64,000 nucleotides of DNA, taken from the NCBI RefSeq assembly GCF_006376685.1, contig NZ_VEWL01000002.1, positions 372,001 to 436,000 of the forward strand. The letters run 5' to 3'. The notes under the pieces are model-generated. The model ran no database searches. It worked only from the letters and a program-made list of their open reading frames with translations, and was not told the origin of the DNA. Within the stretch, counting starts at the first letter, position 1; each line of letters starts with the position of its first letter. Positions 1 through 64,000 of the stretch are shown here, one piece after another. The position numbers and the translations under genes were made by a program. This stretch comes from Ochrobactrum teleogrylli. GTDB lineage: Bacteria; Pseudomonadota; Alphaproteobacteria; Rhizobiales; Rhizobiaceae.

Positions 1-1012
1 CGCGGAAATCGGAATGCGCCGAGCGGAGCAGGCCGTAATAGGCGTAAAGCTGGCCATAGGCGAACCAGAAACGGTCGTCCGCACGGGTGTCGAACCAGCC
101 ATTATGATAGTTTTCCGCCCGGTCCTTGAGAATTGCGGACGTCGAACCAAGGTCGCTGGCGATGCGATCGACAAACTGGATCAGATTGTCGGCGCGGGCA
201 TCAAAGGTCGCCTGACAGTTTTCAAGACGCGTGTTGAACGAACGCAGATCCTTGATCGCCGAGCGATAATAGCTGGGCGTCGGGGTCTTGGGGCCGAACG
301 GACTCAGGCCGAAATACCAGGAATCCTCCGCAAACTGCAGATTGCCACGGGCCTTTTGCAGATCGCCATCAATCTGCGACGTGCCGCGCAGACGACCTAT
401 ATTGTCCACCAGTTCAATCGCCGTGCGGCGCACAGCGGCATTGATGCCGCGCTGGAACGAAGCCTTATTGTCGAGGAACGGTGTGCGATCCCAGTCCAGA
501 CCGAAGAAACCGGTCTTGTAGAGCAGCATGGAAGAAATCCACGCATTCTGGTTCACGTTGAAATCGGTAAGGTCGGCGGCAACCTCGGCAATCGCCGAAC
601 GCGAGCACTTGCGGGCCGATGACGGTATCTGCGCCGCCTGAACCGGCTGGCTTGCCGCCGGTGTTTCAGCAGATGGCTGATTGCTGTTCTCGGTCGCGGG
701 CGCGGTGGAAGGTGCTGGCTCCGGCGCGACGGCAGGCGTCGAGTTTACTTCCTCGCCGGGCGTGTTTGCGGTCTGATAGCTATACTTTGCCGGATAGTCC
801 GGGTCGAAATTGGTCCAGACCTGAGTCTGCCAGATAAAATAAATATAGAGCGCGGCCAGACCGACCACGACGACGCCAATCACGGCTTTCCACAATATTC
901 CGAACTTCAGATAAACCCGCCATAAAGCGGCCAGTGGAACGGCTATCAGCCGGGCCAAACCCGCAATCATGCGACCAAGGAAGGAGAAAACGGCCCGTAC
1001 TGCATTCCACAC
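1..1012 (-). CDS. DUF2333 family membrane protein, C-terminus beyond the window
   Basis: The frame is open on the minus strand from 1012 to the window edge, so the C-terminus is missing. Translation gives a short N-terminal cytoplasmic part, one membrane helix at about residues 35-55 (WKAVIGVVVVGLAALYIYF), a Pro/Ala/Glu-rich linker to about residue 120, then a globular part with the Trp/Tyr-rich segments typical of DUF2333 (for example WFDTRADDRFWFAYGQLYAY). I chose the GTG at 1012 because GGAAGG lies just upstream; an internal ATG at 970 has no visible ribosome site. The function of the family is unknown; a single-pass inner-membrane protein with a periplasmic domain is the natural reading. 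All overlapping plus-strand frames look like shadows. Confidence 0.8.
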   Translation of the reverse strand, partial: MWNAVRAVFSFLGRMIAGLARLIAVPLAALWRVYLKFGILWKAVIGVVVVGLAALYIYFIWQTQVWTNFDPDYPAKYSYQTANTPGEEVNSTPAVAPEPAPSTAPATENSNQPSAETPAASQPVQAAQIPSSARKCSRSAIAEVAADLTDFNVNQNAWISSMLLYKTGFFGLDWDRTPFLDNKASFQRGINAAVRRTAIELVDNIGRLRGTSQIDGDLQKARGNLQFAEDSWYFGLSPFGPKTPTPSYYRSAIKDLRSFNTRLENCQATFDARADNLIQFVDRIASDLGSTSAILKDRAENYHNGWFDTRADDRFWFAYGQLYAYYGLLRSAHSDFR

Positions 1013-1433
1013 TATCAATCATCCTTCCATTGGCCCGCAATTCCGGGGCTTCGAACCATTCTCGCTCGCACATCGGGCCGTCGTAAAAAACGCCGTTTCC
1101 CGAAAAGCAGCGAGCAAGAAACGCTGTTCCTCTTCAAATAGAGTGCGCTCGTCTTTTCGACAACCGCGATCGCTCATCCAACTGATTTTATCCGGCATTT
1201 TGGCGCGACAGGGTTGAAACCGGGGGGCCGATCCGTAACATGGCGCAACTTGGAGCCGTTCCGGTAAAAGTGCGGGATATTTTTTCGTTCTCATCACGAC
1301 AAAAGAGACAGACGTCGCAATCGAGAATATTTTCGCCGCTGTGGTACTTGAACGGCGCAATCTTTGGTGTTTGCTAAAGCCGGAACCGGAAAAATAAGCA
1401 AACCGTCAAAACGGCCCGGAAATGGAGAGAACA
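1013..1433. other. Divergent intergenic region upstream of choX and the DUF2333 gene
   Basis: This 421-bp stretch separates two divergent genes and should hold both promoters. It is AT-richer near 1270-1400. I see no repeat, terminator or operator that I could name with confidence. The short frames on both strands lack ribosome sites and resemble no family I know. Confidence 0.4.
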
Positions 1434-2390
1434 ATGAAACTGACCTATACGCTTGCCTTTGCTGCGCTTGCCACGGGAACGGCAATGCTCGCGGCACCTG
1501 CTGCCAGCTTCGCGGCCGAACCGGAAAGCTGCTCGACCGTGCGTTTTTCCGATGTCGGCTGGACCGACATCACCTCGACGACTGCGGTTGCGACCGAAAT
1601 TCTCAAAGGCCTCGGCTACAAGACCGATATCAAGGTTCTATCCGTGCCGGTGACTTATGCATCGCTGAGCAAGAAGGACATCGACGTCTTCCTCGGCTAC
1701 TGGAACCCTTCCATGAGCGCTGATCTGAAGCCTTATCTCGATGACAAGAGCGTTGAGACGCTGCGTACCAACCTCACCGGCGCGAAGTATACGCTTGCCG
1801 TGCCGAAATATGCCGCCGACGAAGGCCTGAAGGATTTCAAGGATATCGCCACCTTCAAGGACAAGCTCGGCGGCAAGATCTACGGCATCGAGCCGGGCAA
1901 TGACGGCAATCGCCTGATCCTTGACATGATCAACAAGGACGCTTTCGGCCTGAAGTCGTTCGAACTGGCGGAATCCTCCGAACAGGGCATGCTTGCGCAG
2001 GTTGCGCGCGCCATCAAGAGCAAAGAGCCGGTTGTGTTCCTCGCATGGGAACCGCATCCGATGAACAAGCGCTTCGAGATCACTTATCTCACCGGCGGCG
2101 ATGACTTCTTCGGTCCGAACCTCGGCGGCGCCAAGGTCGAAACCAATGTGCGCAAAGGCTACACGCAGGAATGCCCAAATGTCGGCAAGTTCCTGACCAA
2201 TCTCGAATTCAACCTCGACCTCGAAAACGAGATCATGGGCAAGATTCTGGACGATGGCGCAGAGCCTTCGAAGGCTGCGACCGACTGGCTCAAGGCCAAT
2301 CCCGCTGCGCTCGACAAGTGGCTCGCAGGCGTGACGACGGTTGACGGCAAGGATGGTCTGCCTGCCGTCAAATCGGCCCTCGGCCTTTGA
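1434..2390 (+). CDS. choX: Choline ABC transporter, periplasmic substrate-binding protein
   Basis: Encodes a 318-residue precursor of the OpuAC/glycine-betaine-binding family. A signal peptide (MKLTYTLAFAALATGTAM, cleavage after the Ala-rich stretch near residue 28) sends it to the periplasm. The mature part has the features of ChoX: the DVGWTDI segment near the N-terminus, GYWNPSM, EPGNDGNRL and FLAWEPHPMN, which supply aromatic residues of the choline box in the family. The start at 1434 follows GGAGAG; an in-frame ATG 12 bp earlier is less well placed. It heads choXWV, the order known from Sinorhizobium. The inferred job is high-affinity choline capture for osmoprotection or phosphatidylcholine synthesis. 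Confidence 0.9.
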   Translation: MKLTYTLAFAALATGTAMLAAPAASFAAEPESCSTVRFSDVGWTDITSTTAVATEILKGLGYKTDIKVLSVPVTYASLSKKDIDVFLGYWNPSMSADLKPYLDDKSVETLRTNLTGAKYTLAVPKYAADEGLKDFKDIATFKDKLGGKIYGIEPGNDGNRLILDMINKDAFGLKSFELAESSEQGMLAQVARAIKSKEPVVFLAWEPHPMNKRFEITYLTGGDDFFGPNLGGAKVETNVRKGYTQECPNVGKFLTNLEFNLDLENEIMGKILDDGAEPSKAATDWLKANPAALDKWLAGVTTVDGKDGLPAVKSALGL

Positions 2391-2471
2391 TGTGAAGCAC
2401 TCGCAGGCCGCGGTTAAACCCGCGGCCTTTCCATCTGTAGATACTCAGGCACGCAGCAGGAGACTTCATCG

Positions 2472-3308
2472 TTGAACTGGCTGACGGACTATAAAATTCC
2501 GGTTGGACCGACTGCAAAGACGGTCGTTGACTGGCTGACGAACAATATGGGTGGCTTTTTCGACCTGCTGGCAGCGGTCATGCAAAGCATGATCGACGCC
2601 CTGCTTTTCGTCCTGAAACTGCCGCACCCGCTGCTGCTGATCGCCATATTCGCAGTGATTGCCTGGCTGATCCAGCGCCGCATTTCGGTGGTCGTGCTGA
2701 CGATCCTGGGCTTTCTGTTCATTCTCAATCAGGGTTACTGGGACCGCACGCTGGAAACGCTGACGCTTGTGCTTTCGTCCTGTGTTCTCTGCATGGCCAT
2801 CGGCGTTCCGCTCGGCATTGCCGCAGCGCATCGTCCGACGCTTTACGCGGCCATGCGACCGGTGCTCGATCTGATGCAGACGCTGCCCACCTTCGTCTAT
2901 CTGATCCCGGCCATCGTCTTTTTCGGCATTGGCATGGTGCCCGGCCTGCTCGCCACAGCCATTTTCGTTCTGCCCGCGCCGGTGCGTCTGACACATCTCG
3001 GCGTTTCGTCCACGCCATCCTCCTTGATCGAAGCTGGCGAAGCCTTCGGCGCTTCCCGGTCCCAGCTTCTCTGGAAGATTGAGCTGCCCTATGCCATGCC
3101 GCAAATTCTGGCGGGCCTGACCCAGACAATCATGCTGTCGCTTTCGATGGTGGTTATCGCCGCTCTCGTGGGTGCCGATGGTCTTGGCGTTCCGGTCGTC
3201 CGCGCGCTGAACTCGGTCAACACCGCGCTCGGCTTCGAGGCTGGCCTTGTCATCGTCGTGGTCGCCATTGTGCTCGACCGCATCTTCCGCGCTGGGCGCG
3301 AGAAATAG
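2472..3308 (+). CDS. choW: Choline ABC transporter permease
   Basis: A 278-residue inner-membrane permease of the ProW/OpuAB type with about six hydrophobic segments. The characteristic EAA loop is seen near residue 195 (EAGEAFGASRSQLLWKIELP), which docks on the ATPase. Translation appears to start at a TTG at 2472, with AGGAG about 9 bp upstream. The gene lies 81 bp after choX and 10 bp before choV, so the three are probably one operon. It would form the choline channel in the complex with ChoX and ChoV. Confidence 0.9.
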   Translation: MNWLTDYKIPVGPTAKTVVDWLTNNMGGFFDLLAAVMQSMIDALLFVLKLPHPLLLIAIFAVIAWLIQRRISVVVLTILGFLFILNQGYWDRTLETLTLVLSSCVLCMAIGVPLGIAAAHRPTLYAAMRPVLDLMQTLPTFVYLIPAIVFFGIGMVPGLLATAIFVLPAPVRLTHLGVSSTPSSLIEAGEAFGASRSQLLWKIELPYAMPQILAGLTQTIMLSLSMVVIAALVGADGLGVPVVRALNSVNTALGFEAGLVIVVVAIVLDRIFRAGREK

Positions 3309-3318
3309 GAGATCGCGG

Positions 3319-4359
3319 ATGACCATTATCGCAATTGAAGATGTCTGCATCATTTTCGGCAAGAACACGGATAATGCGCTGGCGCTTGCTGATCGCGGTG
3401 CAACGCGATCCCAGATTCAGGCCGAAACCGGCCATGTGCTTGGCGTCCACGACTGCACGCTCAACATTGAAGAAGGCGAAATCCTTGTTCTGATGGGCCT
3501 GTCCGGTTCCGGCAAGTCCACGCTGCTGCGCGCCATCAACCGGCTCAACCCGATTTCGCGCGGCCGCGTCACGGTGCGGGATGGCGACCGGGGCATCGAC
3601 GTCGGCAAGGCGGATCGCAACACGCTGCGCCATCTGCGCACCGAACTTGTTTCGATGGTCTTTCAGCAATTCGGCCTGCTGCCCTGGCGCACCGTCGAGG
3701 AGAATGTCGCCTTCGGGCTGGAAATCTCCGGTATGGGCAAAGAAGAGCGCATTTCCAAGGCCCGCCAGCAGCTCGAACTAGTCGGGCTTCAGGACTGGGC
3801 CAAGCGAAAGGTCGGTGAATTATCCGGCGGCATGCAGCAGCGCGTCGGTCTCGCCCGCGCCTTTGCCACCGGCGCGCCGATCCTGCTGATGGACGAACCC
3901 TTCTCGGCGCTTGATCCGCTGATCCGCACGCGGTTGCAGGACGAGCTTCTGGCCTTCCAGTCGCGCTTGAAAAAGACCATTGTCTTCGTCAGTCACGATC
4001 TTGATGAGGCCATGAAGATCGGCAATCGCATCGCCATTATGGAGGGTGGGCGCATCGTGCAATGCGGAACGCCGCAGGAAATCCTGCTGCAACCCGCCGA
4101 CCAGTATGTCGCCGATTTCGTCGCTCACATGAATCCGCTTGGCGTGCTGCGCGCGGGCGATATCATGACGCCGTTCGACCGTAACGCCGCCCCTCGCCCC
4201 TTTGCGGCCACAGCGCGACGGGAAACGCTGGTGCGCGAGCTGATGAATGCCGTTGCCGACAGCAGCGGCGATGTCGGCATCGTCGAGAATGGCAACATCA
4301 TCGGAAAGGTCGCGGCCGATGATATCGTCCGGGCGCTCGCCTGGCACCAACAACGCTGA
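3319..4359 (+). CDS. choV: Choline ABC transporter, ATP-binding protein
   Basis: A 346-residue ABC ATPase of the ProV/OpuAA class. Walker A is GLSGSGKST, the signature is LSGGMQQRV, Walker B is ILLMDEPFSALDP, and the switch histidine lies in FVSHDLDEA. A C-terminal extension of about 90 residues after the ATPase core resembles the regulatory tail of ProV, reduced compared with a full CBS pair. The start at 3319 has GGAG just upstream; a longer frame from 3247 overlaps choW and is not supported. Last gene of choXWV. Confidence 0.92.
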   Translation: MTIIAIEDVCIIFGKNTDNALALADRGATRSQIQAETGHVLGVHDCTLNIEEGEILVLMGLSGSGKSTLLRAINRLNPISRGRVTVRDGDRGIDVGKADRNTLRHLRTELVSMVFQQFGLLPWRTVEENVAFGLEISGMGKEERISKARQQLELVGLQDWAKRKVGELSGGMQQRVGLARAFATGAPILLMDEPFSALDPLIRTRLQDELLAFQSRLKKTIVFVSHDLDEAMKIGNRIAIMEGGRIVQCGTPQEILLQPADQYVADFVAHMNPLGVLRAGDIMTPFDRNAAPRPFAATARRETLVRELMNAVADSSGDVGIVENGNIIGKVAADDIVRALAWHQQR

Positions 4360-4523
4360 TGCGCCTACATCAATGAAAAATTCCCCATAAAGAGACGGCG
4401 GCAATGGCAACAAGAATAAGGACAGAAAACAAAAGTATTAATAAAATACGCATCTGATCACCGTATGAATTAAATTTTGCCAGTGTATCGTAAATGTCCT
4501 CGCACTCAAGTTGTAAACGAAAC

Positions 4524-4557
4524 AAAAACGCCGCACGTTTTAATATGCGGCGTTTTT
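4524..4557. terminator. Bidirectional intrinsic terminator between choV and dppF
   Basis: AAAAACGCCGCA at 4524-4535 pairs with TGCGGCGTTTTT at 4546-4557 around a 10-base AT-rich loop. The stem has A- and T-runs at its two ends, so it can stop transcription from either side: choXWV from the left and dppABCDF from the right. Confidence 0.8.
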
Positions 4558-4605
4558 ATTTTATACCAAGCTCTGAATTTCCAATAAATGGATTATCGAG
4601 CGGCT

Positions 4606-4750
4606 AGAGCGGTTCCGTTTAATACGGAATCGTGGAACCGCTCTAGCTATTTGTTTTTAAGCATTATCCTACGTATCGAAGCGGGATCAGAAATCAGTCC
4701 AGTGGATTGATTTCCCCGCGTAGGCGCTCCGCACTTTTGCTGGAAATGCT
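4606..4750 (+). repeat. 145-bp dispersed intergenic repeat, copy 1
   Basis: This element recurs in inverted orientation at 15161-15305, with the same length and high identity: shared blocks include GACTGATTTCC/GATTGATTTCC, CTATTTGTTTTTA and CACTTTTGCTGGAAATGCT. The outer part is itself palindromic (GAGCGGTTCC...GGAACCGCTC at 4607-4644). It ends on the base before the dppF stop codon. It resembles the Bru-RS type of short palindromic repeat found in Brucella, but I cannot confirm that identity here. Confidence 0.75.
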
Positions 4751-5599
4751 CTAAGCCTGTGCGGCCTGTCTGGCGGCGGCACGCGCCTCGACGCGGGCGC
4801 GAATGGCATCCACATCCGCACGCGGCGTCGCGGCAAACAGCTTCTTCGTGTAATCGTGCTGCGGATTGTTGAACACGTCGTCACGCGACCCGTATTCAAC
4901 CACCTCACCAAAATACATCACCATCACCTCGTCAGCGATATAGCGCACCACCGAAAGGTCGTGGCTGATGAAGACATAGGTGAGACCGAACTCTTCCTGC
5001 AGGTCGGACAACAGGTTCAGCACCTGCGCCTGCACCGACAGATCGAGCGCAGAAACCGGCTCGTCGAGAATCAGCAGCTTCGGATTGAGCATCAGCGCGC
5101 GCGCAATGGCGATACGCTGGCGCTGGCCGCCCGAGAACATATGCGGATAGCGGTTGAAGTGCTCGCGACCGAGACCAACCTTCAACAACATCTGCATCGC
5201 CTTGGCGCGACGCTCTTCCGCCGACATATTCGTGTTCAGCAGCAGCGGTTCGGCCAGCACATCGCCGATCTTCTGGCGTGGATTGAGCGAACCGTAAGGG
5301 TTCTGGAACACGATCTGCACCTTCTGGCGCATTTCGGCGGTCAGCCCGTCACGAGCGATGTTCACATCCTTGCCGCCGATCATCAGATCGCCGGAAGTCT
5401 GCGGATCGATCATGGTGAGGATGCGCGCCAGTGTGGACTTGCCGCAACCCGATTCGCCAACGATTGCCAGCGTCTTGCCCTTTTCGAGCTTGAAGCTGAC
5501 GCCCTTGACGGCATGAACCACCTTCGGCTTGCCGAACAGGCCGCCGCCGACATGGTAATCGCGCTTGATATCGCGCGCTTCGAGAACGATCTCGCTCAT
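4751..5599 (-). CDS. dppF: Dipeptide ABC transporter ATP-binding protein DppF
   Basis: A 282-residue oligopeptide/dipeptide-type ABC ATPase. It has Walker A GESGCGKST, signature FSGGQRQRI, Walker B LLILDEPVSALD and the switch histidine in FISHDLSVV. The C-terminal part after residue 230 is of the Opp/Dpp type (QHDYTKKLFAATP). Its ATG overlaps the dppD stop by 4 bp, so the two are translationally coupled. It pairs with DppD to drive uptake through DppBC. The substrate is inferred from the family; peptides are likely, though heme or aminolevulinate are also carried by Dpp systems. Confidence 0.9.
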   Translation of the reverse strand: MSEIVLEARDIKRDYHVGGGLFGKPKVVHAVKGVSFKLEKGKTLAIVGESGCGKSTLARILTMIDPQTSGDLMIGGKDVNIARDGLTAEMRQKVQIVFQNPYGSLNPRQKIGDVLAEPLLLNTNMSAEERRAKAMQMLLKVGLGREHFNRYPHMFSGGQRQRIAIARALMLNPKLLILDEPVSALDLSVQAQVLNLLSDLQEEFGLTYVFISHDLSVVRYIADEVMVMYFGEVVEYGSRDDVFNNPQHDYTKKLFAATPRADVDAIRARVEARAAARQAAQA

Positions 5600-6447
5600 C
5601 GCGCTTCTCCTGCACTGGTCTCGTCAAAAGCGAAATCCGACACCGTCGGCAGACGGTCGCCTGTCGCATTTTCCGGCAGAGCCGACAGAAGCGCGCGCGT
5701 GTAAGGGCTTTTCGGTGCGGAAAACAGCGACAGCACGTCGGCGTCCTCCATCTTGTGACCTTTATACTGCACGATGACACGATCCGCCGTTTCGGCGACG
5801 ACACCCATATCGTGGGTGATCATGATCAGGCCCATGCCATGCTCCACCTGAAGCCGCATCAGCAGATCGAGGATCTGCTTTTGGATCGTCACGTCGAGAG
5901 CCGTGGTCGGCTCATCAGCGATCAGTAGCTTCGGATTGCAGGCAATCGCGATAGCAATCATAACACGCTGGCACTGGCCGCCCGACATCTGATGCGGGAA
6001 GCTGCCGAGACGCTCAGAGGCATCGCGGATTCCAACCAGTTCGAGAAGCTCGATCGCGCGAGCACGGCTCGCCGAACCATTCATGCCCATATGCTGCCTG
6101 AGCGCTTCTTCAAGCTGATAACCGACCGTGAAGCACGGATTGAGGCTCGCAACCGGCTCCTGAAAGATCATCGAAATGTCGCGACCAATGATCTGGCGGC
6201 GCTCCGAACTGGAAAGCGTGCGCAAATCCTTGCGGTCGAACGACATCTTGTCCGCCGTCACGGTCGCGGTCTTGGGCAGAAGGCCCATCACTGCGAGCAT
6301 GCCGACCGACTTGCCCGAACCGGACTCGCCGACAATGGCCAGAACTTCGCCCTTGTCGACCGTGATATCGATGCCATCGACCGCCTTGAAAGGACCAGTC
6401 GAAGTATCGAACGAAACCGTAAGGTTCTTGATTTCAAGCAAAGCCAT
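5596..6447 (-). CDS. dppD: Dipeptide ABC transporter ATP-binding protein DppD
   Basis: A 283-residue ABC ATPase with Walker [10 protein letters not shown], signature MSGGQCQRV, Walker [14 protein letters not shown] and switch histidine in MITHDMGVV. The C-terminal oligopeptide-transporter tail carries [11 protein letters not shown]. It lies between dppC (3-bp gap) and dppF (4-bp overlap). DppD and DppF form the ATPase heterodimer of the complex on the cytoplasmic face. Confidence 0.9.
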
Positions 6448-6450
6448 CGA

Positions 6451-7359
6451 TCAGCTCCTCTTGAGTTTCGGGTCAAGCGCATCGCGCAGACCGTCGCCGA
6501 TCAGATTGATGGCGAGAACAGTGATCAGGATTGCCAGACCCGGGAAGGTCACAATCCACCAGGCGCTGGTGATGAACTCGCGCGCCGATGCGAGCATGGT
6601 GCCCCATTCCGGCGTTGGCGGCTGTGCGCCCATGCCAAGGAAGCCCAATGCCGCCACGTCGAGGATGGCGTTGGAAAACGACATCGTTGCCTGCACCACG
6701 AGGGGCGCGAGACAGTTCGGCAGGATGGTCTTGAACATCAGGCGCAGCCTGCTTGCTCCGGCAAGCTTGGCCGCGGTCACGTATTCGCGTTCCTTTTCCG
6801 CCATGACGGCGGCGCGGGTGAGACGAGAAAAATGCGGCAGCAAGACAAGCGTGATCGCAAGCACGGCATTGATGAGGCCAGGCCCGAGAATAGCCACCAG
6901 AACCAGCGCCAGCAGCAGCGACGGGAATGCCAGGATCACGTCCATGATGCGCATGAACACCGTATCGACGCCGCCACCGAAATAGCCGGTGATGAGGCCG
7001 ATGGTGATGCCGAGGCACATCGAAATGATGACGATGACGAAACCGACCAGCAGCGAATATTGTGCGCCATAGATCAGGCGGGACAGAATATCACGGCCCA
7101 CCTCATCCGTTCCAAGCAGGAACTGGGTCGAACCGCCTTCCTGCCAGAAAGGCGGCAGCTTGATGTAGTCGCGGAACTGATCGACAGGACTATGCGGTGC
7201 AATGACCGGCGCCAGAATGGCCACGAGAATGACCGCCATGAAGACGTAGAGGCCGATAACCGCGCCGCGATTGACGCTGAAATAGAACCAGAAATCCTTC
7301 AGCGCGCGCATCTTGCCGATGTCGTTTGCGGCTTCCGGCTGAATAGCTGAGTGTGTCAT
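6451..7359 (-). CDS. dppC: Dipeptide ABC transporter permease DppC
   Basis: A 302-residue inner-membrane permease. It shows the N-terminal OppC/DppC helix (residues 35-55), the conserved FLLGTDEVGRDILSRLIYGA segment, a BPD-type membrane domain, and the EAA-like loop around AKLAGASRLRLMFKTILPN. The gene is 7 bp downstream of dppB and 3 bp upstream of dppD, so it is part of one tight operon. Confidence 0.9.
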   Translation of the reverse strand: MTHSAIQPEAANDIGKMRALKDFWFYFSVNRGAVIGLYVFMAVILVAILAPVIAPHSPVDQFRDYIKLPPFWQEGGSTQFLLGTDEVGRDILSRLIYGAQYSLLVGFVIVIISMCLGITIGLITGYFGGGVDTVFMRIMDVILAFPSLLLALVLVAILGPGLINAVLAITLVLLPHFSRLTRAAVMAEKEREYVTAAKLAGASRLRLMFKTILPNCLAPLVVQATMSFSNAILDVAALGFLGMGAQPPTPEWGTMLASAREFITSAWWIVTFPGLAILITVLAINLIGDGLRDALDPKLKRS

Positions 7360-7366
7360 GATACCC

Positions 7367-8374
7367 TCACTTATGCCGGATACGCGGATTGATCAGGCCG
7401 TACAGCAGATCGACCACCAGATTGACCACCATGATAATGGCGGCAATCAGCAGCAGACCGCTCTGCACGACCGGATAGTCGCGGCGGAAAATGGAATCGA
7501 GCATCCATTTTCCGATGCCAGGCCAGGAGAAGATGGTCTCCGTCAGGATCGCACCGGCCATCAGCACACCGACCTGCAAGCCGATTGTCGTGATGACGGG
7601 GATCATGGCGTTGCGCAGCGCGTGAATGCCCACGACGCGGCGCGTCGGCAGACCCTTGGCGCGGGCGGTGCGCACATAGTCCTCACCCAGCACTTCCAGC
7701 ATCGCCGAGCGCGTCTGGCGCGCAATGACCGCGAGCGGAATGGTCGCCAGCACGATGGTCGGCAGGATGAGATGCGAGACCGCCGAAAGGAACGCGCCCT
7801 TCTGGTCCGACATCAGGCTGTCGATCAGCATGAAACCCGTCACCGACGGGAAGAAATAGAGGAGCGAAATGCGGCCTGAAACCGGCGTCCACTGCAATAT
7901 GCCCGAGAAGAAAATGATGAGCAAAAGCGCCCACCAGAAAATCGGCATCGAGTAACCAACCAGGGAAATGCCCATGAGGCCCTGATCGAACCAGGAACCG
8001 CGCTTGACGGCGGCGATGACGCCTGCCGGAATGCCAAGGCAGATCGCCACAATGATCGCGCAGATCGACAGCTCTACCGTAGCTGGAAACAGCGTGAAAA
8101 ATTCAACGAGAACAGGCTTCTTGGTCACCAGAGACTGGCCAAAATCGCCGTGCAGCAGGTTCCAGACATAATCCAGATATTGCTGCCAGATGGGGCGGTC
8201 AAAGCCGAGCTGCGCCATCAGTTCTGCATGGCGTTCCGGGCTGACGCCGCGCTCGCCTGCCATCAGCAGAACGGGATCGCCGGGCAGGACCCGGACGAAA
8301 GCGAAAGCAACGATCGTGATGCCAATGAAGGTCGGCACCAGATAGATGAGTTTGTTTAATATAAAACGAAACAT
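7367..8374 (-). CDS. dppB: Dipeptide ABC transporter permease DppB
   Basis: A 335-residue inner-membrane permease that begins MFRFILNKLIYLVPTFIGIT, typical of DppB/OppB. It contains VLPGDPVLLMAGERG in the first periplasmic loop and VRTARAKGLPTRRVV in the EAA loop. The start at 8374 matches the family; a 12-residue longer frame runs into the upstream stem-loop region and is unlikely. It is separated from dppA by 220 bp holding two large palindromes, unlike the tight spacing in the rest of the operon. Confidence 0.9.
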   Translation of the reverse strand: MFRFILNKLIYLVPTFIGITIVAFAFVRVLPGDPVLLMAGERGVSPERHAELMAQLGFDRPIWQQYLDYVWNLLHGDFGQSLVTKKPVLVEFFTLFPATVELSICAIIVAICLGIPAGVIAAVKRGSWFDQGLMGISLVGYSMPIFWWALLLIIFFSGILQWTPVSGRISLLYFFPSVTGFMLIDSLMSDQKGAFLSAVSHLILPTIVLATIPLAVIARQTRSAMLEVLGEDYVRTARAKGLPTRRVVGIHALRNAMIPVITTIGLQVGVLMAGAILTETIFSWPGIGKWMLDSIFRRDYPVVQSGLLLIAAIIMVVNLVVDLLYGLINPRIRHK

Positions 8375-8419
8375 ACAAAAACTCCGACCGGGTGCGGAGG
8401 AACCCTCCACACCCGGCCC

Positions 8420-8493
8420 CCGGTTTGACGAAACCGAAATTCGTATACCTCTTGGATGAGGCGTGAACGAATTTCGGTTTCAAACCAAACCGG
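8420..8493. repeat. Large stem-loop 1 between dppA and dppB
   Basis: CCGGTTTG at 8420 and AAACCGAAATTCG at 8431-8443 pair with CGAATTTCGGTTT at 8468-8480 and CAAACCGG-like sequence up to 8493. It is a long hairpin of about 74 bp in the transcribed gap after dppA. It may protect the dppA message from 3' decay or reduce read-through into dppBCDF, which is common where the binding protein is needed in excess. Confidence 0.75.
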
Positions 8494-8506
8494 CAACCAA
8501 TTGAAT

Positions 8507-8582
8507 CGAGTGTGGTTTGCGGATTTGAGGTTCCTGAACGCGCATGCCACGCAAAAAAGGAACCTCAAATCCACCACACTCG
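8507..8582. repeat. Large stem-loop 2 between dppA and dppB
   Basis: CGAGTGTGGT and GGATTTGAGGTTCC (8507-8534) pair with GGAACCTCAAATCC and ACCACACTCG (8559-8582). The stem is nearly perfect over about 24 bp. It stands directly behind the dppA stop codon at 8595 in the direction of transcription and carries an A/T-run in its loop side. Confidence 0.75.
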
Positions 8583-8594
8583 TGTTGTTAGACT

Positions 8595-10190
8595 TTACTC
8601 GGAGATATCAACATCTTCGAAGCGATAGTCACCAAGCGGGCTCTGCTTGAAGCCCGTAACCTTGGCCGACATCGGCACGAAGACCGTCGAGTGAGCGATG
8701 GTGTTCCAAGGAGCCTGCTCCTTGAAGATCACCTGCGCTTCTTCGTAAAGCTTGGTGCGTTCTTCCTGGCTGGTCGAAACCTTGGCCTTCTGGATCAGGT
8801 CTTCGAACGGCTTGTAGCACCACTGGGCGCGGTTGTTGTTGCCAACGCCAGCGCAGCCGAGAAGCGTGCCCATGAAGTTGTCCGGATCGCCATTGTCGCC
8901 GGTCCAGCCGAGGATGACGGAACCGTCGCGGTCCTTGTCGGACGACTTCTTGAGGTATTCGCCCCATTCCATCGAAACGATTTCGGCGCTGACGCCAACC
9001 TTGGCAAGATCGGACTGCATAAGTTCAGCGGTACGACGCGCGTTCGGCATGTACGGACGGCTGACAGGCATCGCCCACAGCTTCATCTTGAGATCCTTGA
9101 CGCCAGCGGCTTCAAGAGCCTTCTTGGCAGCTTCCGGATCGTACTTGTCGTCTTCGACCTTGTCGTTATAGCCCCACATTGTCGGCGGGATCGGGTTCTT
9201 GGCAACCTGGCCCTGACCCTGGAACACGGCTTCGACGATGGCCTGCTTGTTGATAGCCTGGTTCAGCGCCTTGCGGACTTCCGGCTTATCGTAAGGCGCC
9301 TTCAGCGTGTTATACGCGAAATAAGCCACGTTCAGGCCAGCCTGTTCGTCAACCTTGAGGTTGGAATCGGCCTGAAGGCCCTTGATGTCAGCCGGAGCCG
9401 GATAGGACATCAGGTGGCATTCGCCAGCCTTCAACTTCTGCGCGCGCACAGCTGGATCGGTCGTGATTGCGAAGACGAGATCGTCGATCTTCGGCTTGCC
9501 ACCCCAATAGTCGGGATTGGCCTTGAAGCGAACGACGGCGTCCTTCTGGTAGGCGACGAACTGGAACGGGCCAGTGCCGACCGGAATCTGATTGAGATCG
9601 TCCTTCTTGCCGTCGGCAGCCAGCTTGTCGGTGTATTCCTTCGAGATGATCGAAGCGAAAGGCATCGAGATATTGGCGAGGAACGGTGCTTCCGGACGGT
9701 TCAGCACGAACTTGACAGTGTAATCGTCAACCTTGACGATGTCCTTGATCAGCGCGCCCATTTCCATGCTGTCGAAATACTCGTAGGTGATCCCTGCGGT
9801 ATACTGGTGCCATGGATTGTCCTTGTTGCGCATGCGATCGAACGAGAAGATCACATCGTCCGCATTGAACTCGCGGGTCGGCGTGAAATAGTCGTTCGAA
9901 TGGAACTTCACGCCCTTGCGCAGATGGAAGGTGTATTCCAGACCGTCGCTGGAAACGTCCCAGCTTTCAGCGAGACCCGGCACAACCTTGGTCGTTCCGT
10001 TCTCGAATTCGGCAAGACGATTATAAACCGGATGCGCAGACGCATCGAACGTGTCACCGCCCGTATATGCCGCCGGATCGAAGCCTTCAGGCGATGCCGG
10101 AGAGCAATACACAAAAGTCTTTGCCGAAGCAGCACCGCTCATAAGAGCCACCAGCGCGGTTGCAGCCAGGAGTGTTTTGTACATTTTCAT
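8595..10190 (-). CDS. dppA: Dipeptide-binding periplasmic protein DppA
   Basis: A 531-residue precursor of the SBP_bac_5 family. The signal peptide [20 protein letters not shown] is cleaved after ASA near residue 23. The mature protein has the family features: [15 protein letters not shown] at the N-terminus, [13 protein letters not shown], and [13 protein letters not shown]. Cysteines at the mature N-terminus and in CHLMSYP, plus [13 protein letters not shown], fit the disulfides of DppA. GGAGG lies 9 bp upstream of the ATG. It is the first gene of dppABCDF and delivers peptides to DppBC. Confidence 0.92.
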
Positions 10191-10550
10191 TTATTGTCCG
10201 CCTCCACGGAAAAGTGTGCCGCGCGCGCCCCATTGCCCGCAGCCTGGCCTATCGAAACGCTTGGTTCCCCACTTTGCAAGCGCAATTGTTAGAACCAGTT
10301 CACATTCTTATGCGTTTATCACCTATATTTTTAGATTTTAATTTCTTCAAATTGCCATATTGCGGAATATTGCGCTAAAGGCGGTCAAATCATAATATTA
10401 TTTGCGCAAATTTTCGCATAACGTCACGCAGCGGTTGCACGGCATCTTTGGAATCGCTGAAATTGCGGGCAAATATCAGTGCGCAGGCCTGTTCCATTGT
10501 GCAGAAACCAGCTAATAGCGGATTATCTTACTCAAGTTTATGACAGCGCG
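10191..10550. other. Divergent intergenic region dppA / HugZ-like gene
   Basis: The 360 bp between two divergent genes is strongly AT-rich from 10300 to 10430 and includes the dyad TTTGCGCAAA around 10402. It must carry the dppA promoter and that of the downstream gene. I see no repeat family or RNA gene in it. A longer in-frame start at 10479 for the plus-strand gene is possible but not favoured. Confidence 0.4.
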
Positions 10551-11312
10551 ATGAACCAGACCAAAGAGCCAATCGATTCTCCCATCAGGCCGACAACGCC
10601 GGAAGCCATTCAGCTGGCAAAGACGTTGATGCGCACGGCGCGCTATGGCGCGCTGGCCGTGCTGGATGCGAAAACAGGCCGCCCGCTGGCAAGCCGCGTT
10701 GCAGTCGCGACCGACACGGACGGCACGCCGCTCATTCTGGTTTCGGGGCTGGCCGCGCACACGCCGGGCCTCATCGCCAATCCCGCCTGCTCTCTGCTGC
10801 TGGGCGAACCCGGCAAGGGCGACCCGCTTGCCCATCCGCGTATTACGTTGCATTGCGACGCCGAAAGGGTCGAGCGGACAGCGGATGATTATCCACGCCT
10901 GCGCCGCCGCTATCTCAACCACAATCCAAAAGGCGCGCTTTATGTCGATCTTGGCGACTTCGCGTTCTTCCGCATGAATGTGCTTGGCGCCAGCCTGAAT
11001 GGCGGCTTCGGCAAAGCCTTCATCCTCGCAACCGAGGACCTGATCTGTCCCGCAGCCACCGCCGAAAGTATAGCTCCCAACGAACAGGACATTCTTGATA
11101 GTGTCAAAGAAAACGGAGAAGATGCCATCGCTGCCCGCATCAGCCAGATGACCGGCACAGCGACTAGGCCGTTGAAGGTGGTGGGGATAGACCCCGATGG
11201 TCTCGACATCGCAGCTGGCAATGAGATCGTTCGACTCCCCTTCTCGCGGAGCTGCGCCAGCGCAGCCGAAGTGCGCGCAGAACTGCTAAAAATGACCGCC
11301 TCGCCCGCCTGA
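10551..11312 (+). CDS. HugZ-like pyridoxamine 5'-phosphate oxidase-fold protein
   Basis: A 253-residue protein with an N-terminal split-barrel flavin-binding domain (RYGALAVLDAKTGRPLASRV, then LILVSGLAAHTPGL) and a C-terminal DUF2470-type part after about residue 165. This arrangement is that of the HugZ/HutZ group, which binds and degrades heme or uses a flavin. The DFAFFRMNV segment is typical of the domain joint. A role in heme-iron use is inferred from family only; no heme transport gene adjoins it, although the divergent Dpp system can carry heme in other bacteria. Confidence 0.7.
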   Translation: MNQTKEPIDSPIRPTTPEAIQLAKTLMRTARYGALAVLDAKTGRPLASRVAVATDTDGTPLILVSGLAAHTPGLIANPACSLLLGEPGKGDPLAHPRITLHCDAERVERTADDYPRLRRRYLNHNPKGALYVDLGDFAFFRMNVLGASLNGGFGKAFILATEDLICPAATAESIAPNEQDILDSVKENGEDAIAARISQMTGTATRPLKVVGIDPDGLDIAAGNEIVRLPFSRSCASAAEVRAELLKMTASPA

Positions 11313-11476
11313 AACGGATTCATGCTCTTTTTGGGACAAATTTGCGCGATTTAAACATGGGCGAATTTAAGCAAGGTCTTTTCAAACCAAATACCAACCA
11401 TTAAATTTGACTTGCGTGTTCCAAAAAGGGGCCGTCATTTGAACCTACCAGCGGTCTTACGGGGGTATGACAGCAG

Positions 11477-11824
11477 ATGAATAAAGAACATACTTTTTGT
11501 GATTTAACAGAAAATGCAGAACAGGCAGCAGATTTTCTTTCAGCACTCGCAAACAACAAGCGACTATTGATTTTATGCAAGCTGCTACACAATGAAATGT
11601 CTGTTGGCGCGCTCGCCAAAGCCATTGACCTCAGTCAGTCGGCCTTGTCGCAGCATCTGGCCAAATTGCGCGCTCTCGACCTTGTTTCGACCCGACGCGA
11701 TGCCCAGACCATTTACTACATGGTTTCGTCACCGCATATCGAGTTGATGTTGTCGACGCTCTCAAGTCTCTATATGAGTCCGGCACCGCGCCGGCAGGAA
11801 CAGCCGGTATTAGCCATCGCCTAA
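11477..11824 (+). CDS. ArsR-family winged-helix regulator, NolR-like
   Basis: A 115-residue protein with one winged helix-turn-helix at about residues 20-90. The recognition helix is LSQSALSQHLAKLRALDL, followed by the wing VSTRRDAQTIYY. The sequence resembles NolR of Sinorhizobium more than metal sensors: the metal-binding ELCVCD motif is absent. NolR is a global repressor of nodulation and housekeeping genes, but the target here is unknown. The gene lies 22 bp upstream of the RNA methyltransferase gene. Confidence 0.75.
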   Translation: MNKEHTFCDLTENAEQAADFLSALANNKRLLILCKLLHNEMSVGALAKAIDLSQSALSQHLAKLRALDLVSTRRDAQTIYYMVSSPHIELMLSTLSSLYMSPAPRRQEQPVLAIA

Positions 11825-11846
11825 AGCATGAGGTTACAGCCGTGCA

Positions 11847-12674
11847 ATGAAACAAGAAGATCATTTGCACGGCTGTCTCCAAAGAATAGACGATCCGGCT
11901 GACGAACGTCTTTTCCCCTATCGCGACATTCGCGAAAAAGACCTCGTCGGACGCCAGAAGCGTTTCATCGCCGAAGGCAAGGTCGTCATCAATGTGCTGT
12001 TCTCTTCCACCGCGCGCTTTGAGACAGAATCGTTGCTCGTGCTGGAAAATCGTCTCGACGGACTGACGGAACAGCTGAAACAGATTCCTGCGGGCACCCC
12101 GGTCTATTGCGTGCCGCAGACCGTCATGGATGCCGTCGCGGGCTTTCACGTTCACCGCGGCATTCTCGCCGTCGGTCGCCGCAAGCCGCAGCCGGAATTG
12201 GCTGACTTGCTTGCCACGCTTCCGCAACGGTCACTGGTCACGGTGCTGTGCGGCATATCCAATCATGACAATGTCGGCTCCATTTTCCGTAACGCTGCCG
12301 CCTTCGAGGCCAATTGTGTGGTGATGGACGAAACCTGCTGCGACCCGCTTTATCGCAAGGCCATTCGCGTTTCAGTCGGCGCAACGCTGAAAGTACCCTA
12401 TTTTCATGGCGGGCGTATCGATGAGATTCTTGGTGCGCTCCAAGATGCCGATTTCAACGTGCTGGCGCTGAGCCCGTCATCGGAAACCAGCATCTATCAG
12501 GCAACCGGACATGATCGTCAGGCACTGCTGCTTGGCACCGAAGGCGAAGGACTGCCGCAACGGCTTCTGGCGCGTCTGCAGACGGCCCGCATTCCCATGT
12601 CGAAGGAATTCGACAGCCTGAATGTCGCCACAGCTTCCGGCATCGCCCTGTCGCGCTTCAGCCGGTTTCAATAA
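11847..12674 (+). CDS. SpoU/TrmH-family RNA 2'-O-methyltransferase
   Basis: A 275-residue SPOUT methyltransferase. The N-terminal part (to about residue 100) is a substrate-binding domain. The C-terminal part has the three knot motifs: GISNHDNVGSIFRNAAAF (motif 1), LLLGTEGEGLP (motif 2) and SLNVATASGIALSRF (motif 3). The enzyme would 2'-O-methylate a ribose in tRNA or 23S rRNA using S-adenosylmethionine. The exact target base cannot be told from sequence alone. Confidence 0.85.
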   Translation: MKQEDHLHGCLQRIDDPADERLFPYRDIREKDLVGRQKRFIAEGKVVINVLFSSTARFETESLLVLENRLDGLTEQLKQIPAGTPVYCVPQTVMDAVAGFHVHRGILAVGRRKPQPELADLLATLPQRSLVTVLCGISNHDNVGSIFRNAAAFEANCVVMDETCCDPLYRKAIRVSVGATLKVPYFHGGRIDEILGALQDADFNVLALSPSSETSIYQATGHDRQALLLGTEGEGLPQRLLARLQTARIPMSKEFDSLNVATASGIALSRFSRFQ

Positions 12675-12744
12675 TTCGCGCGCAAAGAAAGAGGCGGGTG
12701 CTTTCACACCCGCCTTGATGTTTTTCAATCGCTTCTGAAACGGA

Positions 12745-13941
12745 TCAGGCTGCCGAAGCGTTTGCCGTTCCGGCCACCAGACGACGCAGCATTTCTTCCG
12801 CCTGCGGTTCGCGTTCGGACCGGCCAATGAAGCCGCCGCCGAAGACGCGCGCCGTATTGCTCTCGTCGGAATAAAGCACACAGGCCTGTCCCGGAGCAAT
12901 ACCGCTTTCGCCATCGACCAGTTCAACCCAGGTCTTCCCATCCCCATGACGCAGAACGGCAGGGCGCGGCGGACGCGTGGAGCGAACCTTGGCGAAAACT
13001 TCCATTCCACCTTCCGGCAGATCACTGATCGGGCCATCACCCAGCCAGTTGATATCACGCAGGAACACCTTGTGCGTTTCCAGCGCCTCACGCGGACCAA
13101 CGATGACGCGCGCATTGGCGGCATCGAGATGCACAACATAAAGCGCCTCGCCGGTGGCCACGCCGATGCCGCGGCGCTGGCCGACCGTGTAATGCACAAT
13201 GCCGTCGTGACGGCCAAGCGTGCGACCGTCGATATGGACGATATCGCCCGGATTGGCGGCTTCAGGCTTCAACCTGGAGATAATGTCGGAATATTTGCCC
13301 TGCGGCACGAAGCAGATATCCTGGCTATCCTGCTTCTTGGCAACCGTCAGGCCCATTTCCTCGGCGATTTCACGCACCTGCGCCTTTGGCAGATGGCCGA
13401 GCGGGAAACGCAGATAGTCGATCTGCTCCTGCGTGGTCGCAAAAAGGAAATAGCTCTGGTCGCGGTCGGTATCGACGGGACGATAGAGCGAGCGATGCGC
13501 ACCATTTGCACGGCTGCGAATATAATGCCCGGTCGCCAGAGCGTCGGCGCCAAGATCGCGCGCGGTCTGGAGAAGATCAGCAAACTTGACCGTCTGGTTA
13601 CACGAGACACATGGGATCGGCGTCTCGCCGCTGACATAGGAATTCGCAAACGGATCGATCACGGCTTCGCGGAAGCGCGCTTCGTAATCGAGGACGTAAT
13701 GGGGAATGCCGAGGCTTTCCGAAACGCGGCGGGCGTCTTCGATATCCTGTCCTGCACAACAGGAGCCGGCGCGATGAACCGCTGCGCCATGATCATAAAG
13801 CTGCAGCGTCACGCCAACGACGTCATAACCTTCACGTTTGAGAATCCCGGCCACAACAGATGAATCGACGCCGCCCGACATGGCGACGACAACGCGCGTG
13901 TCTTCCGGCTTTCCCGGCAGATCGAGGCTGTTCAGGCTCAT
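12745..13941 (-). CDS. mnmA: tRNA-specific 2-thiouridylase MnmA
   Basis: A 398-residue enzyme that thiolates U34 of Lys, Glu and Gln tRNAs. The PP-loop SGGVDSS is at residues 23-29, the first catalytic cysteine lies in PCVSCNQ, and the second in [13 protein letters not shown]. The beta-barrel C-terminal domain follows ([11 protein letters not shown]). The start at 13941 gives [10 protein letters not shown], which fits the family; a 13-residue longer frame has no support. It is transcribed away from sciP. Confidence 0.93.
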
Positions 13942-14244
13942 GATTGATTCCAGCTTCCGGGCATGCGCCCTGCTTCTCAAAATTCAGATTTCTAAGGCCT
14001 ATATAGGCGAAACTGCGGCAATTTGCCAAGGTGTCGCAGAATAAACATTGGTCGAATTGCGACCCAGCCCCCACACTTCCCCGTGAAATTCGCAGAAAAA
14101 TGGCCGAATTGCTTCGGTCGGCTCATTTTTCGTCAAAATTTTTTCAAGTGTTACCAGAGTGTTACCGGCGGTTTAGGTAATTTTTAAAGCTGTGGCGCTA
14201 GTCTCACACTCGATTAGGTCCTTGAGTGTTGTGTAGAGAGTACA
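13942..14244. promoter_or_regulatory. mnmA/sciP divergent promoter region with an 11-bp direct repeat
   Basis: The 303-bp region holds both promoters. GTGTTACC occurs at 14148-14155 and again at 14159-14166, exactly 11 bp apart, so both copies face the same side of the helix. They lie about 80-95 bp upstream of the sciP start. A cooperative activator or repressor site is plausible; the protein is unknown. Confidence 0.45.
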
Positions 14245-14520
14245 ATGACCGATCTGGTAAGACCGCGTATAAAGTATGTAATTGGTCCCGATGGCAGCCC
14301 GCTGACCATTGCGGACCTTCCCCCCGCCAATACAAGGCGCTGGGTCATCCGCCGCAAGGCCGAAGTTGTCGCTGCTGTTCGCGGCGGGCTTCTGAGCCTT
14401 GAGGAGGCATGCCAGCGTTATACATTGACGGTGGAGGAGTTCCTTGGCTGGCAATCCTCAATCGACGAGCATGGTCTCGCCGGTCTCAGGACGACCAGAA
14501 TTCAGCAATATCGGCACTGA
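14245..14520 (+). CDS. sciP: CtrA inhibitor SciP (DUF1153)
   Basis: A 91-residue helix-turn-helix protein. It matches SciP in length and in the core RRWVIRRKAEVVAAVRGGLL and LSLEEACQRYTLTVEEFLGW. In Caulobacter SciP binds CtrA at promoters and stops it from recruiting RNA polymerase. GAGAG stands just upstream of the ATG, and an intrinsic terminator follows 71 bp after the stop. Its presence in the same 6-kb stretch as chpT and ctrA makes this a cell-cycle locus. Confidence 0.9.
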   Translation: MTDLVRPRIKYVIGPDGSPLTIADLPPANTRRWVIRRKAEVVAAVRGGLLSLEEACQRYTLTVEEFLGWQSSIDEHGLAGLRTTRIQQYRH

Positions 14521-14591
14521 TGGATCGGGCCGGGCTTGAACCCTTGTGTTCAATCATCCGCGCCGATCCAGCCTATGGATCTGATAAATTG

Positions 14592-14616
14592 AAAACCGGC
14601 CCACTGGGCCGGTTTT
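14592..14616 (+). terminator. Intrinsic terminator after sciP
   Basis: AAAACCGGCCC at 14592-14602 pairs perfectly with GGGCCGGTTTT at 14606-14616 across an ACT loop, followed by TTG. Confidence 0.85.
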
Positions 14617-14638
14617 TGTTTGCGCAATTCATTCCTAT

Positions 14639-14781
14639 CACTACAGTTGCAAATTCGTCAGGCCGCGGCGAAAAGAGTGATTTTCGAGTACCGGAGCGGA
14701 GCGTACTTCAAGGTACGTGAGCACCGGAACGCAGAAAATTGCTCTTTGCAGTCCGGCATCACGAAGAATGCAACTGTAGTG
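14639..14781. repeat. 143-bp palindromic intergenic element
   Basis: The two ends are an inverted repeat (CACTACAGTTGCA at 14639 and TGCAACTGTAGTG ending at 14781). Inner blocks also pair: GAAAAGAGTGATTTTC with GAAAATTGCTCTTT, ACCGGAGC with GCACCGG, and GTACTTCAAGGTAC at the centre. The whole 143 bp can fold into one cruciform. The centre and arms look like a mobile palindromic repeat rather than a gene. It is unrelated to the 145-bp element at 15161. Confidence 0.7.
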
Positions 14782-14820
14782 CTATGTTGAAGACTGTATG
14801 CGTTCACACTGGAGGATGGC

Positions 14821-15117
14821 ATGAGCGGAAATATCGACATTCGCAAGGAAGACAGTTCCGATGGCGGACGCTATGTGGCGTCGCTGGATGGCAGCGAAGC
14901 CGAAATGACCTACACCAGGCTGGGGCCGTCCCTCATTTCCGTCGATCACACGCGCGTGCCCGAAGCGATGCGTGGCAAAGGTGCCGCACAGGCGCTGGCC
15001 AAGAACGCCATTCTTGATGCGCGCCGCAATGGCTGGAAAATCATTCCGCGTTGCAGCTTCATGCATGCGCAGGCGACCCGTCACCCTGACTGGTCGGATG
15101 TGATTACCAACGGCTGA
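14821..15117 (+). CDS. Small GNAT-like N-acetyltransferase (YjdJ type)
   Basis: A 98-residue protein of the small GNAT group related to YjdJ and human GTLF3B. The acetyl-CoA loop is VPEAMRGKGAAQALAKNAI, and the C-terminal IIPRCSFMHAQATRHPDW is typical of this subfamily. The start is preceded by GGAGGATGGC. The substrate is unknown. Confidence 0.75.
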   Translation: MSGNIDIRKEDSSDGGRYVASLDGSEAEMTYTRLGPSLISVDHTRVPEAMRGKGAAQALAKNAILDARRNGWKIIPRCSFMHAQATRHPDWSDVITNG

Positions 15118-15160
15118 TACGAATCGCCAAACAACAGAAACACCGGCCAGACGCATTTGA

Positions 15161-15305
15161 AGCATTTCCAGCAAAAGTGCGTAGCGCCTACGCGGGGAAA
15201 TCAGTCCACTGGACTGATTTCTGGTCCCGCTTCGATGCGCAGGATAATGCGTAAAAACAAATAGATAGTGAGGCTCCACGATTCCGTCTTAATCGTAGCC
15301 GCTCT
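15161..15305 (-). repeat. 145-bp dispersed intergenic repeat, copy 2 (inverted)
   Basis: The reverse complement of this stretch matches 4606-4750 over the full 145 bp with about 25 differences by eye, no large gaps. It fills most of the 226-bp gap between the GNAT gene and the coiled-coil gene. Confidence 0.75.
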
Positions 15306-15343
15306 GGCCCGGTGTTTCCGATTCATAACGGATCAGGGATCGA

Positions 15344-16330
15344 TCAGGCTTTGGGCAATTCCTGAATGCGGCTTGCGAGACTTTTGGAAACGGCTTTGCC
15401 GTTCTTCACGCTCTTACCGCCCGCCGCTGTTTCTGCCGCTTGCAGAATGCCATGAATGGGCGAATCGGGACCTTCCTTTTCAGCGGTTGCAGCGACCATG
15501 CGCGCAGCAAGCTCCGCCATTTCTTCGCGAAGAGCTGCATTCTGGCGCATGATCTCCGCCTGATCCGTATCGGTCAGCGCATGGGCCACGGCACCAGCAC
15601 GCGAAAAACGTTCCAGCTTTTCCTGTGCATCCGATAGTTCGGAAATCAGCTTTTCCAGCTTCTGCTGCAAATCGCCATTCCGGCGTTTCTCGCTCTTCAA
15701 TTCCGTCTGCGCCGAAGTGAGCTGCGTTGAAAGCTCGTTATAGCGGGCAGTTGCTTCCTTACGGTCACGGCGCATTTCTGTCATCTCGCTCGACAAGCGG
15801 CCACGTTCGGCCTCGTTAGCGCTTATCTCGATACGCAGCGTATCCGCAAGCCCCTCCAGCGCAGTGTAATGGCTTTGCATTCGTTCTAGCTCGGCTTGCA
15901 GGATTTCAGACTTTTCCGATGCCGCCTGCCGGGACGCCCTGGCGTCCGACAGCATCTGATCCTGTTCAGCCAGTTTCTTTTCAATGGCGGACTGGCCTTC
16001 CTCAAGCAAGGGAATGCGCTTCAGCTCTTCATATTGGCGGCCAAGCACGACGGCCTGTTCGGCAGCCTTCTGGCGTTCCCGCTTCAACTGCTGCTCCAGC
16101 TTGCTGATGGCCACGGCAAATTCGGCGCGCAAACCGTCCTTGTCTGCACGAATTTCCGCAAGCGTAATCGGCAACTCGGCCTGAACCTGCCGTCGCGCCA
16201 GAAAGAAAGCGCGCCGCCAGACCGATGGCCCGAGCAGGATCAGGACGAAAACCGTCACAAGAACGCCAAGCAGGAAGAAAAGTGCCGACTGGATCAAGGT
16301 TTCACACGAAGTTGAGCTTTTTGCAGCCAA
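15344..16330 (-). CDS. Membrane-anchored coiled-coil protein of unknown function
   Basis: A 328-residue protein. Residues 12-35 form one hydrophobic helix (IQSALFFLLGVLVTVFVLIL). From about 45 to 285 the sequence is a nearly unbroken heptad-type coiled coil rich in Glu, Arg, Ala and Gln, as in YhcB- or TolA-like membrane coiled coils. The Lys/Ser-rich tail has no known motif. It begins at TTG 16330; another TTG at 16297 would put the membrane helix at the very N-terminus and is equally possible. A structural or septal role can only be guessed. Confidence 0.65.
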   Translation of the reverse strand: MAAKSSTSCETLIQSALFFLLGVLVTVFVLILLGPSVWRRAFFLARRQVQAELPITLAEIRADKDGLRAEFAVAISKLEQQLKRERQKAAEQAVVLGRQYEELKRIPLLEEGQSAIEKKLAEQDQMLSDARASRQAASEKSEILQAELERMQSHYTALEGLADTLRIEISANEAERGRLSSEMTEMRRDRKEATARYNELSTQLTSAQTELKSEKRRNGDLQQKLEKLISELSDAQEKLERFSRAGAVAHALTDTDQAEIMRQNAALREEMAELAARMVAATAEKEGPDSPIHGILQAAETAAGGKSVKNGKAVSKSLASRIQELPKA

Positions 16331-16443
16331 ACAGAACCATCAAGCGATGGTAGCGCATAGGGCTGGAATGCGCAAAAGGCTTTCTAGCACCGAAACATTC
16401 CGGGTGCAGAACAGCCTTCGCGCAACCAGCAATTCACAACGAC

Positions 16444-17040
16444 TTAGAACGGATTCCAGGTCGGGGCAGCTGAAACCTTCAGATAGCCGATATTCACGCC
16501 GAGCCTTGCGCCGACGCCAGTGCGGATCGGTACGAGCACGATGTTTTCGCGCTTCAGCACGTTGAACCCGACGCCTGCGACCACGTAGGCCGAACCGGCA
16601 ACGCCCGCATAGCGACCGTAGAGGTTCTGGATATCGTCCAGATTATAGACGAGCATCATGACGCGCGAGCCCTGACCGCCGAAATCCCAGCCAAGGGAAG
16701 GCCCCTGCCAGTAGGTCTTATGGTCACCGGCATTCTTCGTATAAAGCGTGCCTTCGCCATAGGTCAGGCCGCCGATGAAAGCGCCGGAACCTTCTTCGCC
16801 AAGAACATAGCCGTTCGGCAGGCCGAAGCTCTGGAACGCTTTTTCGACAGCGCTGGCAAGTCCGCCTGAAGCCGAACCGAAAAACCGATGACCGGAATCG
16901 ACGATTTCCTCGGCGGTGTAGGTGTTCTGCGCCCGTGCCTGATGCGGCAGAGCGAGGATGGAGACAATCAGTGCCGCAAGAAACGCAATAGAATACGCCG
17001 CATTGCGGAAACTGGTTTGCGACAGGGATGGTATGGCCAT
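16444..17040 (-). CDS. eipA: Envelope integrity protein EipA (DUF1134)
   Basis: A 198-residue periplasmic protein. The signal peptide extends to about residue 37 (cleavage after ARA). The mature part is the DUF1134 barrel, with GEEGSGAFIGGLTYGEG and WQGPSLGWDFGGQGSR. Its length equals that reported for Brucella EipA, which is needed for envelope stress resistance and virulence and whose gene is reported to be CtrA-regulated. AAGGA lies upstream of the ATG. It is divergent from chpT, in agreement with the Brucella gene order. Confidence 0.88.
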   Translation of the reverse strand: MAIPSLSQTSFRNAAYSIAFLAALIVSILALPHQARAQNTYTAEEIVDSGHRFFGSASGGLASAVEKAFQSFGLPNGYVLGEEGSGAFIGGLTYGEGTLYTKNAGDHKTYWQGPSLGWDFGGQGSRVMMLVYNLDDIQNLYGRYAGVAGSAYVVAGVGFNVLKRENIVLVPIRTGVGARLGVNIGYLKVSAAPTWNPF

Positions 17041-17431
17041 TTTTAATTCCTTCTGGCTACCGCTTCTCTGTCTGACGCCCTGTTAAAAGCATGACGCTGC
17101 CTCTTCCGGGCTTTCGCGTCGAATCGCGCATATTGTACGCGCTAATATGTTGTCCAAATCTTTATGAAACGAAATTGGCGTTTGAAAGGCGAAAAGCCGA
17201 CGCGGAAAACATTAGCGCACGACAGGCGATCCGGCTTTCGAAAAAGACAGCTTTGTTGCGGCTTTCCAGCATGGCGTGTATCCAGTTAAACCGACATTCA
17301 GGGCGATTCGCCCGCCATCATGCCGCGCGGGAAACGACAAGTTTACGTGCGGTTTCGTTAACCGATCAGGACGCGACCGTCCGGCCGAAGCGCCGCGGAG
17401 CCGGGTCCATCCGCGTTCCGGAGAAAGCGCC
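17041..17431. promoter_or_regulatory. eipA/chpT divergent promoter region
   Basis: This 391-bp region holds both promoters. Possible CtrA-type half-sites are TTAACCGAT at 17358-17366 (one extra base compared with TTAACCAT), TTAAACC near 17285 and TTAA at 17083 before eipA. None is perfect, so CtrA control rests mainly on what is known of eipA. There is no repeat or RNA gene that I can see. Confidence 0.4.
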
Positions 17432-18061
17432 ATGCCACTACCCGTTACCCTTTCCGCACTCGACCTCGGTGCGCTTCTGTGCAGCCGGATCTGTCATGAC
17501 ATAATCTCGCCGGTTGGCGCGATCAACAATGGTCTTGAACTGCTGGAAGAAGGCGGCGCAGACGAAGATGCGATGGCGCTGATCAAGTCGAGCGCGCGCA
17601 ACGCTTCGGCCCGCCTCCAGTTCGCCCGCATTGCCTTTGGCGCCGCCGGTTCGGCAGGCGTGCAGATCGACACGGGTGACGCGCAGACTGTCGCCACCGA
17701 ATATTTCAAGAATGAAAAGCCGGAGCTGACCTGGGAAGGCACCCGCGTGCTTCTGCCGAAGAACAAGGTGAAGCTGCTGCTCAACATGCTTCTGATCGCC
17801 AATGGCGCGATCCCGCGTGGCGGCTCGCTGGCCGTACGCCTGGAAGGCGGTGATACAGAGCCGCGCTTTGTCATCACGGTCAAGGGCCGCATGCTGCGTG
17901 TTCCGCCGAAGTTCCTGGAGCTGCATTCCGGCGCCACCCCGGAAGAGCCGATCGACGCGCATTCCGTCCAGCCTTATTACACCCTGCTGCTCGCTGAAGA
18001 AGCCGGCATGACGATTTCCATTCACGCAACGGCAGAAGATATCGTATTCTCCGCCGAGTGA
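17432..18061 (+). CDS. chpT: Histidine phosphotransferase ChpT
   Basis: A 209-residue protein that carries phosphate from the hybrid kinase CckA to CtrA and CpdR. The phosphorylated histidine is in LLCSRICHDIISPVGAINNG, within the first helix of the dimerisation four-helix bundle. The C-terminal half is a degenerate Bergerat fold without ATP-binding boxes, as expected for ChpT. The ATG at 17432 follows GGAGAAAG. A longer frame starting at 17276 is not supported. It lies beside eipA and close to ctrA. Confidence 0.92.
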   Translation: MPLPVTLSALDLGALLCSRICHDIISPVGAINNGLELLEEGGADEDAMALIKSSARNASARLQFARIAFGAAGSAGVQIDTGDAQTVATEYFKNEKPELTWEGTRVLLPKNKVKLLLNMLLIANGAIPRGGSLAVRLEGGDTEPRFVITVKGRMLRVPPKFLELHSGATPEEPIDAHSVQPYYTLLLAEEAGMTISIHATAEDIVFSAE

Positions 18062-18171
18062 GCGGTTTAGGCGCGCGGGTCCGCCCGCGCTCCTGCTGAC
18101 AAGACAGCAGGCAAATATCGTGTCGCGGTGAGGTGTTTCGGCAGCTTCGTTGCCGCTCTGGGGGAAAGTTG

Positions 18172-18600
18172 ATGGGAGACGAAGCAATGGCCGGTTATTG
18201 CCTGCTGGTTGACGATTCATCCGTCATCCGCAAGGTCGCACGCCGTATCCTGTCCGATTCCATCGCAGAATTTGCCGAAGTCTCCACCGGGCATGAGGCG
18301 CTCGACAGTTGCGCATCGCGCATGCCGGATATCATTCTTCTCGATTTCGATCTGCCGGATATGACGGCCCTTGAAGTCATTCCCGACCTGCGCGCCCTGC
18401 CCGACGGCCAGCATCCGCGCATTATCGTTTGCCTCTATGAGCTCGACGTCACGCGCATCATGCGCGCCAAGCGTTCCGGCGCCGATGGCTATATATTGAA
18501 GCCCTTCGACCGCGCTTATCTCACCGAGCAATTCGCTCTTCTGATGAGCGCCGAGCCGCAAAAACGCCCTCGCCCGACTGTTGGCGAAACGCCGCGATAA
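18172..18600 (+). CDS. Single-domain response regulator next to chpT
   Basis: A 142-residue protein with one receiver domain and a short Pro/Arg tail. The acidic pocket is VDDSS near the N-terminus, the phosphorylated Asp is in IILLDFDLPDM, and the lysine is in GYILKPFD. The usual Ser/Thr after beta-strand 4 seems to be absent (IIVCLYELD). It is not CpdR by sequence. The position behind chpT suggests an input or sink in the CckA-ChpT relay, which is inference. MGDEAMAG starts at 18172 after GGGGGAAA; MAG at 18187 is the alternative. Confidence 0.8.
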   Translation: MGDEAMAGYCLLVDDSSVIRKVARRILSDSIAEFAEVSTGHEALDSCASRMPDIILLDFDLPDMTALEVIPDLRALPDGQHPRIIVCLYELDVTRIMRAKRSGADGYILKPFDRAYLTEQFALLMSAEPQKRPRPTVGETPR

Positions 18601-18629
18601 GGCAGCCTGATACAATAGCACCAAAAGCA

Positions 18630-18655
18630 AAAAGCTCCGCCGAAGCGGAGCTTTT
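18630..18655. terminator. Bidirectional terminator between the response regulator gene and ctrA
   Basis: AAAAGCTCCGC pairs with GCGGAGCTTTT around a CGAA loop, with T-runs on both strands. It serves the converging genes on each side. Confidence 0.85.
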
Positions 18656-18684
18656 TTGTTCGTTGACCGTAAGGCCGGGGCCGA

Positions 18685-19383
18685 TCAGGCGCTTTCGCGC
18701 AGTTCGGCATCCGGCTCGCGCAGCACATAGCCGCGGCCCCAGACGGTCTCGATGTAGCTCTGGCTACCGGAAACCGCATCAAGCTTCTTGCGCAGCTTGC
18801 AGATGAAGACGTCGATGATCTTCAGTTCCGGCTCGTCCATACCGCCATAAAGGTGGTTGAGGAACATTTCCTTGGTGAGCGTCGTACCCTTGCGCAAGCT
18901 CAAAAGCTCGAGCATCTGGTATTCCTTGCCCGTCAGGTGAACGCGCTGGCCGGAAACTTCCACCGTCTTGGCGTCCAGATTGACGATCAGGTCGCCCGTG
19001 GTGATGACCGACTGTGCGTGGCCCTTCGAGCGGCGAACAATCGCATGAATACGCGCGATCAGCTCATCCTTATGGAAAGGCTTAGTCATGTAATCGTCGG
19101 CGCCAAAGCCAAGGCCGCGAACCTTGTCCTCAATGCCGGCCATGCCGGAGAGGATCAGGATCGGCGTTTTCACCTTGGAAAGGCGCAATGTACGAAGAAC
19201 TTCGTAACCAGACATATCCGGCAGATTCAAATCCAGCAGGATGATGTCGTAGTCATAAAGCTTGCCGAGATCGATGCCTTCCTCGCCCAGATCGGTCGTG
19301 TAGACATTGAAACTCTCGGACTTGAGCATCAGCTCAATGCTCTGTGCGATAGCACTGTCGTCTTCAATCAAAAGGACGCGCAT
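18685..19383 (-). CDS. ctrA: Cell-cycle response regulator CtrA
   Basis: A 232-residue OmpR-type regulator. The receiver has EDDSA near the N-terminus, phosphorylatable Asp in [11 protein letters not shown] (residue 51) and lysine in [10 protein letters not shown]. The winged helix follows, with [17 protein letters not shown] and [10 protein letters not shown]. These segments are almost invariant in alphaproteobacterial CtrA. The C-terminus ends in hydrophobic/Ala-type residues (ESA) as in CtrA, which is a ClpXP substrate. CtrA controls division, envelope and motility genes. Confidence 0.97.
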
Positions 19384-19959
19384 CTCTTATCCCCTTTCCG
19401 CAGCCGACCAGATGTCCCTCAAGGCGGCACACGGAACCGTCGTTGCCTCTGTATGAAGGTGCCAGCAAATGGTTAACAAAATATGATTCTGGTTGGCAAG
19501 CATATTTATGCCCTGTTTAGAAAATTCTTATAGCGATTTGAATCGTAAAGAGATTCACGTCTCCCCGACTCTAAAGCATCGCTTTAAGAATCTTCGCTAA
19601 GCGATTCATTCGACTCTAGCTTTCACCTGTTGCTCAAAAAGCACATTAGGTTTACCGAGCCTTAAGTCCTAACGCGTATGATTAACCTCGCCGGTAAAGG
19701 AATGGTTACCAAACGAGCAAAATCTTAACTTTTTGTTTCGTTGTAAACGGTGATTTCTGACAACGGCCGCGACGCTTTCCCCCTGTAGGGGCTGGATTCG
19801 CGGGGGATTCGCGGTGTGAACGGACGTTTTTTGTTTATTCACACCTGTTAATAAAGCCCAATCAGATCGACTTGAAATGAAGTCGATACGATTGTGCTTC
19901 AAGTCCGGGGGGAACGCCCCAACACATGGAAGCTGGTTGGTGTTCAAGGAGTATTGCGT
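19384..19959. promoter_or_regulatory. ctrA upstream region with GANTC cluster and CtrA half-site
   Basis: This 576-bp region separates ctrA from the FliJ-like gene. It has nine GANTC sites, at 19485, 19540, 19552, 19567, 19588, 19603, 19612, 19795 and 19806 (first base), while about two are expected by chance. Seven fall within 132 bp. ATGGTTAA at 19469-19476, 86 bp before the ctrA start, is the exact reverse complement of the CtrA half-site TTAACCAT. ATCGCTT (19579) and AAGCGAT (19599) can pair around the middle of the cluster. CcrM methylation and GcrA control, and CtrA autoregulation, are the expected logic. Confidence 0.65.
19469..19476 (-). promoter_or_regulatory. CtrA half-site TTAACCAT upstream of ctrA
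   Basis: On the minus strand these 8 bp read TTAACCAT, the consensus half-site of CtrA. The nearest GANTC is 9 bp away. The position suits autoregulation of a minus-strand promoter. Confidence 0.5.
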
Positions 19960-20352
19960 ATGAAGCCACGTGAAAGCCTGGTGAGGCTTAAACTGTTCCA
20001 GGTGAAGGAAAAGCGCCGTCAACTGGGCCAGCTTGACCTGATGATCGGCGAGTTCGAGCGAATGGCGGGGGAACTCGACGCTCAGATCCTGTCGGAAGAA
20101 AAGAAGGCTGGCATCACCGATATCAATCATTTTGCCTATCCGACCTTCGCCAAGGCTGCACGCCAGCGGCGTGACAACCTGTTCGGTTCGATCGGCGATC
20201 TGATGTCGCAGAAGGAAGCAGCCGAGGCAGAACTGGCCGTGGCCGAGATCGAACTCTCCAAGGCGGAAGCGTTGGAAGAGCGCGACGGCGGCAAGGCGCC
20301 ACGCGAAGTCGTCGAGCGCCCGGCCAATCAGCGTCGCGCTATGATCGGCTGA
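19960..20352 (+). CDS. FliJ-like flagellar export chaperone
   Basis: A 130-residue, highly charged helical protein (MKPRESLVRLKLFQVKEKRR at the start) with one long antiparallel coiled coil, as in FliJ. FliJ is the stalk-like chaperone of the flagellar export ATPase FliI. A FliJ gene divergent from ctrA is a known arrangement in this order. The start at 19960 has AAGGAG about 8 bp upstream. No other flagellar gene is in the window. Confidence 0.7.
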   Translation: MKPRESLVRLKLFQVKEKRRQLGQLDLMIGEFERMAGELDAQILSEEKKAGITDINHFAYPTFAKAARQRRDNLFGSIGDLMSQKEAAEAELAVAEIELSKAEALEERDGGKAPREVVERPANQRRAMIG

Positions 20353-20525
20353 TCCACGGCAAAACGATTGTTCTTTTTCAGGCGTCGCCCTTCTTGCGAG
20401 GGGCGGCGTCTTTTCGTCTATGCATAGCCTGCCCACCGAACGGCAATCCGTTACCAACAAACGCCGTCGCAGTCATGGAAACTTGGTTTGCATCCCGCCT
20501 CACCCGCATGTAGGGAAGAAGCGCA

Positions 20526-21647
20526 ATGCAAAAATCCGCCCCCTCAGGGCTTCAACCAGCCCCAGACAAATTCAATTTCAGGAAAATCCCGAAGCTGCTC
20601 CAGTGGGGCCTGCTTCTGTTGGTGTCGGCTGTCCTGATTTTTGCAGGCGAAGTTCTGCATCTTCCGGCAGCCCTGCTGCTGGGCGCAATGGTCGGCGGCA
20701 TCCTGATGGCGGCTGGCGAAAGTACCGTGCGCGTCCACAGCCAGCTTTCGACACTTGCGCAGGCGGTGGTCGGTCTGCTGATTGCCCGCGCCATCACGCC
20801 CGAGTTCTTCTCCAATATGGGCAGGCACCTGCCGATTATCCTGGTCTCGATGCTCTTCGTGCTGTTTGCCAGCACACTGATCGGCTATTTGCTGGCGCGG
20901 TTCCGCGTCCTGCCGGGAACCACCGCCGTGTGGGGTTCGTCACCGGGTGCTGCCACCGCCATGACGCTGATGGCGGAATCCTTCGGCGCGGATGCGCGCC
21001 TCGTCGCCTTCATGCAGTATCTCCGCGTCGTGCTGGTTGCGACCACAGCATCGCTCGTCGTGCGCCTTGGCGCGGGCGTGGAGATGGCGGCCCCTGCCGC
21101 GGTAGACTGGTTCCCACCACTCAACCCGTCCAGCCTCGGCGCAACGCTGCTTCTCGTCCTTGGCGGTGCCTTTCTGGGGCATATCTCGCGCATACCAACG
21201 GGCGCCATGCTGGTGCCGCTGGTGTTGGGCGCGATCCTGCAAGATACCGGCATCATGACCATCGATCTGCCGCCATGGCTGCTGGCGATCAGCTATACGC
21301 TGATTGGCTGGCGCATCGGGCTTGGCTTCTCACGCGCAATCATCGCCCATGCGGCGCGGGCTTTTCCCGCCGTTCTGGCTTCGACCCTGATCCTGATCGC
21401 CGTCTGCGGTCTGTTCGGTATGGCGCTTGGCCACTTGCTCGATCTTGATCCCCTCACCGCTTACCTCGCGACAAGCCCCGGTGGCGCAGACACGGTTGCC
21501 ATTATCGCGGCATCCACCAATGTCGACCTGCCCTTCATCATCGCCATGCAGACAAGCCGGTTCTTCGTGGTGCTTTTCGCCGGACCGGCGATTGCCCGCT
21601 TCGTCGCCAAACGCGTCGAAAAACGGCTGGAAAAAACTGGCAAATAA
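20526..21647 (+). CDS. AbrB-family integral membrane protein
   Basis: A 373-residue protein with about ten membrane helices in two related halves, each with a conserved loop: GSSPGAATAMTLMAESFGAD and TSPGGADTVAIIAASTNVD. This is the pattern of the Gram-negative AbrB duplication family, once annotated as ammonia monooxygenase. It is not a regulator. The substrate is unknown. It ends at an intrinsic terminator shared with the converging aminotransferase gene. Confidence 0.8.
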   Translation: MQKSAPSGLQPAPDKFNFRKIPKLLQWGLLLLVSAVLIFAGEVLHLPAALLLGAMVGGILMAAGESTVRVHSQLSTLAQAVVGLLIARAITPEFFSNMGRHLPIILVSMLFVLFASTLIGYLLARFRVLPGTTAVWGSSPGAATAMTLMAESFGADARLVAFMQYLRVVLVATTASLVVRLGAGVEMAAPAAVDWFPPLNPSSLGATLLLVLGGAFLGHISRIPTGAMLVPLVLGAILQDTGIMTIDLPPWLLAISYTLIGWRIGLGFSRAIIAHAARAFPAVLASTLILIAVCGLFGMALGHLLDLDPLTAYLATSPGGADTVAIIAASTNVDLPFIIAMQTSRFFVVLFAGPAIARFVAKRVEKRLEKTGK

Positions 21648-21674
21648 AAAAACCCGGCTTTCGCCGGGTTTTTT
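21647..21674. terminator. Bidirectional terminator between the AbrB-family and aminotransferase genes
   Basis: AAAAAACCCGGC (21647-21658) pairs with GCCGGGTTTTTT (21663-21674) around a TTTC loop. Confidence 0.85.
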
Positions 21675-21693
21675 CTTCAACGAACTGATCAGA

Positions 21694-22818
21694 TCAGGCC
21701 TTCTTACCGTGAAAACCACGGATGGCGCCGATGATCTTGTCCTGATCGGCTTCCGACAGATAGGGATGCATCGGCAGGCTCAGAATGCGCGATGGCAGAG
21801 CTTCAGAAACCGGCAGGCCGCCCGGCGCAACCGGATAATGCTTATAGGCCGTCTGCTGATGCAGCGGCTTCACATAATAGATCACCGACGGAACGCCCTC
21901 AGCCTGAAGATGCGCCTTCAACCCGTCGCGGTTCTCACTTTCGATGGAATATTGCGCCCAGGCAGAACGGTTGCCAGCGGGAAGAGCCGGAACCTTCACC
22001 ACATCCTTCAGCGCTTCGTTGTAACGCTTGGCGATACGGTCGCGTGCTTCCATCTCGTCTTCGAGGATCGCAAGCTTTTCCAGCAGAACTGCAGCCTGGA
22101 TCGTGTCGAGACGCGAATTGATACCGATGCGCACATTGTCGTACTGGGTTTCGCCCTTGCCGTGGAACAGCACCGAACGCAGCGTATCCGCAAGCCCGGC
22201 ATCGTTGGTGAACATCGCGCCACCGTCGCCATAGCAACCGAGCGGCTTGGCCGGGTAGAAGCTGGTCGCACCTACATGGCCAAATGCGCCGCACATGACA
22301 TTGTCGCGCTTTCCGCCGATGGACTGCGCAGCGTCTTCGATGATGAACAGGCCTTCGCGCTCGGCAATCGCGGTGATGCGGTTATAGTCGGCAGCAAGGC
22401 CAAACAGATCGACCGGAATGATTGCCTTCGGCTCCAGACGGCCTTCCTTGCGGATAGCGGCAATGGCAGCTTCAAGCTGTTCGACATTCATGTTGTAGCT
22501 GTTGGCATCGACATCAACGAAAACAGGCTCTGCTCCGACCAGCGCCACAACTTCCGCAGTCGCAGCAAAGGTGAAGGACGGAACGAAAACGGCATGGCCG
22601 GGACCGATGCCGCGCGCCATCAGAGGCATCTGCAAGGCGTCAGTGCCATTGGCGCAGGCGATCACATGTTCAACGCCCAGATATTCACCGAGCTTCTGCT
22701 CGAACTCGGCCACTTCAGGCCCGAGAATATAGCGGCCTTCCGCAACAACCTTGGAAATGGCGGCATTGAGACGGTCTTCGATACGCGCGCGCTGCGCCCC
22801 AAGATCAATAAACTGCAT
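21694..22818 (-). CDS. DegT/DnrJ/EryC1 sugar aminotransferase, GnnB/WbpE-like
   Basis: A 374-residue PLP enzyme. The cofactor lysine is in TSFYPAKPLGCYGDGGA, preceded by IEDAAQSIGGK and by HVIACANGTDALQ. The start at 22818 gives MQFIDLGAQ, usual for the family; a 40-residue longer frame is not supported. The gene follows a Gfo/Idh/MocA dehydrogenase. This pair is what makes UDP-GlcNAc3N (GnnA/GnnB, for 2,3-diaminoglucose lipid A) or UDP-GlcNAc(3NH2)A (WbpB/WbpE). Since Brucella lipid A contains diaminoglucose, the former is my preferred reading, but not proven. Confidence 0.8.
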   Translation of the reverse strand: MQFIDLGAQRARIEDRLNAAISKVVAEGRYILGPEVAEFEQKLGEYLGVEHVIACANGTDALQMPLMARGIGPGHAVFVPSFTFAATAEVVALVGAEPVFVDVDANSYNMNVEQLEAAIAAIRKEGRLEPKAIIPVDLFGLAADYNRITAIAEREGLFIIEDAAQSIGGKRDNVMCGAFGHVGATSFYPAKPLGCYGDGGAMFTNDAGLADTLRSVLFHGKGETQYDNVRIGINSRLDTIQAAVLLEKLAILEDEMEARDRIAKRYNEALKDVVKVPALPAGNRSAWAQYSIESENRDGLKAHLQAEGVPSVIYYVKPLHQQTAYKHYPVAPGGLPVSEALPSRILSLPMHPYLSEADQDKIIGAIRGFHGKKA

Positions 22819-22974
22819 GTTGGCTCCATAGAGTTGGCCTCGCACGAACCAACGTGCGAATCCTTGGCACCTATTTATTCGCTTGCGCGCCGTCCTGCCA
22901 TGGCCGGGGCGTTCAAAGTTTTGCGAATGCTGTAACACCGCTTGACGAAACGTAAAGCTCCGTCCGCGAACGTC

Positions 22975-23931
22975 TTATCTGGTGTGCTGCACCGAGCCTT
23001 CGGTCAAGATCCGCAAGACACTGATGGCTTCCTTGCCGTCAGTCCGCGGGGTTTCACGGGTTTCGATGCAACGCAGGAAATGCTGCAACTCGCGGGTGAG
23101 TGGCATGCCTTCCTCGACGGGTATATAGATCGGCTCTGCCGACTTGAAAGCCCACTGGTCGTTTTCCCGCCAGACTTCGTGTTTGTAGAAGGCGAGCTTG
23201 CGGTCCCACGGCTCGCCGTCGTCGAAAACGGCCATGCCTTTGGTGCCGGTCACGCTCAGGCGCCGCTCGCGATAGGCATTGAGCCGCGAGGCAAAAAGAT
23301 GCCCGCGAATGCCACTCGGGAACTCCAGGTGAACATGCGCAAAATCGTTCAGATGGTCGATGATGGCCGTGCCTTCGCCGCGAATGGCGCTGGGTTCCTC
23401 GCCGGTGATGGCGAGAATCATCGACAGATCGTGCGGCGCCAGGTCCCACAGCGCATCGAACTGCGCGTGGAACTTGCCAAGACCGACGCGATGCGAATGA
23501 ACATAGCGGATATCGCCGAGTTCACCGCTCTTGACCATGTCGAGAAGCTTTTCGAAGGCCGGATGGAACCGCAGAACATGGCCGACCATGAAGATGCGAC
23601 CATTTTCGCGCGCGGCTTCAACTTCGGCTTCCGCCGAAGGGACGTCGAGCGCAATAGGTTTCTCGACGAGAACATCCTTGCCGTTCTTCACAGCTTCGGT
23701 CGCATATTGCGCGTGGAACTGTGCAGGCAGGGCCAGAACGATGCCGTCCACGTCGGGACGGGTGAACAATTCATCAACCGGAACATTGGGAACGCCAAAT
23801 TCGGAAGCGAATCGTTCGGCATTTGCCGGGTTGGCGTCGGAGACCGCCTGAAGGGCGCCGAGGCTCTTCAGGGTACGAATGTGGTTGCCGCCCCAATAGC
23901 CGCAACCCAAAACCGCAATACGAGGTGCCAT
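22975..23931 (-). CDS. Gfo/Idh/MocA sugar-nucleotide dehydrogenase, GnnA/WbpB-like
   Basis: A 318-residue oxidoreductase. The Rossmann motif is AVLGCGYWGGNHIRTL, followed by VEKPIALDV (the family Glu-Lys-Pro) and by LWDLAPHDLSMIL with the conserved His-Asp. The last is shared with UDP-GlcNAc 3-dehydrogenases of the WlbA/WbpB group. The start at 23931 (MAPRIAVLG) fits the family. It is probably cotranscribed with the aminotransferase gene 156 bp downstream. The expected step is oxidation of C3 of UDP-GlcNAc with NAD. Confidence 0.8.
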   Translation of the reverse strand: MAPRIAVLGCGYWGGNHIRTLKSLGALQAVSDANPANAERFASEFGVPNVPVDELFTRPDVDGIVLALPAQFHAQYATEAVKNGKDVLVEKPIALDVPSAEAEVEAARENGRIFMVGHVLRFHPAFEKLLDMVKSGELGDIRYVHSHRVGLGKFHAQFDALWDLAPHDLSMILAITGEEPSAIRGEGTAIIDHLNDFAHVHLEFPSGIRGHLFASRLNAYRERRLSVTGTKGMAVFDDGEPWDRKLAFYKHEVWRENDQWAFKSAEPIYIPVEEGMPLTRELQHFLRCIETRETPRTDGKEAISVLRILTEGSVQHTR

Positions 23932-24114
23932 GAAACTATGCCTTTGCTTATGCACAGTTCCTTATCGGTGCAAATGATGGAAAACAAGACGAAACCTGTG
24001 CGAAGAGTGCTTGACAGGGTTTCATTCCCCACATATACCGCCGCCATTCCTTGCAGGAACAATGCTTTGTCCCACCGGAAACGGCGACGACAAAACTTCT
24101 GCAAAGCGACGCGT

Positions 24115-24191
24115 GGCGGAGTAGCTCAGTAGGTTAGAGCAGAGGAATCATAATCCTTGTGTCGGGGGTTCGAATCCCTCCTCCGCTACCA
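24115..24191 (+). tRNA. tRNA-Met (anticodon CAU), elongator type
   Basis: The 77-nt cloverleaf is complete: acceptor GGCGGAG / CTCCGCT (first pair G-U), D-arm GCTC/GAGC, anticodon stem GAGGA/TCCTT with loop ATCATAA, T-arm GGGGG/CCCTC with TTCGAAT, and encoded CCA at 24189-24191. The elongator reading is preferred because the initiator C-A mismatch and GGG anticodon-stem pairs are missing; an Ile2 (lysidine) reading is less likely. It is the last intact host gene before the prophage, whose target duplication starts 31 bp downstream. Confidence 0.9.
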
Positions 24192-24221
24192 TTCGCTAAC
24201 CGCTACCGAAAAATTCTCTTT

Positions 24222-24226
24222 CCAAC
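24222..24226. repeat. Target-site duplication CCAAC, tRNA side
   Basis: CCAAC directly precedes the terminal TG of the prophage and recurs as the 5 bp after its terminal CA at 61405-61409. Five base pairs is the duplication length of Mu-type transposition. Confidence 0.85.
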
Positions 24227-24273
24227 TGTAGCGCGCCGTCGCATTTTGCAGTGTTTGACACCGGGTTTTGCAG
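24227..24273. promoter_or_regulatory. Prophage right end: probable transposase-binding sites
   Basis: TTTTGCAG occurs at 24244-24251 and again at 24266-24273, 22 bp apart (two helical turns). The first copy aligns with the TGCAGT box at the same distance from the other end. These are the best candidates for R1/R2-like binding sites of the MuA-type transposase. Confidence 0.6.
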
Positions 24274-24312
24274 CAAACCGCGTTTCCAATAGCGTCCTTT
24301 TAAAGATAGCTT

Positions 24313-24332
24313 GAGGGGCATTTAAGCCCCTC
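24313..24332. terminator. Hairpin at the prophage right end
   Basis: GAGGGGC (24313-24319) pairs with GCCCCTC (24326-24332) around ATTTAA. It lies 42 bp past the last phage gene in the direction of transcription. The T-run after it is weak on both strands, so it may be a terminator that keeps late phage transcription from the host tRNA. Confidence 0.55.
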
Positions 24333-24373
24333 TTATTGTGCGAACGTCAAGGCATGCTGTGGCGTACACGATT

Positions 24374-24729
24374 TCATCTATCGGCATCGGTGAGCTGCTG
24401 GTATCGGCCGTCGAGAAACTCGTCGGCATATTCCGCCCAGAGGCGATTGTCCTTCCTATCCTGATACAGCACGATCAATCCCCACCGGGCGGTGTCATCC
24501 TCCAAACGAATCGTAACCGGCACCTTCATGAACACTGTCGAGTTATTGCTCGTGTTGCGAAGGGAGATAGCAATCAGGCTGTATGCGTCCCTGGTATCGG
24601 ACCAACCCCACAGATAAGCCTGATCACCATTCTTGCAGCGGCTCGCCATATCCTCAGTTGCGATCCGCACAACCAAATAGTCGGTGTCTCGTTTTCATCA
24701 CGCCACAGACTGCCGAGCGTAGGCTCCAT
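24374..24729 (-). pseudogene. Frameshifted phage gene at the right end, function unknown
   Basis: A well-placed start (ATG at 24729, GAGG upstream, 10 bp behind the methyltransferase stop) opens MEPTLGSLWRDEN and would end after 50 residues in out-of-frame sequence. The longer frame (to 24374) continues with DTDYLVVRIATEDMASR, but a TGA lies just before it. The two join smoothly if one base is added in the AAAA run at 24692-24695. The joined product would be about 119 residues with no known motif. It is either a real frameshift mutation, a sequencing error or a slippage site. Confidence 0.55.
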
Positions 24730-24739
24730 GGTTTTACCC

Positions 24740-25543
24740 TCAGTGAGAAATGATCACTTCACGAGCAGGCTTTCCGGTACCACCTGCTGCCGTATAAGTT
24801 AGTGCGACTTCCTCGATCTTGAAGCCCGCGAAGATCGCACGGATTTCCGGCACATCGTTGATCGAAAGGATGAAGCGGCCTGCCAGTCGTCCGAGACGGT
24901 CGGCCATGACTTCATACTGATCGCGCCCGAATAGCTCTTTGCCGTAATAATCCTCCGTCCCCCAATATGGCGGGTCGAGATAGAACAGCGTTTCTGGCCG
25001 GTCGTACCGATCAATGAACGCGGACCAGTCGAGGTTTTCAATTACGACCGACGCAAGGCGTTCGTGCACATCCTGAAGCAAAGGCGCAAGCGTGGTCAGG
25101 TTGAACCGGGAACCGCCGCTGCGATCTATACCGAATGTGCGACCGACAATCTTCCCGCCGAACGATAGGCGCTGGAGATAAAGGAATCGGGCAGCACGCT
25201 CCAGATCGGTAAGGGTAGCCGGGTCGCTGACCTTCAGGCGCTCGAACTCGCGGCGACTGGTGATCTGGAAGCGAAGCGTATCCATGAACTGCGGATAATG
25301 CCGCTGAAGGATGCGGAACAGGTTCACCACATCGCCGGAGCGGTCATTGATGAATTCGGCGCGAGGTGCAAACGAGCGCCGGAAGAACACGCCGCCCATG
25401 CCGACGAACGGCTCTGCATAGATTGAATGAGGCACCGCCGCGATGCGTTCGCAGATGAGTCGTGCAAGCTGCCGCTTGCCACCGATGTAAGCAGCAGGCG
25501 GCGAAACCGGATCAACGGCGGTGAAGTTCGATTGAAGGTTCAT
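24740..25543 (-). CDS. D12-class DNA N6-adenine methyltransferase
   Basis: A 267-residue enzyme of the Dam/DpnM class. AYIGGKRQLA near the N-terminus binds S-adenosylmethionine, AEPFVGMGGVFF matches motif I, and the catalytic motif IV is LFYLDPPYWG. It would methylate adenine in a short palindrome such as GATC; the target is not certain. No restriction partner adjoins it. The gene occupies the position of mom in Mu, so protection of phage DNA is the likely use. It starts at 25543 (MNLQSN); a start at 25570 is possible. Confidence 0.85.
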   Translation of the reverse strand: MNLQSNFTAVDPVSPPAAYIGGKRQLARLICERIAAVPHSIYAEPFVGMGGVFFRRSFAPRAEFINDRSGDVVNLFRILQRHYPQFMDTLRFQITSRREFERLKVSDPATLTDLERAARFLYLQRLSFGGKIVGRTFGIDRSGGSRFNLTTLAPLLQDVHERLASVVIENLDWSAFIDRYDRPETLFYLDPPYWGTEDYYGKELFGRDQYEVMADRLGRLAGRFILSINDVPEIRAIFAGFKIEEVALTYTAAGGTGKPAREVIISH

Positions 25544-25579
25544 ATGTACGGATATCCAAGAATCAGTCACAAGCCGCTT

Positions 25580-25591
25580 GCCCGAAAGGGC
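25580..25591. promoter_or_regulatory. GCCC-GAAA-GGGC stem-loop upstream of the methyltransferase gene
   Basis: The dyad ends 37 bp upstream of the start at 25543. Similar stem-loops lie 35-37 bp upstream of three other late genes. A second G/C dyad (GGCGGG...CCCGCC, 25627-25656) lies close by. The position corresponds to the mom promoter of Mu. Confidence 0.4.
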
Positions 25592-25677
25592 GCGGATGCG
25601 ACGGTTATCTCGTATGGCTGTCGGGCGGGTTCTATCTTGCCGGATCGGCCCGCCGCCACGAATTGACGTGGCCGTCC

Positions 25678-25914
25678 CTAGCTCGGCTTGCGGCCGAGAA
25701 ACTCCAGTTCGGTTCGCGTGAGAATTTCCCGGTCACGCAAGGTCAGATCGGCAAAGCCGGGCACGCGCCTTGCTGCTAATGTTTCTTTTAGGCGGGGCAA
25801 GGACCATTGACCGGCGATTGCTTCCCATACGCCCTGATGGATCGCTGTCGCCATTTCCGGCGACACTTCCACTGCAAAAGCATTAGGTGAAGTCCCATAT
25901 CGTGAAGCCGTCAT
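25678..25914 (-). CDS. Small phage protein with DLTLRDREILTR tail motif
   Basis: A 78-residue protein without a recognised domain. Its C-terminus (FADLTLRDREILTRTELEF) is almost the same as that of the gene upstream (GDLTLRDREILTRSEIEF). Its start overlaps the upstream stop by 4 bp. The two genes follow the tail fibre, so they may be fibre-associated or exported proteins, but this is a guess. Confidence 0.6.
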   Translation of the reverse strand: MTASRYGTSPNAFAVEVSPEMATAIHQGVWEAIAGQWSLPRLKETLAARRVPGFADLTLRDREILTRTELEFLGRKPS

Positions 25915-26252
25915 GCCCGTCCATTCTCCGTCGCGCGCGAAGCGGCTCTCTGTTGGTGAAACTCAATCTCTGACCGTGTGAGGATTTCGCGATCACGCAA
26001 GGTCAGATCGCCAACCAGCTTCTGGCCGGTCAGATCGGGCCAATATTCGCCCGATCCGAGCTTCCAGAGATGGCGCATAGGCAGACTGTTCACGACATGG
26101 CTGTGCGGTGGATAAACCTCGATCGCCACAGCATCAGCGCCGAAATACTCGTTTTTCAGTTCCTGAAGCTCGTCCCACGTGATCGAACCGTCATGCTCGA
26201 TCGATAACAGGCCGCGCAACTCGTCCAGGAGCACCCCGACTACGGCCGTCAT
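25911..26252 (-). CDS. Small phage protein with DLTLRDREILTR motif, related tail to its neighbour
   Basis: A 113-residue protein. Residues 30-75 (DELQELKNEYFGADAVAIEV, HLWKLG) resemble the phage-type DUF7694 fold by eye. The C-terminal motif is shared with the following gene. It overlaps both neighbours by 4 bp. Function unknown. Confidence 0.6.
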   Translation of the reverse strand: MTAVVGVLLDELRGLLSIEHDGSITWDELQELKNEYFGADAVAIEVYPPHSHVVNSLPMRHLWKLGSGEYWPDLTGQKLVGDLTLRDREILTRSEIEFHQQRAASRATENGRA

Positions 26253-26899
26253 ATTTGCACCTGTGCAGAAGGCCAGATGATGGCATCAACAATGGCGCGG
26301 GCCTCAGCTTCGTCTTCGGCTGCATCAATGTCGCGTTTCGCGCCGAGGCGGATGCTTTCGATCATTGCGCCGATCTGCTGCCATTGCGCAAAGGCCGTAA
26401 GGACGACATCGGCCACTTCGGAAAGCGTTTCAGCGGTAATGCCGACTTCCGAGGACAGAATTGGATAATCAGAAGCCTGCGGGTTGGAGGCCGCTTTGAA
26501 CGCTTGTGCCTCAGTGACCTTCTGTTGATAGGTCATGGCCTGACCCGCGCCCGGCGTAATGTACTTCAGGCGCTCGGCCTCGGCCCCAGCATCTACTTGG
26601 CGCTTTAAAGCATCCTTGATGGCTGTAAGAGCATCCATCTGCCATCCATCGGCACCAGATCGGACGAGCCGATCATCAATGCCGCATTGGATTGCCTGCC
26701 ATCGCTCACCCGCAACAATGTGCTTCTGGCCAAGTTCGTCGATGTACCAGTCGCGGCACTCAGAGGCATCAATCAACTCGCCGTTGTGGAACCGTAATCT
26801 ATCAATCTGTACATCGATGAGCTGCGGTGGGATCGTGATCCCATCGACTGTCCCCATCATTGTGCCGATAACCAGATCATCCTTGATTATTGCAAACAT
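26249..26899 (-). CDS. DUF4376-type tail-associated protein
   Basis: A 216-residue protein that starts MFAIIKDDLV at 26899, with GAGG-type sequence upstream. The C-terminal half has the helical pattern of DUF4376 (YQQKVTEAQAF, SEVGITAETLSEVADVV, AKRDIDAAEDEAEARAIVD), common behind tail fibre genes as a fibre accessory. The first half has no known motif. Confidence 0.65.
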   Translation of the reverse strand: MFAIIKDDLVIGTMMGTVDGITIPPQLIDVQIDRLRFHNGELIDASECRDWYIDELGQKHIVAGERWQAIQCGIDDRLVRSGADGWQMDALTAIKDALKRQVDAGAEAERLKYITPGAGQAMTYQQKVTEAQAFKAASNPQASDYPILSSEVGITAETLSEVADVVLTAFAQWQQIGAMIESIRLGAKRDIDAAEDEAEARAIVDAIIWPSAQVQI

Positions 26900-26909
26900 G
26901 ACTCTTTCC

Positions 26910-28181
26910 TCACGCAAAAGCTGACATGTAAAGGATGCCCGATGCCACTCCGTCGATGACCGCATTATAGTCACTGGTCACTTGCGCCTCGACAATGTGA
27001 CGGGTGGCGGCGAGTATCTCAATCTGGTTCGCATAGCCGTGAAGCTCGACGCCGCCGGTATTCGCAGTCGAGCCTGAAACGCTATAGAAGGGAACGCGGG
27101 ACCACTGGAGCGACCATTGTGCTCGATAGCGAATACCGTCATTGCCGTTGCCAGTTGTGAGAATGTTTGCCGCACCGGAAAGGGTTGCCCGACCGCGTAA
27201 TTCGGCCTTATTCACTAAAGACGTGACTGTCGCGACACCGCCCGTGACAGTAACCGACGCGCAAAGCATGTCGTCGTACAGGGTGTCGAAAATCGCATTA
27301 TAGGATTGGGTGGCAGTCGGATTATAGGTGACGTCGCTGAGGTCTTTGAGCGCAAAGCCGTTAGAAGGCGTCCAGCGAAGATGATATTCCTTGTTGTTCA
27401 CCACAGCGAAGGTTCGCTGCGCCGACGAATAGTCGTCAGATGAGTAGCGATAGACGCCGCGATGCATCCAACTCTGCCCAGCCGAAACGGATACCGATAA
27501 CCCGGAAACGCTAATGGCGAGCTTTCCGGTTGCATTGAGTACTTCAGGGAAGACTGGATTAGTGGAAGTCGAAAGCCGTTCCTGATTGTCGCCGAAGCGG
27601 TCCTTCAACACGGCGGCAAGGGTATATGGCGAGATAATCCGGTTTTGAAGAATGCCCGCAATGGCCTCGATGACAGTAGCATATCCGCCAACCCACTCAC
27701 GCGAGGCCAGCCATTCGGCGTAGACGCCGCCAATACGTTGAAAAACACGTCCATCCGGCAGACCAACACCGTGCCCATTCTTCGGCGTAAAGATGCGCCA
27801 AACTGCTCCCGACCATTCAGCGATTTTTTGGGAGTGTCCCGCCCAATCGCCCGTCGCGTTGGCCGGAATTACATAAGCGTCGCCGAGTTGAGGGTTCACA
27901 GGAGGCGACGTGACCGTCATGGATACGATAGGCATCCATGGCGAGCGGTTGGCGAAGCCTGGAGCGGCTATCTGAAGAAGTGCCTCCCAAAGCTGTTGCT
28001 GGTTTTCCGGGTCAAGATCGAAACCAGCCTTCTCAATGACGGCGCAAATTTCCTCCTGGATATCGTTGAGGATTTTGTCCGTCACCTCAGTCCCGGAGAC
28101 ACCTGCTGCAGCATTCTGCGAGCGGAAACCACGCCTCCCGCCGCCGATATCGACCCAATCCGTGCCGTTGACGCGATCCAT
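26910..28181 (-). CDS. Tail fibre/collar protein with DUF2793-like domain
   Basis: A 423-residue protein. The N-terminus (MDRVNGTDWVDIGGGRRGF, ILNDIQEEICAVIEKAG) is the usual tail-attachment part of Mu-like fibres. Residues 130-160 (GDAYVIPANATGDWAGHSQKIAEW) are DUF2793-like. The rest is beta-rich and probably the receptor-binding region. It is followed by small genes rather than by a second fibre and invertase, so no host-range switch is visible here. Confidence 0.75.
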   Translation of the reverse strand: MDRVNGTDWVDIGGGRRGFRSQNAAAGVSGTEVTDKILNDIQEEICAVIEKAGFDLDPENQQQLWEALLQIAAPGFANRSPWMPIVSMTVTSPPVNPQLGDAYVIPANATGDWAGHSQKIAEWSGAVWRIFTPKNGHGVGLPDGRVFQRIGGVYAEWLASREWVGGYATVIEAIAGILQNRIISPYTLAAVLKDRFGDNQERLSTSTNPVFPEVLNATGKLAISVSGLSVSVSAGQSWMHRGVYRYSSDDYSSAQRTFAVVNNKEYHLRWTPSNGFALKDLSDVTYNPTATQSYNAIFDTLYDDMLCASVTVTGGVATVTSLVNKAELRGRATLSGAANILTTGNGNDGIRYRAQWSLQWSRVPFYSVSGSTANTGGVELHGYANQIEILAATRHIVEAQVTSDYNAVIDGVASGILYMSAFA

Positions 28182-28182
28182 G

Positions 28183-28776
28183 TCAGTTCTCCTGATATGA
28201 GAAAACAAGTTGTGTGTGCGCGGGCTTCAAACGGCGAAGCTCGCATTCGATATCGCTGATCTCGAAGCCGCCGAGCGGCTGACCTGCCGTGTTAACGCCC
28301 GCACGAAAAATCCATTCCGAGATAAGCTGCAGCTTCACGCGCCATGTGAACTGCTCGCCCTCTGCAATGAGGGGCTGACCGGCTCGAAGCACTCCGGCCT
28401 TGGATGGCCAGAACTCTTCGATCTCGATGGTGTGCCCGAGGCTTGCGGCCATCCTGACGTAGTACGGAATGCTGGCACCGCCCTTAGCGATCCAGCGCTG
28501 ATGCGCCCGGCGCTGGCGCTGCTCCAGCGTCTGACTGCCGAGATCACGACCGCATGGATCAGGACCAAGAACGCGCTCAAAGTCCGGCAGCAGGGCAACA
28601 GCCGAGCGCGGATCGATTTCGTTCATCAGCTGCTCGGCGCTGGCTTCGCCTTCAACGAGCACTTTGGCGATGCTGTCCAGGATGGCGTCAAGAACGCCGC
28701 CGCGTCGGCCGAGCGCAAAGCCGCGAGGCAACTTACCGATCAAACTGGCGAGGATTGAGGATTGCGGCCGGGTCAT
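28183..28776 (-). CDS. Baseplate protein, Mu gp48-like (DUF2313)
   Basis: A 197-residue protein of the YmfQ/gp48 family, found at the end of the baseplate module. Typical features are DSIAKVLVEGEASAEQLMNEIDPRS near the N-terminus and LLPDFERVLG. It overlaps gp47 by 4 bp and precedes the fibre. Confidence 0.8.
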   Translation of the reverse strand: MTRPQSSILASLIGKLPRGFALGRRGGVLDAILDSIAKVLVEGEASAEQLMNEIDPRSAVALLPDFERVLGPDPCGRDLGSQTLEQRQRRAHQRWIAKGGASIPYYVRMAASLGHTIEIEEFWPSKAGVLRAGQPLIAEGEQFTWRVKLQLISEWIFRAGVNTAGQPLGGFEISDIECELRRLKPAHTQLVFSYQEN

Positions 28777-29915
28777 AGCGGGTCCTCAAAAGTGATTGTG
28801 CCCGGAAGCGGATATTGATCGCGATCGAGCGTGAAGCGAGCAGATGGAGAAATCAGGTCATGCGCATATTCCCCTGACGCGGCCGAGATCGCTTCGGATA
28901 TGCGCGATGGCTCGATGATGGCTCCGATCGGGCTGTCGTTCTGATCATCGCTGTCATCACCGATCGTCGCGATAAAGGCCGCGAAGGCTTCCTCGACGGC
29001 GGCGCGGGTGGCGACCGTGTCGGGCCGAAGACGGACGGTGATCGGGATTTCGCGCATTTCAGCCGGGACGATGACGACATAGGCGGTCACAGGTCGAACG
29101 CCGGAAGATGATCCCGGAGCGCCGAGATAGGCGAGTTGCTCGGCCATTTCCGATTCGGTCGGTGCGCGGGCGGACGTGCCGTCCTTCATGGCGACAATGA
29201 CGCCGACCGATCCACGCCCCACCCAATCGGTTTCCGTCTTCACGGCGCGCACGTCAAATTGCTCACGCAACCAGGTCGGATAATCGAAGCCTGCGCCACC
29301 ATGCGGGCGCTGGCGGATATGAGCGATGGTCGCGGCTGCAAGCTCGGCTGGCGTTTCGGCTTCAGCGCCGCCAGCGAAACCACCATCGGCGACCGTGATA
29401 CGGTTGATTTCAGGAAAGGCGGTGACCGTGCGGAGGCGAATGCCCGCCTCGATGTTGCCGGTCGGGCCTGCAACAGCGGCCTTGGCCGGAACGGTGACGC
29501 TGCCGCCAGCCGGGATAACAGCCGTGGCCGTGGTGAGGAACAATGTGCCATCTGAACCGGCGATTTCGAGATCAGCCGGAAGCTGCGCACCGGCAGCACC
29601 TTCAACCACCAGATTGCCCACCGCATGGGTGGCAGCACGGGCCGCAATGCCCCAGATGTCGGCGTGGCGCTGGACGAACTCGTCTTCGGCAGTATCGACA
29701 AAATACTGTCTGCCCCACCATGCGACATGATCGTGGATCTCGCGCACTTCCAGAGCGACAGCACGGCCGATCATGGCAAGCATCCCACGCGCCGAGCGAA
29801 CCGCGCGGGAAATCGCCAGCGGATCAACCAAAGGCCGAACGATGGAAATACTGTATTCCATGGCGGCTGCAATCCGCTCGGCAATGGTTTTGGCGGTTGG
29901 AACGGGCCACGACAT
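28773..29915 (-). CDS. Baseplate J-like protein (Mu gp47)
   Basis: A 380-residue baseplate wedge protein of the Baseplate_J family. It has AWWGRQYFVDTAEDEFVQRHADIWG near residue 70, the Gly/Ala/Val-rich barrel AGGSVTVPAKAAVAGPTGN, and SRISEAISAASGEYAHDLI near the end. It joins gp46 and gp48 by minimal overlaps. Confidence 0.88.
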   Translation of the reverse strand: MSWPVPTAKTIAERIAAAMEYSISIVRPLVDPLAISRAVRSARGMLAMIGRAVALEVREIHDHVAWWGRQYFVDTAEDEFVQRHADIWGIAARAATHAVGNLVVEGAAGAQLPADLEIAGSDGTLFLTTATAVIPAGGSVTVPAKAAVAGPTGNIEAGIRLRTVTAFPEINRITVADGGFAGGAEAETPAELAAATIAHIRQRPHGGAGFDYPTWLREQFDVRAVKTETDWVGRGSVGVIVAMKDGTSARAPTESEMAEQLAYLGAPGSSSGVRPVTAYVVIVPAEMREIPITVRLRPDTVATRAAVEEAFAAFIATIGDDSDDQNDSPIGAIIEPSRISEAISAASGEYAHDLISPSARFTLDRDQYPLPGTITFEDPL

Positions 29916-30370
29916 TATGCAGTCCTCCGGCCTGAAACGCTGGTGTCATCGACCTGGACGCGCCAAGCCAGCATCTGGGGCGCAATCCAGCTTGCCTCGA
30001 TCTCGGCAGCGGTACCGAAGTCGCGGCGCACCCAATCAAGGCTTTCGCCAAGCCAGCTCAGATAAAGAAGGCGGGTGGTTTCGGTTTGCTTGGCGCGGTC
30101 GAGAAGCCAGCAGCGCGAACCGATACGGTCACCGGATGGATCAAGTGCGTCTGCGGCAGCACCCCGGCGCTCATCGATGCCAGCTTGTGTCAGGAATTGA
30201 GAGCGACCAAGCGGCAAAGGATCGTCGGGATTGGCACGGCGGTCGAGACCGACCGAAAGCAAAACGGCTGTTACCGGCGTTTCATCAATAACGAGATCGC
30301 CATCCGCGCCGATTTCGAGATCAGCGCGGCGCGTTTCCGGGTCATAGATGAGTGCCACATCGTAAAACAT
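29915..30370 (-). CDS. Baseplate protein, Mu gp46-like
   Basis: A 151-residue protein of the phage GP46 family. It has DLVIDETPVTAVLLSVGLDRRA and the C-terminal segment IAPQMLAWRVQVD. In Mu it belongs to the baseplate wedge, like gp25 of T4. A stable stem-loop stands 35 bp before its start. Confidence 0.82.
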   Translation of the reverse strand: MFYDVALIYDPETRRADLEIGADGDLVIDETPVTAVLLSVGLDRRANPDDPLPLGRSQFLTQAGIDERRGAAADALDPSGDRIGSRCWLLDRAKQTETTRLLYLSWLGESLDWVRRDFGTAAEIEASWIAPQMLAWRVQVDDTSVSGRRTA

Positions 30371-30404
30371 GCCCGGTTTTATCGCGCGCGCGCGAAAACA
30401 ATCA

Positions 30405-30422
30405 TGCCCGCCGAAGCGGGCA
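30405..30422 (-). promoter_or_regulatory. TGCCCGC-N4-GCGGGCA stem-loop before gp46
   Basis: On the minus strand the RNA reads TGCCCGC TTCG GCGGGCA, a 7-bp stem closed by a C(UUCG)G tetraloop, one of the most stable RNA loops. It lies 35 bp upstream of the gp46 start. The downstream flank CATGATTGTTTTCGCG resembles that of the stem-loop before the protease gene. Confidence 0.6.
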
Positions 30423-30438
30423 CGAAACAGATTATTTA

Positions 30439-30957
30439 TCAGCCACCGGGAGGCGGTCCGCTGAGACCGCCGCCTGGCTCAACATCTGTATGCGTGTGAG
30501 TTTTGTCGATGACAATGCCGTCATGCGTGATTGTACCGCCCTCGATGGCAACGCCACCAGCCGAGACCGTCACCGTCACGCCGCCCACCTTGAGAACGAT
30601 CGAAGCACCGGCCTGAATGCTGATCATTCCGTCAGCACCGACCAGAATGCCATCGCCGTGCTGATTATAAAGAGCAGCTTCGCCGGGCTTCAGGTTTCCC
30701 ATGCGCGCCGAAGGATTGCTGATCGACACGATGGCCAGATCGTCCTCGTTGCCACCAATGGCGATCGCCAGACCAACGGCACCATCTTCGGGCACGGAAC
30801 TGGCAACCCCGTAAGGCTGCTGAATTTCAACCTTGTCACGCCAGACGCCCGGCGCAATCTCGACCGACGCCGTTTGCGTCTCGCCATCGTCCACGATGTT
30901 CTTCAGCACCACGCGGCGCACCATGCCCCGCATTTTATCGGCTGTGTCTTTTTCCAT
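30439..30957 (-). CDS. Baseplate spike protein, Mu gp45-like (gpV family)
   Basis: A 172-residue spike protein. The OB-fold domain (about 15-95) is followed by beta-helix repeats (GMISIQAGASIVLKVGGVTVTV) and by an apex with the metal-binding HTHTD pattern, then GPPPGG. In Mu the gp45 trimer pierces the outer membrane with an iron held by such histidines. Confidence 0.88.
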   Translation of the reverse strand: MEKDTADKMRGMVRRVVLKNIVDDGETQTASVEIAPGVWRDKVEIQQPYGVASSVPEDGAVGLAIAIGGNEDDLAIVSISNPSARMGNLKPGEAALYNQHGDGILVGADGMISIQAGASIVLKVGGVTVTVSAGGVAIEGGTITHDGIVIDKTHTHTDVEPGGGLSGPPPGG

Positions 30958-30966
30958 GGCTGGACC

Positions 30967-32199
30967 TCACAAGGCCGAGGCAGTGCCGTCCAGTGGCCCG
31001 CTCGACTTGCCCGATTTGCTCTTCTTGACCGACTTCGTGCGGCTTTTAAGGTTCTTTCGACGGCCCTTTACAGGCTTGTTATCGAAGGCTTCCGGCGACG
31101 TGACGGCGATTTCCGTTTCCCGGCCACCATCTTCGTCCAGGAGGAAGGTGACACGGGAAATGAGCATGTCGCGGAAAACGTCCTGGAAGCTATCCTCGAT
31201 CGGCACGATCTCATTAACGCGCCAAAGACGGCCATTGGCGCTGAAGCCTTTAACCCGGTAGGCGATCTCTTCGCTTCCGCCGCGTTTGGTGCGCATGCGC
31301 CAGTCGGCTTCCTCGCCACATGCCTTGTCGTCGGCCTTGGAGCGCGCGAGGTGGACGATCGGGCGATAGCGGGTGATTTCATCGTCCACGGCCTCACCGG
31401 CGGCGACAACACCGCGCCGTTCGCGCTCGGTTGCCGAGCCGTCCGTTGCCTGTCGATCTTCCGGACTGACAGGCGCGCCACCTGCTGACAGTGCAGCTGC
31501 GCGACCATCGCGTGCGGTTGCGGCCTTTTCCGACTGTCCCCGCACAATGACCTTCGAATGCCGGTCCTTGTGGGAATATTGCCCACTGGACGCCTTGACG
31601 TTGCCCGGAAGCGTTAGCGAAGCCGGAGCGCGGTTCGCGCCGGTGCGGGTCAAGACGATGCCGCCGACACCGTCAGACATGACCAGGGCATGGCGCTGGC
31701 GCGCGCCTTTTTCGATGGCGCTGATGCCTGTCTCGGAAAGGTCGATGCCATAGCGCGGGAATGCATCGCCGGTATCAATCTCGGATCGAACGGACAAGCC
31801 GAACGGTTCGGCAATGCGTTTGACGGCATCTTCCAGCTTGACGTTGTTGAACTCGGATGGACCGTTTGGCGCGGCCGTGCTGTCCACCAGATCGCCCGCC
31901 TTGTCCTTGCCACTGATCGAGACTGCGGCATGTTCCCCATCGATGTCCGGCGCGACCGTCTCGATCGAACCTTTCAGGACCATCTCATCGTTCACATAGA
32001 CTTCAGCTTCAAGGCCGGGCCGGAGATAGAACACGGCGTTCGATGGCGAAGCGAAATCGAAGCTGGCAAGCGACCGGCTATAGTCGCGCAGTTCGAAGCT
32101 GAAAGCGCCGCTGAAATCCTTCAGGTCACGGGTGACGCTGGCGCTTGTCCATTGGTCGAAAATCTGGCCGTTCACCTTCAGATAGATCGAGCGGGTCAT
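30967..32199 (-). CDS. Baseplate hub protein, Mu gp44 (gpP)-like
   Basis: A 410-residue hub protein of the T4 gp27 / P2 gpD fold. YLKVNGQIFDQWTSASVTRD and FSFELRD near the start, and DKAGDLVDS, are family features. The Lys/Ser-rich tail KGRRKNLKSRTKSVKKSKS is unusual and highly basic. It overlaps the upstream gene N by one base. Confidence 0.85.
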   Translation of the reverse strand: MTRSIYLKVNGQIFDQWTSASVTRDLKDFSGAFSFELRDYSRSLASFDFASPSNAVFYLRPGLEAEVYVNDEMVLKGSIETVAPDIDGEHAAVSISGKDKAGDLVDSTAAPNGPSEFNNVKLEDAVKRIAEPFGLSVRSEIDTGDAFPRYGIDLSETGISAIEKGARQRHALVMSDGVGGIVLTRTGANRAPASLTLPGNVKASSGQYSHKDRHSKVIVRGQSEKAATARDGRAAALSAGGAPVSPEDRQATDGSATERERRGVVAAGEAVDDEITRYRPIVHLARSKADDKACGEEADWRMRTKRGGSEEIAYRVKGFSANGRLWRVNEIVPIEDSFQDVFRDMLISRVTFLLDEDGGRETEIAVTSPEAFDNKPVKGRRKNLKSRTKSVKKSKSGKSSGPLDGTASAL

Positions 32200-33449
32200 T
32201 ATTCGATCACCTCGACGCGTCCGGCTGGAATGATGGCCGGGTGACGCGGCTGGTTGCGGTCGATGATCGACCGATACCCATCCTCGATCGAAGCTGGATC
32301 GTCGCCGTAAAGATGGTTGGCAAGCTGGAAGGCGTCGGTGGCACGGTCAGTTTCGATGATGCGCGAAACCGGCAGGCGACCAATGGCCTCGTTGATATCG
32401 GCGATCAGGCAAAGCCGCACGTCGCGAACGGCGCGAATGGTGGCGCTTACTTCCGCTGCAAAATCGGAATCGGACAGGCTGGAGAGCAGGTCGGTATATA
32501 TAATGAGTTGGCCGACCAGCCGGTCACGCAAGGCGGCGGCTTCAGAACGCGAGCCGAACTCGACATAGGCGGCGAGCTGCGCCGCCTTGGCAACCGCATC
32601 ACCTGCAACGCCAGCCAGAAGAACCGTGTCCGGACGCGATGGCGTGTCGCCGGCAAGGCTGACAAATTCGCTGCCGGCAGAAGCACACAGGTCGAGCGCC
32701 TGGCTGGCGGTCAGCCCGATCGAAGAGCTGCTCGTCTCGGCAGCTGGCGCAACGGCTGGCGTGCCCGCCAGATCGGGAACCGTATTGACGATGGCGTCTG
32801 TCACGGCACTCGCGGCAAGGCCGAGTGTTTCCGGCGTAGCGGGCAAGTTCTGCGGCAAAGCGGCGGCAATAATGCTCGATGCCTGACCGGCGCTCGACTG
32901 CCAATAGGAGACGATCTGGCGCGAGGTCCGCTGCGTGGCGTCGGTACGAAGACGTGAGAGCGTCCGCTTGGATGGTGACGTGGTCAGCGAAAGCGCCAGC
33001 GAGACGAGCGACAAGGTGGCACTGATCAGCGACGAAGCCGTGGAAAACGACCCGAGAAGGCTCGCACCATTATAGCGCGTGAACGTGGCGTTGAAGCGGA
33101 CGACGCGCAGCTCGTAGGCCGAGAACGAAATCTCGGCCTGTTCTTCCATGATGACCTGCATCGGCCCAAGCCATGGATGAATAAGCGTGCCCGGTCCCGG
33201 CATCTCGAATGCGGCCTTGAGCGCCTGCGCTTCAGCAATATAGCTATCGCTGACGATCAGACCTTCGATCTGGACGGTCTGCGGCGCGAGGCCGAGATCA
33301 TCATAGGCGGCGACATCGATGCCGGGAAAAAGATGTTCAGCCACGCGGCGGCCAACCTGTGTCGAGGTATCCGGCACGAAGAAGGAAATGCCCCGGTAGG
33401 AAGCGGGGAGAAGCCCCGGCAGTATATCGCTCACGCTATCGAAAATCAT
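32199..33449 (-). CDS. DNA circularisation / tail protein, Mu gpN (gp43)-like
   Basis: A 416-residue protein. The N-terminal domain (YRGISFFVPDTSTQVGRRVAEHLFPG) is the DNA circularisation N-terminal family of Mu gpN. The middle is Ala/Ser-rich and helical. In Mu, N circularises infecting DNA and is also injected or part of the tail. It overlaps the tape measure gene by 4 bp. Confidence 0.83.
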   Translation of the reverse strand: MIFDSVSDILPGLLPASYRGISFFVPDTSTQVGRRVAEHLFPGIDVAAYDDLGLAPQTVQIEGLIVSDSYIAEAQALKAAFEMPGPGTLIHPWLGPMQVIMEEQAEISFSAYELRVVRFNATFTRYNGASLLGSFSTASSLISATLSLVSLALSLTTSPSKRTLSRLRTDATQRTSRQIVSYWQSSAGQASSIIAAALPQNLPATPETLGLAASAVTDAIVNTVPDLAGTPAVAPAAETSSSSIGLTASQALDLCASAGSEFVSLAGDTPSRPDTVLLAGVAGDAVAKAAQLAAYVEFGSRSEAAALRDRLVGQLIIYTDLLSSLSDSDFAAEVSATIRAVRDVRLCLIADINEAIGRLPVSRIIETDRATDAFQLANHLYGDDPASIEDGYRSIIDRNQPRHPAIIPAGRVEVIE

Positions 33450-36118
33450 GCCAGCCCCACTGATCGACCGCGATCCGTCGTGATCGGCACACGCTTGTTA
33501 TCGGACGAGCCTCCGACAACCTTGCCCGGACCATCCACCTTGATGCGGATATCGCCGCCGACATTGATCGACTGTTGCGATGAGGGAATCGCAGCCATGC
33601 GCGTCGGCGTCTCAAGGCTTGCCCGCTTTTCCGGGTCGTTCGAATTGGCAGATGGGGGCCGCTTCAGATCAGGTAGCGGCGGCACCACAAGATTGCCGTT
33701 CAGTGCGTCGCGCGCGTCTTTTCCCGTGATCTTGCCGTTGAAGTTCTGCACATCGTCCGGCACGCCGAGAATGGCAGCTTTGACGGCCTGAATGGCTCCA
33801 ACGATGCTGTCCAGCCAGCCCTTGATTTTATTGTAAACGGGTTCGAAACCAGCCGCGAGCGCATCCCAGGCAAGCACCGGCAATTCTATCGGCGTCTGCA
33901 AAAGGCCCCAGAGTTTTTCGACACCGGAAGCGATGACATTGACTGCTCGCCCTGCCATATCGGGGAAAATCTGCATCCAGTTCGGCATAGCCTGTTTGCC
34001 TGCCGCCCATTCTGCGAGATCGGCAAGCCCTTTGAAAAGACTATTAACTGCCCATGCAAAGGTCGAGATATTACTCGTGCCAAACTCACCGAGTTTGCCA
34101 ATGAATTTGCCAAATTCCAGACCGATTTCACGAAGAGCTATACCCGCACCGTCTTTGAAACCGATCAGTTGGCCTAGGGCCGAAGCCAAGCGTTCGAGGT
34201 TGCTCCAGGCGTCACCAAAGTTTGAGAACGCACTTTGCAGGTTCTTGCCCATTTGATCGAAAGACGGGGCAATGCCTTCCCAAATCGCCTTATAACCCTC
34301 CCAGATTTTACCGATCTTGTCGTAGATCGCATCGAGGGTTTTAGGGACCAGATTATCCCAATTTATGGTCGCGAATGCGTTGTTCGCATTGGCAGCGAAT
34401 CCTTTGAACAACCGGGCGCCTATGCTTTTCAGGCCACTCCATGCCCGCTCGAAGTATGGCTGAACGCGAGACCATGTGGTCTTCAATTCGGTCCACGCGC
34501 GATTGCTTCCTTGTTTCAGGCCATCCCAGAGCTGGCCTCCCATTTTTTTGAGCCGTTCCCAGCCGCGCTGAAGATATGGCGCTGCCTTACCCCAGACCGT
34601 TTTAATTCTAGCCCAGGCACCCAGTGCGCCTGTCTGGATGGAGGTCCACGCAGCCTTAAACTTGGGCGCAAGTGTCTCCCAATTCCGCCAAACCAGAAAA
34701 GCACCACCAGCCATGAGGCCGATGACGACGCCGAGTGGCGACAACAACACGCCGATCAAGGCACCGATTGCGCCAAGCCCCGCACCGATGATCGGTAACG
34801 CAACGCCGAGCGCGCCAAGCGCGCCGACCAAGAGAACAACGCCGCCAGCGCCGGTCAGAAGGGTTTTCACCCAACCGCCCGTGGCCTGGTCAAATTCGCG
34901 CAGGGCACGCATGCCCGACATCAGAAGCGGGTTGATGGTCGGAAGCCAGGATGCAAAAGCGGAACCGACCTCACGCACTGCCTGAGTGCCGATCTCGCGG
35001 AAGATCGCGAGTTGGCGATTGTCGCCTGCCATCTGGGTTTCGAAATCGGCATCAATGGCCGCGCCTGTTGCGGCCGCGACGGTTTTCTTGATGTCCTTGT
35101 ATTCCTCGACATTGGCGAGAAACGGAATGAGGAAGTCCAATACCTGCTGATCGCCGAACAGCTTGCCGATCTTTCCGGCCGCGCCGATCGATTCAAGCTG
35201 CTCACGGACAGCCGCCACGGCATCGGCACCCTTGAGGCCGTTCTTTTCTGCGGCCTTCATGTATTTGGCGATGTCGCCTTCGCCGACGCCGGTCAGCTTG
35301 CCGACCTTCTGGAGCATGGCTTCCAGCGGATTGATGCCCTTGGAAGCGGCATCCTGCATGACGGCCTGAATATCGACGCCCATCTTCGCAAAGTTCTTTT
35401 GCGTCATGGGGGCCAACGCTTTGGACAGGAAATTGTTGAAATTGTTCGCCGCGACCGATGGATCGCTGGCACCTTTCATGGCGATCTGGAGGGACGAAGC
35501 GAGGAAGTTGACCGCCTCACGGCCCTTAACGCCAAACTTTGCAGCCTGCGAGGTCAGTTGCGGGAAATATTTCGCCATGTCCTTCAGCTCGAAAGACCCG
35601 GCCTTACCGGCCATGACGAGCGCGCCCAGGCTATCCTTGATCTGGTCGGCCGGAACCTTCAGGTTATTGAGAAGAGACGTGGTGACGCCTGCCATGTCAG
35701 AAAACTCGGCATTGGCAGCGGTTGCGGCCCGACCGATATCGCCAAGCGTTGCATCGATCAGACTGCGATCGACACCGGCCGCAATCATCTGACCTGCACC
35801 GGCAGCAACCGTTTCCGACATCTGACCGACCGCAAGCGCGAGATCCTCGTACTGCACTTTGGCTTTCGCGGCGAAGTCGAATGCGGCCTTGCCTGACAAT
35901 TCCGCCGTGCCTGCAATATCGAGCAGTTGCTGTTGAAATGCAGCCGCTTCCTGTACTGGCCCCATGAAGGAGATGGCGGCGATCGCCGTACCGAGAACCC
36001 CGATACGGCGCGCAAAGCCGGACAGCTGCTGAAGGCCATTGCGCAGGCGGCGCATCGGACCGGAGAGCTGATCGCGAAGCCTGACCAGAACATCGAGCGC
36101 CATCGTTTTTGAAGCCAT
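33446..36118 (-). CDS. Tail tape measure protein
   Basis: An 890-residue protein, longest of the prophage. The first 330 residues have the TP901-type core (VGQMSETVAAGAGQMIAAGV, GKAGSFELKDMAKYFPQLTS). Two to three hydrophobic segments lie at about 425-480 (LLVGALGALGVALPIIGAGL and following), then a Trp-rich repetitive region (W..LK..G..LW). Tape length sets tail length, roughly 130 nm by the usual 0.15 nm per residue. The start is 4 bp after the end of the frameshifted tail chaperone frame. Confidence 0.9.
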   Translation of the reverse strand: MASKTMALDVLVRLRDQLSGPMRRLRNGLQQLSGFARRIGVLGTAIAAISFMGPVQEAAAFQQQLLDIAGTAELSGKAAFDFAAKAKVQYEDLALAVGQMSETVAAGAGQMIAAGVDRSLIDATLGDIGRAATAANAEFSDMAGVTTSLLNNLKVPADQIKDSLGALVMAGKAGSFELKDMAKYFPQLTSQAAKFGVKGREAVNFLASSLQIAMKGASDPSVAANNFNNFLSKALAPMTQKNFAKMGVDIQAVMQDAASKGINPLEAMLQKVGKLTGVGEGDIAKYMKAAEKNGLKGADAVAAVREQLESIGAAGKIGKLFGDQQVLDFLIPFLANVEEYKDIKKTVAAATGAAIDADFETQMAGDNRQLAIFREIGTQAVREVGSAFASWLPTINPLLMSGMRALREFDQATGGWVKTLLTGAGGVVLLVGALGALGVALPIIGAGLGAIGALIGVLLSPLGVVIGLMAGGAFLVWRNWETLAPKFKAAWTSIQTGALGAWARIKTVWGKAAPYLQRGWERLKKMGGQLWDGLKQGSNRAWTELKTTWSRVQPYFERAWSGLKSIGARLFKGFAANANNAFATINWDNLVPKTLDAIYDKIGKIWEGYKAIWEGIAPSFDQMGKNLQSAFSNFGDAWSNLERLASALGQLIGFKDGAGIALREIGLEFGKFIGKLGEFGTSNISTFAWAVNSLFKGLADLAEWAAGKQAMPNWMQIFPDMAGRAVNVIASGVEKLWGLLQTPIELPVLAWDALAAGFEPVYNKIKGWLDSIVGAIQAVKAAILGVPDDVQNFNGKITGKDARDALNGNLVVPPLPDLKRPPSANSNDPEKRASLETPTRMAAIPSSQQSINVGGDIRIKVDGPGKVVGGSSDNKRVPITTDRGRSVGLA

Positions 36119-36121
36119 GGT

Positions 36122-36714
36122 CTACTCTTCCTTTTTGCAGGTGTTGCGAAAAGCCATCAGACAATTCCACCAGAAGGCGGCAGTTTTGGCATCAAAGCTT
36201 TCAATCTCGGCGGCAGAGAAGCCCGATCCATCGGCGATACCGCCGAGGATTACTTGCCAGTCTTCCGGCCACTCCCCAAAAAAGAGGAAAGAACCTGCGC
36301 GGCTGCGGTGATGTCAGCTGCATCCAGTTTGTCGTAGAGGACGTTCATGATGGCCTGACTGATTTTTGTCGATCGGGAGAAGGCCACCACATTTGTCGAT
36401 TCTTCCGATGTTGCAGCAATGGCCCGCTGATCAGCGCCATTAAGACGATGGAAGGTCAGCTCGGAATAAGTTTCCTCCCGAACCTTGCTATCCTTCTTGA
36501 TGGTGAGTTTCTGCGGATAAAGCAGGGGCAGTGTGACCGAACCATTGTCATTCTGGATGGCGCGATCTGGCAGACGGTCGTTTGGATCGATATCCTCAAT
36601 GACATCAGCGGCGGCGGTGAGCGCCAGTGAGGCCGGGTTATCCTCATCCACCACTACATCCTTGATCGGGAGCACTTCGTCGGTGACGTCGAGATCAACA
36701 ATATTCTTCGCCAT
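36122..36714 (-). CDS. Tail assembly chaperone, -1 frameshift product (gp41/gp42 type)
   Basis: The heptamer T TTT TTG at 36277-36283 (minus strand) is in register for -1 slippage, between codons for Phe and Leu. After slipping, the frame stays open for 51 more residues: GEWPEDWQVILGGIADGSGF and so on to FRNTCKKEE, ending at TAG 36122-36124, 4 bp before the tape measure ATG. The product would have 197 residues. The Trp-rich extension (FWWN) is typical of GT-type T domains. Slippage is inferred from the sequence and from its wide conservation in long-tailed phages. Confidence 0.78.
36250..36714 (-). CDS. Tail assembly chaperone, Mu gp41-like
   Basis: A 154-residue zero-frame product that starts DLDVTDEVLPIKDVVVDEDN and ends SSFLGSGRKTGK. 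This is the lambda-G-type member of a G/GT pair. It follows the tail tube gene with 1-bp overlap and precedes the tape measure, the usual place for tail chaperones. The last codons contain a -1 slippery heptamer (see next feature). Confidence 0.85.
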   Translation of the reverse strand: MAKNIVDLDVTDEVLPIKDVVVDEDNPASLALTAAADVIEDIDPNDRLPDRAIQNDNGSVTLPLLYPQKLTIKKDSKVREETYSELTFHRLNGADQRAIAATSEESTNVVAFSRSTKISQAIMNVLYDKLDAADITAAAQVLSSFLGSGRKTGK

Positions 36715-37073
36715 TAAAGCACCTCTTCAGGAGCGCCGCCCGCCCATTTCAGTTCGATTTTGCCGCCTTCGCCGCCCGTGATTTCCGGGTGGTCGGTCAG
36801 GAACGCGTCGGCAAAGGTGAAGGTCTGGCCGGTGTCGCAGACCACCTGCAATTCGCCTTCGCCCTCATCCCAGAGATTGCCATAGCGCTGGCCTTTCTCC
36901 AGATTGGTGGTCGCCGTCACTTCCGACGCCTCGAATTCCTGCGCGCGACCGACCTTGCGGCCATAGGTGACGGCATTGTTCTTGATGCCGCCCACCTTGA
37001 TCTTTGCACCCTTCTCGACGGGGATGTTCTGTCCCCGCCAGATGATGTCCACAATGCCAAGTACCTGTGCCAT
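36714..37073 (-). CDS. Tail tube protein, Mu gpM (gp40)-like
   Basis: A 119-residue protein of the phage tail tube family: IIWRGQNIPVEKGAKIKVGG, then the conserved GDLQVVCDTGQTF-like stretch and ITGGEGGKIELKWAG. It follows the sheath gene after 18 bp, the standard order in contractile tails. Confidence 0.87.
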   Translation of the reverse strand: MAQVLGIVDIIWRGQNIPVEKGAKIKVGGIKNNAVTYGRKVGRAQEFEASEVTATTNLEKGQRYGNLWDEGEGELQVVCDTGQTFTFADAFLTDHPEITGGEGGKIELKWAGGAPEEVL

Positions 37074-37091
37074 GTGATCCTACCTTTACCC

Positions 37092-38585
37092 TTAGACCTG
37101 GAATTCCAGCGAACCGGCCAGAACCATCAGATTGCCGACGATCCTGATCTGCTGGCGGCTTTCGAGGCGGTTCTTGTCGCTCTTCGAACGCTTGAACACG
37201 CTCTGCTTGATGGTGTCCTCCACGCTTTCGACCCAGACGAGATCGGCGTAGTTGCGGCAACGGCCCGCCCAGGAGGCATGCATGCGGCGCGGCGTGACCA
37301 CCGAACTGCCAGTGTCGTCGTCGGACGTGTTCGTGGCGAATGCCGCACCTTCCTCGTCATCCGCAAGCTTGGCGCGCGGATAGAGCAGCGAGACATAGGA
37401 CTGCCAGTCATAACGTATGCGCGAAAGCGTGGCGGGCACCATGATGTCGAGCCACGCTTCGTCATCCACATCGAGATTGGATTTCCGATAGGTGGTGATG
37501 AGGCGTGAGATCGTGACCGAACCGTCCGACAGGCATTCGAAGGTCGAAACGCCACGGCGCAACAGGAGATCACGTTCGGTATCGATGAACTGATCGACGG
37601 CCCTCGGCGCGACGGCACCGGGAACCGGAAGCGAACGAAGCTGGCGAGCCGGATCGTTCGCCAAATGGAAGCTGGCTAGTCCCATCACCGCCGCCGACAA
37701 AACCCACGAGCTGGTTGGAGAACCGTTCAGGCCCACCGCCGTCAGGAACGGGCAGTTGGTCAACTGGCCCCAGGTGCCGAGTTCTGCGAACGTGCCTCGC
37801 TTACCGACATAGCCATGCGCATCGAGCTTCGACATGGCGGTATATCGAGCAGTGAGGAAGTCAGCGAAGATACCCATATTGGTCGGATCGCTGAACGGAT
37901 GCTGGATTGCCGTGTACCAGGTGTTGGCGATCACATCGAGCGCGTCGGTCAAATCGGGATTACCCGAACCGCCCGACATTGGCGCGACTGCGACTGTCAG
38001 GCCGGACGGCAATGGCTGCGCTTCGACATCGACGCGCAGATCAATGTCGTTGCCGACCTCGCCGCCATGGCGACTGGTGACCGTGACGACGCCAGCAGCA
38101 GCGGTCGCGGTGACCGGCAGGCTGGCATTGTCATTGATGGCAGCAGCAAGTGCTGCGGCAAGCTGCGCGATCGTAGCCGTGGACTGGGCGGTGAATCGCA
38201 CCTGCTGACCGGCCACCTTGAACCGGAGAACAAGCGAAGCTGAAACCGCACCGCCAAAGGTGAAGGAGCCGGTTGCCTTGACCGCGTCCGCGTCATCAGC
38301 AACCGCCATCACGAACAATGCCTGGGTGGTGTTGGCCTTGCGGAAGGCTGCAACCTGTTCAGCACCGATCGAGCCGACGCCAAAGAGCGCCTGGCCTTCG
38401 GTACCACGCACCACTTCGGTGATGGTACCGGGCTGCAATGTGCCGGTGTCGAGCTTCAAGCCGATGATCAGATTTTGCACCGGATAATCGAAGATGCCCA
38501 GATTGCGATAGTTCGGCTTGATCTCAAGGAACGTGCCAGGAGAACGCCAGTCGGAAGGGATTTCGTCAAAGGTGAAGTCGGCCAT
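37092..38585 (-). CDS. Tail sheath protein, Mu gpL (gp39)-like
   Basis: A 497-residue contractile sheath protein. It begins FDEIPSDWRSPGTFLEIKPN, usual for Mu L, and has LPVPGAVAPRAVDQFIDTER and SRLITTYRKSNLDVDDEAWLD in the C-terminal interlocking domain. Sheath plus tube genes show that this is a myovirus-type phage. Confidence 0.92.
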   Translation of the reverse strand: MADFTFDEIPSDWRSPGTFLEIKPNYRNLGIFDYPVQNLIIGLKLDTGTLQPGTITEVVRGTEGQALFGVGSIGAEQVAAFRKANTTQALFVMAVADDADAVKATGSFTFGGAVSASLVLRFKVAGQQVRFTAQSTATIAQLAAALAAAINDNASLPVTATAAAGVVTVTSRHGGEVGNDIDLRVDVEAQPLPSGLTVAVAPMSGGSGNPDLTDALDVIANTWYTAIQHPFSDPTNMGIFADFLTARYTAMSKLDAHGYVGKRGTFAELGTWGQLTNCPFLTAVGLNGSPTSSWVLSAAVMGLASFHLANDPARQLRSLPVPGAVAPRAVDQFIDTERDLLLRRGVSTFECLSDGSVTISRLITTYRKSNLDVDDEAWLDIMVPATLSRIRYDWQSYVSLLYPRAKLADDEEGAAFATNTSDDDTGSSVVTPRRMHASWAGRCRNYADLVWVESVEDTIKQSVFKRSKSDKNRLESRQQIRIVGNLMVLAGSLEFQV

Positions 38586-38587
38586 TC

Positions 38588-38821
38588 TTATTTACCTCCG
38601 GTTTTGGCCTTGCTGGCCGTCTCTTCAGTGGTGGTTTCCGGTTCCGTCACGGCGGGCGCGGGAGCCACGGCCTTCGCTCCGATCTCGATCAGATCGCCGT
38701 CCTTGATGCGGCGGCGGATATAATGAGTGACGGGAACCGTCGCGCCGTCCTTCGGCCAGTCGCGGCCATCTTCCATGGGCACGTTGCGGCCGGGCGCGAG
38801 CTTCAGCTTTTTCTCAAGCAT
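38588..38821 (-). CDS. DUF2635 protein, Mu gp38-like
   Basis: A 77-residue protein with ATVPVTHYIRRRIKDGDLIE, diagnostic of DUF2635, then an Ala/Thr/Glu-rich tail. It starts inside the end of the previous gene (8-bp overlap) and lies 2 bp before the sheath gene. A longer frame reported from 39043 would cover gp37 antiparallel codons and is not supported. Confidence 0.8.
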   Translation of the reverse strand: MLEKKLKLAPGRNVPMEDGRDWPKDGATVPVTHYIRRRIKDGDLIEIGAKAVAPAPAVTEPETTTEETASKAKTGGK

Positions 38822-39407
38822 TGCTTTCCTCGGTGTTGATGGTTTCGGAAATGGCGGGGTCTTCTTCGCCGTTCGTAATCCAGGTGATGCCGAGCGACTT
38901 GAGATCATCCAGCGTCTTGATCTGGAAGGCGGCGAGAGGAGATGTGAAGCGCACGTCAAAATCGACTTGGGCAAGCACCGTGGCGTCGTCGGCCCAACCA
39001 TCAGCATAAATGGCTTCAGCGCGTGTGACTGTGCAGGTGCCAATGTCCGGCAAGGTGCAGCCGCTCAAAAGCACGCTCGACACGTCGATCATGGCATCAA
39101 GGCCGATGTCGAACCGATCACCTTTGAAGCGGGCATCAAGATTGCTCGACGCCTTCACGACCAGGACAAGCCGCCAGTTGGCCACGCCCGACAGCAAGCG
39201 ACCGTGGTCGCGATCGGGCTGAAGACCCATCCAGGCGAGACCGATGAACGGCGTCGTATGTAGGACGCGTTCAAATTCCTTGACGGTCAGAACGGCTGGA
39301 ACGCGCCTGATCTGGAATTTCTTTTCCGGGAATGCGAGGCGTAACCGCGCGAGAATGGCTGCTTCCATGACCCGGATTGGTGCTTTGGTGAGTTCGGGTT
39401 CTGCCAT
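38814..39407 (-). CDS. Tail completion protein, Mu gp37-like (DUF1834)
   Basis: A 197-residue protein of the gp37 family, with IRVMEAAILARLR at the start and FERVLHTTPFIGLAWMGLQPD. It stands between gp36 and the sheath, where head-tail joining or tail terminator functions lie in Mu. Confidence 0.8.
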   Translation of the reverse strand: MAEPELTKAPIRVMEAAILARLRLAFPEKKFQIRRVPAVLTVKEFERVLHTTPFIGLAWMGLQPDRDHGRLLSGVANWRLVLVVKASSNLDARFKGDRFDIGLDAMIDVSSVLLSGCTLPDIGTCTVTRAEAIYADGWADDATVLAQVDFDVRFTSPLAAFQIKTLDDLKSLGITWITNGEEDPAISETINTEESNA

Positions 39408-39408
39408 C

Positions 39409-39837
39409 TCACCAACCCTTCAGCGATTCATCGGAGAAAATGGCGGGGCGACCGGAAAAGCGCGGGCCATTCGATTTGCCGAAGGTTCCGGCAGATGTCG
39501 CCTCGATCGAGATCAAACCCTTGGCGATGTTCTCCAGCCAGACAATGACTTCCTTGCGCTCAAGGCGCATCTGTTCGGTTGGCTCGGTGCGCTCACTCTT
39601 TGCCAGATCGTAGCGGGCAAGAACACAAGTGGCGCGAACGATGTCCTTGGGCGCGTCCGCGAGCGGCACCTTGTAACGCCCGCGCAGATAGCCGTCGATC
39701 AAAGCCGTGGCATCGACCAGGGCAACTTCAATCTTGGCCGGATCAAGTGTTTCGGTTTCACGATCTTCCGGCATGGAGAGCCGGACCATTTCCGTGTTGC
39801 CGAAACGCTCGACCATATTTGCGACTGTGGCGTACAA
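39409..39837 (-). CDS. Head-tail connector, Mu gp36-like (DUF1320)
   Basis: A 142-residue protein. The usual family start, MYATxADLxxRFG, is seen here as LYATVANMVERFG, with TTG at 39837 as start codon and GGAG 8 bp upstream. A longer frame from 39939 would overlap the previous gene and lacks homology to the family. DATALIDGYLRGRYKVPL is the core motif. Confidence 0.85.
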   Translation of the reverse strand: MYATVANMVERFGNTEMVRLSMPEDRETETLDPAKIEVALVDATALIDGYLRGRYKVPLADAPKDIVRATCVLARYDLAKSERTEPTEQMRLERKEVIVWLENIAKGLISIEATSAGTFGKSNGPRFSGRPAIFSDESLKGW

Positions 39838-39922
39838 GTGCCGTTCTCCAATTTTGGGTGAAAGCCGCTCCGCCGCTACAGCTTTCGTTTTCCACGCGCC
39901 TGTCGGCGGACGCGCCGGGTAT

Positions 39923-40381
39923 TCAGTCGTCCAGTTCAACCAGATCGGCGATCAGATCGGGATCGCCGAAAATCTGGTTGAGCTGATACGGTTCGAACTT
40001 GCCAAGCGGGTGCACATTGGTGCCCGCGTGGCGATGACCGCCACGGCGCAAACCGTCGAGCTTGGCTGTGATGCGGATGGCGTCGAAATCAACATCGCCA
40101 TGCGCATCGATGTACCGGCGAACAGCTGCCGCAAGATGCGGAAACGTTTCGTAGATCTCGATCTCCAATGCAGCGACTGTCTGATCGCTGACGGGACCGA
40201 CCAGATTGCCGGCCCCGTCGTTGGTCGCAGTGGCCGGGGAAATATTGGTGGAATTCGCATCGCCCTGGACGGCACCACCGTTCTGGCTGGTGTTGTCGGG
40301 ATTGTTCGGCAGTGGGCCACCAACAGGCTCGGCGGCTGGTACTTTCGTGGTATCTTCGGTGGGCTTTGCAGCTTTCGCCAT
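39923..40381 (-). CDS. HI1506-related protein (Mu gp35 position)
   Basis: A 152-residue protein. The first half is a low-complexity Pro/Asn/Thr linker. The second half (DAIRITAKLDGLRRGGHRHAG, then FEPYQLNQIFGDPDLIADLV) matches the short domain called HI1506-like in Mu-type phages. It follows the major head gene; a role in capsid-tail joining or decoration is possible. Confidence 0.7.
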   Translation of the reverse strand: MAKAAKPTEDTTKVPAAEPVGGPLPNNPDNTSQNGGAVQGDANSTNISPATATNDGAGNLVGPVSDQTVAALEIEIYETFPHLAAAVRRYIDAHGDVDFDAIRITAKLDGLRRGGHRHAGTNVHPLGKFEPYQLNQIFGDPDLIADLVELDD

Positions 40382-40410
40382 GTTCGTGCTCCGTTGTTTC
40401 AGGGCTTTTC

Positions 40411-40433
40411 AAAGGGGTCTCAAGACCCTTTTG
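40411..40433 (-). terminator. Hairpin after the major head protein gene
   Basis: AAAGGGGTC and GACCCTTTT pair with a TCAA loop, including G-U pairs. It lies 49 bp behind the major head gene in the transcribed direction. It may be a partial terminator that lets the capsid gene be expressed in excess over downstream genes. Confidence 0.5.
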
Positions 40434-40481
40434 AGAAACCCTCCCACCCGTTTTGGGCGGAAGGATTTTGGATGTGCTGGA

Positions 40482-41372
40482 TCAGGCCAGCAGCGGGATA
40501 ACGACCGGCTCGGCCGTGCCCTTCCACTCGTTGCTCTCTCCATTGATCAGCTCGTTGAGCAGCAGCTTTCGGGCTGCTCCTTCCAGGGTGGACGGCACAA
40601 GCAACTTGCGCGGATTGATGGAGATCACTTCGCCGTTGCGCTTGCGGATGGAAGTCATCGCGGCGCGGGCAGCAGAATAATTCTCGGCGGTAAGCGGCAG
40701 CTTGGACTTGTAGATCAGCTGCCAGAGGCCATAACCGGCATTGCAACGACCATCGACGCCATAGACCGCCTTGCCACCGAAGAAGACAGTGTCGTCGGTC
40801 GCCTGATCCTTGCGGATAAGCTGGAAGCTCTTGCGACTCTGATAGATGATCGGCTTGATGACCTGACTGTCATCAACCAGATACCAGGCCGGAGACGAAC
40901 CGTCAGCGAAATTGGAGACGGACGTTTCCTTGCCCTCTTCATCGTAGCCTGGATGATCGGTGTCGAAAAAGTTCTGGCCATCATAACACTTGGTGGTTTC
41001 GCCCTTTTTCAGAAGCGGAAACACAAGCTGATCGGGGAACTGTGCGGCGTTCTGGCCGAGCTGGGAGGCTGTCGAGGACAGGAAGCCAAGCTGATCGTCC
41101 TCGACCTGAGAGATGCGAACGCCGATCGTGCCTTCAAATTCCTTGTTGCGGATCGTGTAGGTCTGCATCGACAGGTCATGAACGACACGGTCGCCGACCC
41201 ATTCGCGAATGCCCGGCAGATCGTCCATGCGCGGATATTCGTTGGCCGCTGTGGTTGATGGAACGGTCATGGCGACGGTCTGATAATGCGTCGTCGTGGA
41301 ACCGAGCTGGGTATTGAACGCTGTCGAAAGGGCCGTATAGAGGCCGCGCATTGTGGATGGAGTGATATCCAT
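40482..41372 (-). CDS. Major head protein, Mu gpT-like
   Basis: A 296-residue capsid protein of the Mu T family: MDITPSTMRGLYTALSTAFN at the start, then YPRMDDLPGIREWVGDR and WKGTAEPVVIPLLA at the end. The start at 41372 is chosen by similarity to the family; the longer frame to 41432 runs into the decoration gene. Confidence 0.92.
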   Translation of the reverse strand: MDITPSTMRGLYTALSTAFNTQLGSTTTHYQTVAMTVPSTTAANEYPRMDDLPGIREWVGDRVVHDLSMQTYTIRNKEFEGTIGVRISQVEDDQLGFLSSTASQLGQNAAQFPDQLVFPLLKKGETTKCYDGQNFFDTDHPGYDEEGKETSVSNFADGSSPAWYLVDDSQVIKPIIYQSRKSFQLIRKDQATDDTVFFGGKAVYGVDGRCNAGYGLWQLIYKSKLPLTAENYSAARAAMTSIRKRNGEVISINPRKLLVPSTLEGAARKLLLNELINGESNEWKGTAEPVVIPLLA

Positions 41373-41385
41373 TGGTCGTTTTTCC

Positions 41386-41778
41386 TTATGCGCCGACAGA
41401 AACCCACGTACGGTCATCACCGAGACCGGCAATGATGCCGAGCTTCAGCGCGCCGCCCGTGCCGTCGAGCGTTAGAGTTGCGTCATCAGTGGCGTAGACG
41501 GCCTTGCCGATATCGGCGTAGTCGGCGTCAAATTCGAAACCGCGCGTATCGCGGATAGCGGTGACGATCAGATCGCCGTCAGCGCCATCACGGTTATCGA
41601 CGTGAAATTCCGCCAGCCCGCCGATCGCAACAGCGTCGGCATGACCTGCGGGAACTGCCAGACCGGCAGCGGTGACGGCGACGATGGCCCGACCGAAAAA
41701 GCGGATGCCCGCCTTAACCGGATAGCCAAACCGGATGCCGTTGCGGCTCGGAATGTCGAGATCGCGAGTAGCGGGCAT
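41386..41778 (-). CDS. DUF2190 capsid decoration-type protein
   Basis: A 130-residue, Gly/Ala/Asp-rich beta protein. VTAAGLAVPAGHADAVAIGGLA and YADIGKAVYATDDATLTL are the DUF2190 pattern, found between protease and major capsid genes and compared with lambda gpD-type decoration. It ends 14 bp before gpT. Confidence 0.8.
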   Translation of the reverse strand: MPATRDLDIPSRNGIRFGYPVKAGIRFFGRAIVAVTAAGLAVPAGHADAVAIGGLAEFHVDNRDGADGDLIVTAIRDTRGFEFDADYADIGKAVYATDDATLTLDGTGGALKLGIIAGLGDDRTWVSVGA

Positions 41779-42326
41779 CAGAGCATCTCCTTCTGGGATT
41801 TCTTGGTCTTGGCGAACTCGGCCTGATCAAGCCCCATCAGTTCGCAAAGCTGGCGATCCTCCGGCGTGAGTGCCGGATCGCCGCCTTCCTTCGGGGTGTA
41901 GCCACGAAGCGTGGTCGAATGCAGCGAAGGAAGAAGCTTGATCTCGTCCTCGACTTCCTGGGCATTCTTCATATGGCGGCTGATGAAATGATCGCGCAGG
42001 GCCGGAACAACCTTGCCCTCTTCGATCGCACGACCGATGACTGCTTCAGCCTTGTCCTTGGCCGCGCCATTGGTCAGCGTCGTCACCTTCGACTGAAGCT
42101 CAGTGACCGTTTTGCGCAACTCGACCTTCTCGGCGTCGTCGCCCGACTGGCGGGACTGAAGCAAGGTGATGATCTGCTCGCCAGTGGCGCCGATCTGCAC
42201 GCCAGCGGTTTCAACGACCTTCGCAAGCGTTGCTGAATGCAAGGTCTTTTCCGTCACGGCGGCGAGGATCGCAGCCGCATCGGCATCTTCTGGAAGGCCG
42301 AGCGCCTTCCGCAGTTCTTCTTCCAT
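41778..42326 (-). CDS. Nested scaffold protein, Mu gpZ-like
   Basis: An in-frame ATG at 42326 (residue 163 of the protease) has GGAG 9 bp upstream and opens MEEELRKALGLPEDADAAAI. The product would be 182 residues, helical and acidic, as in the Mu Z scaffold that is nested in gene I. Internal initiation is inferred. Confidence 0.6.
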   Translation of the reverse strand: MEEELRKALGLPEDADAAAILAAVTEKTLHSATLAKVVETAGVQIGATGEQIITLLQSRQSGDDAEKVELRKTVTELQSKVTTLTNGAAKDKAEAVIGRAIEEGKVVPALRDHFISRHMKNAQEVEDEIKLLPSLHSTTLRGYTPKEGGDPALTPEDRQLCELMGLDQAEFAKTKKSQKEML

Positions 42327-42812
42327 GTCCGGTTCTCCGGTTAGGTTTGCAGTGTGAAGGGAGTTAAGCTTGAGATTGGGATCGTTGGTCAGCGATGCGC
42401 GACCGATCTCAACGACACGACGCGGTTCGCGCGCGGTCACAAAAAGCGCTGGCGACAGGTAGCCATAGTCGCGCCCGCCAACGGCAGTAGCTCCTCTGGC
42501 GTTCCACTCGACCTTGCCCCAGATACCGTCCTCGCGCGCTTCCATGTCCACAATCCAGCCGACAGCGGGGCTGTCGATGCCCTGCGTGCCGAGCTTGTCG
42601 ATGGAATGGTTGATGTCGATGGGAAGCTTGCGACCGGGTTGGATAGAGCGTGCGATGATCGCCTGAAGATCGTCGGCCACAAATGGGCCGCGTCCATCAG
42701 CACCGCTGAAAGTGCCAGCGGGCATGAGATGAACCCATTCCGGCGCAACAGCGGTCGCTCCGCTTTCGACGGTCGGGAGGTTCATCATGAGAGAGATCAG
42801 AAGCTTTTCCAT
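41778..42812 (-). CDS. Prohead protease, Mu gpI-like
   Basis: A 344-residue protein. The protease part (residues 20-155) has LPIDINHSID with the conserved His, DGIWGKVEWN and YLSPALFV, all usual in Mu I. The C-terminal half is an acidic, helical scaffold, which is also made separately from an internal start (next feature). It processes the head during assembly. Confidence 0.85.
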   Translation of the reverse strand: MEKLLISLMMNLPTVESGATAVAPEWVHLMPAGTFSGADGRGPFVADDLQAIIARSIQPGRKLPIDINHSIDKLGTQGIDSPAVGWIVDMEAREDGIWGKVEWNARGATAVGGRDYGYLSPALFVTAREPRRVVEIGRASLTNDPNLKLNSLHTANLTGEPDMEEELRKALGLPEDADAAAILAAVTEKTLHSATLAKVVETAGVQIGATGEQIITLLQSRQSGDDAEKVELRKTVTELQSKVTTLTNGAAKDKAEAVIGRAIEEGKVVPALRDHFISRHMKNAQEVEDEIKLLPSLHSTTLRGYTPKEGGDPALTPEDRQLCELMGLDQAEFAKTKKSQKEML

Positions 42813-42848
42813 GAACGTGAGAAAACCACGTTCGCCAAAAGCTTATCA

Positions 42849-42866
42849 TGCCCGCGATGGCGGGCA
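42849..42866 (-). promoter_or_regulatory. TGCCCGC-N4-GCGGGCA stem-loop before the protease gene
   Basis: A 7-bp G/C stem with a CATC loop on the minus strand. It lies 37 bp upstream of the protease start and 15 bp past the gpG stop. Stem and flank (CATGATAAGCTTTTGGCG) match the stem-loop before gp46. The site corresponds to the PI late promoter of Mu. Confidence 0.55.
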
Positions 42867-42880
42867 CCAATTAAGAGGGC

Positions 42881-43378
42881 TTAAATGCGGCGTTGAAGTG
42901 CGCTGAAAACCGTCTCAGAGATCATGACCTGATCATCATCGGAAATACCGAGATAAGGACGCGCCGGTATCGTAACCGACTTTGCCAGCACAATGCCAGA
43001 TGCCAGACGAAAAACAAGATGTGAAGCACTTTTCGGTTTGATTGTCGCGCCGAGCTGGTGAACGGCAGCATAGGGGGTGTTCGTGCCAACAGTCACCTGA
43101 TCGCGGCTAGCGCGATGGCTGATACTGTCTAGCAGCCGACCGCTTTCCGTCAGGATTCGGCTGTTGCGCTTGATCTTCTTATATTCCGGATTGAGCTTTT
43201 CCCAGGCAACCCCATCGGGCGATTTCTGTGAGACGAACCGACGATGCGTCGAACCAACCATGCCGGAGCCGATTGCGCTCATGACCGGCGTGGTATCGCC
43301 CATGACGCTGATCAGCCGGGTGAAAGCCTGTTGTACGGCTTTGTCCGTAACCTCAACTTCAAGAGAAACCCCACTCAT
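42881..43378 (-). CDS. Virion morphogenesis protein, Mu gpG-like
   Basis: A 165-residue protein of the phage virion morphogenesis family, a tail completion protein. Key segments are RFVSQKSPDGVAWEKLNPEY, ILTESGRLLDSISHR and VGTNTPYAAVHQLGA, followed by IPARPYLGIS. It overlaps gpF by 4 bp. Confidence 0.88.
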   Translation of the reverse strand: MSGVSLEVEVTDKAVQQAFTRLISVMGDTTPVMSAIGSGMVGSTHRRFVSQKSPDGVAWEKLNPEYKKIKRNSRILTESGRLLDSISHRASRDQVTVGTNTPYAAVHQLGATIKPKSASHLVFRLASGIVLAKSVTIPARPYLGISDDDQVMISETVFSALQRRI

Positions 43379-44067
43379 TCCGCGTCTCCATTAAGCCACG
43401 TCATACCTGGATTATATTCGAAGCCCGGATCGACGCCCTGCGGCACACGAACGGTGCGTCCACCAACTTTCTCGGCACGGAAAACAAGATCAGGAGACGG
43501 ATCGGGACCGGCTTTGCCCTGGCGGCGCAAGCCGCCTTCGGAGACCGGTGTCACGAAGCAACCGCAACGCCAGCCGTTCGGCGGATAGTTGGTGATCCAG
43601 AATGGATCATCGGCACGCCACACCATGCCGTCCCAGGAGAGATGCTCCTTGCGGGGGTGAAGTGAGCCGGAATGGTTATATTGCCAATAGGGAAACGCTT
43701 CGAGCGTTTCAGGCTCCGTGAGCTTGGCATAGCGGCCCGCAGCATAGGCCGTGCGCAGATTGGTATCGAAGATGATGCGGGTGCGCCAGTTTCGCTTGCC
43801 GCGATAATCCCATCCGTGTTTTTCCACGATGGCATCAAAGGATTGCCGGAAATCCTCCAGCGTGGTTCCTTCTTCAAGCGCCCTTTGGATCTCGCGGCGG
43901 AAGTCGTCAAGCAACGCATCCGTGGCGGCACCGGCAACCATGAAAGCCCTCGAATGCGCCGCCGCATAAACATCTGTCCAGACTTGCGTCTTGACATTGG
44001 CCTTGCCCCGGAAAAAGCGGATCGCCTCATCAAAGGGCAGATCGAGCGCTGAAATCGTATCCGTCAT
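43375..44067 (-). CDS. Minor head protein, Mu gpF-like
   Basis: A 230-residue protein of the SPP1 gp7 / Mu F head morphogenesis family. It contains RIIFDTNLRTAYAAGRY and RKEHLSWDGMVWRADDPFW with the conserved HPPNGWRC-like YPPNGWRCGCFV. It is shorter than Mu F (about 420 residues), as is common in alphaproteobacterial relatives. The start at 44067 has GGAG upstream; GTG at 44151 lacks one. Confidence 0.85.
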   Translation of the reverse strand: MTDTISALDLPFDEAIRFFRGKANVKTQVWTDVYAAAHSRAFMVAGAATDALLDDFRREIQRALEEGTTLEDFRQSFDAIVEKHGWDYRGKRNWRTRIIFDTNLRTAYAAGRYAKLTEPETLEAFPYWQYNHSGSLHPRKEHLSWDGMVWRADDPFWITNYPPNGWRCGCFVTPVSEGGLRRQGKAGPDPSPDLVFRAEKVGGRTVRVPQGVDPGFEYNPGMTWLNGDAE

Positions 44068-44115
44068 GTCCGAGGCTCCAGAAGCATCAAAATTGAAGGC
44101 GAATTGAAGGCCGCT

Positions 44116-44171
44116 GGCGCGCGTTCGCAAAATTTTGCGGGCACACTTCACAAAGGAAGCGAACGCGCGCC
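44116..44171. repeat. 13-bp perfect inverted repeat between portal and gpF genes
   Basis: GGCGCGCGTTCGC at 44116-44128 pairs exactly with GCGAACGCGCGCC at 44159-44171 across 30 bp that contain the smaller dyad CAAAATTTTG. It fills the 113-bp gap after the portal stop. Possible RNA processing or attenuation site. Confidence 0.6.
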
Positions 44172-44180
44172 TGTGGGGCG

Positions 44181-45761
44181 TTATTTTCGACCGGCAATGT
44201 CATCGATCAAAGTGGCCTGTCCGGCGAGATGCGCAAGCGCCATGCCGCGAGACATTGCCTGGGAGAGTTCATCAGGCGACAGCTTCATGCGGGCAAGCTG
44301 ATCGGCAGCATCAGCAATGCTCTCGGCGCTCATGAGAACCCTTTTGATTTCTTCAGCCAGACCGGCAAGCGCGCCAGCTGCATCTTCCTGAAGCCGATCG
44401 GTCAGCTCGCCGATAATGTCTTCGGTCGGCGATTGCTGTTCGCGGGCGTGCAGCATCTTGCGAACCGAATTGAGTTCCGGTGCACGGCCCTGCGTATCGA
44501 AGAGACGATCAGCCGTCGAAGGCTGGCGACCGCCGATGAGTTCTTCACCTTCCTGGGGAGCCGGGACACCGAGGCGCTCGCGGATATACGCCGCCCCGGC
44601 TGTCAGCCCGTGCTTGGCAAATTTGTCGAAAGCTTCCGAAAATTCCTTCAGCATCACTTCATCCGGGCGACCAATGCGCACTATCGGATAATGATCCTGT
44701 GGCCCGAAATTAAACGCGATCAGATTCGGAACGAGCTGCCGGATGATGCTCGCCGTGACCATCATTGCGTCGGAGCGCTCGATATCCTCCTGGACGAGAC
44801 GGTGTTCCTGGGCGACGGCGTGACCACCGGAAACAGCATCAGTCGTTGTTGTCTGACCAAGGACAGCCTTTGATATCTGCCGGTCCATCCAGTCGGCGCG
44901 ACGTTCGTAAAGATCGACAGAAACGCCCTTTGCGGCAACTTCTTCAAATTCGATCTTCATGCTGTCTGGCATGATCGCGGCCATATCTCCGGCGATCTGC
45001 GTCACAGCACGCCACAGGATGTCCTTGTCCTCCTCCTTGGCATCGCCTCCATAACGCCCGATACGGATCGGCATGCCGAAGTTCTGCACAAAGATCGCCC
45101 AGTCCTTGAGCGTGAAGCTCTTGTACATCCATGCCCACGATGCCACGCGGGCGATACCCGAACGGATCGTCAGGCCCGACTTTGACGGGTGGCGATGAAT
45201 GATAAATTTGTGAGCTGGTAACGGTTCCTCAGCCGGATCATCGCGAAGCACGACTGTTTCACCATCGGCACGGGCAAAGGTGAACCACCGCTGCGGCCGG
45301 TATGTAATCTCGCGCGGCTCCCACCGGCTAAGCCGGGTTTGCCAATCGATCTCCATTACGGAGAATCCTTTGCCGATCGCATCGAGTATATCGAAGAGAC
45401 TTGCGCGTAAAACATCATCGTTAATCCACGACTGGACGAACTCCGCATGTTTTTTATGGTCGGCATCATCGCTAGCGGGTTTCACCGTAATGGGGAGTTG
45501 CGCCACGGAACGCTTGCGGGTGGACATCACCCCGAAATAATGAAGGTCGCGCTCCTCGATGTCCTCGGCAAGCTCCAGATAGGAGAGCGGATCACCTTCA
45601 GCAGCTGCGCGATGAATGGCTGAAAGACGACGCGGATTAAGCCCCTCGGCCGGATGACCGGATATGACGGGACGAACGCCGCCGGTTGTCGGCCCTGCAT
45701 AGGGTCTGGTTACGTCCTGCCGCTTCAGCGGATTGCCATACTGATCGACCAACTGTGCCAT
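44181..45761 (-). CDS. Portal protein, Mu gp29-like (DUF935)
   Basis: A 526-residue portal of the DUF935 family. Typical segments are DLHYFGVMSTRKRSVAQLP, VMEIDWQTR, ITYRPQRWFTF and WAIFVQNFGMPIRIGRYG. The C-terminal 120 residues are helical. It abuts the terminase gene by one base. The dodecameric ring forms the head vertex for packaging. Confidence 0.92.
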   Translation of the reverse strand: MAQLVDQYGNPLKRQDVTRPYAGPTTGGVRPVISGHPAEGLNPRRLSAIHRAAAEGDPLSYLELAEDIEERDLHYFGVMSTRKRSVAQLPITVKPASDDADHKKHAEFVQSWINDDVLRASLFDILDAIGKGFSVMEIDWQTRLSRWEPREITYRPQRWFTFARADGETVVLRDDPAEEPLPAHKFIIHRHPSKSGLTIRSGIARVASWAWMYKSFTLKDWAIFVQNFGMPIRIGRYGGDAKEEDKDILWRAVTQIAGDMAAIMPDSMKIEFEEVAAKGVSVDLYERRADWMDRQISKAVLGQTTTTDAVSGGHAVAQEHRLVQEDIERSDAMMVTASIIRQLVPNLIAFNFGPQDHYPIVRIGRPDEVMLKEFSEAFDKFAKHGLTAGAAYIRERLGVPAPQEGEELIGGRQPSTADRLFDTQGRAPELNSVRKMLHAREQQSPTEDIIGELTDRLQEDAAGALAGLAEEIKRVLMSAESIADAADQLARMKLSPDELSQAMSRGMALAHLAGQATLIDDIAGRK

Positions 45762-47101
45762 CAGAGCGAACCTCTCAATTGTGGATTAATCGAACGCTCA
45801 CGATCATCGGATCGGCGGCGATCGCCGGACGGAAGGCTTCGGCGTGTTTCGTACCCGTATTCCATATGCGGCGTACTGGCGGCATGAATGCCAAGGAACG
45901 CAGCCCACGTCCGGTCGGCGTGATCGTCGTCGCGCTCCGCCACAAATCGCGGCGCGCCGGTTGGAGATGTGACCTTGCGCAGTTTGTGCAGATCGGAGCG
46001 AAGCGGCACATTGCCCATCGGAATGCGAACAGTCCTGTCTTCGAAACGTTCCTTGCCGCCATTCGCCATGATCAGCTTGCTGCCGGTGCTAAACAGGACA
46101 CCCTCGACACGACGACCATAGCGTCGCAGCGCGTCCTCGACCACCTTCTCGCCCATGCCGGTCTGGTCGATGCAGGCCCGCGCCACACGATAACGCATCA
46201 TCACGTCATCAAAGGCGGCATCCATGTCGGCAAAGGTAGCGCGCTTCTGCTCAACGATCTCGCGACACCACAACACGTCGCCGATCTCTTCCCATACCCA
46301 GATCACATGAAGGTCATTGCGTCGGCCAATGTCGCGACCGACATAACATGCGTTGCCCTGATATCCTTCCGGGCTTCCAGCGGCGTCATCTTCAACTGAT
46401 GAAATCAGTTCATAGGATAGCCAGGCGCTCGCCTCGTCCAGATATTGCAGCTCATATTCCTGCGCCCAGGCATCTTCGTCGGCAATACCGGCACGCAGCT
46501 CCTCTATGTTGCGAGGCAAGCCGTCCCTGACCGCCTGATAGATATCGACAACATGCCGTGACCAGGTATCGTCATTGGCCGTGTCCAGCTCGAAGAATTT
46601 CCCGCTCTTGCCATTCGGTGTCGATGTGACGCGCAGCTTCCAGTCGGCCGAGATAACCGGGAAGAGCGCTTTCCAGATCGCATTACTGTCCTTGTGGAAT
46701 GCGAACTCATCCAAAAATACGTTGGCAGAGAAGCCGCGCGCCGTGTCGGGATTTGCTGGCAGTGCCGTAATACGGGTGCCATGCGGCAATGTCACTTCCA
46801 GCGCCTTGTAGCTGCCGGTGTCACCCTGCCAATCAAACTCGTTGGCGTCGAACGCCATGCCGTAAGCCTTGGCGTGAGGGTATATTCCTTCCAGCATGGC
46901 TTCACGGGCTTGACGTTCGCCACGGCTCAATATCACCCACCGTGTCCGCTGGCTCTTGATCGCATGCTCAAAACTGTCATCAACACATTCAAGTGTTGTC
47001 GTGAACGTCTTGCCGGTTTGGCGGGCAAACTTGCCAATTTTGAAACGGCTTTTATCCGTGAGCCAGCGGCGCTGATAGCCGTAAAGCAAAGGCTGTGTCA
47101 T
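45761..47101 (-). CDS. Terminase large subunit, Mu gp28-like
   Basis: A 446-residue packaging motor. The ATPase has FARQTGKTFTTTLE (Walker A-like), then FSANVFLDEFAFHKDSNAIW (Walker B with Asp-Glu) and TSTPNGKSGKF (coupling motif). The nuclease part has YVGRDIGRRNDLHVIWVWE and ACIDQTGMGEKVVEDA, with the metal-binding aspartates. It packages host-flanked DNA by a headful mechanism in Mu. Confidence 0.92.
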   Translation of the reverse strand: MTQPLLYGYQRRWLTDKSRFKIGKFARQTGKTFTTTLECVDDSFEHAIKSQRTRWVILSRGERQAREAMLEGIYPHAKAYGMAFDANEFDWQGDTGSYKALEVTLPHGTRITALPANPDTARGFSANVFLDEFAFHKDSNAIWKALFPVISADWKLRVTSTPNGKSGKFFELDTANDDTWSRHVVDIYQAVRDGLPRNIEELRAGIADEDAWAQEYELQYLDEASAWLSYELISSVEDDAAGSPEGYQGNACYVGRDIGRRNDLHVIWVWEEIGDVLWCREIVEQKRATFADMDAAFDDVMMRYRVARACIDQTGMGEKVVEDALRRYGRRVEGVLFSTGSKLIMANGGKERFEDRTVRIPMGNVPLRSDLHKLRKVTSPTGAPRFVAERDDDHADRTWAAFLGIHAASTPHMEYGYETRRSLPSGDRRRSDDRERSINPQLRGSL

Positions 47102-47676
47102 CAGGATGTCCCATAAGCTTCACGGATCATGCGCAGGATTTCTTGCCCATCGACCTTACGTCCAGCTTTCTCGACAGCGTCGGTCGCGTCACCGACCGCC
47201 TTCGCCAGCTTGGCTTTGGCTTCTTCCTCGGCCTTGCGGCGATGTTCGGCAGAATGGCGTTGCGCAACCACGGTTTCCTTATAGGCGCGTGCCAGCTCCA
47301 TGGCGTTCTTGGAATTAAGGCCATCGCCGTCAAGCAACTCATCAATAAGCGTTTTGAGGAACTCGCCGAGCACAATATCGGACTTGCTGATTTCTTCAGG
47401 CGTAAGCTTCTCCGCGATGCCTGCATAAATGTAACGGCGCTCCTCCAATTGAGAAGCACGTCGAGACAGACGCATGGCTTTACGGTTGAACGCCGATCTG
47501 GATATCGGGCCGATGCCTCTGACTTCCAGACGGTCATTCAGCTCAAAAAGAATATCCGCCTGGCTGCGGCGGCGTTCGTTGAGCTGTCCAATCGCCCAGA
47601 CCACATCGTCCTGGGCTTCTTCCGGCAATAGCTCCAGACTGTCGAGCCGGGAGCGGCCACGCCTGTCCTCTGCCAT
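47101..47676 (-). CDS. Mu gp27-like DUF3486 protein (terminase small subunit role)
   Basis: A 191-residue helical protein. It begins RRGRSRLDSLELLPEEAQDD, has ISRSAFNRKAMRL in a helix-turn-helix-like region, and a Lys/Ala-rich coiled-coil tail. DUF3486 is placed directly before the large terminase in Mu-type phages and is regarded as the small terminase. Confidence 0.83.
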   Translation of the reverse strand: MAEDRRGRSRLDSLELLPEEAQDDVVWAIGQLNERRRSQADILFELNDRLEVRGIGPISRSAFNRKAMRLSRRASQLEERRYIYAGIAEKLTPEEISKSDIVLGEFLKTLIDELLDGDGLNSKNAMELARAYKETVVAQRHSAEHRRKAEEEAKAKLAKAVGDATDAVEKAGRKVDGQEILRMIREAYGTS

Positions 47677-47678
47677 GG

Positions 47679-47975
47679 TCAGCCTCCGAGACCGGGCCGG
47701 GCCACACCCTCAATGATTGACCGGCGCTCGACATGGTCAAGTCCAGACTGGGTGAGACCTGCAATCACGACTGTGCCAGCTTCTGTCAGACGCACCGCGC
47801 CCAACTCCTCCAGCTTGCGCAATTGCGTGCGCACCCATTCGCGGGAACGGCGATGACCGAATGTCTCCAAAACCTTGGTGAGGATAGCCTCATTCAATGT
47901 GGTGTTGGTTTCCTGGGCGAGCGCCTTCAGAATCACCAGACGAGCATCTTCTGTGAGAAAATCGGCGAAGCTCAT
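47679..47975 (-). CDS. VpaChn25_0724-family phage protein (winged-helix type)
   Basis: A 98-residue protein with SFADFLTEDARLVILKALAQ at the start and HRRSREWVRTQLRKLEELGAV, a winged helix-like fold. The family is a regular member of Mu-type packaging modules (Mu gp26 position). Role unknown, perhaps DNA binding in packaging. Confidence 0.75.
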   Translation of the reverse strand: MSFADFLTEDARLVILKALAQETNTTLNEAILTKVLETFGHRRSREWVRTQLRKLEELGAVRLTEAGTVVIAGLTQSGLDHVERRSIIEGVARPGLGG

Positions 47976-48304
47976 TATGGCTGCCCCTTATTGATCAAAT
48001 AATCTTCAACGCGATGTACGGTGCGGCTCATAGACGAGATATTTTCTTCCATGCGACCGAACGATCCGCGAATCTCCGAAATCTCCAGCTTCAGATCGGT
48101 GAGCGCTTTTTCATCGGGCATGTGTTTCATCTCGGCCTTGATCTCAGTCAGTCCGTCTTCGACCACGCCGAGCCGCTGACTCACTAATTTCAGTTCGTCC
48201 GAATTCTGACGCGAGCCTGCGGTAAGCCATGCGTAAATCACAGTGCCAATCGAAATCAGCGTGGCGATGACGCCGCTCCAGTCCTTTAAAAACTGATGAT
48301 CCAT
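47975..48304 (-). CDS. DUF2730 membrane coiled-coil protein (Mu gp25 position)
   Basis: A 109-residue protein with one membrane helix (about 10-30, WSGVIATLISIGTVIYAWLT) and a coiled coil (residues 40-100). DUF2730 is a constant small gene of Mu-like phages, just after the lysis genes. ATG at 48304 overlaps the stop of the zinc-finger gene. Confidence 0.75.
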   Translation of the reverse strand: MDHQFLKDWSGVIATLISIGTVIYAWLTAGSRQNSDELKLVSQRLGVVEDGLTEIKAEMKHMPDEKALTDLKLEISEIRGSFGRMEENISSMSRTVHRVEDYLINKGQP

Positions 48305-48537
48305 CAACGCTGCCCCCGCTGTTTGCCCTGCCGCTCCAATTGTTGCTGGCACTGAATACAGCGCCTTGCCGATGGCAATGCAGCCCGACGCTCAAGTTCG
48401 ATATCGTCCCCGCAGGAAATACAGATATTCGAACCCTTCCGGCTCAGTTCTGTCTGCACGGCAGCAACGCCAGCCTCGCGCTCCTGTTCGGCGCGCAGGT
48501 CTGCCAGTTCATGTGCCTTGTTTCCCGCTTCCGTCAC
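48304..48537 (-). CDS. DksA/TraR-type C4 zinc-finger protein
   Basis: A 77-residue protein with CISC-X17-CIQC, the zinc finger of the TraR/DksA group, and an N-terminal helix of about 35 residues. TraR-like proteins bind the secondary channel of RNA polymerase and mimic DksA with ppGpp. Such genes are frequent in Mu-like phages. Confidence 0.8.
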   Translation of the reverse strand: MTEAGNKAHELADLRAEQEREAGVAAVQTELSRKGSNICISCGDDIELERRAALPSARRCIQCQQQLERQGKQRGQR

Positions 48538-48854
48538 TTTGGTCGCTCCGCTGGTACGGGGATGGATAACGGGACCGCGTCAACAGCAGCCACGGCGGCA
48601 GCGCGCCGGGCCTCGCAACCTGACAATGCGGATCGATCCTTCGCCCACATCGGCGTCAGTTCCTTGGCTGATAGCGCACGGTCGGGCAACGAGACAGGCG
48701 GGTCGCAAGGTTTGCGCGCTTCCTTCGGGATATCGGGCTTCACCTGATCAGTACGGAGAACCGGCTTTTCCGCCGAGGAACTGGTTGTTGAGCAGCCTTG
48801 TGCGATCGACATCGATGCCACTGCCAGGAGTGTCAGAAAGAGCCGCATTGGCAT
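48534..48854 (-). CDS. Rz1-like outer-membrane spanin lipoprotein
   Basis: A 106-residue lipoprotein precursor. The lipobox is IAQGC with Cys21 as the lipid site; the mature part is Pro-rich (EKPVLRTDQVKPDIPKEARK), as in Rz1. The gene starts within the last 107 bp of the Rz gene in another frame, the nested arrangement typical of two-component spanins. It fuses inner and outer membranes in lysis. Confidence 0.8.
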   Translation of the reverse strand: MPMRLFLTLLAVASMSIAQGCSTTSSSAEKPVLRTDQVKPDIPKEARKPCDPPVSLPDRALSAKELTPMWAKDRSALSGCEARRAAAVAAVDAVPLSIPVPAERPK

Positions 48855-49155
48855 CCTCCAATTGAGAGACTTGGTTCTTGAGGCGGGAGATTTCGGCTTG
48901 CGCCTTCTCGTTCAGGGCGCTCGCGGTTTTCATCTGCTCGATGATGTTCTTCGCAGCCATCTCATTGGCCTTGGCAATCTGCTCGGACCAATGAGCATCG
49001 CGGGCTTTCTCGGCGATTGCGACCGCATCGCCAATCGTATCGCGCAAGGTGCGGACAGCACCGAAAGCGAGAACTGCCGCCGCCAGAAGAACAATGGCGG
49101 CGATCATGATCTGCGAAGTCCATTTGCCAAACCATGCAGTGAGAGCTGCGATCAT
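48748..49155 (-). CDS. Rz-like inner-membrane spanin
   Basis: A 135-residue protein with one N-terminal membrane helix (about 15-38, IMIAAIVLLAAAVLAFGAV) and a periplasmic coiled coil (QAEISRLKNQVSQLEDANA). This is the Rz layout. The 3' part contains the Rz1 gene in another frame. Confidence 0.78.
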   Translation of the reverse strand: MIAALTAWFGKWTSQIMIAAIVLLAAAVLAFGAVRTLRDTIGDAVAIAEKARDAHWSEQIAKANEMAAKNIIEQMKTASALNEKAQAEISRLKNQVSQLEDANAALSDTPGSGIDVDRTRLLNNQFLGGKAGSPY

Positions 49156-49418
49156 GGTTTGCCCTCACGTCGATCGAATAAGAGTGCCTTTGCCTGTGTC
49201 CAATAATCGACAGAACCGAAACCGCGATGGACGCCAAGATTAGCAATGATGAGCATAACCATCGACGGCACGACGATCGGCGCGATTGCCACGGCCTGTT
49301 CGGAGCCGACCGACGCGGCACCAACGAGGGTCAGGATCACAGCCCAGGCGAGATAGAAGCTGCCCCAAAGATAGCGGCGGGTCGAGCGGTAGCCGGGTTC
49401 TTTGATCGGTTCGCTCAT
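49152..49418 (-). CDS. Putative holin
   Basis: An 88-residue protein with two hydrophobic segments (about 18-38 and 44-64: YLAWAVILTLVGAASV and AIAPIVVPSMVMLIIANLGV) and a basic C-terminus. Size and place between endolysin and spanins fit a class II holin. No family was recognised by motif. Confidence 0.65.
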   Translation of the reverse strand: MSEPIKEPGYRSTRRYLWGSFYLAWAVILTLVGAASVGSEQAVAIAPIVVPSMVMLIIANLGVHRGFGSVDYWTQAKALLFDRREGKP

Positions 49419-50251
49419 GCCGCGACCTCCGGCATGAACCGCGTCAGCTGTGCAAGCGTTTTGGCGCCGACAATCCCATCAGCAACCAGACGATAATCAC
49501 GCTGGAAAGCGATAACTGCCTGTTCGGTGCCGGGGCCAAAAATGCTGTCGATCGACAGATGATAAAATCCGGCACCACGAAGCGCACGCTGAAGGTCGGC
49601 AACCGCAAGGCCGCGCATTCCACGACGCAGAACCACATCGCCCGGATTTGTGGCAAGGTTGTCGGCCTGTAGCTCGGCGACAATGTCCTTTGCTTTGGCG
49701 AGATACGCGGCGCGGTTGGCCAAGCCATTCGTGCCGCCGTTGACGACTTTGGTGATCGCAACCAGGTTATCGTAGTCGGCAAGTACGTTGAGGTTTTTCG
49801 ATGACCAATAATAAAAGGCCGATAGAAGCGCCCACGGAAACTCAGCGAGCTTCTCAGGATACAGCAAGAAATCCGGAGACTTTGGGTCACGAGCACGCGA
49901 CCAACTATTGAACTTGCTGTGGTTCGAGCGGCCGGTGGTCTGAATAAGTCCGTGCCCACGAAAGCGTGGTCCGTCACCTTTCTGGGTGTTTCCCAGATCA
50001 GCCCGGCCTTCATAAGCTGCACCTGACGCATATTCAATGGTGGTACAAAAGCCATCGCTCTCATGCGCCACCTGGGCAAGAAAGTGCACAATGCGGAGCG
50101 CGGTCGTAACCTGAAATTCTTTCAGCAGGTCTGGCAACAATGGTCCGGCAGAAGCAATGATATGCTGCTGGCCTGCAATCTTCTTTACCTGCGCTTTGGG
50201 CGCGATCGCGGCAAGAACTGTGTGATTGATTTGGGATGCAAGGTCGGTCAC
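49415..50251 (-). CDS. Endolysin: GH19 glycoside hydrolase with peptidoglycan-binding domain
   Basis: A 278-residue endolysin. The catalytic GH19 domain (30-195) has AQVAHESDGF with the acid Glu64, and RFRGHGLIQTTGRSNH. The C-terminal part (205-270) is a PG_binding_1 domain (LRRGMRGLAVADLQRALRGAG, IDSIFGPGTEQAVIAFQRD). No signal peptide, so release is by the holin. The start is a GTG at 50251 with GGAGG upstream. Confidence 0.87.
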   Translation of the reverse strand: MTDLASQINHTVLAAIAPKAQVKKIAGQQHIIASAGPLLPDLLKEFQVTTALRIVHFLAQVAHESDGFCTTIEYASGAAYEGRADLGNTQKGDGPRFRGHGLIQTTGRSNHSKFNSWSRARDPKSPDFLLYPEKLAEFPWALLSAFYYWSSKNLNVLADYDNLVAITKVVNGGTNGLANRAAYLAKAKDIVAELQADNLATNPGDVVLRRGMRGLAVADLQRALRGAGFYHLSIDSIFGPGTEQAVIAFQRDYRLVADGIVGAKTLAQLTRFMPEVAA

Positions 50252-50286
50252 ATCACGCCCTCCGCGAAAAGCTCATTGAAGTCCAT

Positions 50287-50298
50287 GCCCACAAGGGC
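50287..50298 (-). promoter_or_regulatory. GCCC-N4-GGGC stem-loop before the endolysin gene
   Basis: A weaker copy of the late-gene stem-loop (4-bp core, loop TTGT on the minus strand), 36 bp upstream of the endolysin start. The flank on the gene side contains GAGCTTTTCGCGG, similar to the flanks of the two strong copies. It lies in the 117-bp gap after mor, at the place of Plys in Mu. Confidence 0.4.
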
Positions 50299-50368
50299 GG
50301 GTCTAACAACGGTTTTACGCGGGGCATTCAAGTCAGCCCATGCCGGAGCAATCGGGCGCTAGGATGAA

Positions 50369-50746
50369 CTATTCGGAAGGGAACATTTCTATCTGACGGT
50401 CGTCAGATTTCTTCGTGCGGTACTTGACCGGCGAACGGTTGAAGAGCTTTTCAACGCCGCTTTCAGTGATGCCTAACCTACGTGCAATTTGCGAGTTCGA
50501 CAAGCCATCCTGGTCACGGTAACGGCGTGCACGGATATCACGGACCATAGGCACGCTGATGTAGTCACCGCCATAGCGCCGGGAGAGCCTATTTGCAATA
50601 TCTGCGCCAACCGTTTCGATCAGTTGCGATCTATCAATATTGGATGGAACATAAAGGCGGATGCCCGCATGTTCCTCTGCAAGGCGGATCAAGTCGTCCT
50701 CACCAAGTAAGCTGAGCAACTCTGCCACAAGACGATGATCTTTCAC
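50369..50746 (-). CDS. mor: Mor-family middle/late transcription activator
   Basis: A 125-residue protein of the Mor/C family. The dimerisation part is followed by YGGDYISVPMVRDIRARRYR and a helix-turn-helix, LSNSQIARRLGITESGVEKLF. In Mu, Mor turns on middle transcription and C turns on late promoters. Only one member of the family is found here, so it may do both jobs. Confidence 0.87.
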   Translation of the reverse strand: MKDHRLVAELLSLLGEDDLIRLAEEHAGIRLYVPSNIDRSQLIETVGADIANRLSRRYGGDYISVPMVRDIRARRYRDQDGLSNSQIARRLGITESGVEKLFNRSPVKYRTKKSDDRQIEMFPSE

Positions 50747-50958
50747 TGTGGCCTCTCGATCTGTGCCGATATAGCCAGCTGGCGCGCGGTGACAGTCCGC
50801 AGACGGGCTTCCAGTTCGACACGTTTATGGGAGTGCGGCCGCATCAGGTTGATACGGCGCTGGAGGGTTTCACGTTCTGCCTGGAGACGATTGATCTCGG
50901 CCTGTTCAGGCGCAATGAACAGCGGCAGGTTAACCAGCGATGCTGAATGCTGAACCAT
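50743..50958 (-). CDS. Small helical phage protein before mor
   Basis: A 71-residue protein, starting MVQHSASLVNLP at 50958, with one long helical hairpin (EQAEINRLQAERETLQRRI, KRVELEARLRTVTARQL). Function unknown. Its stop overlaps the mor start by 4 bp. The longer frame to 51420 is antisense to the secreted-protein gene and is rejected. Confidence 0.55.
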   Translation of the reverse strand: MVQHSASLVNLPLFIAPEQAEINRLQAERETLQRRINLMRPHSHKRVELEARLRTVTARQLAISAQIERPQ

Positions 50959-51027
50959 TATCAAGCCCTCACCATTGCCAAAGTGCGGGAGCCGCGCTTT
51001 ATTGGAGGAAATTTGCAGGGGGTGAAT

Positions 51028-51348
51028 ATGAAACTGGTACTGGCTGGATTGGCACTTTTGGCATGTGGCGCTGTCGCCCGTGCCGATGATCTTTCTACGA
51101 TGCAACTCGCAAGCGGGCTCGGCAGCGTGCTGGCGGCCGAAGAACCCTGCGGCCTTTCGTTCGATCAAGGTGCGATTGAGAAATTCATCAATGCCAAGGT
51201 GCCAGCTGACAATCTTAATTTTGCGGGCACGTTGAATATGATGGTGTCTGGAGCGAAGCTTGAACTGGACGGAATGTCTGCGTCGCAAAAGACTGCGAAC
51301 TGCACCCAGGTCAAACGGGTCGCAAAATCTTACGGGTTCACGAACTGA
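51028..51348 (+). CDS. Small secreted protein carried by the prophage (moron-like)
   Basis: A 106-residue protein with a clear signal peptide (MKLVLAGLALLACGAVARA, cleavage before DDL). The mature part of about 87 residues has two cysteines (EEPCGL and ANCTQ) that could form a disulfide. AGGGGG is upstream of the ATG. It is the only plus-strand gene apart from the repressor and sits between two early/middle genes on the other strand, so it likely has its own promoter and is expressed in the lysogen. Role unknown: envelope, superinfection exclusion or fitness. Confidence 0.72.
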   Translation: MKLVLAGLALLACGAVARADDLSTMQLASGLGSVLAAEEPCGLSFDQGAIEKFINAKVPADNLNFAGTLNMMVSGAKLELDGMSASQKTANCTQVKRVAKSYGFTN

Positions 51349-51416
51349 CCACGCCACAAAGCCAATAACCTGCTGGCTGGCTATCTCGACATTGGAAACG
51401 GCGCGGATCGTGAAAG

Positions 51417-52064
51417 TCATGCCTGCTTGGCCTTCCTGATCTCATTGCCAAGCTCGTTCATGACGGACTGCCAATCCTTCCCGGTCATGGTTTCCAGCCT
51501 GAAGGGCTCGTTCCAAAAAAAGCAAAGACTGCGCACGTAGGTTTCGAAGCCACCCGGTGCCGGTAATTTGCCAAGCTGCGATAAAATGCTCCATTGAGCG
51601 GCGGCAACCTTGGCGGCGTCCATGCGCCGCCAAGGTTCCATATCGCTTGTTTCCATCCAGACCGGGCCCACCTTTCGCTCGATCCACTTTTTCAGCCCTT
51701 CAATGGCAGAGCGGGCATCAGCAGCATGATGAACGAAACGAACATCATCGACGCCAGTTTGTCGCAGAACGAAAGCAATCAGTGCTTCGTCTGATCGGTT
51801 CTCAAAAACACCAAGGTTCCATCCAGCAATCCAAAGCGCCTGGAGCTTGGCGGCAAACTTGCCTTCAAGGCGCTTTCGACTAGCCTTTGAAGCTGGCTTG
51901 AAGCCTTGACGACGAAACTCATCAATCAGCTTCAGGCGTTGGCTTTCCGTCATCGCTGCTGAAGAGTGCTTGCCGGTCACGCGGATGCAGATGGCGCGAT
52001 AGGTGTCGTCATCCAGACCGAGCTGCTTTTTAGCAACGTGTATGGCGGCGGTGGATTTCATCAC
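51417..52064 (-). CDS. gemA: GemA-like regulator (Mu gp16, DUF1018)
   Basis: A 215-residue protein. The N-terminal domain (IHVAKKQLGLDDDTYRAICI, SSAAMTESQRLKLIDEFRRQGF) is diagnostic of Mu GemA. GemA affects host gene expression and DNA supercoiling in Mu. The C-terminal 100 residues are less conserved. Confidence 0.85.
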   Translation of the reverse strand: MMKSTAAIHVAKKQLGLDDDTYRAICIRVTGKHSSAAMTESQRLKLIDEFRRQGFKPASKASRKRLEGKFAAKLQALWIAGWNLGVFENRSDEALIAFVLRQTGVDDVRFVHHAADARSAIEGLKKWIERKVGPVWMETSDMEPWRRMDAAKVAAAQWSILSQLGKLPAPGGFETYVRSLCFFWNEPFRLETMTGKDWQSVMNELGNEIRKAKQA

Positions 52065-52282
52065 GCCAACCTTTCCATATCGGTGTGGAATGGAAACGGT
52101 GTGGGCAGCGGCTCATCGTCACCGATCGGTTCACCATCAGCATCGCAATAAGACGCACGATCCGAGCTGCAGCAATCCGCATGGATATAGCCGCCTTCGC
52201 TCCATTCATTGAGGACCATTTCACCAACGTTGATGGCCTGTTCACAGCCCAGGCATATGTACTGGCTGACAGCGGGCTTCAT
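52061..52282 (-). CDS. Small cysteine-rich protein, probably zinc-binding
   Basis: A 73-residue protein with CLGC near the N-terminus and HADCC about 25 residues later, an arrangement that suits one zinc ion. It overlaps both neighbours by 4 bp. Function unknown. Confidence 0.6.
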   Translation of the reverse strand: MKPAVSQYICLGCEQAINVGEMVLNEWSEGGYIHADCCSSDRASYCDADGEPIGDDEPLPTPFPFHTDMERLA

Positions 52283-52596
52283 TGTACTGTCTCCTGGTCA
52301 GGGGTGGGTGATACGCCAAGCATTTTGAGGCAAAGGGAGCTGTGCCCGTGTTCCCGAGCATGCTTCATGATTGCGAAAATCAAGCCGTCTACGTTTTCAC
52401 CACATTGTGCAGCAGTGCACATCAGGCGTGCGTGGTAACCACTATTCTCTGCGAGGAGGATGGTTGAAGCCGTAGCGCCTGGGTCATATTCGACGTTCGC
52501 AACAAATGACATGCCGCGCTGCTTACATTCTTCTGCAAGCTGATGCAGACGAGGCGCGATGATGTCATCATAAAATTTTTCGTTCTCAGTGGTCAT
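52279..52596 (-). CDS. Hypothetical early phage protein
   Basis: A 105-residue protein that starts MTTENEKFYDDIIAPRLHQL at 52596, overlapping the GcrA-like gene by 4 bp. It is alpha/beta by composition and has two cysteines (MCTAAQC). I do not recognise a family. A longer frame up to 52731 is antiparallel overlap and not supported. Confidence 0.55.
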   Translation of the reverse strand: MTTENEKFYDDIIAPRLHQLAEECKQRGMSFVANVEYDPGATASTILLAENSGYHARLMCTAAQCGENVDGLIFAIMKHAREHGHSSLCLKMLGVSPTPDQETVQ

Positions 52597-53132
52597 GCTG
52601 CACCTGCCTTCGACGCACGCACAAAGACTCGGCGATGATGATGCTCGCAGAAGCTGGAGCCGCTTTTCACCGGATGGGCGCAAAACAGATGCTGTTCGCC
52701 CTTCGCCGCGTTGTTGACGGCAAACCGACATTGACGCAGCGATATATCGGTCAATGGCAAGCCGAGCGGCTCAATTGGCGGATCGATGGCTGGCAATTCT
52801 TCGCAGACGAAAACTGGCTCCGGCGCGGCAACAGGTGCGACGATGACTGGCGCGGCTTGTACCTGCCGAGCTGGAGACCGACGCGCAGTAGTCTTCATGC
52901 GACCGGGTTTATAGGGTGATGACTCTTTCTTCGGCAGGCGTGCACCACCGACGCCACCACCAAGGCCGATCTCGCTCAGCATCTTGTCGCGGTGAATGAT
53001 GCCAATTACGGCATTACGGCTAACACCGAGGCGGGAACTGATCTGGCCAGCTGAAAGACCTTCGCGGAGTAGATTGGCAACGGAAAGCTTGCGCTCTTGT
53101 GTCCAGGTGGAAGGTTGCGGATGGTTGCTCAT
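52593..53132 (-). CDS. GcrA-family cell-cycle regulator homologue on the prophage
   Basis: A 179-residue protein. The N-terminal helix-turn-helix TWTQERKLSVANLLREGLSA, GQISSRLGVSRNAVIGIIHR is that of GcrA. The middle is a Pro/Ala linker. The C-terminal part SLRQCRFAVNN...FCAHPV...SFCEHHHRRVF matches the sigma-70-binding, Cys/His-bearing end of GcrA. Host GcrA binds GANTC-methylated promoters with sigma-70 and controls ctrA and division genes. The phage copy has both ends of the protein and roughly the normal length (Caulobacter GcrA has 173). It may retune host transcription or the phage's own. Confidence 0.85.
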   Translation of the reverse strand: MSNHPQPSTWTQERKLSVANLLREGLSAGQISSRLGVSRNAVIGIIHRDKMLSEIGLGGGVGGARLPKKESSPYKPGRMKTTARRSPARQVQAAPVIVAPVAAPEPVFVCEELPAIDPPIEPLGLPLTDISLRQCRFAVNNAAKGEQHLFCAHPVKSGSSFCEHHHRRVFVRASKAGAA

Positions 53133-53563
53133 GCTGCACCTGCATTCGCTTTTTGCCGGGCATGATCGGCTTTGGCCGCATTGATTACGGCGTCGAAACC
53201 CGCTTCGATAGTGTCAGCATAAACCCAAATAATACGACGCCGCCCAGGGCCACTTACAAACGTGCTGTCGTCAAGATAATCGCGAGGTTCCCAATCTCCG
53301 TAGAAAATGAAACCCTTTTCATTCCCAAATTGGAGCGCATCTAGAAACTGTTCGGGTGTGGGCCAATGCGGACCACTGCATAGTTTTCGCAATGCTGGAA
53401 GAGCATCAAATATTGGGTGAATTCTGTCTGTATAACCAAGATCATTCGTGAATTCTTCAAGCCAGTCCGGAACGTTTTCCGTTGCCAGTCCCTGCAACGG
53501 GTAGATCGCAACTACGTTTGCTTGGTTGTCGAATAGCTGACAGGTTTGTTTTGAAACGAACAT
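53129..53563 (-). CDS. Hypothetical early phage protein
   Basis: A 144-residue protein without a recognised domain. It is rich in aromatic residues (GFIFYGDWEPRDYLDD, RRRIIWVYADTIE). Start overlaps nothing; stop overlaps the GcrA-like gene by 4 bp. It is part of the early operon. Confidence 0.55.
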   Translation of the reverse strand: MFVSKQTCQLFDNQANVVAIYPLQGLATENVPDWLEEFTNDLGYTDRIHPIFDALPALRKLCSGPHWPTPEQFLDALQFGNEKGFIFYGDWEPRDYLDDSTFVSGPGRRRIIWVYADTIEAGFDAVINAAKADHARQKANAGAA

Positions 53564-53572
53564 GGTGTCACC

Positions 53573-54238
53573 TCAAGCCTTGGCGATGTCTACGGTGACA
53601 GCAGTCCACTCATCCTGAACGGAAGCGCGCTCGTAGAACCGGACGTATTGTTTCGAATATTGAACGTCGATGGCGTCCTCGATGGCGCGCATGGCGTCCT
53701 TCCAGCGCTGATCGGAAATATCGAGCTTGGTCAGCTTCTTGATTTCCTTCAGGTTGATTTTGCCTTCCTTTTCCGTATCGAACGCGCGGGTGATGATGGC
53801 GCGGATTTCAGCGCGCGCGCCGTCCGTCCATTCATTCAGGCACTCATCAATGAGGCTTTTCGCGACCTGCAATTCCGGGCCTGCGACCTCAAAATCGTTG
53901 ATACTGACTTTTACCATCATCAGCCCGTCGATGGTCTGATAGGTTCGGTTGCCCTTCACGCCGCCGGGCCGAGCGTTGTATTCCTGCTCAAGCACTTCAT
54001 CCAGGCCGTCGAGGTCAGACATACTGTGCTTGCGGAAACGGCTGATCTGCGTCGAAATTTCCTTCGCATAACCCATCACCTTGCGGACCGTCTCATCGCG
54101 GAGCTTGTCGGCGGGCTTCACCAGTTCGAGCGGTACCAGTGCGCCTTTGGCATTTGCCATGTATCGCTTGCCATTTACGAGGGTGATGCCCTGCTCTGGT
54201 TGTTCTTCCAAGATGCATGCTGCGAGTGCTTCAGACAT
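53573..54238 (-). CDS. DUF3164 early protein
   Basis: A 221-residue protein. LVNGKRYMANAKGALVPLELVKPADKLRDE at the start and NRTYQTIDGLMMVKVSIND in the middle are diagnostic of DUF3164, a regular early gene of Mu-like phages between B and gemA. Biochemical role unknown; the family is sometimes mislabelled as a sulfate transporter. Confidence 0.82.
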   Translation of the reverse strand: MSEALAACILEEQPEQGITLVNGKRYMANAKGALVPLELVKPADKLRDETVRKVMGYAKEISTQISRFRKHSMSDLDGLDEVLEQEYNARPGGVKGNRTYQTIDGLMMVKVSINDFEVAGPELQVAKSLIDECLNEWTDGARAEIRAIITRAFDTEKEGKINLKEIKKLTKLDISDQRWKDAMRAIEDAIDVQYSKQYVRFYERASVQDEWTAVTVDIAKA

Positions 54239-54251
54239 TGGCTATGTCCTT

Positions 54252-54551
54252 TCAGGGTTGGGTTTTAATGGGAGAACCGAACCGGTTGAGAAACACCACA
54301 TTGGTGCCGGGCCGGGTCGCTTCTTCGATTGTGATGGTGACGATGGGATGCCGCTGCATGACCCGATCGACCTGTCGCAGTCGCGCCACTTCGTGGCCGA
54401 GGATTTGCGCGGTATGGCCGAGGCACATGTAAAAGTCGGCAAGGTTGCGAATGTCGATCGGCAGAAACAATCTGCCCTTTTCCTCGAACTGGAGGACGTT
54501 GCGGCGGGCTTGAAAAAGGGTCTCGCTGACTTCGTAAGGATCGCGGTTCAT
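54252..54551 (-). CDS. Hypothetical early phage protein
   Basis: A 99-residue protein, mixed alpha/beta (RRNVLQFEEKGRLFLPIDI, NLADFYMCLGHTAQILGHEV). It overlaps the upstream gene by 4 bp. No family recognised. Confidence 0.55.
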   Translation of the reverse strand: MNRDPYEVSETLFQARRNVLQFEEKGRLFLPIDIRNLADFYMCLGHTAQILGHEVARLRQVDRVMQRHPIVTITIEEATRPGTNVVFLNRFGSPIKTQP

Positions 54552-54835
54552 CGACGCCCCCCGAAGTCTGGCCGAATGACCTTGCCGTCATGTGTCGCCA
54601 CCGGAGCGTTGAAAATCTTGGTCGCCTCGGTTTCCATGAAAGCGCGGCCCGCACGATCGGCTTCCAGAAGTCGAAACCCCGTCAGCTCCATTTCCATTGA
54701 TGTGGCGAGTTCGGAACAAAGTGAGAGCTTGGCATAAACATCGGCAAAGCGATGCGGTGGCATCGGCTGATCGATGTCGTACTGCCCCAACTCGTCGGCG
54801 ATGGATTTGAGGATGGTGGATAGCTCAATGCCCAT
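54548..54835 (-). CDS. Hypothetical early phage protein
   Basis: A 95-residue protein, helical at the N-terminus (LSTILKSIADELGQYDID, RFADVYAKLSLCSELATSME). Its ATG shares a base with the MuB-type stop codon. No family recognised. Confidence 0.55.
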   Translation of the reverse strand: MGIELSTILKSIADELGQYDIDQPMPPHRFADVYAKLSLCSELATSMEMELTGFRLLEADRAGRAFMETEATKIFNAPVATHDGKVIRPDFGGRR

Positions 54836-55863
54836 TACACCAAGTCCTCAACATCACGGTTTTCCCATGCGGCCTTGATGAACTGAAACGAAACTTCTTC
54901 GCCCGCGCCGAGTGCGACCATGCTTGCGAGTTTCATGGTCTTGTCGATCTGGCGAAGTGCGCCGCCCTTCATGCCGATGCCGAGCAGAAATTTGACACTC
55001 TCCGGTTCGGTTACGCCCCAGGCGCTGATGAATGCCTGCAAATCTTCCTTGATGGGCTTGCTATAGCGCAGGCGCTTACCGATACGGCTTTTCAGCTGAG
55101 CGTGTGATGGTCCATCGGCGCGCTTGGCAAAACGGCTATGGATTTCGTCATTGCCGACAAGCGCCACACCGCAATTGAAAACATCCACAAAATGGCGAAG
55201 CTGATTGATCGCCTCGTCCTGTAGGTTCTGCGCTTCATCTACAATCAACAGTGTCGGGGTACTGGAACGACCAAGCCGGTTGCCGATTGCGCGGGTGAGC
55301 TTGGCGGGATTGTGCTGAATGACATCCAGTTCCGCTGCCAGATCGACCAGCATGCCATTCACGGTTTTGGTGTGTGGCGACATCGTCACCATGTATGTGT
55401 GCGGACGTGTGGCCCGATAGTGGCGGCAAGTCATCGTCTTGCCCATGCCCGCGCCGATCGTAATCATGACAAGTTCTGGCTGAACCTGCGCCCACTTCAA
55501 CGCATCCATAATTTCATCAGAAGTGCGGGTCTTGAAAAAGGCCGGAGATGTTGGGAGCGCGCTCAATTCTGCGGCATCGTCCAGTGCATCAAGCCACTGT
55601 TGAACGGTCACGTTCTGGATGTCCAAACGACCGGGATACTTGCCTGAATACCAGAGTGAGAATGTGCTGTCCGCCATGCCCACGCGGCGGGCAACTTCCG
55701 CCTTCGGCCATTCATTTCGCGTCGCGATCTCGCGAACCCTATCAACAAGCGACCACCAGATATCGATATCCGTTTGCGAACGATTGCCCGATAGTTCCGG
55801 CTGGGTCGAAGGCCGGGACCACGCAATGTTCTTGTTGGATGTTGTGTTGTTGACGTCTTTCAT
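54835..55863 (-). CDS. MuB-like AAA+ target-selection ATPase
   Basis: A 342-residue protein. The N-terminal part has a helix-turn-helix (WPKAEVARRVGMADSTFSLW), then the ATPase with Walker A IGAGMGKT (about 140) and Walker B LLIVDEAQNL (about 208), and a helical C-terminal domain. MuB coats target DNA, delivers it to the transposase and gives target immunity. It lies 38 bp after the transposase gene. Confidence 0.9.
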   Translation of the reverse strand: MKDVNNTTSNKNIAWSRPSTQPELSGNRSQTDIDIWWSLVDRVREIATRNEWPKAEVARRVGMADSTFSLWYSGKYPGRLDIQNVTVQQWLDALDDAAELSALPTSPAFFKTRTSDEIMDALKWAQVQPELVMITIGAGMGKTMTCRHYRATRPHTYMVTMSPHTKTVNGMLVDLAAELDVIQHNPAKLTRAIGNRLGRSSTPTLLIVDEAQNLQDEAINQLRHFVDVFNCGVALVGNDEIHSRFAKRADGPSHAQLKSRIGKRLRYSKPIKEDLQAFISAWGVTEPESVKFLLGIGMKGGALRQIDKTMKLASMVALGAGEEVSFQFIKAAWENRDVEDLV

Positions 55864-55901
55864 TTAAGGTTCCTTGCATTGTTTGGGCCCTATCGGGCTG
55901 A

Positions 55902-57917
55902 TTATCGGGCGGGATCACTCCCGCCCTTTTTTTTGGAACCGTACTCACTACTTACCGGCTCATGCTTCCCTTGTGGGAACTGGATCACGGAAGGCTCCTC
56001 GCCAGCGAGCTTGCGCATCGCACGGGCAAAGCCGTCCTCGAATTTCTGTTGGCTGATGGCATCGACTGCCGTTTCTTCCTTCATCGCGAGGTTGCCGTGC
56101 GCGATGCGTGTAACTTTCGGGCGCACCATTTCCGGTGCCTTCGCTGTCTTCTCGCCCTGGTAAATCAACTCGCCCAACTGCTGAGCTGACAGCTTGCGCT
56201 TGGCGTCGGCAGCTGCCTGCAAGCTTTTCTGATAGTCGCGGCGGGCGCGGCTGTGTGTGCGAGCTGCATCAAGGTCGTTGAAGCCAGCATCGGCAATGCA
56301 AGGCGCATCGCAGATCAGGACATTCTTCATGTCGTAGACCTTGATTGACGTATGCAGATTGTCGGGATCGAAGCGGATCGTCACCTTTTGTCCGGCCCAC
56401 TGGTTGAGTTCCAAGCTCCAGTAACGGTTGCCCTGGAAGTGCACCTCGCCGCTGCCCTTCTTGGTACGCAATACTTCTGAAGCGAGCAGCCAAAGGGACT
56501 TCTGTGCGGCGGTAGGCCAGCGCACGATTGCCGTTTCCATGCTGGCAAGGAAAGTCTCATCAAAGCTGCGGCCTGCGCAGTTTACGGCGCGTCTCCCTGC
56601 CTGTGCGTTGTGGTCCGCGATCTGCGCGGCAACATGCATACGGAAATCTTCCAGCGGCACGGCGCGGGATGCGTAGTTTTCCGGTTTGGCGTCGGGCCGG
56701 TTGCCGGTGTAGGCGCCTGCGCAGAATGGGTGCTTGGCGATCATATCCGCCAGATCGCGGAAGGCACGTTCAATCGGCTTGGACTGACCGGAGTATGGTG
56801 TGGTCCAATGCATATTGACGCCGAGTGTCGTCAGCAGACCGCGCGGGTCTTCTTCCTTCACCTTGAAGCGAAAGCGTGTAACGCTGCCACCCGATATCCA
56901 TTTCGAAGCGAAGGCCCGCCCATTGTCGAGATAGATATCATCGGGAATGCCATAGGTTTCCACCATGTCACCAATGACGAGGCGAACGGCTTCCCACGTT
57001 TCAGCGTCAGACAATCGCCAAGCGACAATCTTGCCGGAATAGAGGTCCTGGATGACTAGCATGTACATGCGCACAGGCGTTTCCGACCATGGCACTTTGA
57101 CAAACACGTCGATCTTGTGGCCATCCATGTTCACCATCTGCATGGCATGCAAGTGCGTGCGGGTGCGGCGCTGCGCCGGATAGAGGGTCTTGGCTTTCTC
57201 CTTGCCTTCGCGGGCAAGTGTCTGCACGGCATCCGTCACTTCCGCATCGAGGCGACGGCGCAAGGCGCGCTCAGAAGGCACCGGCGACCAATTCCGCTTG
57301 GCCGCGACCTTTACCATCCGGCGATAACAAGCCGAGAAGCTCGGACGTTCTGGCCGCAGATAATCAGATGTCAGAAAGTCCCATGCTTCATCATGGCATT
57401 CCGATCGTTGTGCATTGCTGGCGAACGATGGTGCAAGCGCGGCGAGCCAATCCGATCGATCACATCCCTCGACAAGCGACCACCAACTATAGAGCGAACG
57501 GATACCAACGTTGAACCGACTGCGCGCCAGTTCCATGGCAACGTTCACTTTCAACCCGCTTAAGCTGATCAATTCGTCAGCAAAGCGCAGAGCTTCGAGG
57601 CGGCGTTCACAACGAGCTTTATGCTCCATTGAAAGCCCCTCATAACGTGCCCATAAAGCTGCCTTCTTGGCGGTATGAAGGTCGCGATCGTCATTCGCCG
57701 GTGCATCATGAACCACGATAAGGCGTGTCTGTGCGGATTTGGGCAGAAGCGAGATATGGTATTCCCATGTCGGCTTTGTCTTGCCGTTCTCGCGACGCGC
57801 CAATTCGGGGTTGGCCTGACGCTTGCGGCGAAACACCTTGTCCAACCCCTTTTCGGAAGTCGGCAAATCGGGCAGGCCGACCGTTGCGAGTTCCGCGATG
57901 GTGAACCACTCTTTCAT
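55902..57917 (-). CDS. MuA-like DDE transposase
   Basis: A 671-residue transposase (Mu A has 663). The N-terminal MuA-type winged helix is at 1-70, then end-binding helices. The catalytic triad is Asp265 (NMDGHKID), Asp331 (YLDNGRAFASKW) and Glu383 (KPIERAFRD). The beta-barrel (RFDPDNLHTSIKVYDMKN) and the Lys/Arg-rich C-terminal part follow. It cuts and joins the phage ends for integration and replicative transposition. It overlaps the gene upstream by 4 bp. Confidence 0.95.
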   Translation of the reverse strand: MKEWFTIAELATVGLPDLPTSEKGLDKVFRRKRQANPELARRENGKTKPTWEYHISLLPKSAQTRLIVVHDAPANDDRDLHTAKKAALWARYEGLSMEHKARCERRLEALRFADELISLSGLKVNVAMELARSRFNVGIRSLYSWWSLVEGCDRSDWLAALAPSFASNAQRSECHDEAWDFLTSDYLRPERPSFSACYRRMVKVAAKRNWSPVPSERALRRRLDAEVTDAVQTLAREGKEKAKTLYPAQRRTRTHLHAMQMVNMDGHKIDVFVKVPWSETPVRMYMLVIQDLYSGKIVAWRLSDAETWEAVRLVIGDMVETYGIPDDIYLDNGRAFASKWISGGSVTRFRFKVKEEDPRGLLTTLGVNMHWTTPYSGQSKPIERAFRDLADMIAKHPFCAGAYTGNRPDAKPENYASRAVPLEDFRMHVAAQIADHNAQAGRRAVNCAGRSFDETFLASMETAIVRWPTAAQKSLWLLASEVLRTKKGSGEVHFQGNRYWSLELNQWAGQKVTIRFDPDNLHTSIKVYDMKNVLICDAPCIADAGFNDLDAARTHSRARRDYQKSLQAAADAKRKLSAQQLGELIYQGEKTAKAPEMVRPKVTRIAHGNLAMKEETAVDAISQQKFEDGFARAMRKLAGEEPSVIQFPQGKHEPVSSEYGSKKKGGSDPAR

Positions 57918-58378
57918 GGCCGCCCCCGCGTCTTGAGATTGACGGGCTTCGACTGGAGCGATTTGAGCTTCGCCTTGATTTCCCGCTGATCTTGCTGAAG
58001 CTTGGCAATCTCTGCGAGGCGAGCTTCATCCCCTTCCAGTAGCGTCAAGCCATCTTCGGCAACAACAAAATCCCACAGCCAGACTGCGCCGGTTGCCCGG
58101 ACAAATGCCTTGAAGCGCACCAGACTGATATCGTGAGACGTGCGGCTCTCAGCGGTGTAGGCATCCAGTGCCGCTTTCGTCAGGTTGGGAATGCCGAGAT
58201 ATTGCGCCATACTGGCTGCAATGACGGCGCGCTCGTAAGGGCACTGTCGAATTGCCTCCGACATAGCCCGCCGTAGTTTGGAGCGAAAACGCGGCAGATC
58301 AATTTGCGATACAGGCGAGCGAACCGGAAACAGCGGCTCGCGGAACAAGTCAAATTGTTCAGACTGAAGCTTTGTCAT
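57914..58378 (-). CDS. Hypothetical early phage protein upstream of the transposase
   Basis: A 154-residue protein. EQFDLFREPLFPVRSPVSQI near the start, FRSKLRRAMSEAIRQCPYER in the middle, and a C-terminal coiled coil (ARLAEIAKLQQDQREIKAKL). It overlaps both neighbours by 4 bp. A family of this type is known beside MuA genes of alphaproteobacterial phages, without function. Confidence 0.6.
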   Translation of the reverse strand: MTKLQSEQFDLFREPLFPVRSPVSQIDLPRFRSKLRRAMSEAIRQCPYERAVIAASMAQYLGIPNLTKAALDAYTAESRTSHDISLVRFKAFVRATGAVWLWDFVVAEDGLTLLEGDEARLAEIAKLQQDQREIKAKLKSLQSKPVNLKTRGRP

Positions 58379-59175
58379 GCTGCATCCTCCTCGGGTGTAG
58401 CCAAGCCAATATGCTGCTGGAAGCGCGCTTTTGTTTCGGTGTTGGCGCGGCTCCAAAGGTCAACCATGTCGGAGAAAATCTTTTCCTGCTTGTTGACCGC
58501 AGATGGCGGCAGCGTATCGCCGATCAGAGAAAGGGCGCGCTTCAGATCGCCTTCCTCGCGAAAGGCGATAGCTGTCCGGCGTTGCATCGCTGGATCGAGC
58601 TTGGCGAGTTTCAAAAGCTCGGATTGATTATCTGCGATATCGGTGCCGCGAATGGCTGCCCGAAGATCGGGATGGATATTCTGCGCGATCAGATTGAGAC
58701 GCTTTATCGACGGGACTGAAACCCCCATCCGGTCAGCGACATGGGCTGAAAAACCACCCGAAATAATAGGGTCAAGTTGATCCTGTTTTGGTCGCCCACC
58801 CTTGATCTCGCCGTGCTTCTCCTCCCACAGCTCGCGGTATTTTTGGACAAAAATCGCCCGATCAATCACCGACAGTTCATTGCGGAAAAGATTTTCCGTG
58901 ACTTCCTGAAGGGCGGCTTCGGTCTTATCAGCCTCAACCACCAGAACATCAATTTCCTCGTCGCCGTTGATGACAACCGCGCGGAGGCGATGCGCACCAG
59001 CAATAAGGGTGTACTTCCCGCCCTTGGCATTCGGCGTGAAACGAACCGTGATGGGATTTAAAAGCCCATGCTCCGCGATGGATAAAGCAATCGCCTGGGC
59101 ATGGTCTTCTTCGACTTGGCGAAGCCGGTCGCCGACCACGATATCAACAATGGCTATACGCTTGAACTCGGCCAT
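58375..59175 (-). CDS. ParB/Spo0J-like nuclease-fold protein
   Basis: A 266-residue protein that starts MAEFKRIAIVDIVVGDRLRQ. The ParB N-domain has LIAGAHRLRAVV and the helix ENLFRNELSVIDRAIFVQKY, then a helix-turn-helix region near 150 (VADRMGVSVPSIKRL). Plasmid and phage ParB relatives bind DNA and may hydrolyse CTP or act as nucleases. No parA is present. A role in phage DNA handling or regulation is likely. Confidence 0.82.
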   Translation of the reverse strand: MAEFKRIAIVDIVVGDRLRQVEEDHAQAIALSIAEHGLLNPITVRFTPNAKGGKYTLIAGAHRLRAVVINGDEEIDVLVVEADKTEAALQEVTENLFRNELSVIDRAIFVQKYRELWEEKHGEIKGGRPKQDQLDPIISGGFSAHVADRMGVSVPSIKRLNLIAQNIHPDLRAAIRGTDIADNQSELLKLAKLDPAMQRRTAIAFREEGDLKRALSLIGDTLPPSAVNKQEKIFSDMVDLWSRANTETKARFQQHIGLATPEEDAA

Positions 59176-59528
59176 TATGCTGCTGCCTTTTCCAATTGTT
59201 TCTCGAAAAGGTTGACTGCGCGCGACGCCATGCGACGATAGGCAGCCTCGAATGTCGGATTTTCGATGCGGCAATCGACTGCGCGAATGGCGAAAGAAAT
59301 CGAGGTGCGCTGGCGCTGTTGCATGGCAACTATCCGCCTCTTTGGCACGCCGAAGTCGGTCGCCATGATATGAATGGCGATCTGACGAGCGAGCATTGCA
59401 TCAAACCACTGATGCGGCGGGTCGATGATGTCGCGGAGCGCAAGATGACGAAAGCCCGTCTGCACTCCAGCATAACAACAGGCCAGCATGACCTGTAAGC
59501 GTTCCTGTTCTGAATAGGGGTTGAACAT
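59175..59528 (-). CDS. DnaA domain IV-like DNA-binding protein
   Basis: A 117-residue protein. Residues 45-110 (MLARQIAIHIMATDFGVPKR, then RQRTSISFAIRAVD) resemble the helix-turn-helix and signature region of DnaA domain IV, with SISFAIRAV in place of DHTTVLHA. No ATPase part exists. It would bind DNA, perhaps DnaA boxes. The resemblance is by eye and moderate. Confidence 0.5.
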   Translation of the reverse strand: MFNPYSEQERLQVMLACCYAGVQTGFRHLALRDIIDPPHQWFDAMLARQIAIHIMATDFGVPKRRIVAMQQRQRTSISFAIRAVDCRIENPTFEAAYRRMASRAVNLFEKQLEKAAA

Positions 59529-59531
59529 CGC

Positions 59532-59687
59532 TCACCCCGCGAAATATCGAGTAAAGGAAATGATCACCGCAGCTGTGGCCGCAAGCGTGATCCACGTCAG
59601 CGGTGCGAGAGAAGCAATCAAACTCATGCGTCTATTGGGAAACGTGAAGCAGTTTCCCACGTCGATTTTGTCATCGCGTTTCGGCAT
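59532..59687 (-). CDS. Small single-pass membrane protein
   Basis: A 51-residue protein starting MPKRDDKIDVGNCFTFPNRR with GAGG 6 bp upstream, followed by one hydrophobic helix (SLIASLAPLTWITLAATAAV) and a short tail. It lies 3 bp before the DnaA-like gene. A longer reading frame from 59858 exists but its first half looks non-coding. Confidence 0.5.
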   Translation of the reverse strand: MPKRDDKIDVGNCFTFPNRRMSLIASLAPLTWITLAATAAVIISFTRYFAG

Positions 59688-59854
59688 TGTGCGCCTCGTT
59701 ATTGTGGGAGATTGTTTGGGCCGTGGCGCGGTGCCAGCATACGGATAACAGCCGGGACGGACCCTGCGGGGGCAATATCCGTCCTGTCGGACACACGGTT
59801 TGTGGTGACCGAAATCAATGGCTAGAGTATCCTGGCAGACACCGCGCCACACCA

Positions 59855-60148
59855 TCACGCGGCATCCTGCTGCGGGGTAACGACAGGCTTGCTGCGCGAT
59901 GGTTTGGGATGGTTTGAGATGTGGATTTTATTGCGTCGCTTGGGGTAGCGGTCGCGAAAGACGACCTCGACCGGCTTGCCGAGTACATCTGCAATGGCCC
60001 GTTCCATTCCTTCGTGTGGACGGGTCCAGATGTTCTTGACACAGGAGGCAGGCAATCCATAGTCCTCAGCAATGCCTGCGAGAGTCTTGTTCGATCTGCG
60101 CAGTGCACCAAGGATAGAATGACGATCCCACTCAACAGGGCTTGTCAT
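59855..60148 (-). CDS. ner: Ner-like early transcription repressor
   Basis: A 97-residue protein. DRHSILGALRRSNKTLAGIA, then YGLPASCVKNIWTRPHEGME is the Ner/Nlp helix-turn-helix, and the Lys/Arg-rich tail follows. Start at ATG 60148, with AAGGAG upstream. In Mu, Ner dampens early transcription and represses c. It is the first gene of the early operon, divergent from the repressor. Confidence 0.87.
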   Translation of the reverse strand: MTSPVEWDRHSILGALRRSNKTLAGIAEDYGLPASCVKNIWTRPHEGMERAIADVLGKPVEVVFRDRYPKRRNKIHISNHPKPSRSKPVVTPQQDAA

Positions 60149-60302
60149 TTGCGTCTCCTTCAGGGAGCGGATGTTGGCGCATCCGCTTTTTGTTGGTCTT
60201 TGTTTGTGCAATTCCAGTCTGACTAATCAGGCTGATAATGTAGGTATGTAGCAAAAGTTTGCCAGTTGCAAGCAAAACTTTGCTACAGACGAAGGAGCAG
60301 CT
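60149..60302. promoter_or_regulatory. Divergent control region between ner and the repressor gene
   Basis: This 154-bp region carries both promoters. A 41-bp imperfect palindrome lies at 60247-60287: TGTAGCAAAAGTTTGC and GCAAAACTTTGCTACA, each arm itself nearly symmetric (GCAAA/TTTGC). It overlaps the area just upstream of the repressor start, as in an operator with two half-sites. GATAAT at 60233 could be a -10 element. Confidence 0.65.
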
Positions 60303-60818
60303 TTGTCTGACGGCAGCGACATTGGGAAAAGGGTGCTGGAGGTTCGGGAGAAGCTCGGGCTTTCGCAAAAGGAAGCAGCCGAAAAGCTCGGTGTTTCCAT
60401 TCGCTCATGGCAGGGCATGGAGCGGGGCGAAAACATTCCCAATGGGGAAACCCTGCTCAAGTTTTTGGCGTTGGGTTATAATCCTGGCTGGGTTTTGACT
60501 GGCATGGGCCAGCAACGCTCGGATCGTACTGATGAATATTTAAAGGCTGACCACATCAAGCCGCTCCAAATCAACGAATCTGTGCTTAACAACCTCGTCG
60601 TTCTGACCCACGAAGAGCACACAGCCTTGAATATCAAGCTGAGACCAGCTGACGAATTCAGGGAAGCTACCCGCCTCTATAACGAATTGTTGCGTTTGGC
60701 GGATGATCCCGACGACGAAGCCGAACTTGAAGCCGCAATACCGGTAATCCGCATTCGGCTCCGCAAGCGGCTGGCCGATGCAGTTGCCAATCCAGGCACC
60801 GGCAAACGCTTGGCTTAA
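60303..60818 (+). CDS. Phage repressor (Cro/CI-type XRE protein)
   Basis: A 171-residue protein. The N-terminal XRE helix-turn-helix is GKRVLEVREKLGLSQKEAAE, KLGVSIRSWQGMERGENIPN. The rest is helical, with an acidic region (ADDPDDEAELEAAIP) and Arg-rich end. There is no S24 peptidase part, so RecA-type self-cleavage is not expected. Start at TTG 60303 with GAAGGAG upstream. It is divergent from ner and fills the role of Mu c. Confidence 0.85.
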   Translation: MSDGSDIGKRVLEVREKLGLSQKEAAEKLGVSIRSWQGMERGENIPNGETLLKFLALGYNPGWVLTGMGQQRSDRTDEYLKADHIKPLQINESVLNNLVVLTHEEHTALNIKLRPADEFREATRLYNELLRLADDPDDEAELEAAIPVIRIRLRKRLADAVANPGTGKRLA

Positions 60819-61058
60819 TGATAGTCCGTCCCTGCGAGAACCCGCTGTTGATTTAGGCTCTACTAAATGAGTGATAAGTGGATGATTAATCGCTGAATTG
60901 AATGTCGGTTCATTCGCGCATAGCTCTACCCCCGCTGCCAAACGACCTTTCTGGTGCGAGTGCCGGGGGGGAGCATTCACCGATAGTTCAGGCGGAAATC
61001 TATTAGGCCGCGCTGATCCAGTATGCAATTGTTTTCATTGAGTTTTCGACTTTGGGAT

Positions 61059-61090
61059 AAGATTTCCGCCACATGGCGGGAATCTTTTTT
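61059..61090 (+). terminator. Intrinsic terminator after the repressor gene
   Basis: AAGATTTCCGCC (61059-61070) and GGCGGGAATCTT (61075-61086) form a 12-bp stem with one G-U pair, loop ACAT, then a T-run to 61090. It ends plus-strand transcription before the transposition end. Confidence 0.85.
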
Positions 61091-61325
61091 GCTTTTGCGC
61101 CGGTCACAAGCGGCACATCAACGCCCGCGTTCGTCTGTTAATGATCCACGCAGACAAGCATTTTCAATGGTTTAAAGATTTGTTGAAGACTTATCGGCGA
61201 CTTTTAAAGGCGCTTTTAGAAAGCCGCAGCGTCTGACCGTCAAACGCGGTTGCCGCTCGCTTGCCCAGGACTTCAGGTGACAAAACTGTTATTCCGTCTT
61301 TGCCGGGTCGATTGCACAAGAACCC

Positions 61326-61376
61326 CGCATTTCCGGGCTTTTCCCACGAAATCCCATTATTTCCCGCCTATTCCCG
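61326..61376 (-). repeat. Helically phased GGGA repeats inside the left transposition end
   Basis: On the minus strand GGGAAT, GGGAAA, GGGATT and GGGAAAA begin at steps of 10, 10 and 9 bp, starting about 30 bp from the terminal dinucleotide; a CCGGAAAT follows. The phasing places all copies on one face of the helix. A transposase or accessory-protein assembly site is probable. The opposite end has no such array. Confidence 0.65.
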
Positions 61377-61404
61377 TTACTGCAGTATCTAGTGTCCAAC
61401 AACA

Positions 61405-61409
61405 CCAAC
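61405..61409. repeat. Target-site duplication CCAAC, glycosyltransferase side
   Basis: It follows the terminal CA (61403-61404) of the prophage and equals 24222-24226. Joining the flanks restores an intergenic sequence between the tRNA-Met gene and the family-25 glycosyltransferase gene. Confidence 0.85.
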
Positions 61410-61508
61410 ATCATCGTAGGTAGTTGCGCTCGCAGCCTTTCGCACGGCTTTAGAGCTGCCGTTGTGATGCCGACTCATCCGATGACAAGTGGCCCGCTAA
61501 ATATTGAT

Positions 61509-61522
61509 GGGCCTGAAGGCCC
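61509..61522 (-). terminator. Hairpin after the glycosyltransferase gene
   Basis: GGGCCT and AGGCCC pair around GA directly after the stop codon at 61532 on the minus strand, followed by ATCAATATTT. A short intrinsic terminator with a weak T-run. Confidence 0.55.
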
Positions 61523-61531
61523 GCTCACTGG

Positions 61532-62314
61532 CTATCGGATATCGTGGTCATAGGGAATGGGGCCCCAACGTCCGGTTTTGGTGAAGTTCACCCATAAGCC
61601 GAGGGAATTGCGCATTGTGCGCGTCCCGAACCTTTTCAATTCCCGTATGACCAGTCGAAAAAGCGCCGGCCGCTTTTGCTCACGTCGGTTCTTGCCGATC
61701 GTGCTTTCCAATCCTGCCTGTCGGCAAATGGCTGGCGTGATCTGGTAGATATTCAATTCGTCGAAAGGACCATCATTGGGGTCGAACAGGAAATGATCGA
61801 TGGGAGCAGGCGCTTTCTGCATAAGCGGCAGAAGTTTGCGCGCAGCGTCGCGAGACACGACGTAGCCTCCCGTCAGCAAATGTCTGGAGCGAAGCCGCGC
61901 CACCGCATAGGGTCCTTCGCTTGCAACCGAACGGGATATCAAGACCTCATGCCCGTAGGCATCGATTTTGATAATATCCGCGTCTTTCGGTATCCATTTG
62001 TCTGAAGGCAATAACTGCGCAGCCCCGCTGCTCAGCTTGATATCATCTTCAAAAATGACCGCGTAAGCATCGATACCGGTCGCTATAATTTCTAGACACT
62101 TGCGGTGAGACAGAAAACAGCCAATTTCCGCTGGCGAAAGCGGATCGGGCCAGTTTTTGCTGAACGCATTGAATGAAGCCAGCTCCTGTTCGGGCATGGC
62201 CCGACCATTGACAGCCTCGACACGTTCGAATTCTAGACCCGTGCGATTAAACTGGGATGCCATATATGCCAGACGGTCCTGGCTCCGCTCCAGATTTATC
62301 AAATAGCACTTCAC
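61532..62314 (-). CDS. Family 25 glycosyltransferase (LPS-type)
   Basis: A 260-residue protein. CYLINLERSQDRLAYMASQF at the start, EIGCFLSHRKCLEIIA, then VIFEDDIKL with the DxD-like acidic pair, and HLLTGGYVVSRDAARKLL are the marks of GT25 enzymes, which add galactose or glucose to lipooligosaccharide cores. I prefer GTG 62314 because GGGGGC stands 5 bp upstream; GTG 62335 adds 7 residues. A role in core oligosaccharide synthesis is inferred. The prophage is inserted 122 bp past its stop. Confidence 0.82.
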   Translation of the reverse strand: MKCYLINLERSQDRLAYMASQFNRTGLEFERVEAVNGRAMPEQELASFNAFSKNWPDPLSPAEIGCFLSHRKCLEIIATGIDAYAVIFEDDIKLSSGAAQLLPSDKWIPKDADIIKIDAYGHEVLISRSVASEGPYAVARLRSRHLLTGGYVVSRDAARKLLPLMQKAPAPIDHFLFDPNDGPFDELNIYQITPAICRQAGLESTIGKNRREQKRPALFRLVIRELKRFGTRTMRNSLGLWVNFTKTGRWGPIPYDHDIR

Positions 62315-62452
62315 TTCAGCCCCCTTGTCGCGCACCTCTTAGGACATAGGGGGGTGAAAAACAACCAATGGAGAAAAGCGCCCCCGCGCCATATCTTGTC
62401 GTTATCCACGGGGCGATTTTCTGGACTGGACCAGCGCCGGTCCTGCTCGCAG

Positions 62453-63313
62453 CTACTGCTGGACAGTTTCCGGTGCTATGCCCTGATCGAAGATGAAGGC
62501 CGGGCCGACCACCCGCACCTTTCGGTCCGTCAGCGGCGCAAAGGTTGCCGTCGCAACCGTATCGACCATATCGGCATTGCGGCTCGGCCGGCTGTCCGGC
62601 ATCGGCATCACGACATTGCGCATGGCTCTCGCCGACCGACTGCTGGCGCGCAGTTCGCTGACCTTGGCGACATAACCCGCCCAGTCGCATTTTTTGAAAT
62701 CGCTGCTCTCGTGATAATTATAGGCCGTCGGCAGTTCCGCATAGGACTTGCCGCTGGTCGCGGAAATCATATCCGCCGTTTCGCCATTCACATCATTGAG
62801 AACATAGAGATCGACGCTCTCGTTCTGGCAGATGAAGCGGCATTGAGCCAGCGTTTCCGTTGTGCTTTCCGTTTTGTCGAATTGAGAGTGCGGCGCCGGG
62901 AACAGATAACCGTCCGAAAGGCGCACGCAATAGGTCAGTGCGCCTTTGCCGGCCCAGGATTTGGGTTTCTCGGTCGCATTCGACGTGACAGCCGCCGGTG
63001 TCACCTTTGGCCGATCCAGTCGCGCGCTGCGTTGTGTCGTGGCCGATGGTTCGGAACATGACCTTGCGGCCAGCCCGGCGGAAATCTGCCGCTGCACTTC
63101 CGCAATGCGCACCGACAGATCGCGGCAGGCATTGAACAAGCCCCCGCCGCCATCACCCTTGCAGCCGCGCCCGCGCTCCATGGCGCGCAGGGCGGATAGT
63201 TGCCTTTGCGCTGCCAGATCGGCAGCGCTGGCAGCACCCGAACAGGCCGCAGCGGCCAGTTGCGGGTAACTCACAAGACCTATCAGAAAAAGCAGGACGT
63301 AAAACTTAGTCAC
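62453..63313 (-). CDS. Secreted DUF2865 protein
   Basis: A 286-residue precursor with signal peptide (MTKFYVLLFLIGLVSYPQLA, cleavage near residue 22). YCVRLSDGYLFPAPHSQ, CRFICQNESVDLYVLND and AYNYHESSDFKKCDWAGYV are the DUF2865 core, with several cysteines suited to disulfides in the periplasm. The family is confined to this order and has no known function. Confidence 0.8.
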   Translation of the reverse strand: MTKFYVLLFLIGLVSYPQLAAAACSGAASAADLAAQRQLSALRAMERGRGCKGDGGGGLFNACRDLSVRIAEVQRQISAGLAARSCSEPSATTQRSARLDRPKVTPAAVTSNATEKPKSWAGKGALTYCVRLSDGYLFPAPHSQFDKTESTTETLAQCRFICQNESVDLYVLNDVNGETADMISATSGKSYAELPTAYNYHESSDFKKCDWAGYVAKVSELRASSRSARAMRNVVMPMPDSRPSRNADMVDTVATATFAPLTDRKVRVVGPAFIFDQGIAPETVQQ

Positions 63314-63360
63314 GATACTATCCTCAGCCCTGGGGGATGACTTGAGACTTTCTATCGGGG

Positions 63361-63600
63361 TTACAGAAGATGCACTGGCACTTCCATTGCAGGAGGCGAA
63401 TGCGTCGCATTCAGCACCTTATCCGGGTCAATTTCCGACAGGAGTGCAGCAAGCGCCAGACGCAGATAAAGGGGGGTATCTGGACGATTGATTGCCTTGA
63501 GCGCGATGCGCGATATGCCGAGCGCGTAAGCCAATTCTTGTTCAGAGGTCTTCAGAGATGCACAAATCTTCGCAAGTTTGTCATAAGCCCGTCTGCCCAT
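63361..63600 (-). CDS. Small protein of unknown function, HTH-like
   Basis: A 79-residue protein. LKTSEQELAYALGISRIALK resembles a lambda-repressor type helix-turn-helix, followed by a short helix region. It has a plausible size and a start after GGAG-type sequence (GGGAAAACGTC) but no family was recognised. Confidence 0.5.
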   Translation of the reverse strand: MGRRAYDKLAKICASLKTSEQELAYALGISRIALKAINRPDTPLYLRLALAALLSEIDPDKVLNATHSPPAMEVPVHLL

Positions 63601-63708
63601 TGACGTTTTCCCTCTCCTTCAAAATGCAATGGCGACGCCGTCAGCCGCCACATTAGACGCACATCTGCTCCGAAAACCGTTTCACACTTTTCGGAATGTG
63701 CTCTGGAA

Positions 63709-64000
63709 TCACCATTTTACATTCAGTCCGATATTGCCTTCCCAGATCCGCGTTCGCTCTCCTCCGAGATTGGTTGTGTAGTCGGCAGTTGCAAAAAGGC
63801 TGGCCTTTTCCGTGATATCGACCGTTATCCCGCCGCCGACTTCCAGCGACGTTCCTTTCAGATTGGTGACAATCGGATCGGTGCCGAAGGACACTGTCTG
63901 GTCCGATGAGAAATTCTGCCAGAGATTGGCCTTCAGATAGGGGCGCAGCTTGCCGAACGAGGTTTCTTCCGCGCCCTGCAACCGCATGCCGATACGGCCC
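63709..64000 (-). CDS. C-terminal end of an autotransporter beta-barrel, N-terminus beyond the window
   Basis: The minus-strand frame is open to the right edge. The 97 visible residues have alternating hydrophobic strands (RPYLKANLWQNF, SLEVGGGITVDIT, ASLFATADYTTNLGG) and end NIGLNVKW, with the final aromatic residue needed for outer-membrane insertion. This is the last third of an autotransporter barrel. The passenger lies outside the window. Confidence 0.8.
   Translation of the reverse strand, partial: GRIGMRLQGAEETSFGKLRPYLKANLWQNFSSDQTVSFGTDPIVTNLKGTSLEVGGGITVDITEKASLFATADYTTNLGGERTRIWEGNIGLNVKW

What the first reader, a model, noticed from the sequence alone, without database searches (positions are those of the whole stretch)
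52593..53132. Prophage carries a GcrA homologue with both functional ends
GcrA is the alphaproteobacterial sigma-70 partner that reads GANTC methylation and drives ctrA and division genes. A phage copy in the early operon, with HTH and sigma-binding end kept, may redirect the host cell cycle or RNA polymerase during lytic growth. It stands about 33 kb from the host ctrA, whose promoter region here is packed with GANTC sites.
Basis: partly seen in the sequence, partly recalled or inferred. Interest (0 to 1): 0.72.

Follow-up and report, generated by a model that had tools for sequence, protein, structure and literature searches.

The report
Phage version of a cell-cycle regulator
A virus dormant in a bacterial chromosome carries its own, strongly altered relative of the host's cell-cycle switch GcrA; phage copies of this switch were already known, but this one belongs to a separate lineage whose polymerase-facing end has been rebuilt.

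Summary
The gene is real. Window 52593-53132 (- strand, 179 aa) encodes a GcrA-family protein (PF07750, 70.9 bits, cut-off 26.9) with a helix-turn-helix end and a C-terminal domain homologous to the solved sigma-interacting domain. It lies in the presumed early operon of an apparently complete Mu-like prophage (24227-61404), upstream of gemA and mor, and is under purifying selection, strongest in the C-terminal domain. "Both functional ends kept" holds for the folds only: of 20 residues invariant in 46 chromosomal GcrAs it keeps 8, against 19 in phiCbK's copy. It is no recent capture of the host gene; it belongs to a lineage of phages and prophage-like loci in which C-x-[FWY]-[AP]-V-N replaces chromosomal C-x-W-P-x-G-x-P. 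The prophage has few GANTC sites and none in its presumed early and late promoter intervals, so reading methyl-GANTC on phage DNA is unlikely. The nearby ctrA is real but uninformative. Best reading: a phage sigma-70 co-factor with altered DNA specificity; no binding was tested. Phage GcrA genes are in print since 2012: a new variant of a known kind.

The parts
52593..53132 (-). GcrA-family protein of the Mu-like prophage (179 aa)
   Evidence: Pfam PF07750 70.9 bits; PDB GcrA 7ye1_G; model with confident N- and C-terminal domains; translation
52980..53102 (-). helix-turn-helix end (residues about 11-51) with SRNAVIGIIHR
   Evidence: profile match to 5yiu_A, E 4.8e-14; helices 12-23, 28-35, 39-48 in the model; coordinates computed by hand
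52608..52766 (-). C-terminal (sigma-interacting-like) domain, residues about 123-175, with C135, C151, C162, H165 and FAVN in place of WPxG
   Evidence: profile match to 5yix_B, E 3.8e-11; pLDDT about 90; motif tables
52279..52596 (-). next gene, 105 aa if it starts at MTTENEK; that start overlaps the gcrA stop by 4 bp
   Evidence: sequence; weak phrog_20111 match begins at its residue 2
53129..53563 (-). gene just upstream, 4-bp overlap with the gcrA start; no family match
53573..54238 (-). DUF3164 gene
   Evidence: PF11363 218.8 bits
51417..52064 (-). GemA
   Evidence: PF06252 110.8 bits
50743..51420 (-). ORF between gemA and mor, partly conserved in gcrA-bearing relatives
50369..50746 (-). 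Mor-type late activator
   Evidence: PF08765 27 bits, cut-off 24.9; phrog_836
50252..50368 (-). mor-endolysin interval with conserved [GA][CT]GTAAAA[CA] element at 50320; presumed late promoter; no GANTC
   Evidence: alignment of 13 rows; motif and GANTC scans
54835..55863 (-). MuB-like transposition protein
   Evidence: PF09077, phrog_296
55902..57917 (-). MuA-like transposase
   Evidence: PF02914, PF09039, PF09299
24740..25570 (-). D12-class N6-adenine methyltransferase at the prophage right end
   Evidence: PF02086 81 bits; phrog_56; relatives in the B. haematophila prophage and POA1180
24227..61404 (-). whole Mu-like prophage, TG...CA ends, CCAAC at 24222-24226 and 61405-61409
   Evidence: script on the ends; similarity to phage POA1180 starts at 24227; checked

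Best explanation
A phage-encoded member of the GcrA family, made from the presumed early operon of a Mu-like phage. Its C-terminal domain most likely docks on the host's primary sigma factor, as the solved GcrA domain does (inferred from homology and fold, not shown). Its helix-turn-helix end most likely no longer reads methylated GANTC (inferred from residue loss and scarcity of sites) but another DNA feature, at phage or host promoters. It would act as an early-made co-factor that shifts RNA polymerase toward the phage's needs, beside GemA and the Mor activator. Shown by computation: profile-level family membership, predicted folds, operon-like position, purifying selection, a lineage apart from chromosomal GcrA. 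Inferred: sigma binding, DNA specificity, timing, effect.
For: Profile matches to full-length GcrA (7.3e-32), its DNA-binding domain (4.8e-14) and its sigma-interacting domain 5yix_B (3.8e-11). AlphaFold model with pLDDT about 90 at both ends; best PDB match is GcrA 7ye1_G, E 0.027, probability 0.96. Median dN/dS: C-terminal domain 0.048, DNA-binding end 0.121, linker 0.176. gcrA within 1 kb upstream of gemA in 11 of 11 first viral loci, again in L177, and as a canonical-type copy in L274. R48 and C135, C151, C162, H165 are invariant, besides the start Met, in 23 aligned phage and prophage sequences.
Against: No binding or expression data. 12 of 20 residues invariant in canonical GcrA are replaced, 8 of 12 in the sigma-side domain, so the partner may have changed. 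The 11 other Mor-bearing regions examined in the host family all lack it, as do isolate POA1180 and loci L178-L181: Mu-like phages can do without it. Foldseek against PDB gave no match below E 0.001.
Confidence: 0.5

Rival explanations
1. A decoy or brake: it binds sigma-70 region 2 but does not activate host GcrA promoters, so it displaces host GcrA and halts the host cycle during lytic growth.
For: The C-terminal domain is the most constrained part. C-terminal-only GcrA matches with open frames of 84-104 aa occur in 5 of 35 genus genomes; the one in this host scores 48.3 bits for PF07750. Lysine of the presumed recognition helix lost.
Against: The DNA-binding end is also under purifying selection (0.121) and is confidently modelled as a helix-turn-helix, which a pure decoy would not need.
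Confidence: 0.2
2. One reading: it reads methylated GANTC on host DNA and turns on ctrA and division genes, as GcrA does.
For: SRNAVIG core and H-R kept; the host has one PF01555 methyltransferase, 232 bits, which may be CcrM, and a GANTC-rich region upstream of ctrA. A canonical-type copy (19 of 20 residues) sits upstream of gemA in phage L274.
Against: Only 4 of 8 invariant DNA-end and 4 of 12 invariant sigma-end residues kept; few GANTC sites in phage DNA, though this does not bear on host targets; lineage apart from chromosomal GcrA.
Confidence: 0.15
3. It binds DNA, but its C-terminal Cys-Cys-Cys-His domain has taken a partner other than sigma-70.
For: In the 11 Mu-type rows the WPxGxP of canonical GcrA is replaced by a uniform FAVNNAAKGEQHLFC block.
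Against: Significant profile match to the sigma-bound domain 5yix_B; the model's best PDB match is GcrA.
Confidence: 0.15

Closest known systems
Chromosomal GcrA (C. crescentus; host copy at G000:C23:46613-47161)
   Same: Two-domain layout, Pfam family, Cys-Cys-Cys-His positions
   Different: 28.9% identity to the host copy over residues 5-170; 12 of 20 invariant residues replaced, no WPxGxP, one residue fewer before the SRNAVIG helix
phiCbK gp222 and relatives (Gill et al. 2012, PMC3556154, passages)
   Same: Phage-encoded GcrA-family protein proposed there to act on the host
   Different: phiCbK copy keeps 19 of 20 invariant residues and falls with chromosomal GcrAs in the tree; phage genome of 215,710 bases
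GcrA-like genes of Agrobacterium phage Atu_ph08, phiLM21-like prophages, brucellaphage Y17, Rhizobium phage RHph_Y1_10
   Same: Phage-borne GcrA-like genes already annotated (passages in PMC6630229, PMC12429752, PMC11836647; record)
   Different: Not described as Mu-like in what I saw; no analysis of the sigma-side motif in the passages seen
Ochrobactrum phage POA1180
   Same: Closest isolate by MuA DNA: protein identities MuA 71%, MuB 68%, D12 methyltransferase 82%, endolysin 64%
   Different: No GcrA match; only a weak Mor match (4.6e-5 by phmmer; none by tblastn); no match to the ORF between gemA and mor; no GTAAAA element in the 17.7 kb read

Membership tests
GcrA family (PF07750) | Score above the Pfam gathering cut-off | tested here: met
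   70.9 bits against 26.9
GcrA family (PF07750) | N-terminal helix-turn-helix | tested here: met
GcrA family (PF07750) | C-terminal domain homologous to the sigma-interacting domain | tested here: met
   5yix_B E 3.8e-11 by profile; confident model
Canonical cell-cycle GcrA (orthologue) | Residues invariant in the 46 chromosomal GcrAs compared | tested here: not met
   8 of 20 kept
Canonical cell-cycle GcrA (orthologue) | Groups with chromosomal GcrA in a tree | tested here: not met
   With 14 other phage or prophage-like rows, apart from the 46 canonical rows, 99/85
Canonical cell-cycle GcrA (orthologue) | NCBIfam equivalog NF050816 cut-off (280 bits) | tested here: inconclusive
   49.3 bits, but the host's own GcrA also falls below, 155.3
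Canonical cell-cycle GcrA (orthologue) | Binding to sigma-70 domain 2 | not testable with these tools
   no complex prediction or assay available
Canonical cell-cycle GcrA (orthologue) | Preference for m6A GANTC | not testable with these tools
   indirect only: few GANTC sites, lost lysine
Mu-like transposable phage | MuA/MuB transposition genes, GemA, Mor, Mu F-like head protein | tested here: met
Mu-like transposable phage | TG...CA ends with 5-bp target duplication | tested here: met
   24227-61404 with CCAAC: one of 3 candidate pairs, chosen because similarity to POA1180 starts at 24227; no empty site found

The most novel reading that the evidence does not exclude
The VN-type GcrAs are a phage-borne class of sigma-70 co-factors that no longer depend on CcrM methylation; in this Mu-like lineage the protein works with its matching Mor at the conserved GTAAAA late element, so that early GcrA plus Mor form a two-part late-gene switch, movable as one cassette between phages with unrelated transposases.
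Probability: 0.12. Interest if true: 0.65.

Novelty: new variant of a known kind. Interest (0 to 1): 0.42.

Why it matters
GcrA is one of the few described activators that act through sigma region 2 (review PMC7403470, passages). A lineage that keeps the fold under strong selection while replacing residues shared by the chromosomal copies is a natural experiment on which residues carry sigma binding and which carry methyl-GANTC reading. It also turns a published speculation (phages using GcrA to steer the host cycle, PMC3556154) into a concrete comparison of canonical-type phage copies (phiCbK, L274) with rebuilt ones, in L274 beside the same gemA gene.

Tried and rejected
Writer-reader pair with the phage methyltransferase: rejected as specific. 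The D12 enzyme is also in gcrA-less POA1180 and in the record of gcrA-less L180. PF02086 is found in 2 of 51 GcrA-bearing phage records, many of them fragments, and weakly in L177's record; PF01555 in 9 of 51.

A conserved GANTC inside phage gcrA (10 of 11 viral loci): rejected as a signal. It falls on the Glu-Ser codons of the ESSPYK stretch, and L016, which lacks it, has Ala-Ser there.

Late element as proof of a gcrA link: not accepted. L274 carries a (canonical-type) gcrA but no such element, and L168 (gemA 88%, endolysin 76%; its upstream part is not held, so gcrA is unknown) has none either. The element may follow the Mor type alone.

Proximity to ctrA: rejected as evidence.

Empty insertion site: the left-flank DNA was found in only 2 other genomes of 35, at 65%, so no empty site could be shown.

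First structure model, from 10 close sequences, gave no usable C-terminal domain (pLDDT about 40); the second, from 23 sequences, did. The Foldseek hit 7ye2_G (45 columns, rmsd 1.9) is probably the sigma domain, but the table does not say which part aligned.

Rows dropped or wrong: L128 and L132 used a wrong ORF and are left out; four long-branch rows were dropped; 10 sequences give 45 pairs, of which 38-41 passed the limits on dS. In one search the classes come from simple patterns, and some 'other' rows belong to one of them (L132 is VN).

Papers: passages only, for PMC3556154, PMC7403470, PMC12429752, PMC9437464, PMC6630229, PMC7987155, PMC3667746, PMC6917491, PMC11836647, PMC5492332, PMC12407980. 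The GcrA structure paper (PMC5887438) is not held, so its residue contacts were not used. The gem-operon paper (Ghelardini 1994) was seen only as a reference title in PMC12407980. Searches behind 'not found in print'. Recalled, from no call: the label 'Ner-like', the Mu operon model (early/late timing), that these Brucella species were formerly called Ochrobactrum.

Full report
What is there. The ORF at 52593-53132, minus strand, encodes 179 aa. It matches Pfam GcrA over almost the whole profile with 70.9 bits (cut-off 26.9). The same genome holds its own canonical GcrA (219.5 bits, contig 23) and a third, C-terminal-only match (46.7 bits, contig 2). Chance is excluded: a profile of 23 aligned sequences, the window's and phage or prophage relatives, finds solved C. 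crescentus GcrA at 7.3e-32, its DNA-binding domain at 4.8e-14 and the chain 5yix_B at 3.8e-11; a review lists 5YIX as the GcrA-sigma structure (PMC7403470, passages).

Where it sits. Neighbours are MuA- and MuB-like transposition proteins, DUF3164, GemA, a Mor-type activator and an endolysin, with a small HTH repressor gene (Ner-like by recall) and a second repressor-like gene at the left end, and a Mu F-like head protein. The element runs from 24227 to 61404 with TG...CA ends and the 5-bp repeat CCAAC on both sides; this was one of three candidate pairs, chosen because similarity to phage POA1180 begins at 24227. gcrA overlaps the gene before it by 4 bp, and the gene after it by 4 bp if that gene starts at 52596. 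Early expression is inferred from the Mu layout, not shown. Named genomes with close relatives are Brucella haematophila and B. pseudogrignonensis, the latter with two such loci; I infer a host of that (Ochrobactrum-type) group.

How widespread. A first search of viral contigs gave 11 relatives, 70-100% identical, one of them this same prophage. In all 11 gemA follows within 1 kb; mor is seen in 10 of 11, the eleventh locus ending before it. The transposition genes differ: only the window's own copy matches MuA fully, two match weakly over a fifth of it, L011 does not reach that far, and seven give no match at E 1e-4; related prophages match at 1e-5 to 1e-7 by phmmer. So gcrA, gemA, mor and endolysin look like a cassette that moves apart from the transposition genes. 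In the genus, 3 of 35 genomes carry this Mu type (4 copies). A broader search gave 48 viral loci, and one with chromosomal GcrAs gave 153, of which 80 were kept; the sets overlap. In the phages collection 32 records match host GcrA at E 0.01, but only one matches the window protein.

A separate lineage. In a tree of 68 rows the 11 Mu-type proteins are one group (96/95) and join four others from prophage-like or unassigned surroundings (99/85), apart from the 46 chromosomal GcrAs; phiCbK's copy lies with the chromosomal ones. In a second tree of 78 rows, after four long-branch rows were dropped, the 25 proteins with C-x-[FWYH]-[AP]-[VIL]-N and the 53 with C-x-[FWY]-[PA]-x-G lie on two sides of one branch; support 74/83 is not strong, several phage rows have long branches, and the motif columns were part of the data. 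Of 20 residues invariant in the 46 chromosomal proteins the window protein keeps 8, the other Mu-type rows 8-9, phiCbK 19. Median dN/dS is 0.048 in the C-terminal domain (41 pairs), 0.121 in the DNA-binding end (39) and 0.176 in the linker (38).

Structure. With 23 sequences the model is confident at both ends (pLDDT about 90) and low between. The best PDB match is GcrA 7ye1_G, E 0.027, with none below 0.001; in the viral library 9 matches lie below 0.001, 7 of them named GcrA and 2 unnamed.

DNA sites. The prophage holds 25 GANTC against 98 expected from a Markov model, the early part (50252-60302) 3 against 26.6; host 1-24000 has 51 against 71.0. Five other host stretches lie at 0.21-0.65 of expectation, the lowest being the short one at 61500-64000, and gcrA-less Mu-like loci L178-L181 at 0.31-0.57, so scarcity of GANTC is not tied to gcrA. 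The ner-repressor and mor-endolysin intervals of the window hold no GANTC, nor do any of 13 aligned mor-endolysin rows. That interval has a conserved [GA][CT]GTAAAA[CA] element, found once on the coding strand in 12 of 12 gcrA-bearing loci that cover it (L006-L015, L162, L177; L006 is this prophage, L013 and L014 are near-copies). It is absent from POA1180's stretch, L168, L178-L181 and L274.

Is it tied to Mor? Results cut both ways. POA1180 shares MuA, MuB, methyltransferase and endolysin with the window but has no GcrA, only a weak Mor match, and no element. Yet the 11 other family regions with related Mor (44-53%) have no gcrA in 12-kb windows; 10 of the 11 show a GemA match. L177 has a diverged VN-type copy (45%) in the same slot. 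L274, Mu-like by its GemA and Mor, has a canonical-type copy (19 of 20 residues) upstream of gemA but no element. This suggests that a GcrA next to gemA was taken up more than once, and that the element may follow Mor alone.

Judgement. Family member: yes at the Pfam level. Cell-cycle GcrA orthologue: no. Mechanism: most likely a phage sigma co-factor with altered DNA specificity; decoy, faithful GcrA mimic and changed partner remain open. Phage GcrA-like genes and the idea of host-cycle steering are in print (PMC3556154, PMC9437464, PMC6630229, PMC11836647; passages). Only one held paper has both 'Mu-like' and 'GcrA' (PMC12429752), and its GcrA passage is a table row on phiLM21-like prophages. 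I found no text on the VN-type domain in the ten searches listed under Tried and rejected; most subscription papers are not in that library.

Noticed in passing
window 24740-25570: D12-class (Dam-like) adenine methyltransferase at the prophage right end; relatives in the B. haematophila prophage and in POA1180.
   Followed up: partly
L106:6741-7055 (host contig 2): Free-standing C-terminal GcrA domain (104 aa) beside a 262-aa ORF without Pfam match; C-terminal-only matches in 5 of 35 genus genomes. Could be a natural GcrA competitor.
   Followed up: partly
L274:3711-4181: GemA- and Mor-bearing phage with a canonical-type GcrA upstream of gemA instead of the VN type.
   Followed up: partly
window 50320: Conserved [GA][CT]GTAAAA[CA] element between mor and endolysin, with variable dyad-like GCC...GGC repeats upstream.
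   Followed up: partly
window 24227-61404: Few GANTC sites in the prophage (0.25 of expectation, against 0.72 in host 1-24000; but 0.21 in the short host stretch 61500-64000).
   Followed up: partly
L100:5809-6318 and L101 (G171, G167): Another VN-type GcrA in prophage-like surroundings of the same genus.
   Followed up: partly
window 58375-59274: ParB-like gene in the early region of the Mu-like prophage.
   Followed up: no
viral structure library: Brucella phage EF4 has two short proteins named GcrA-like (111 and 119 aa), as if the two domains were split.
   Followed up: no
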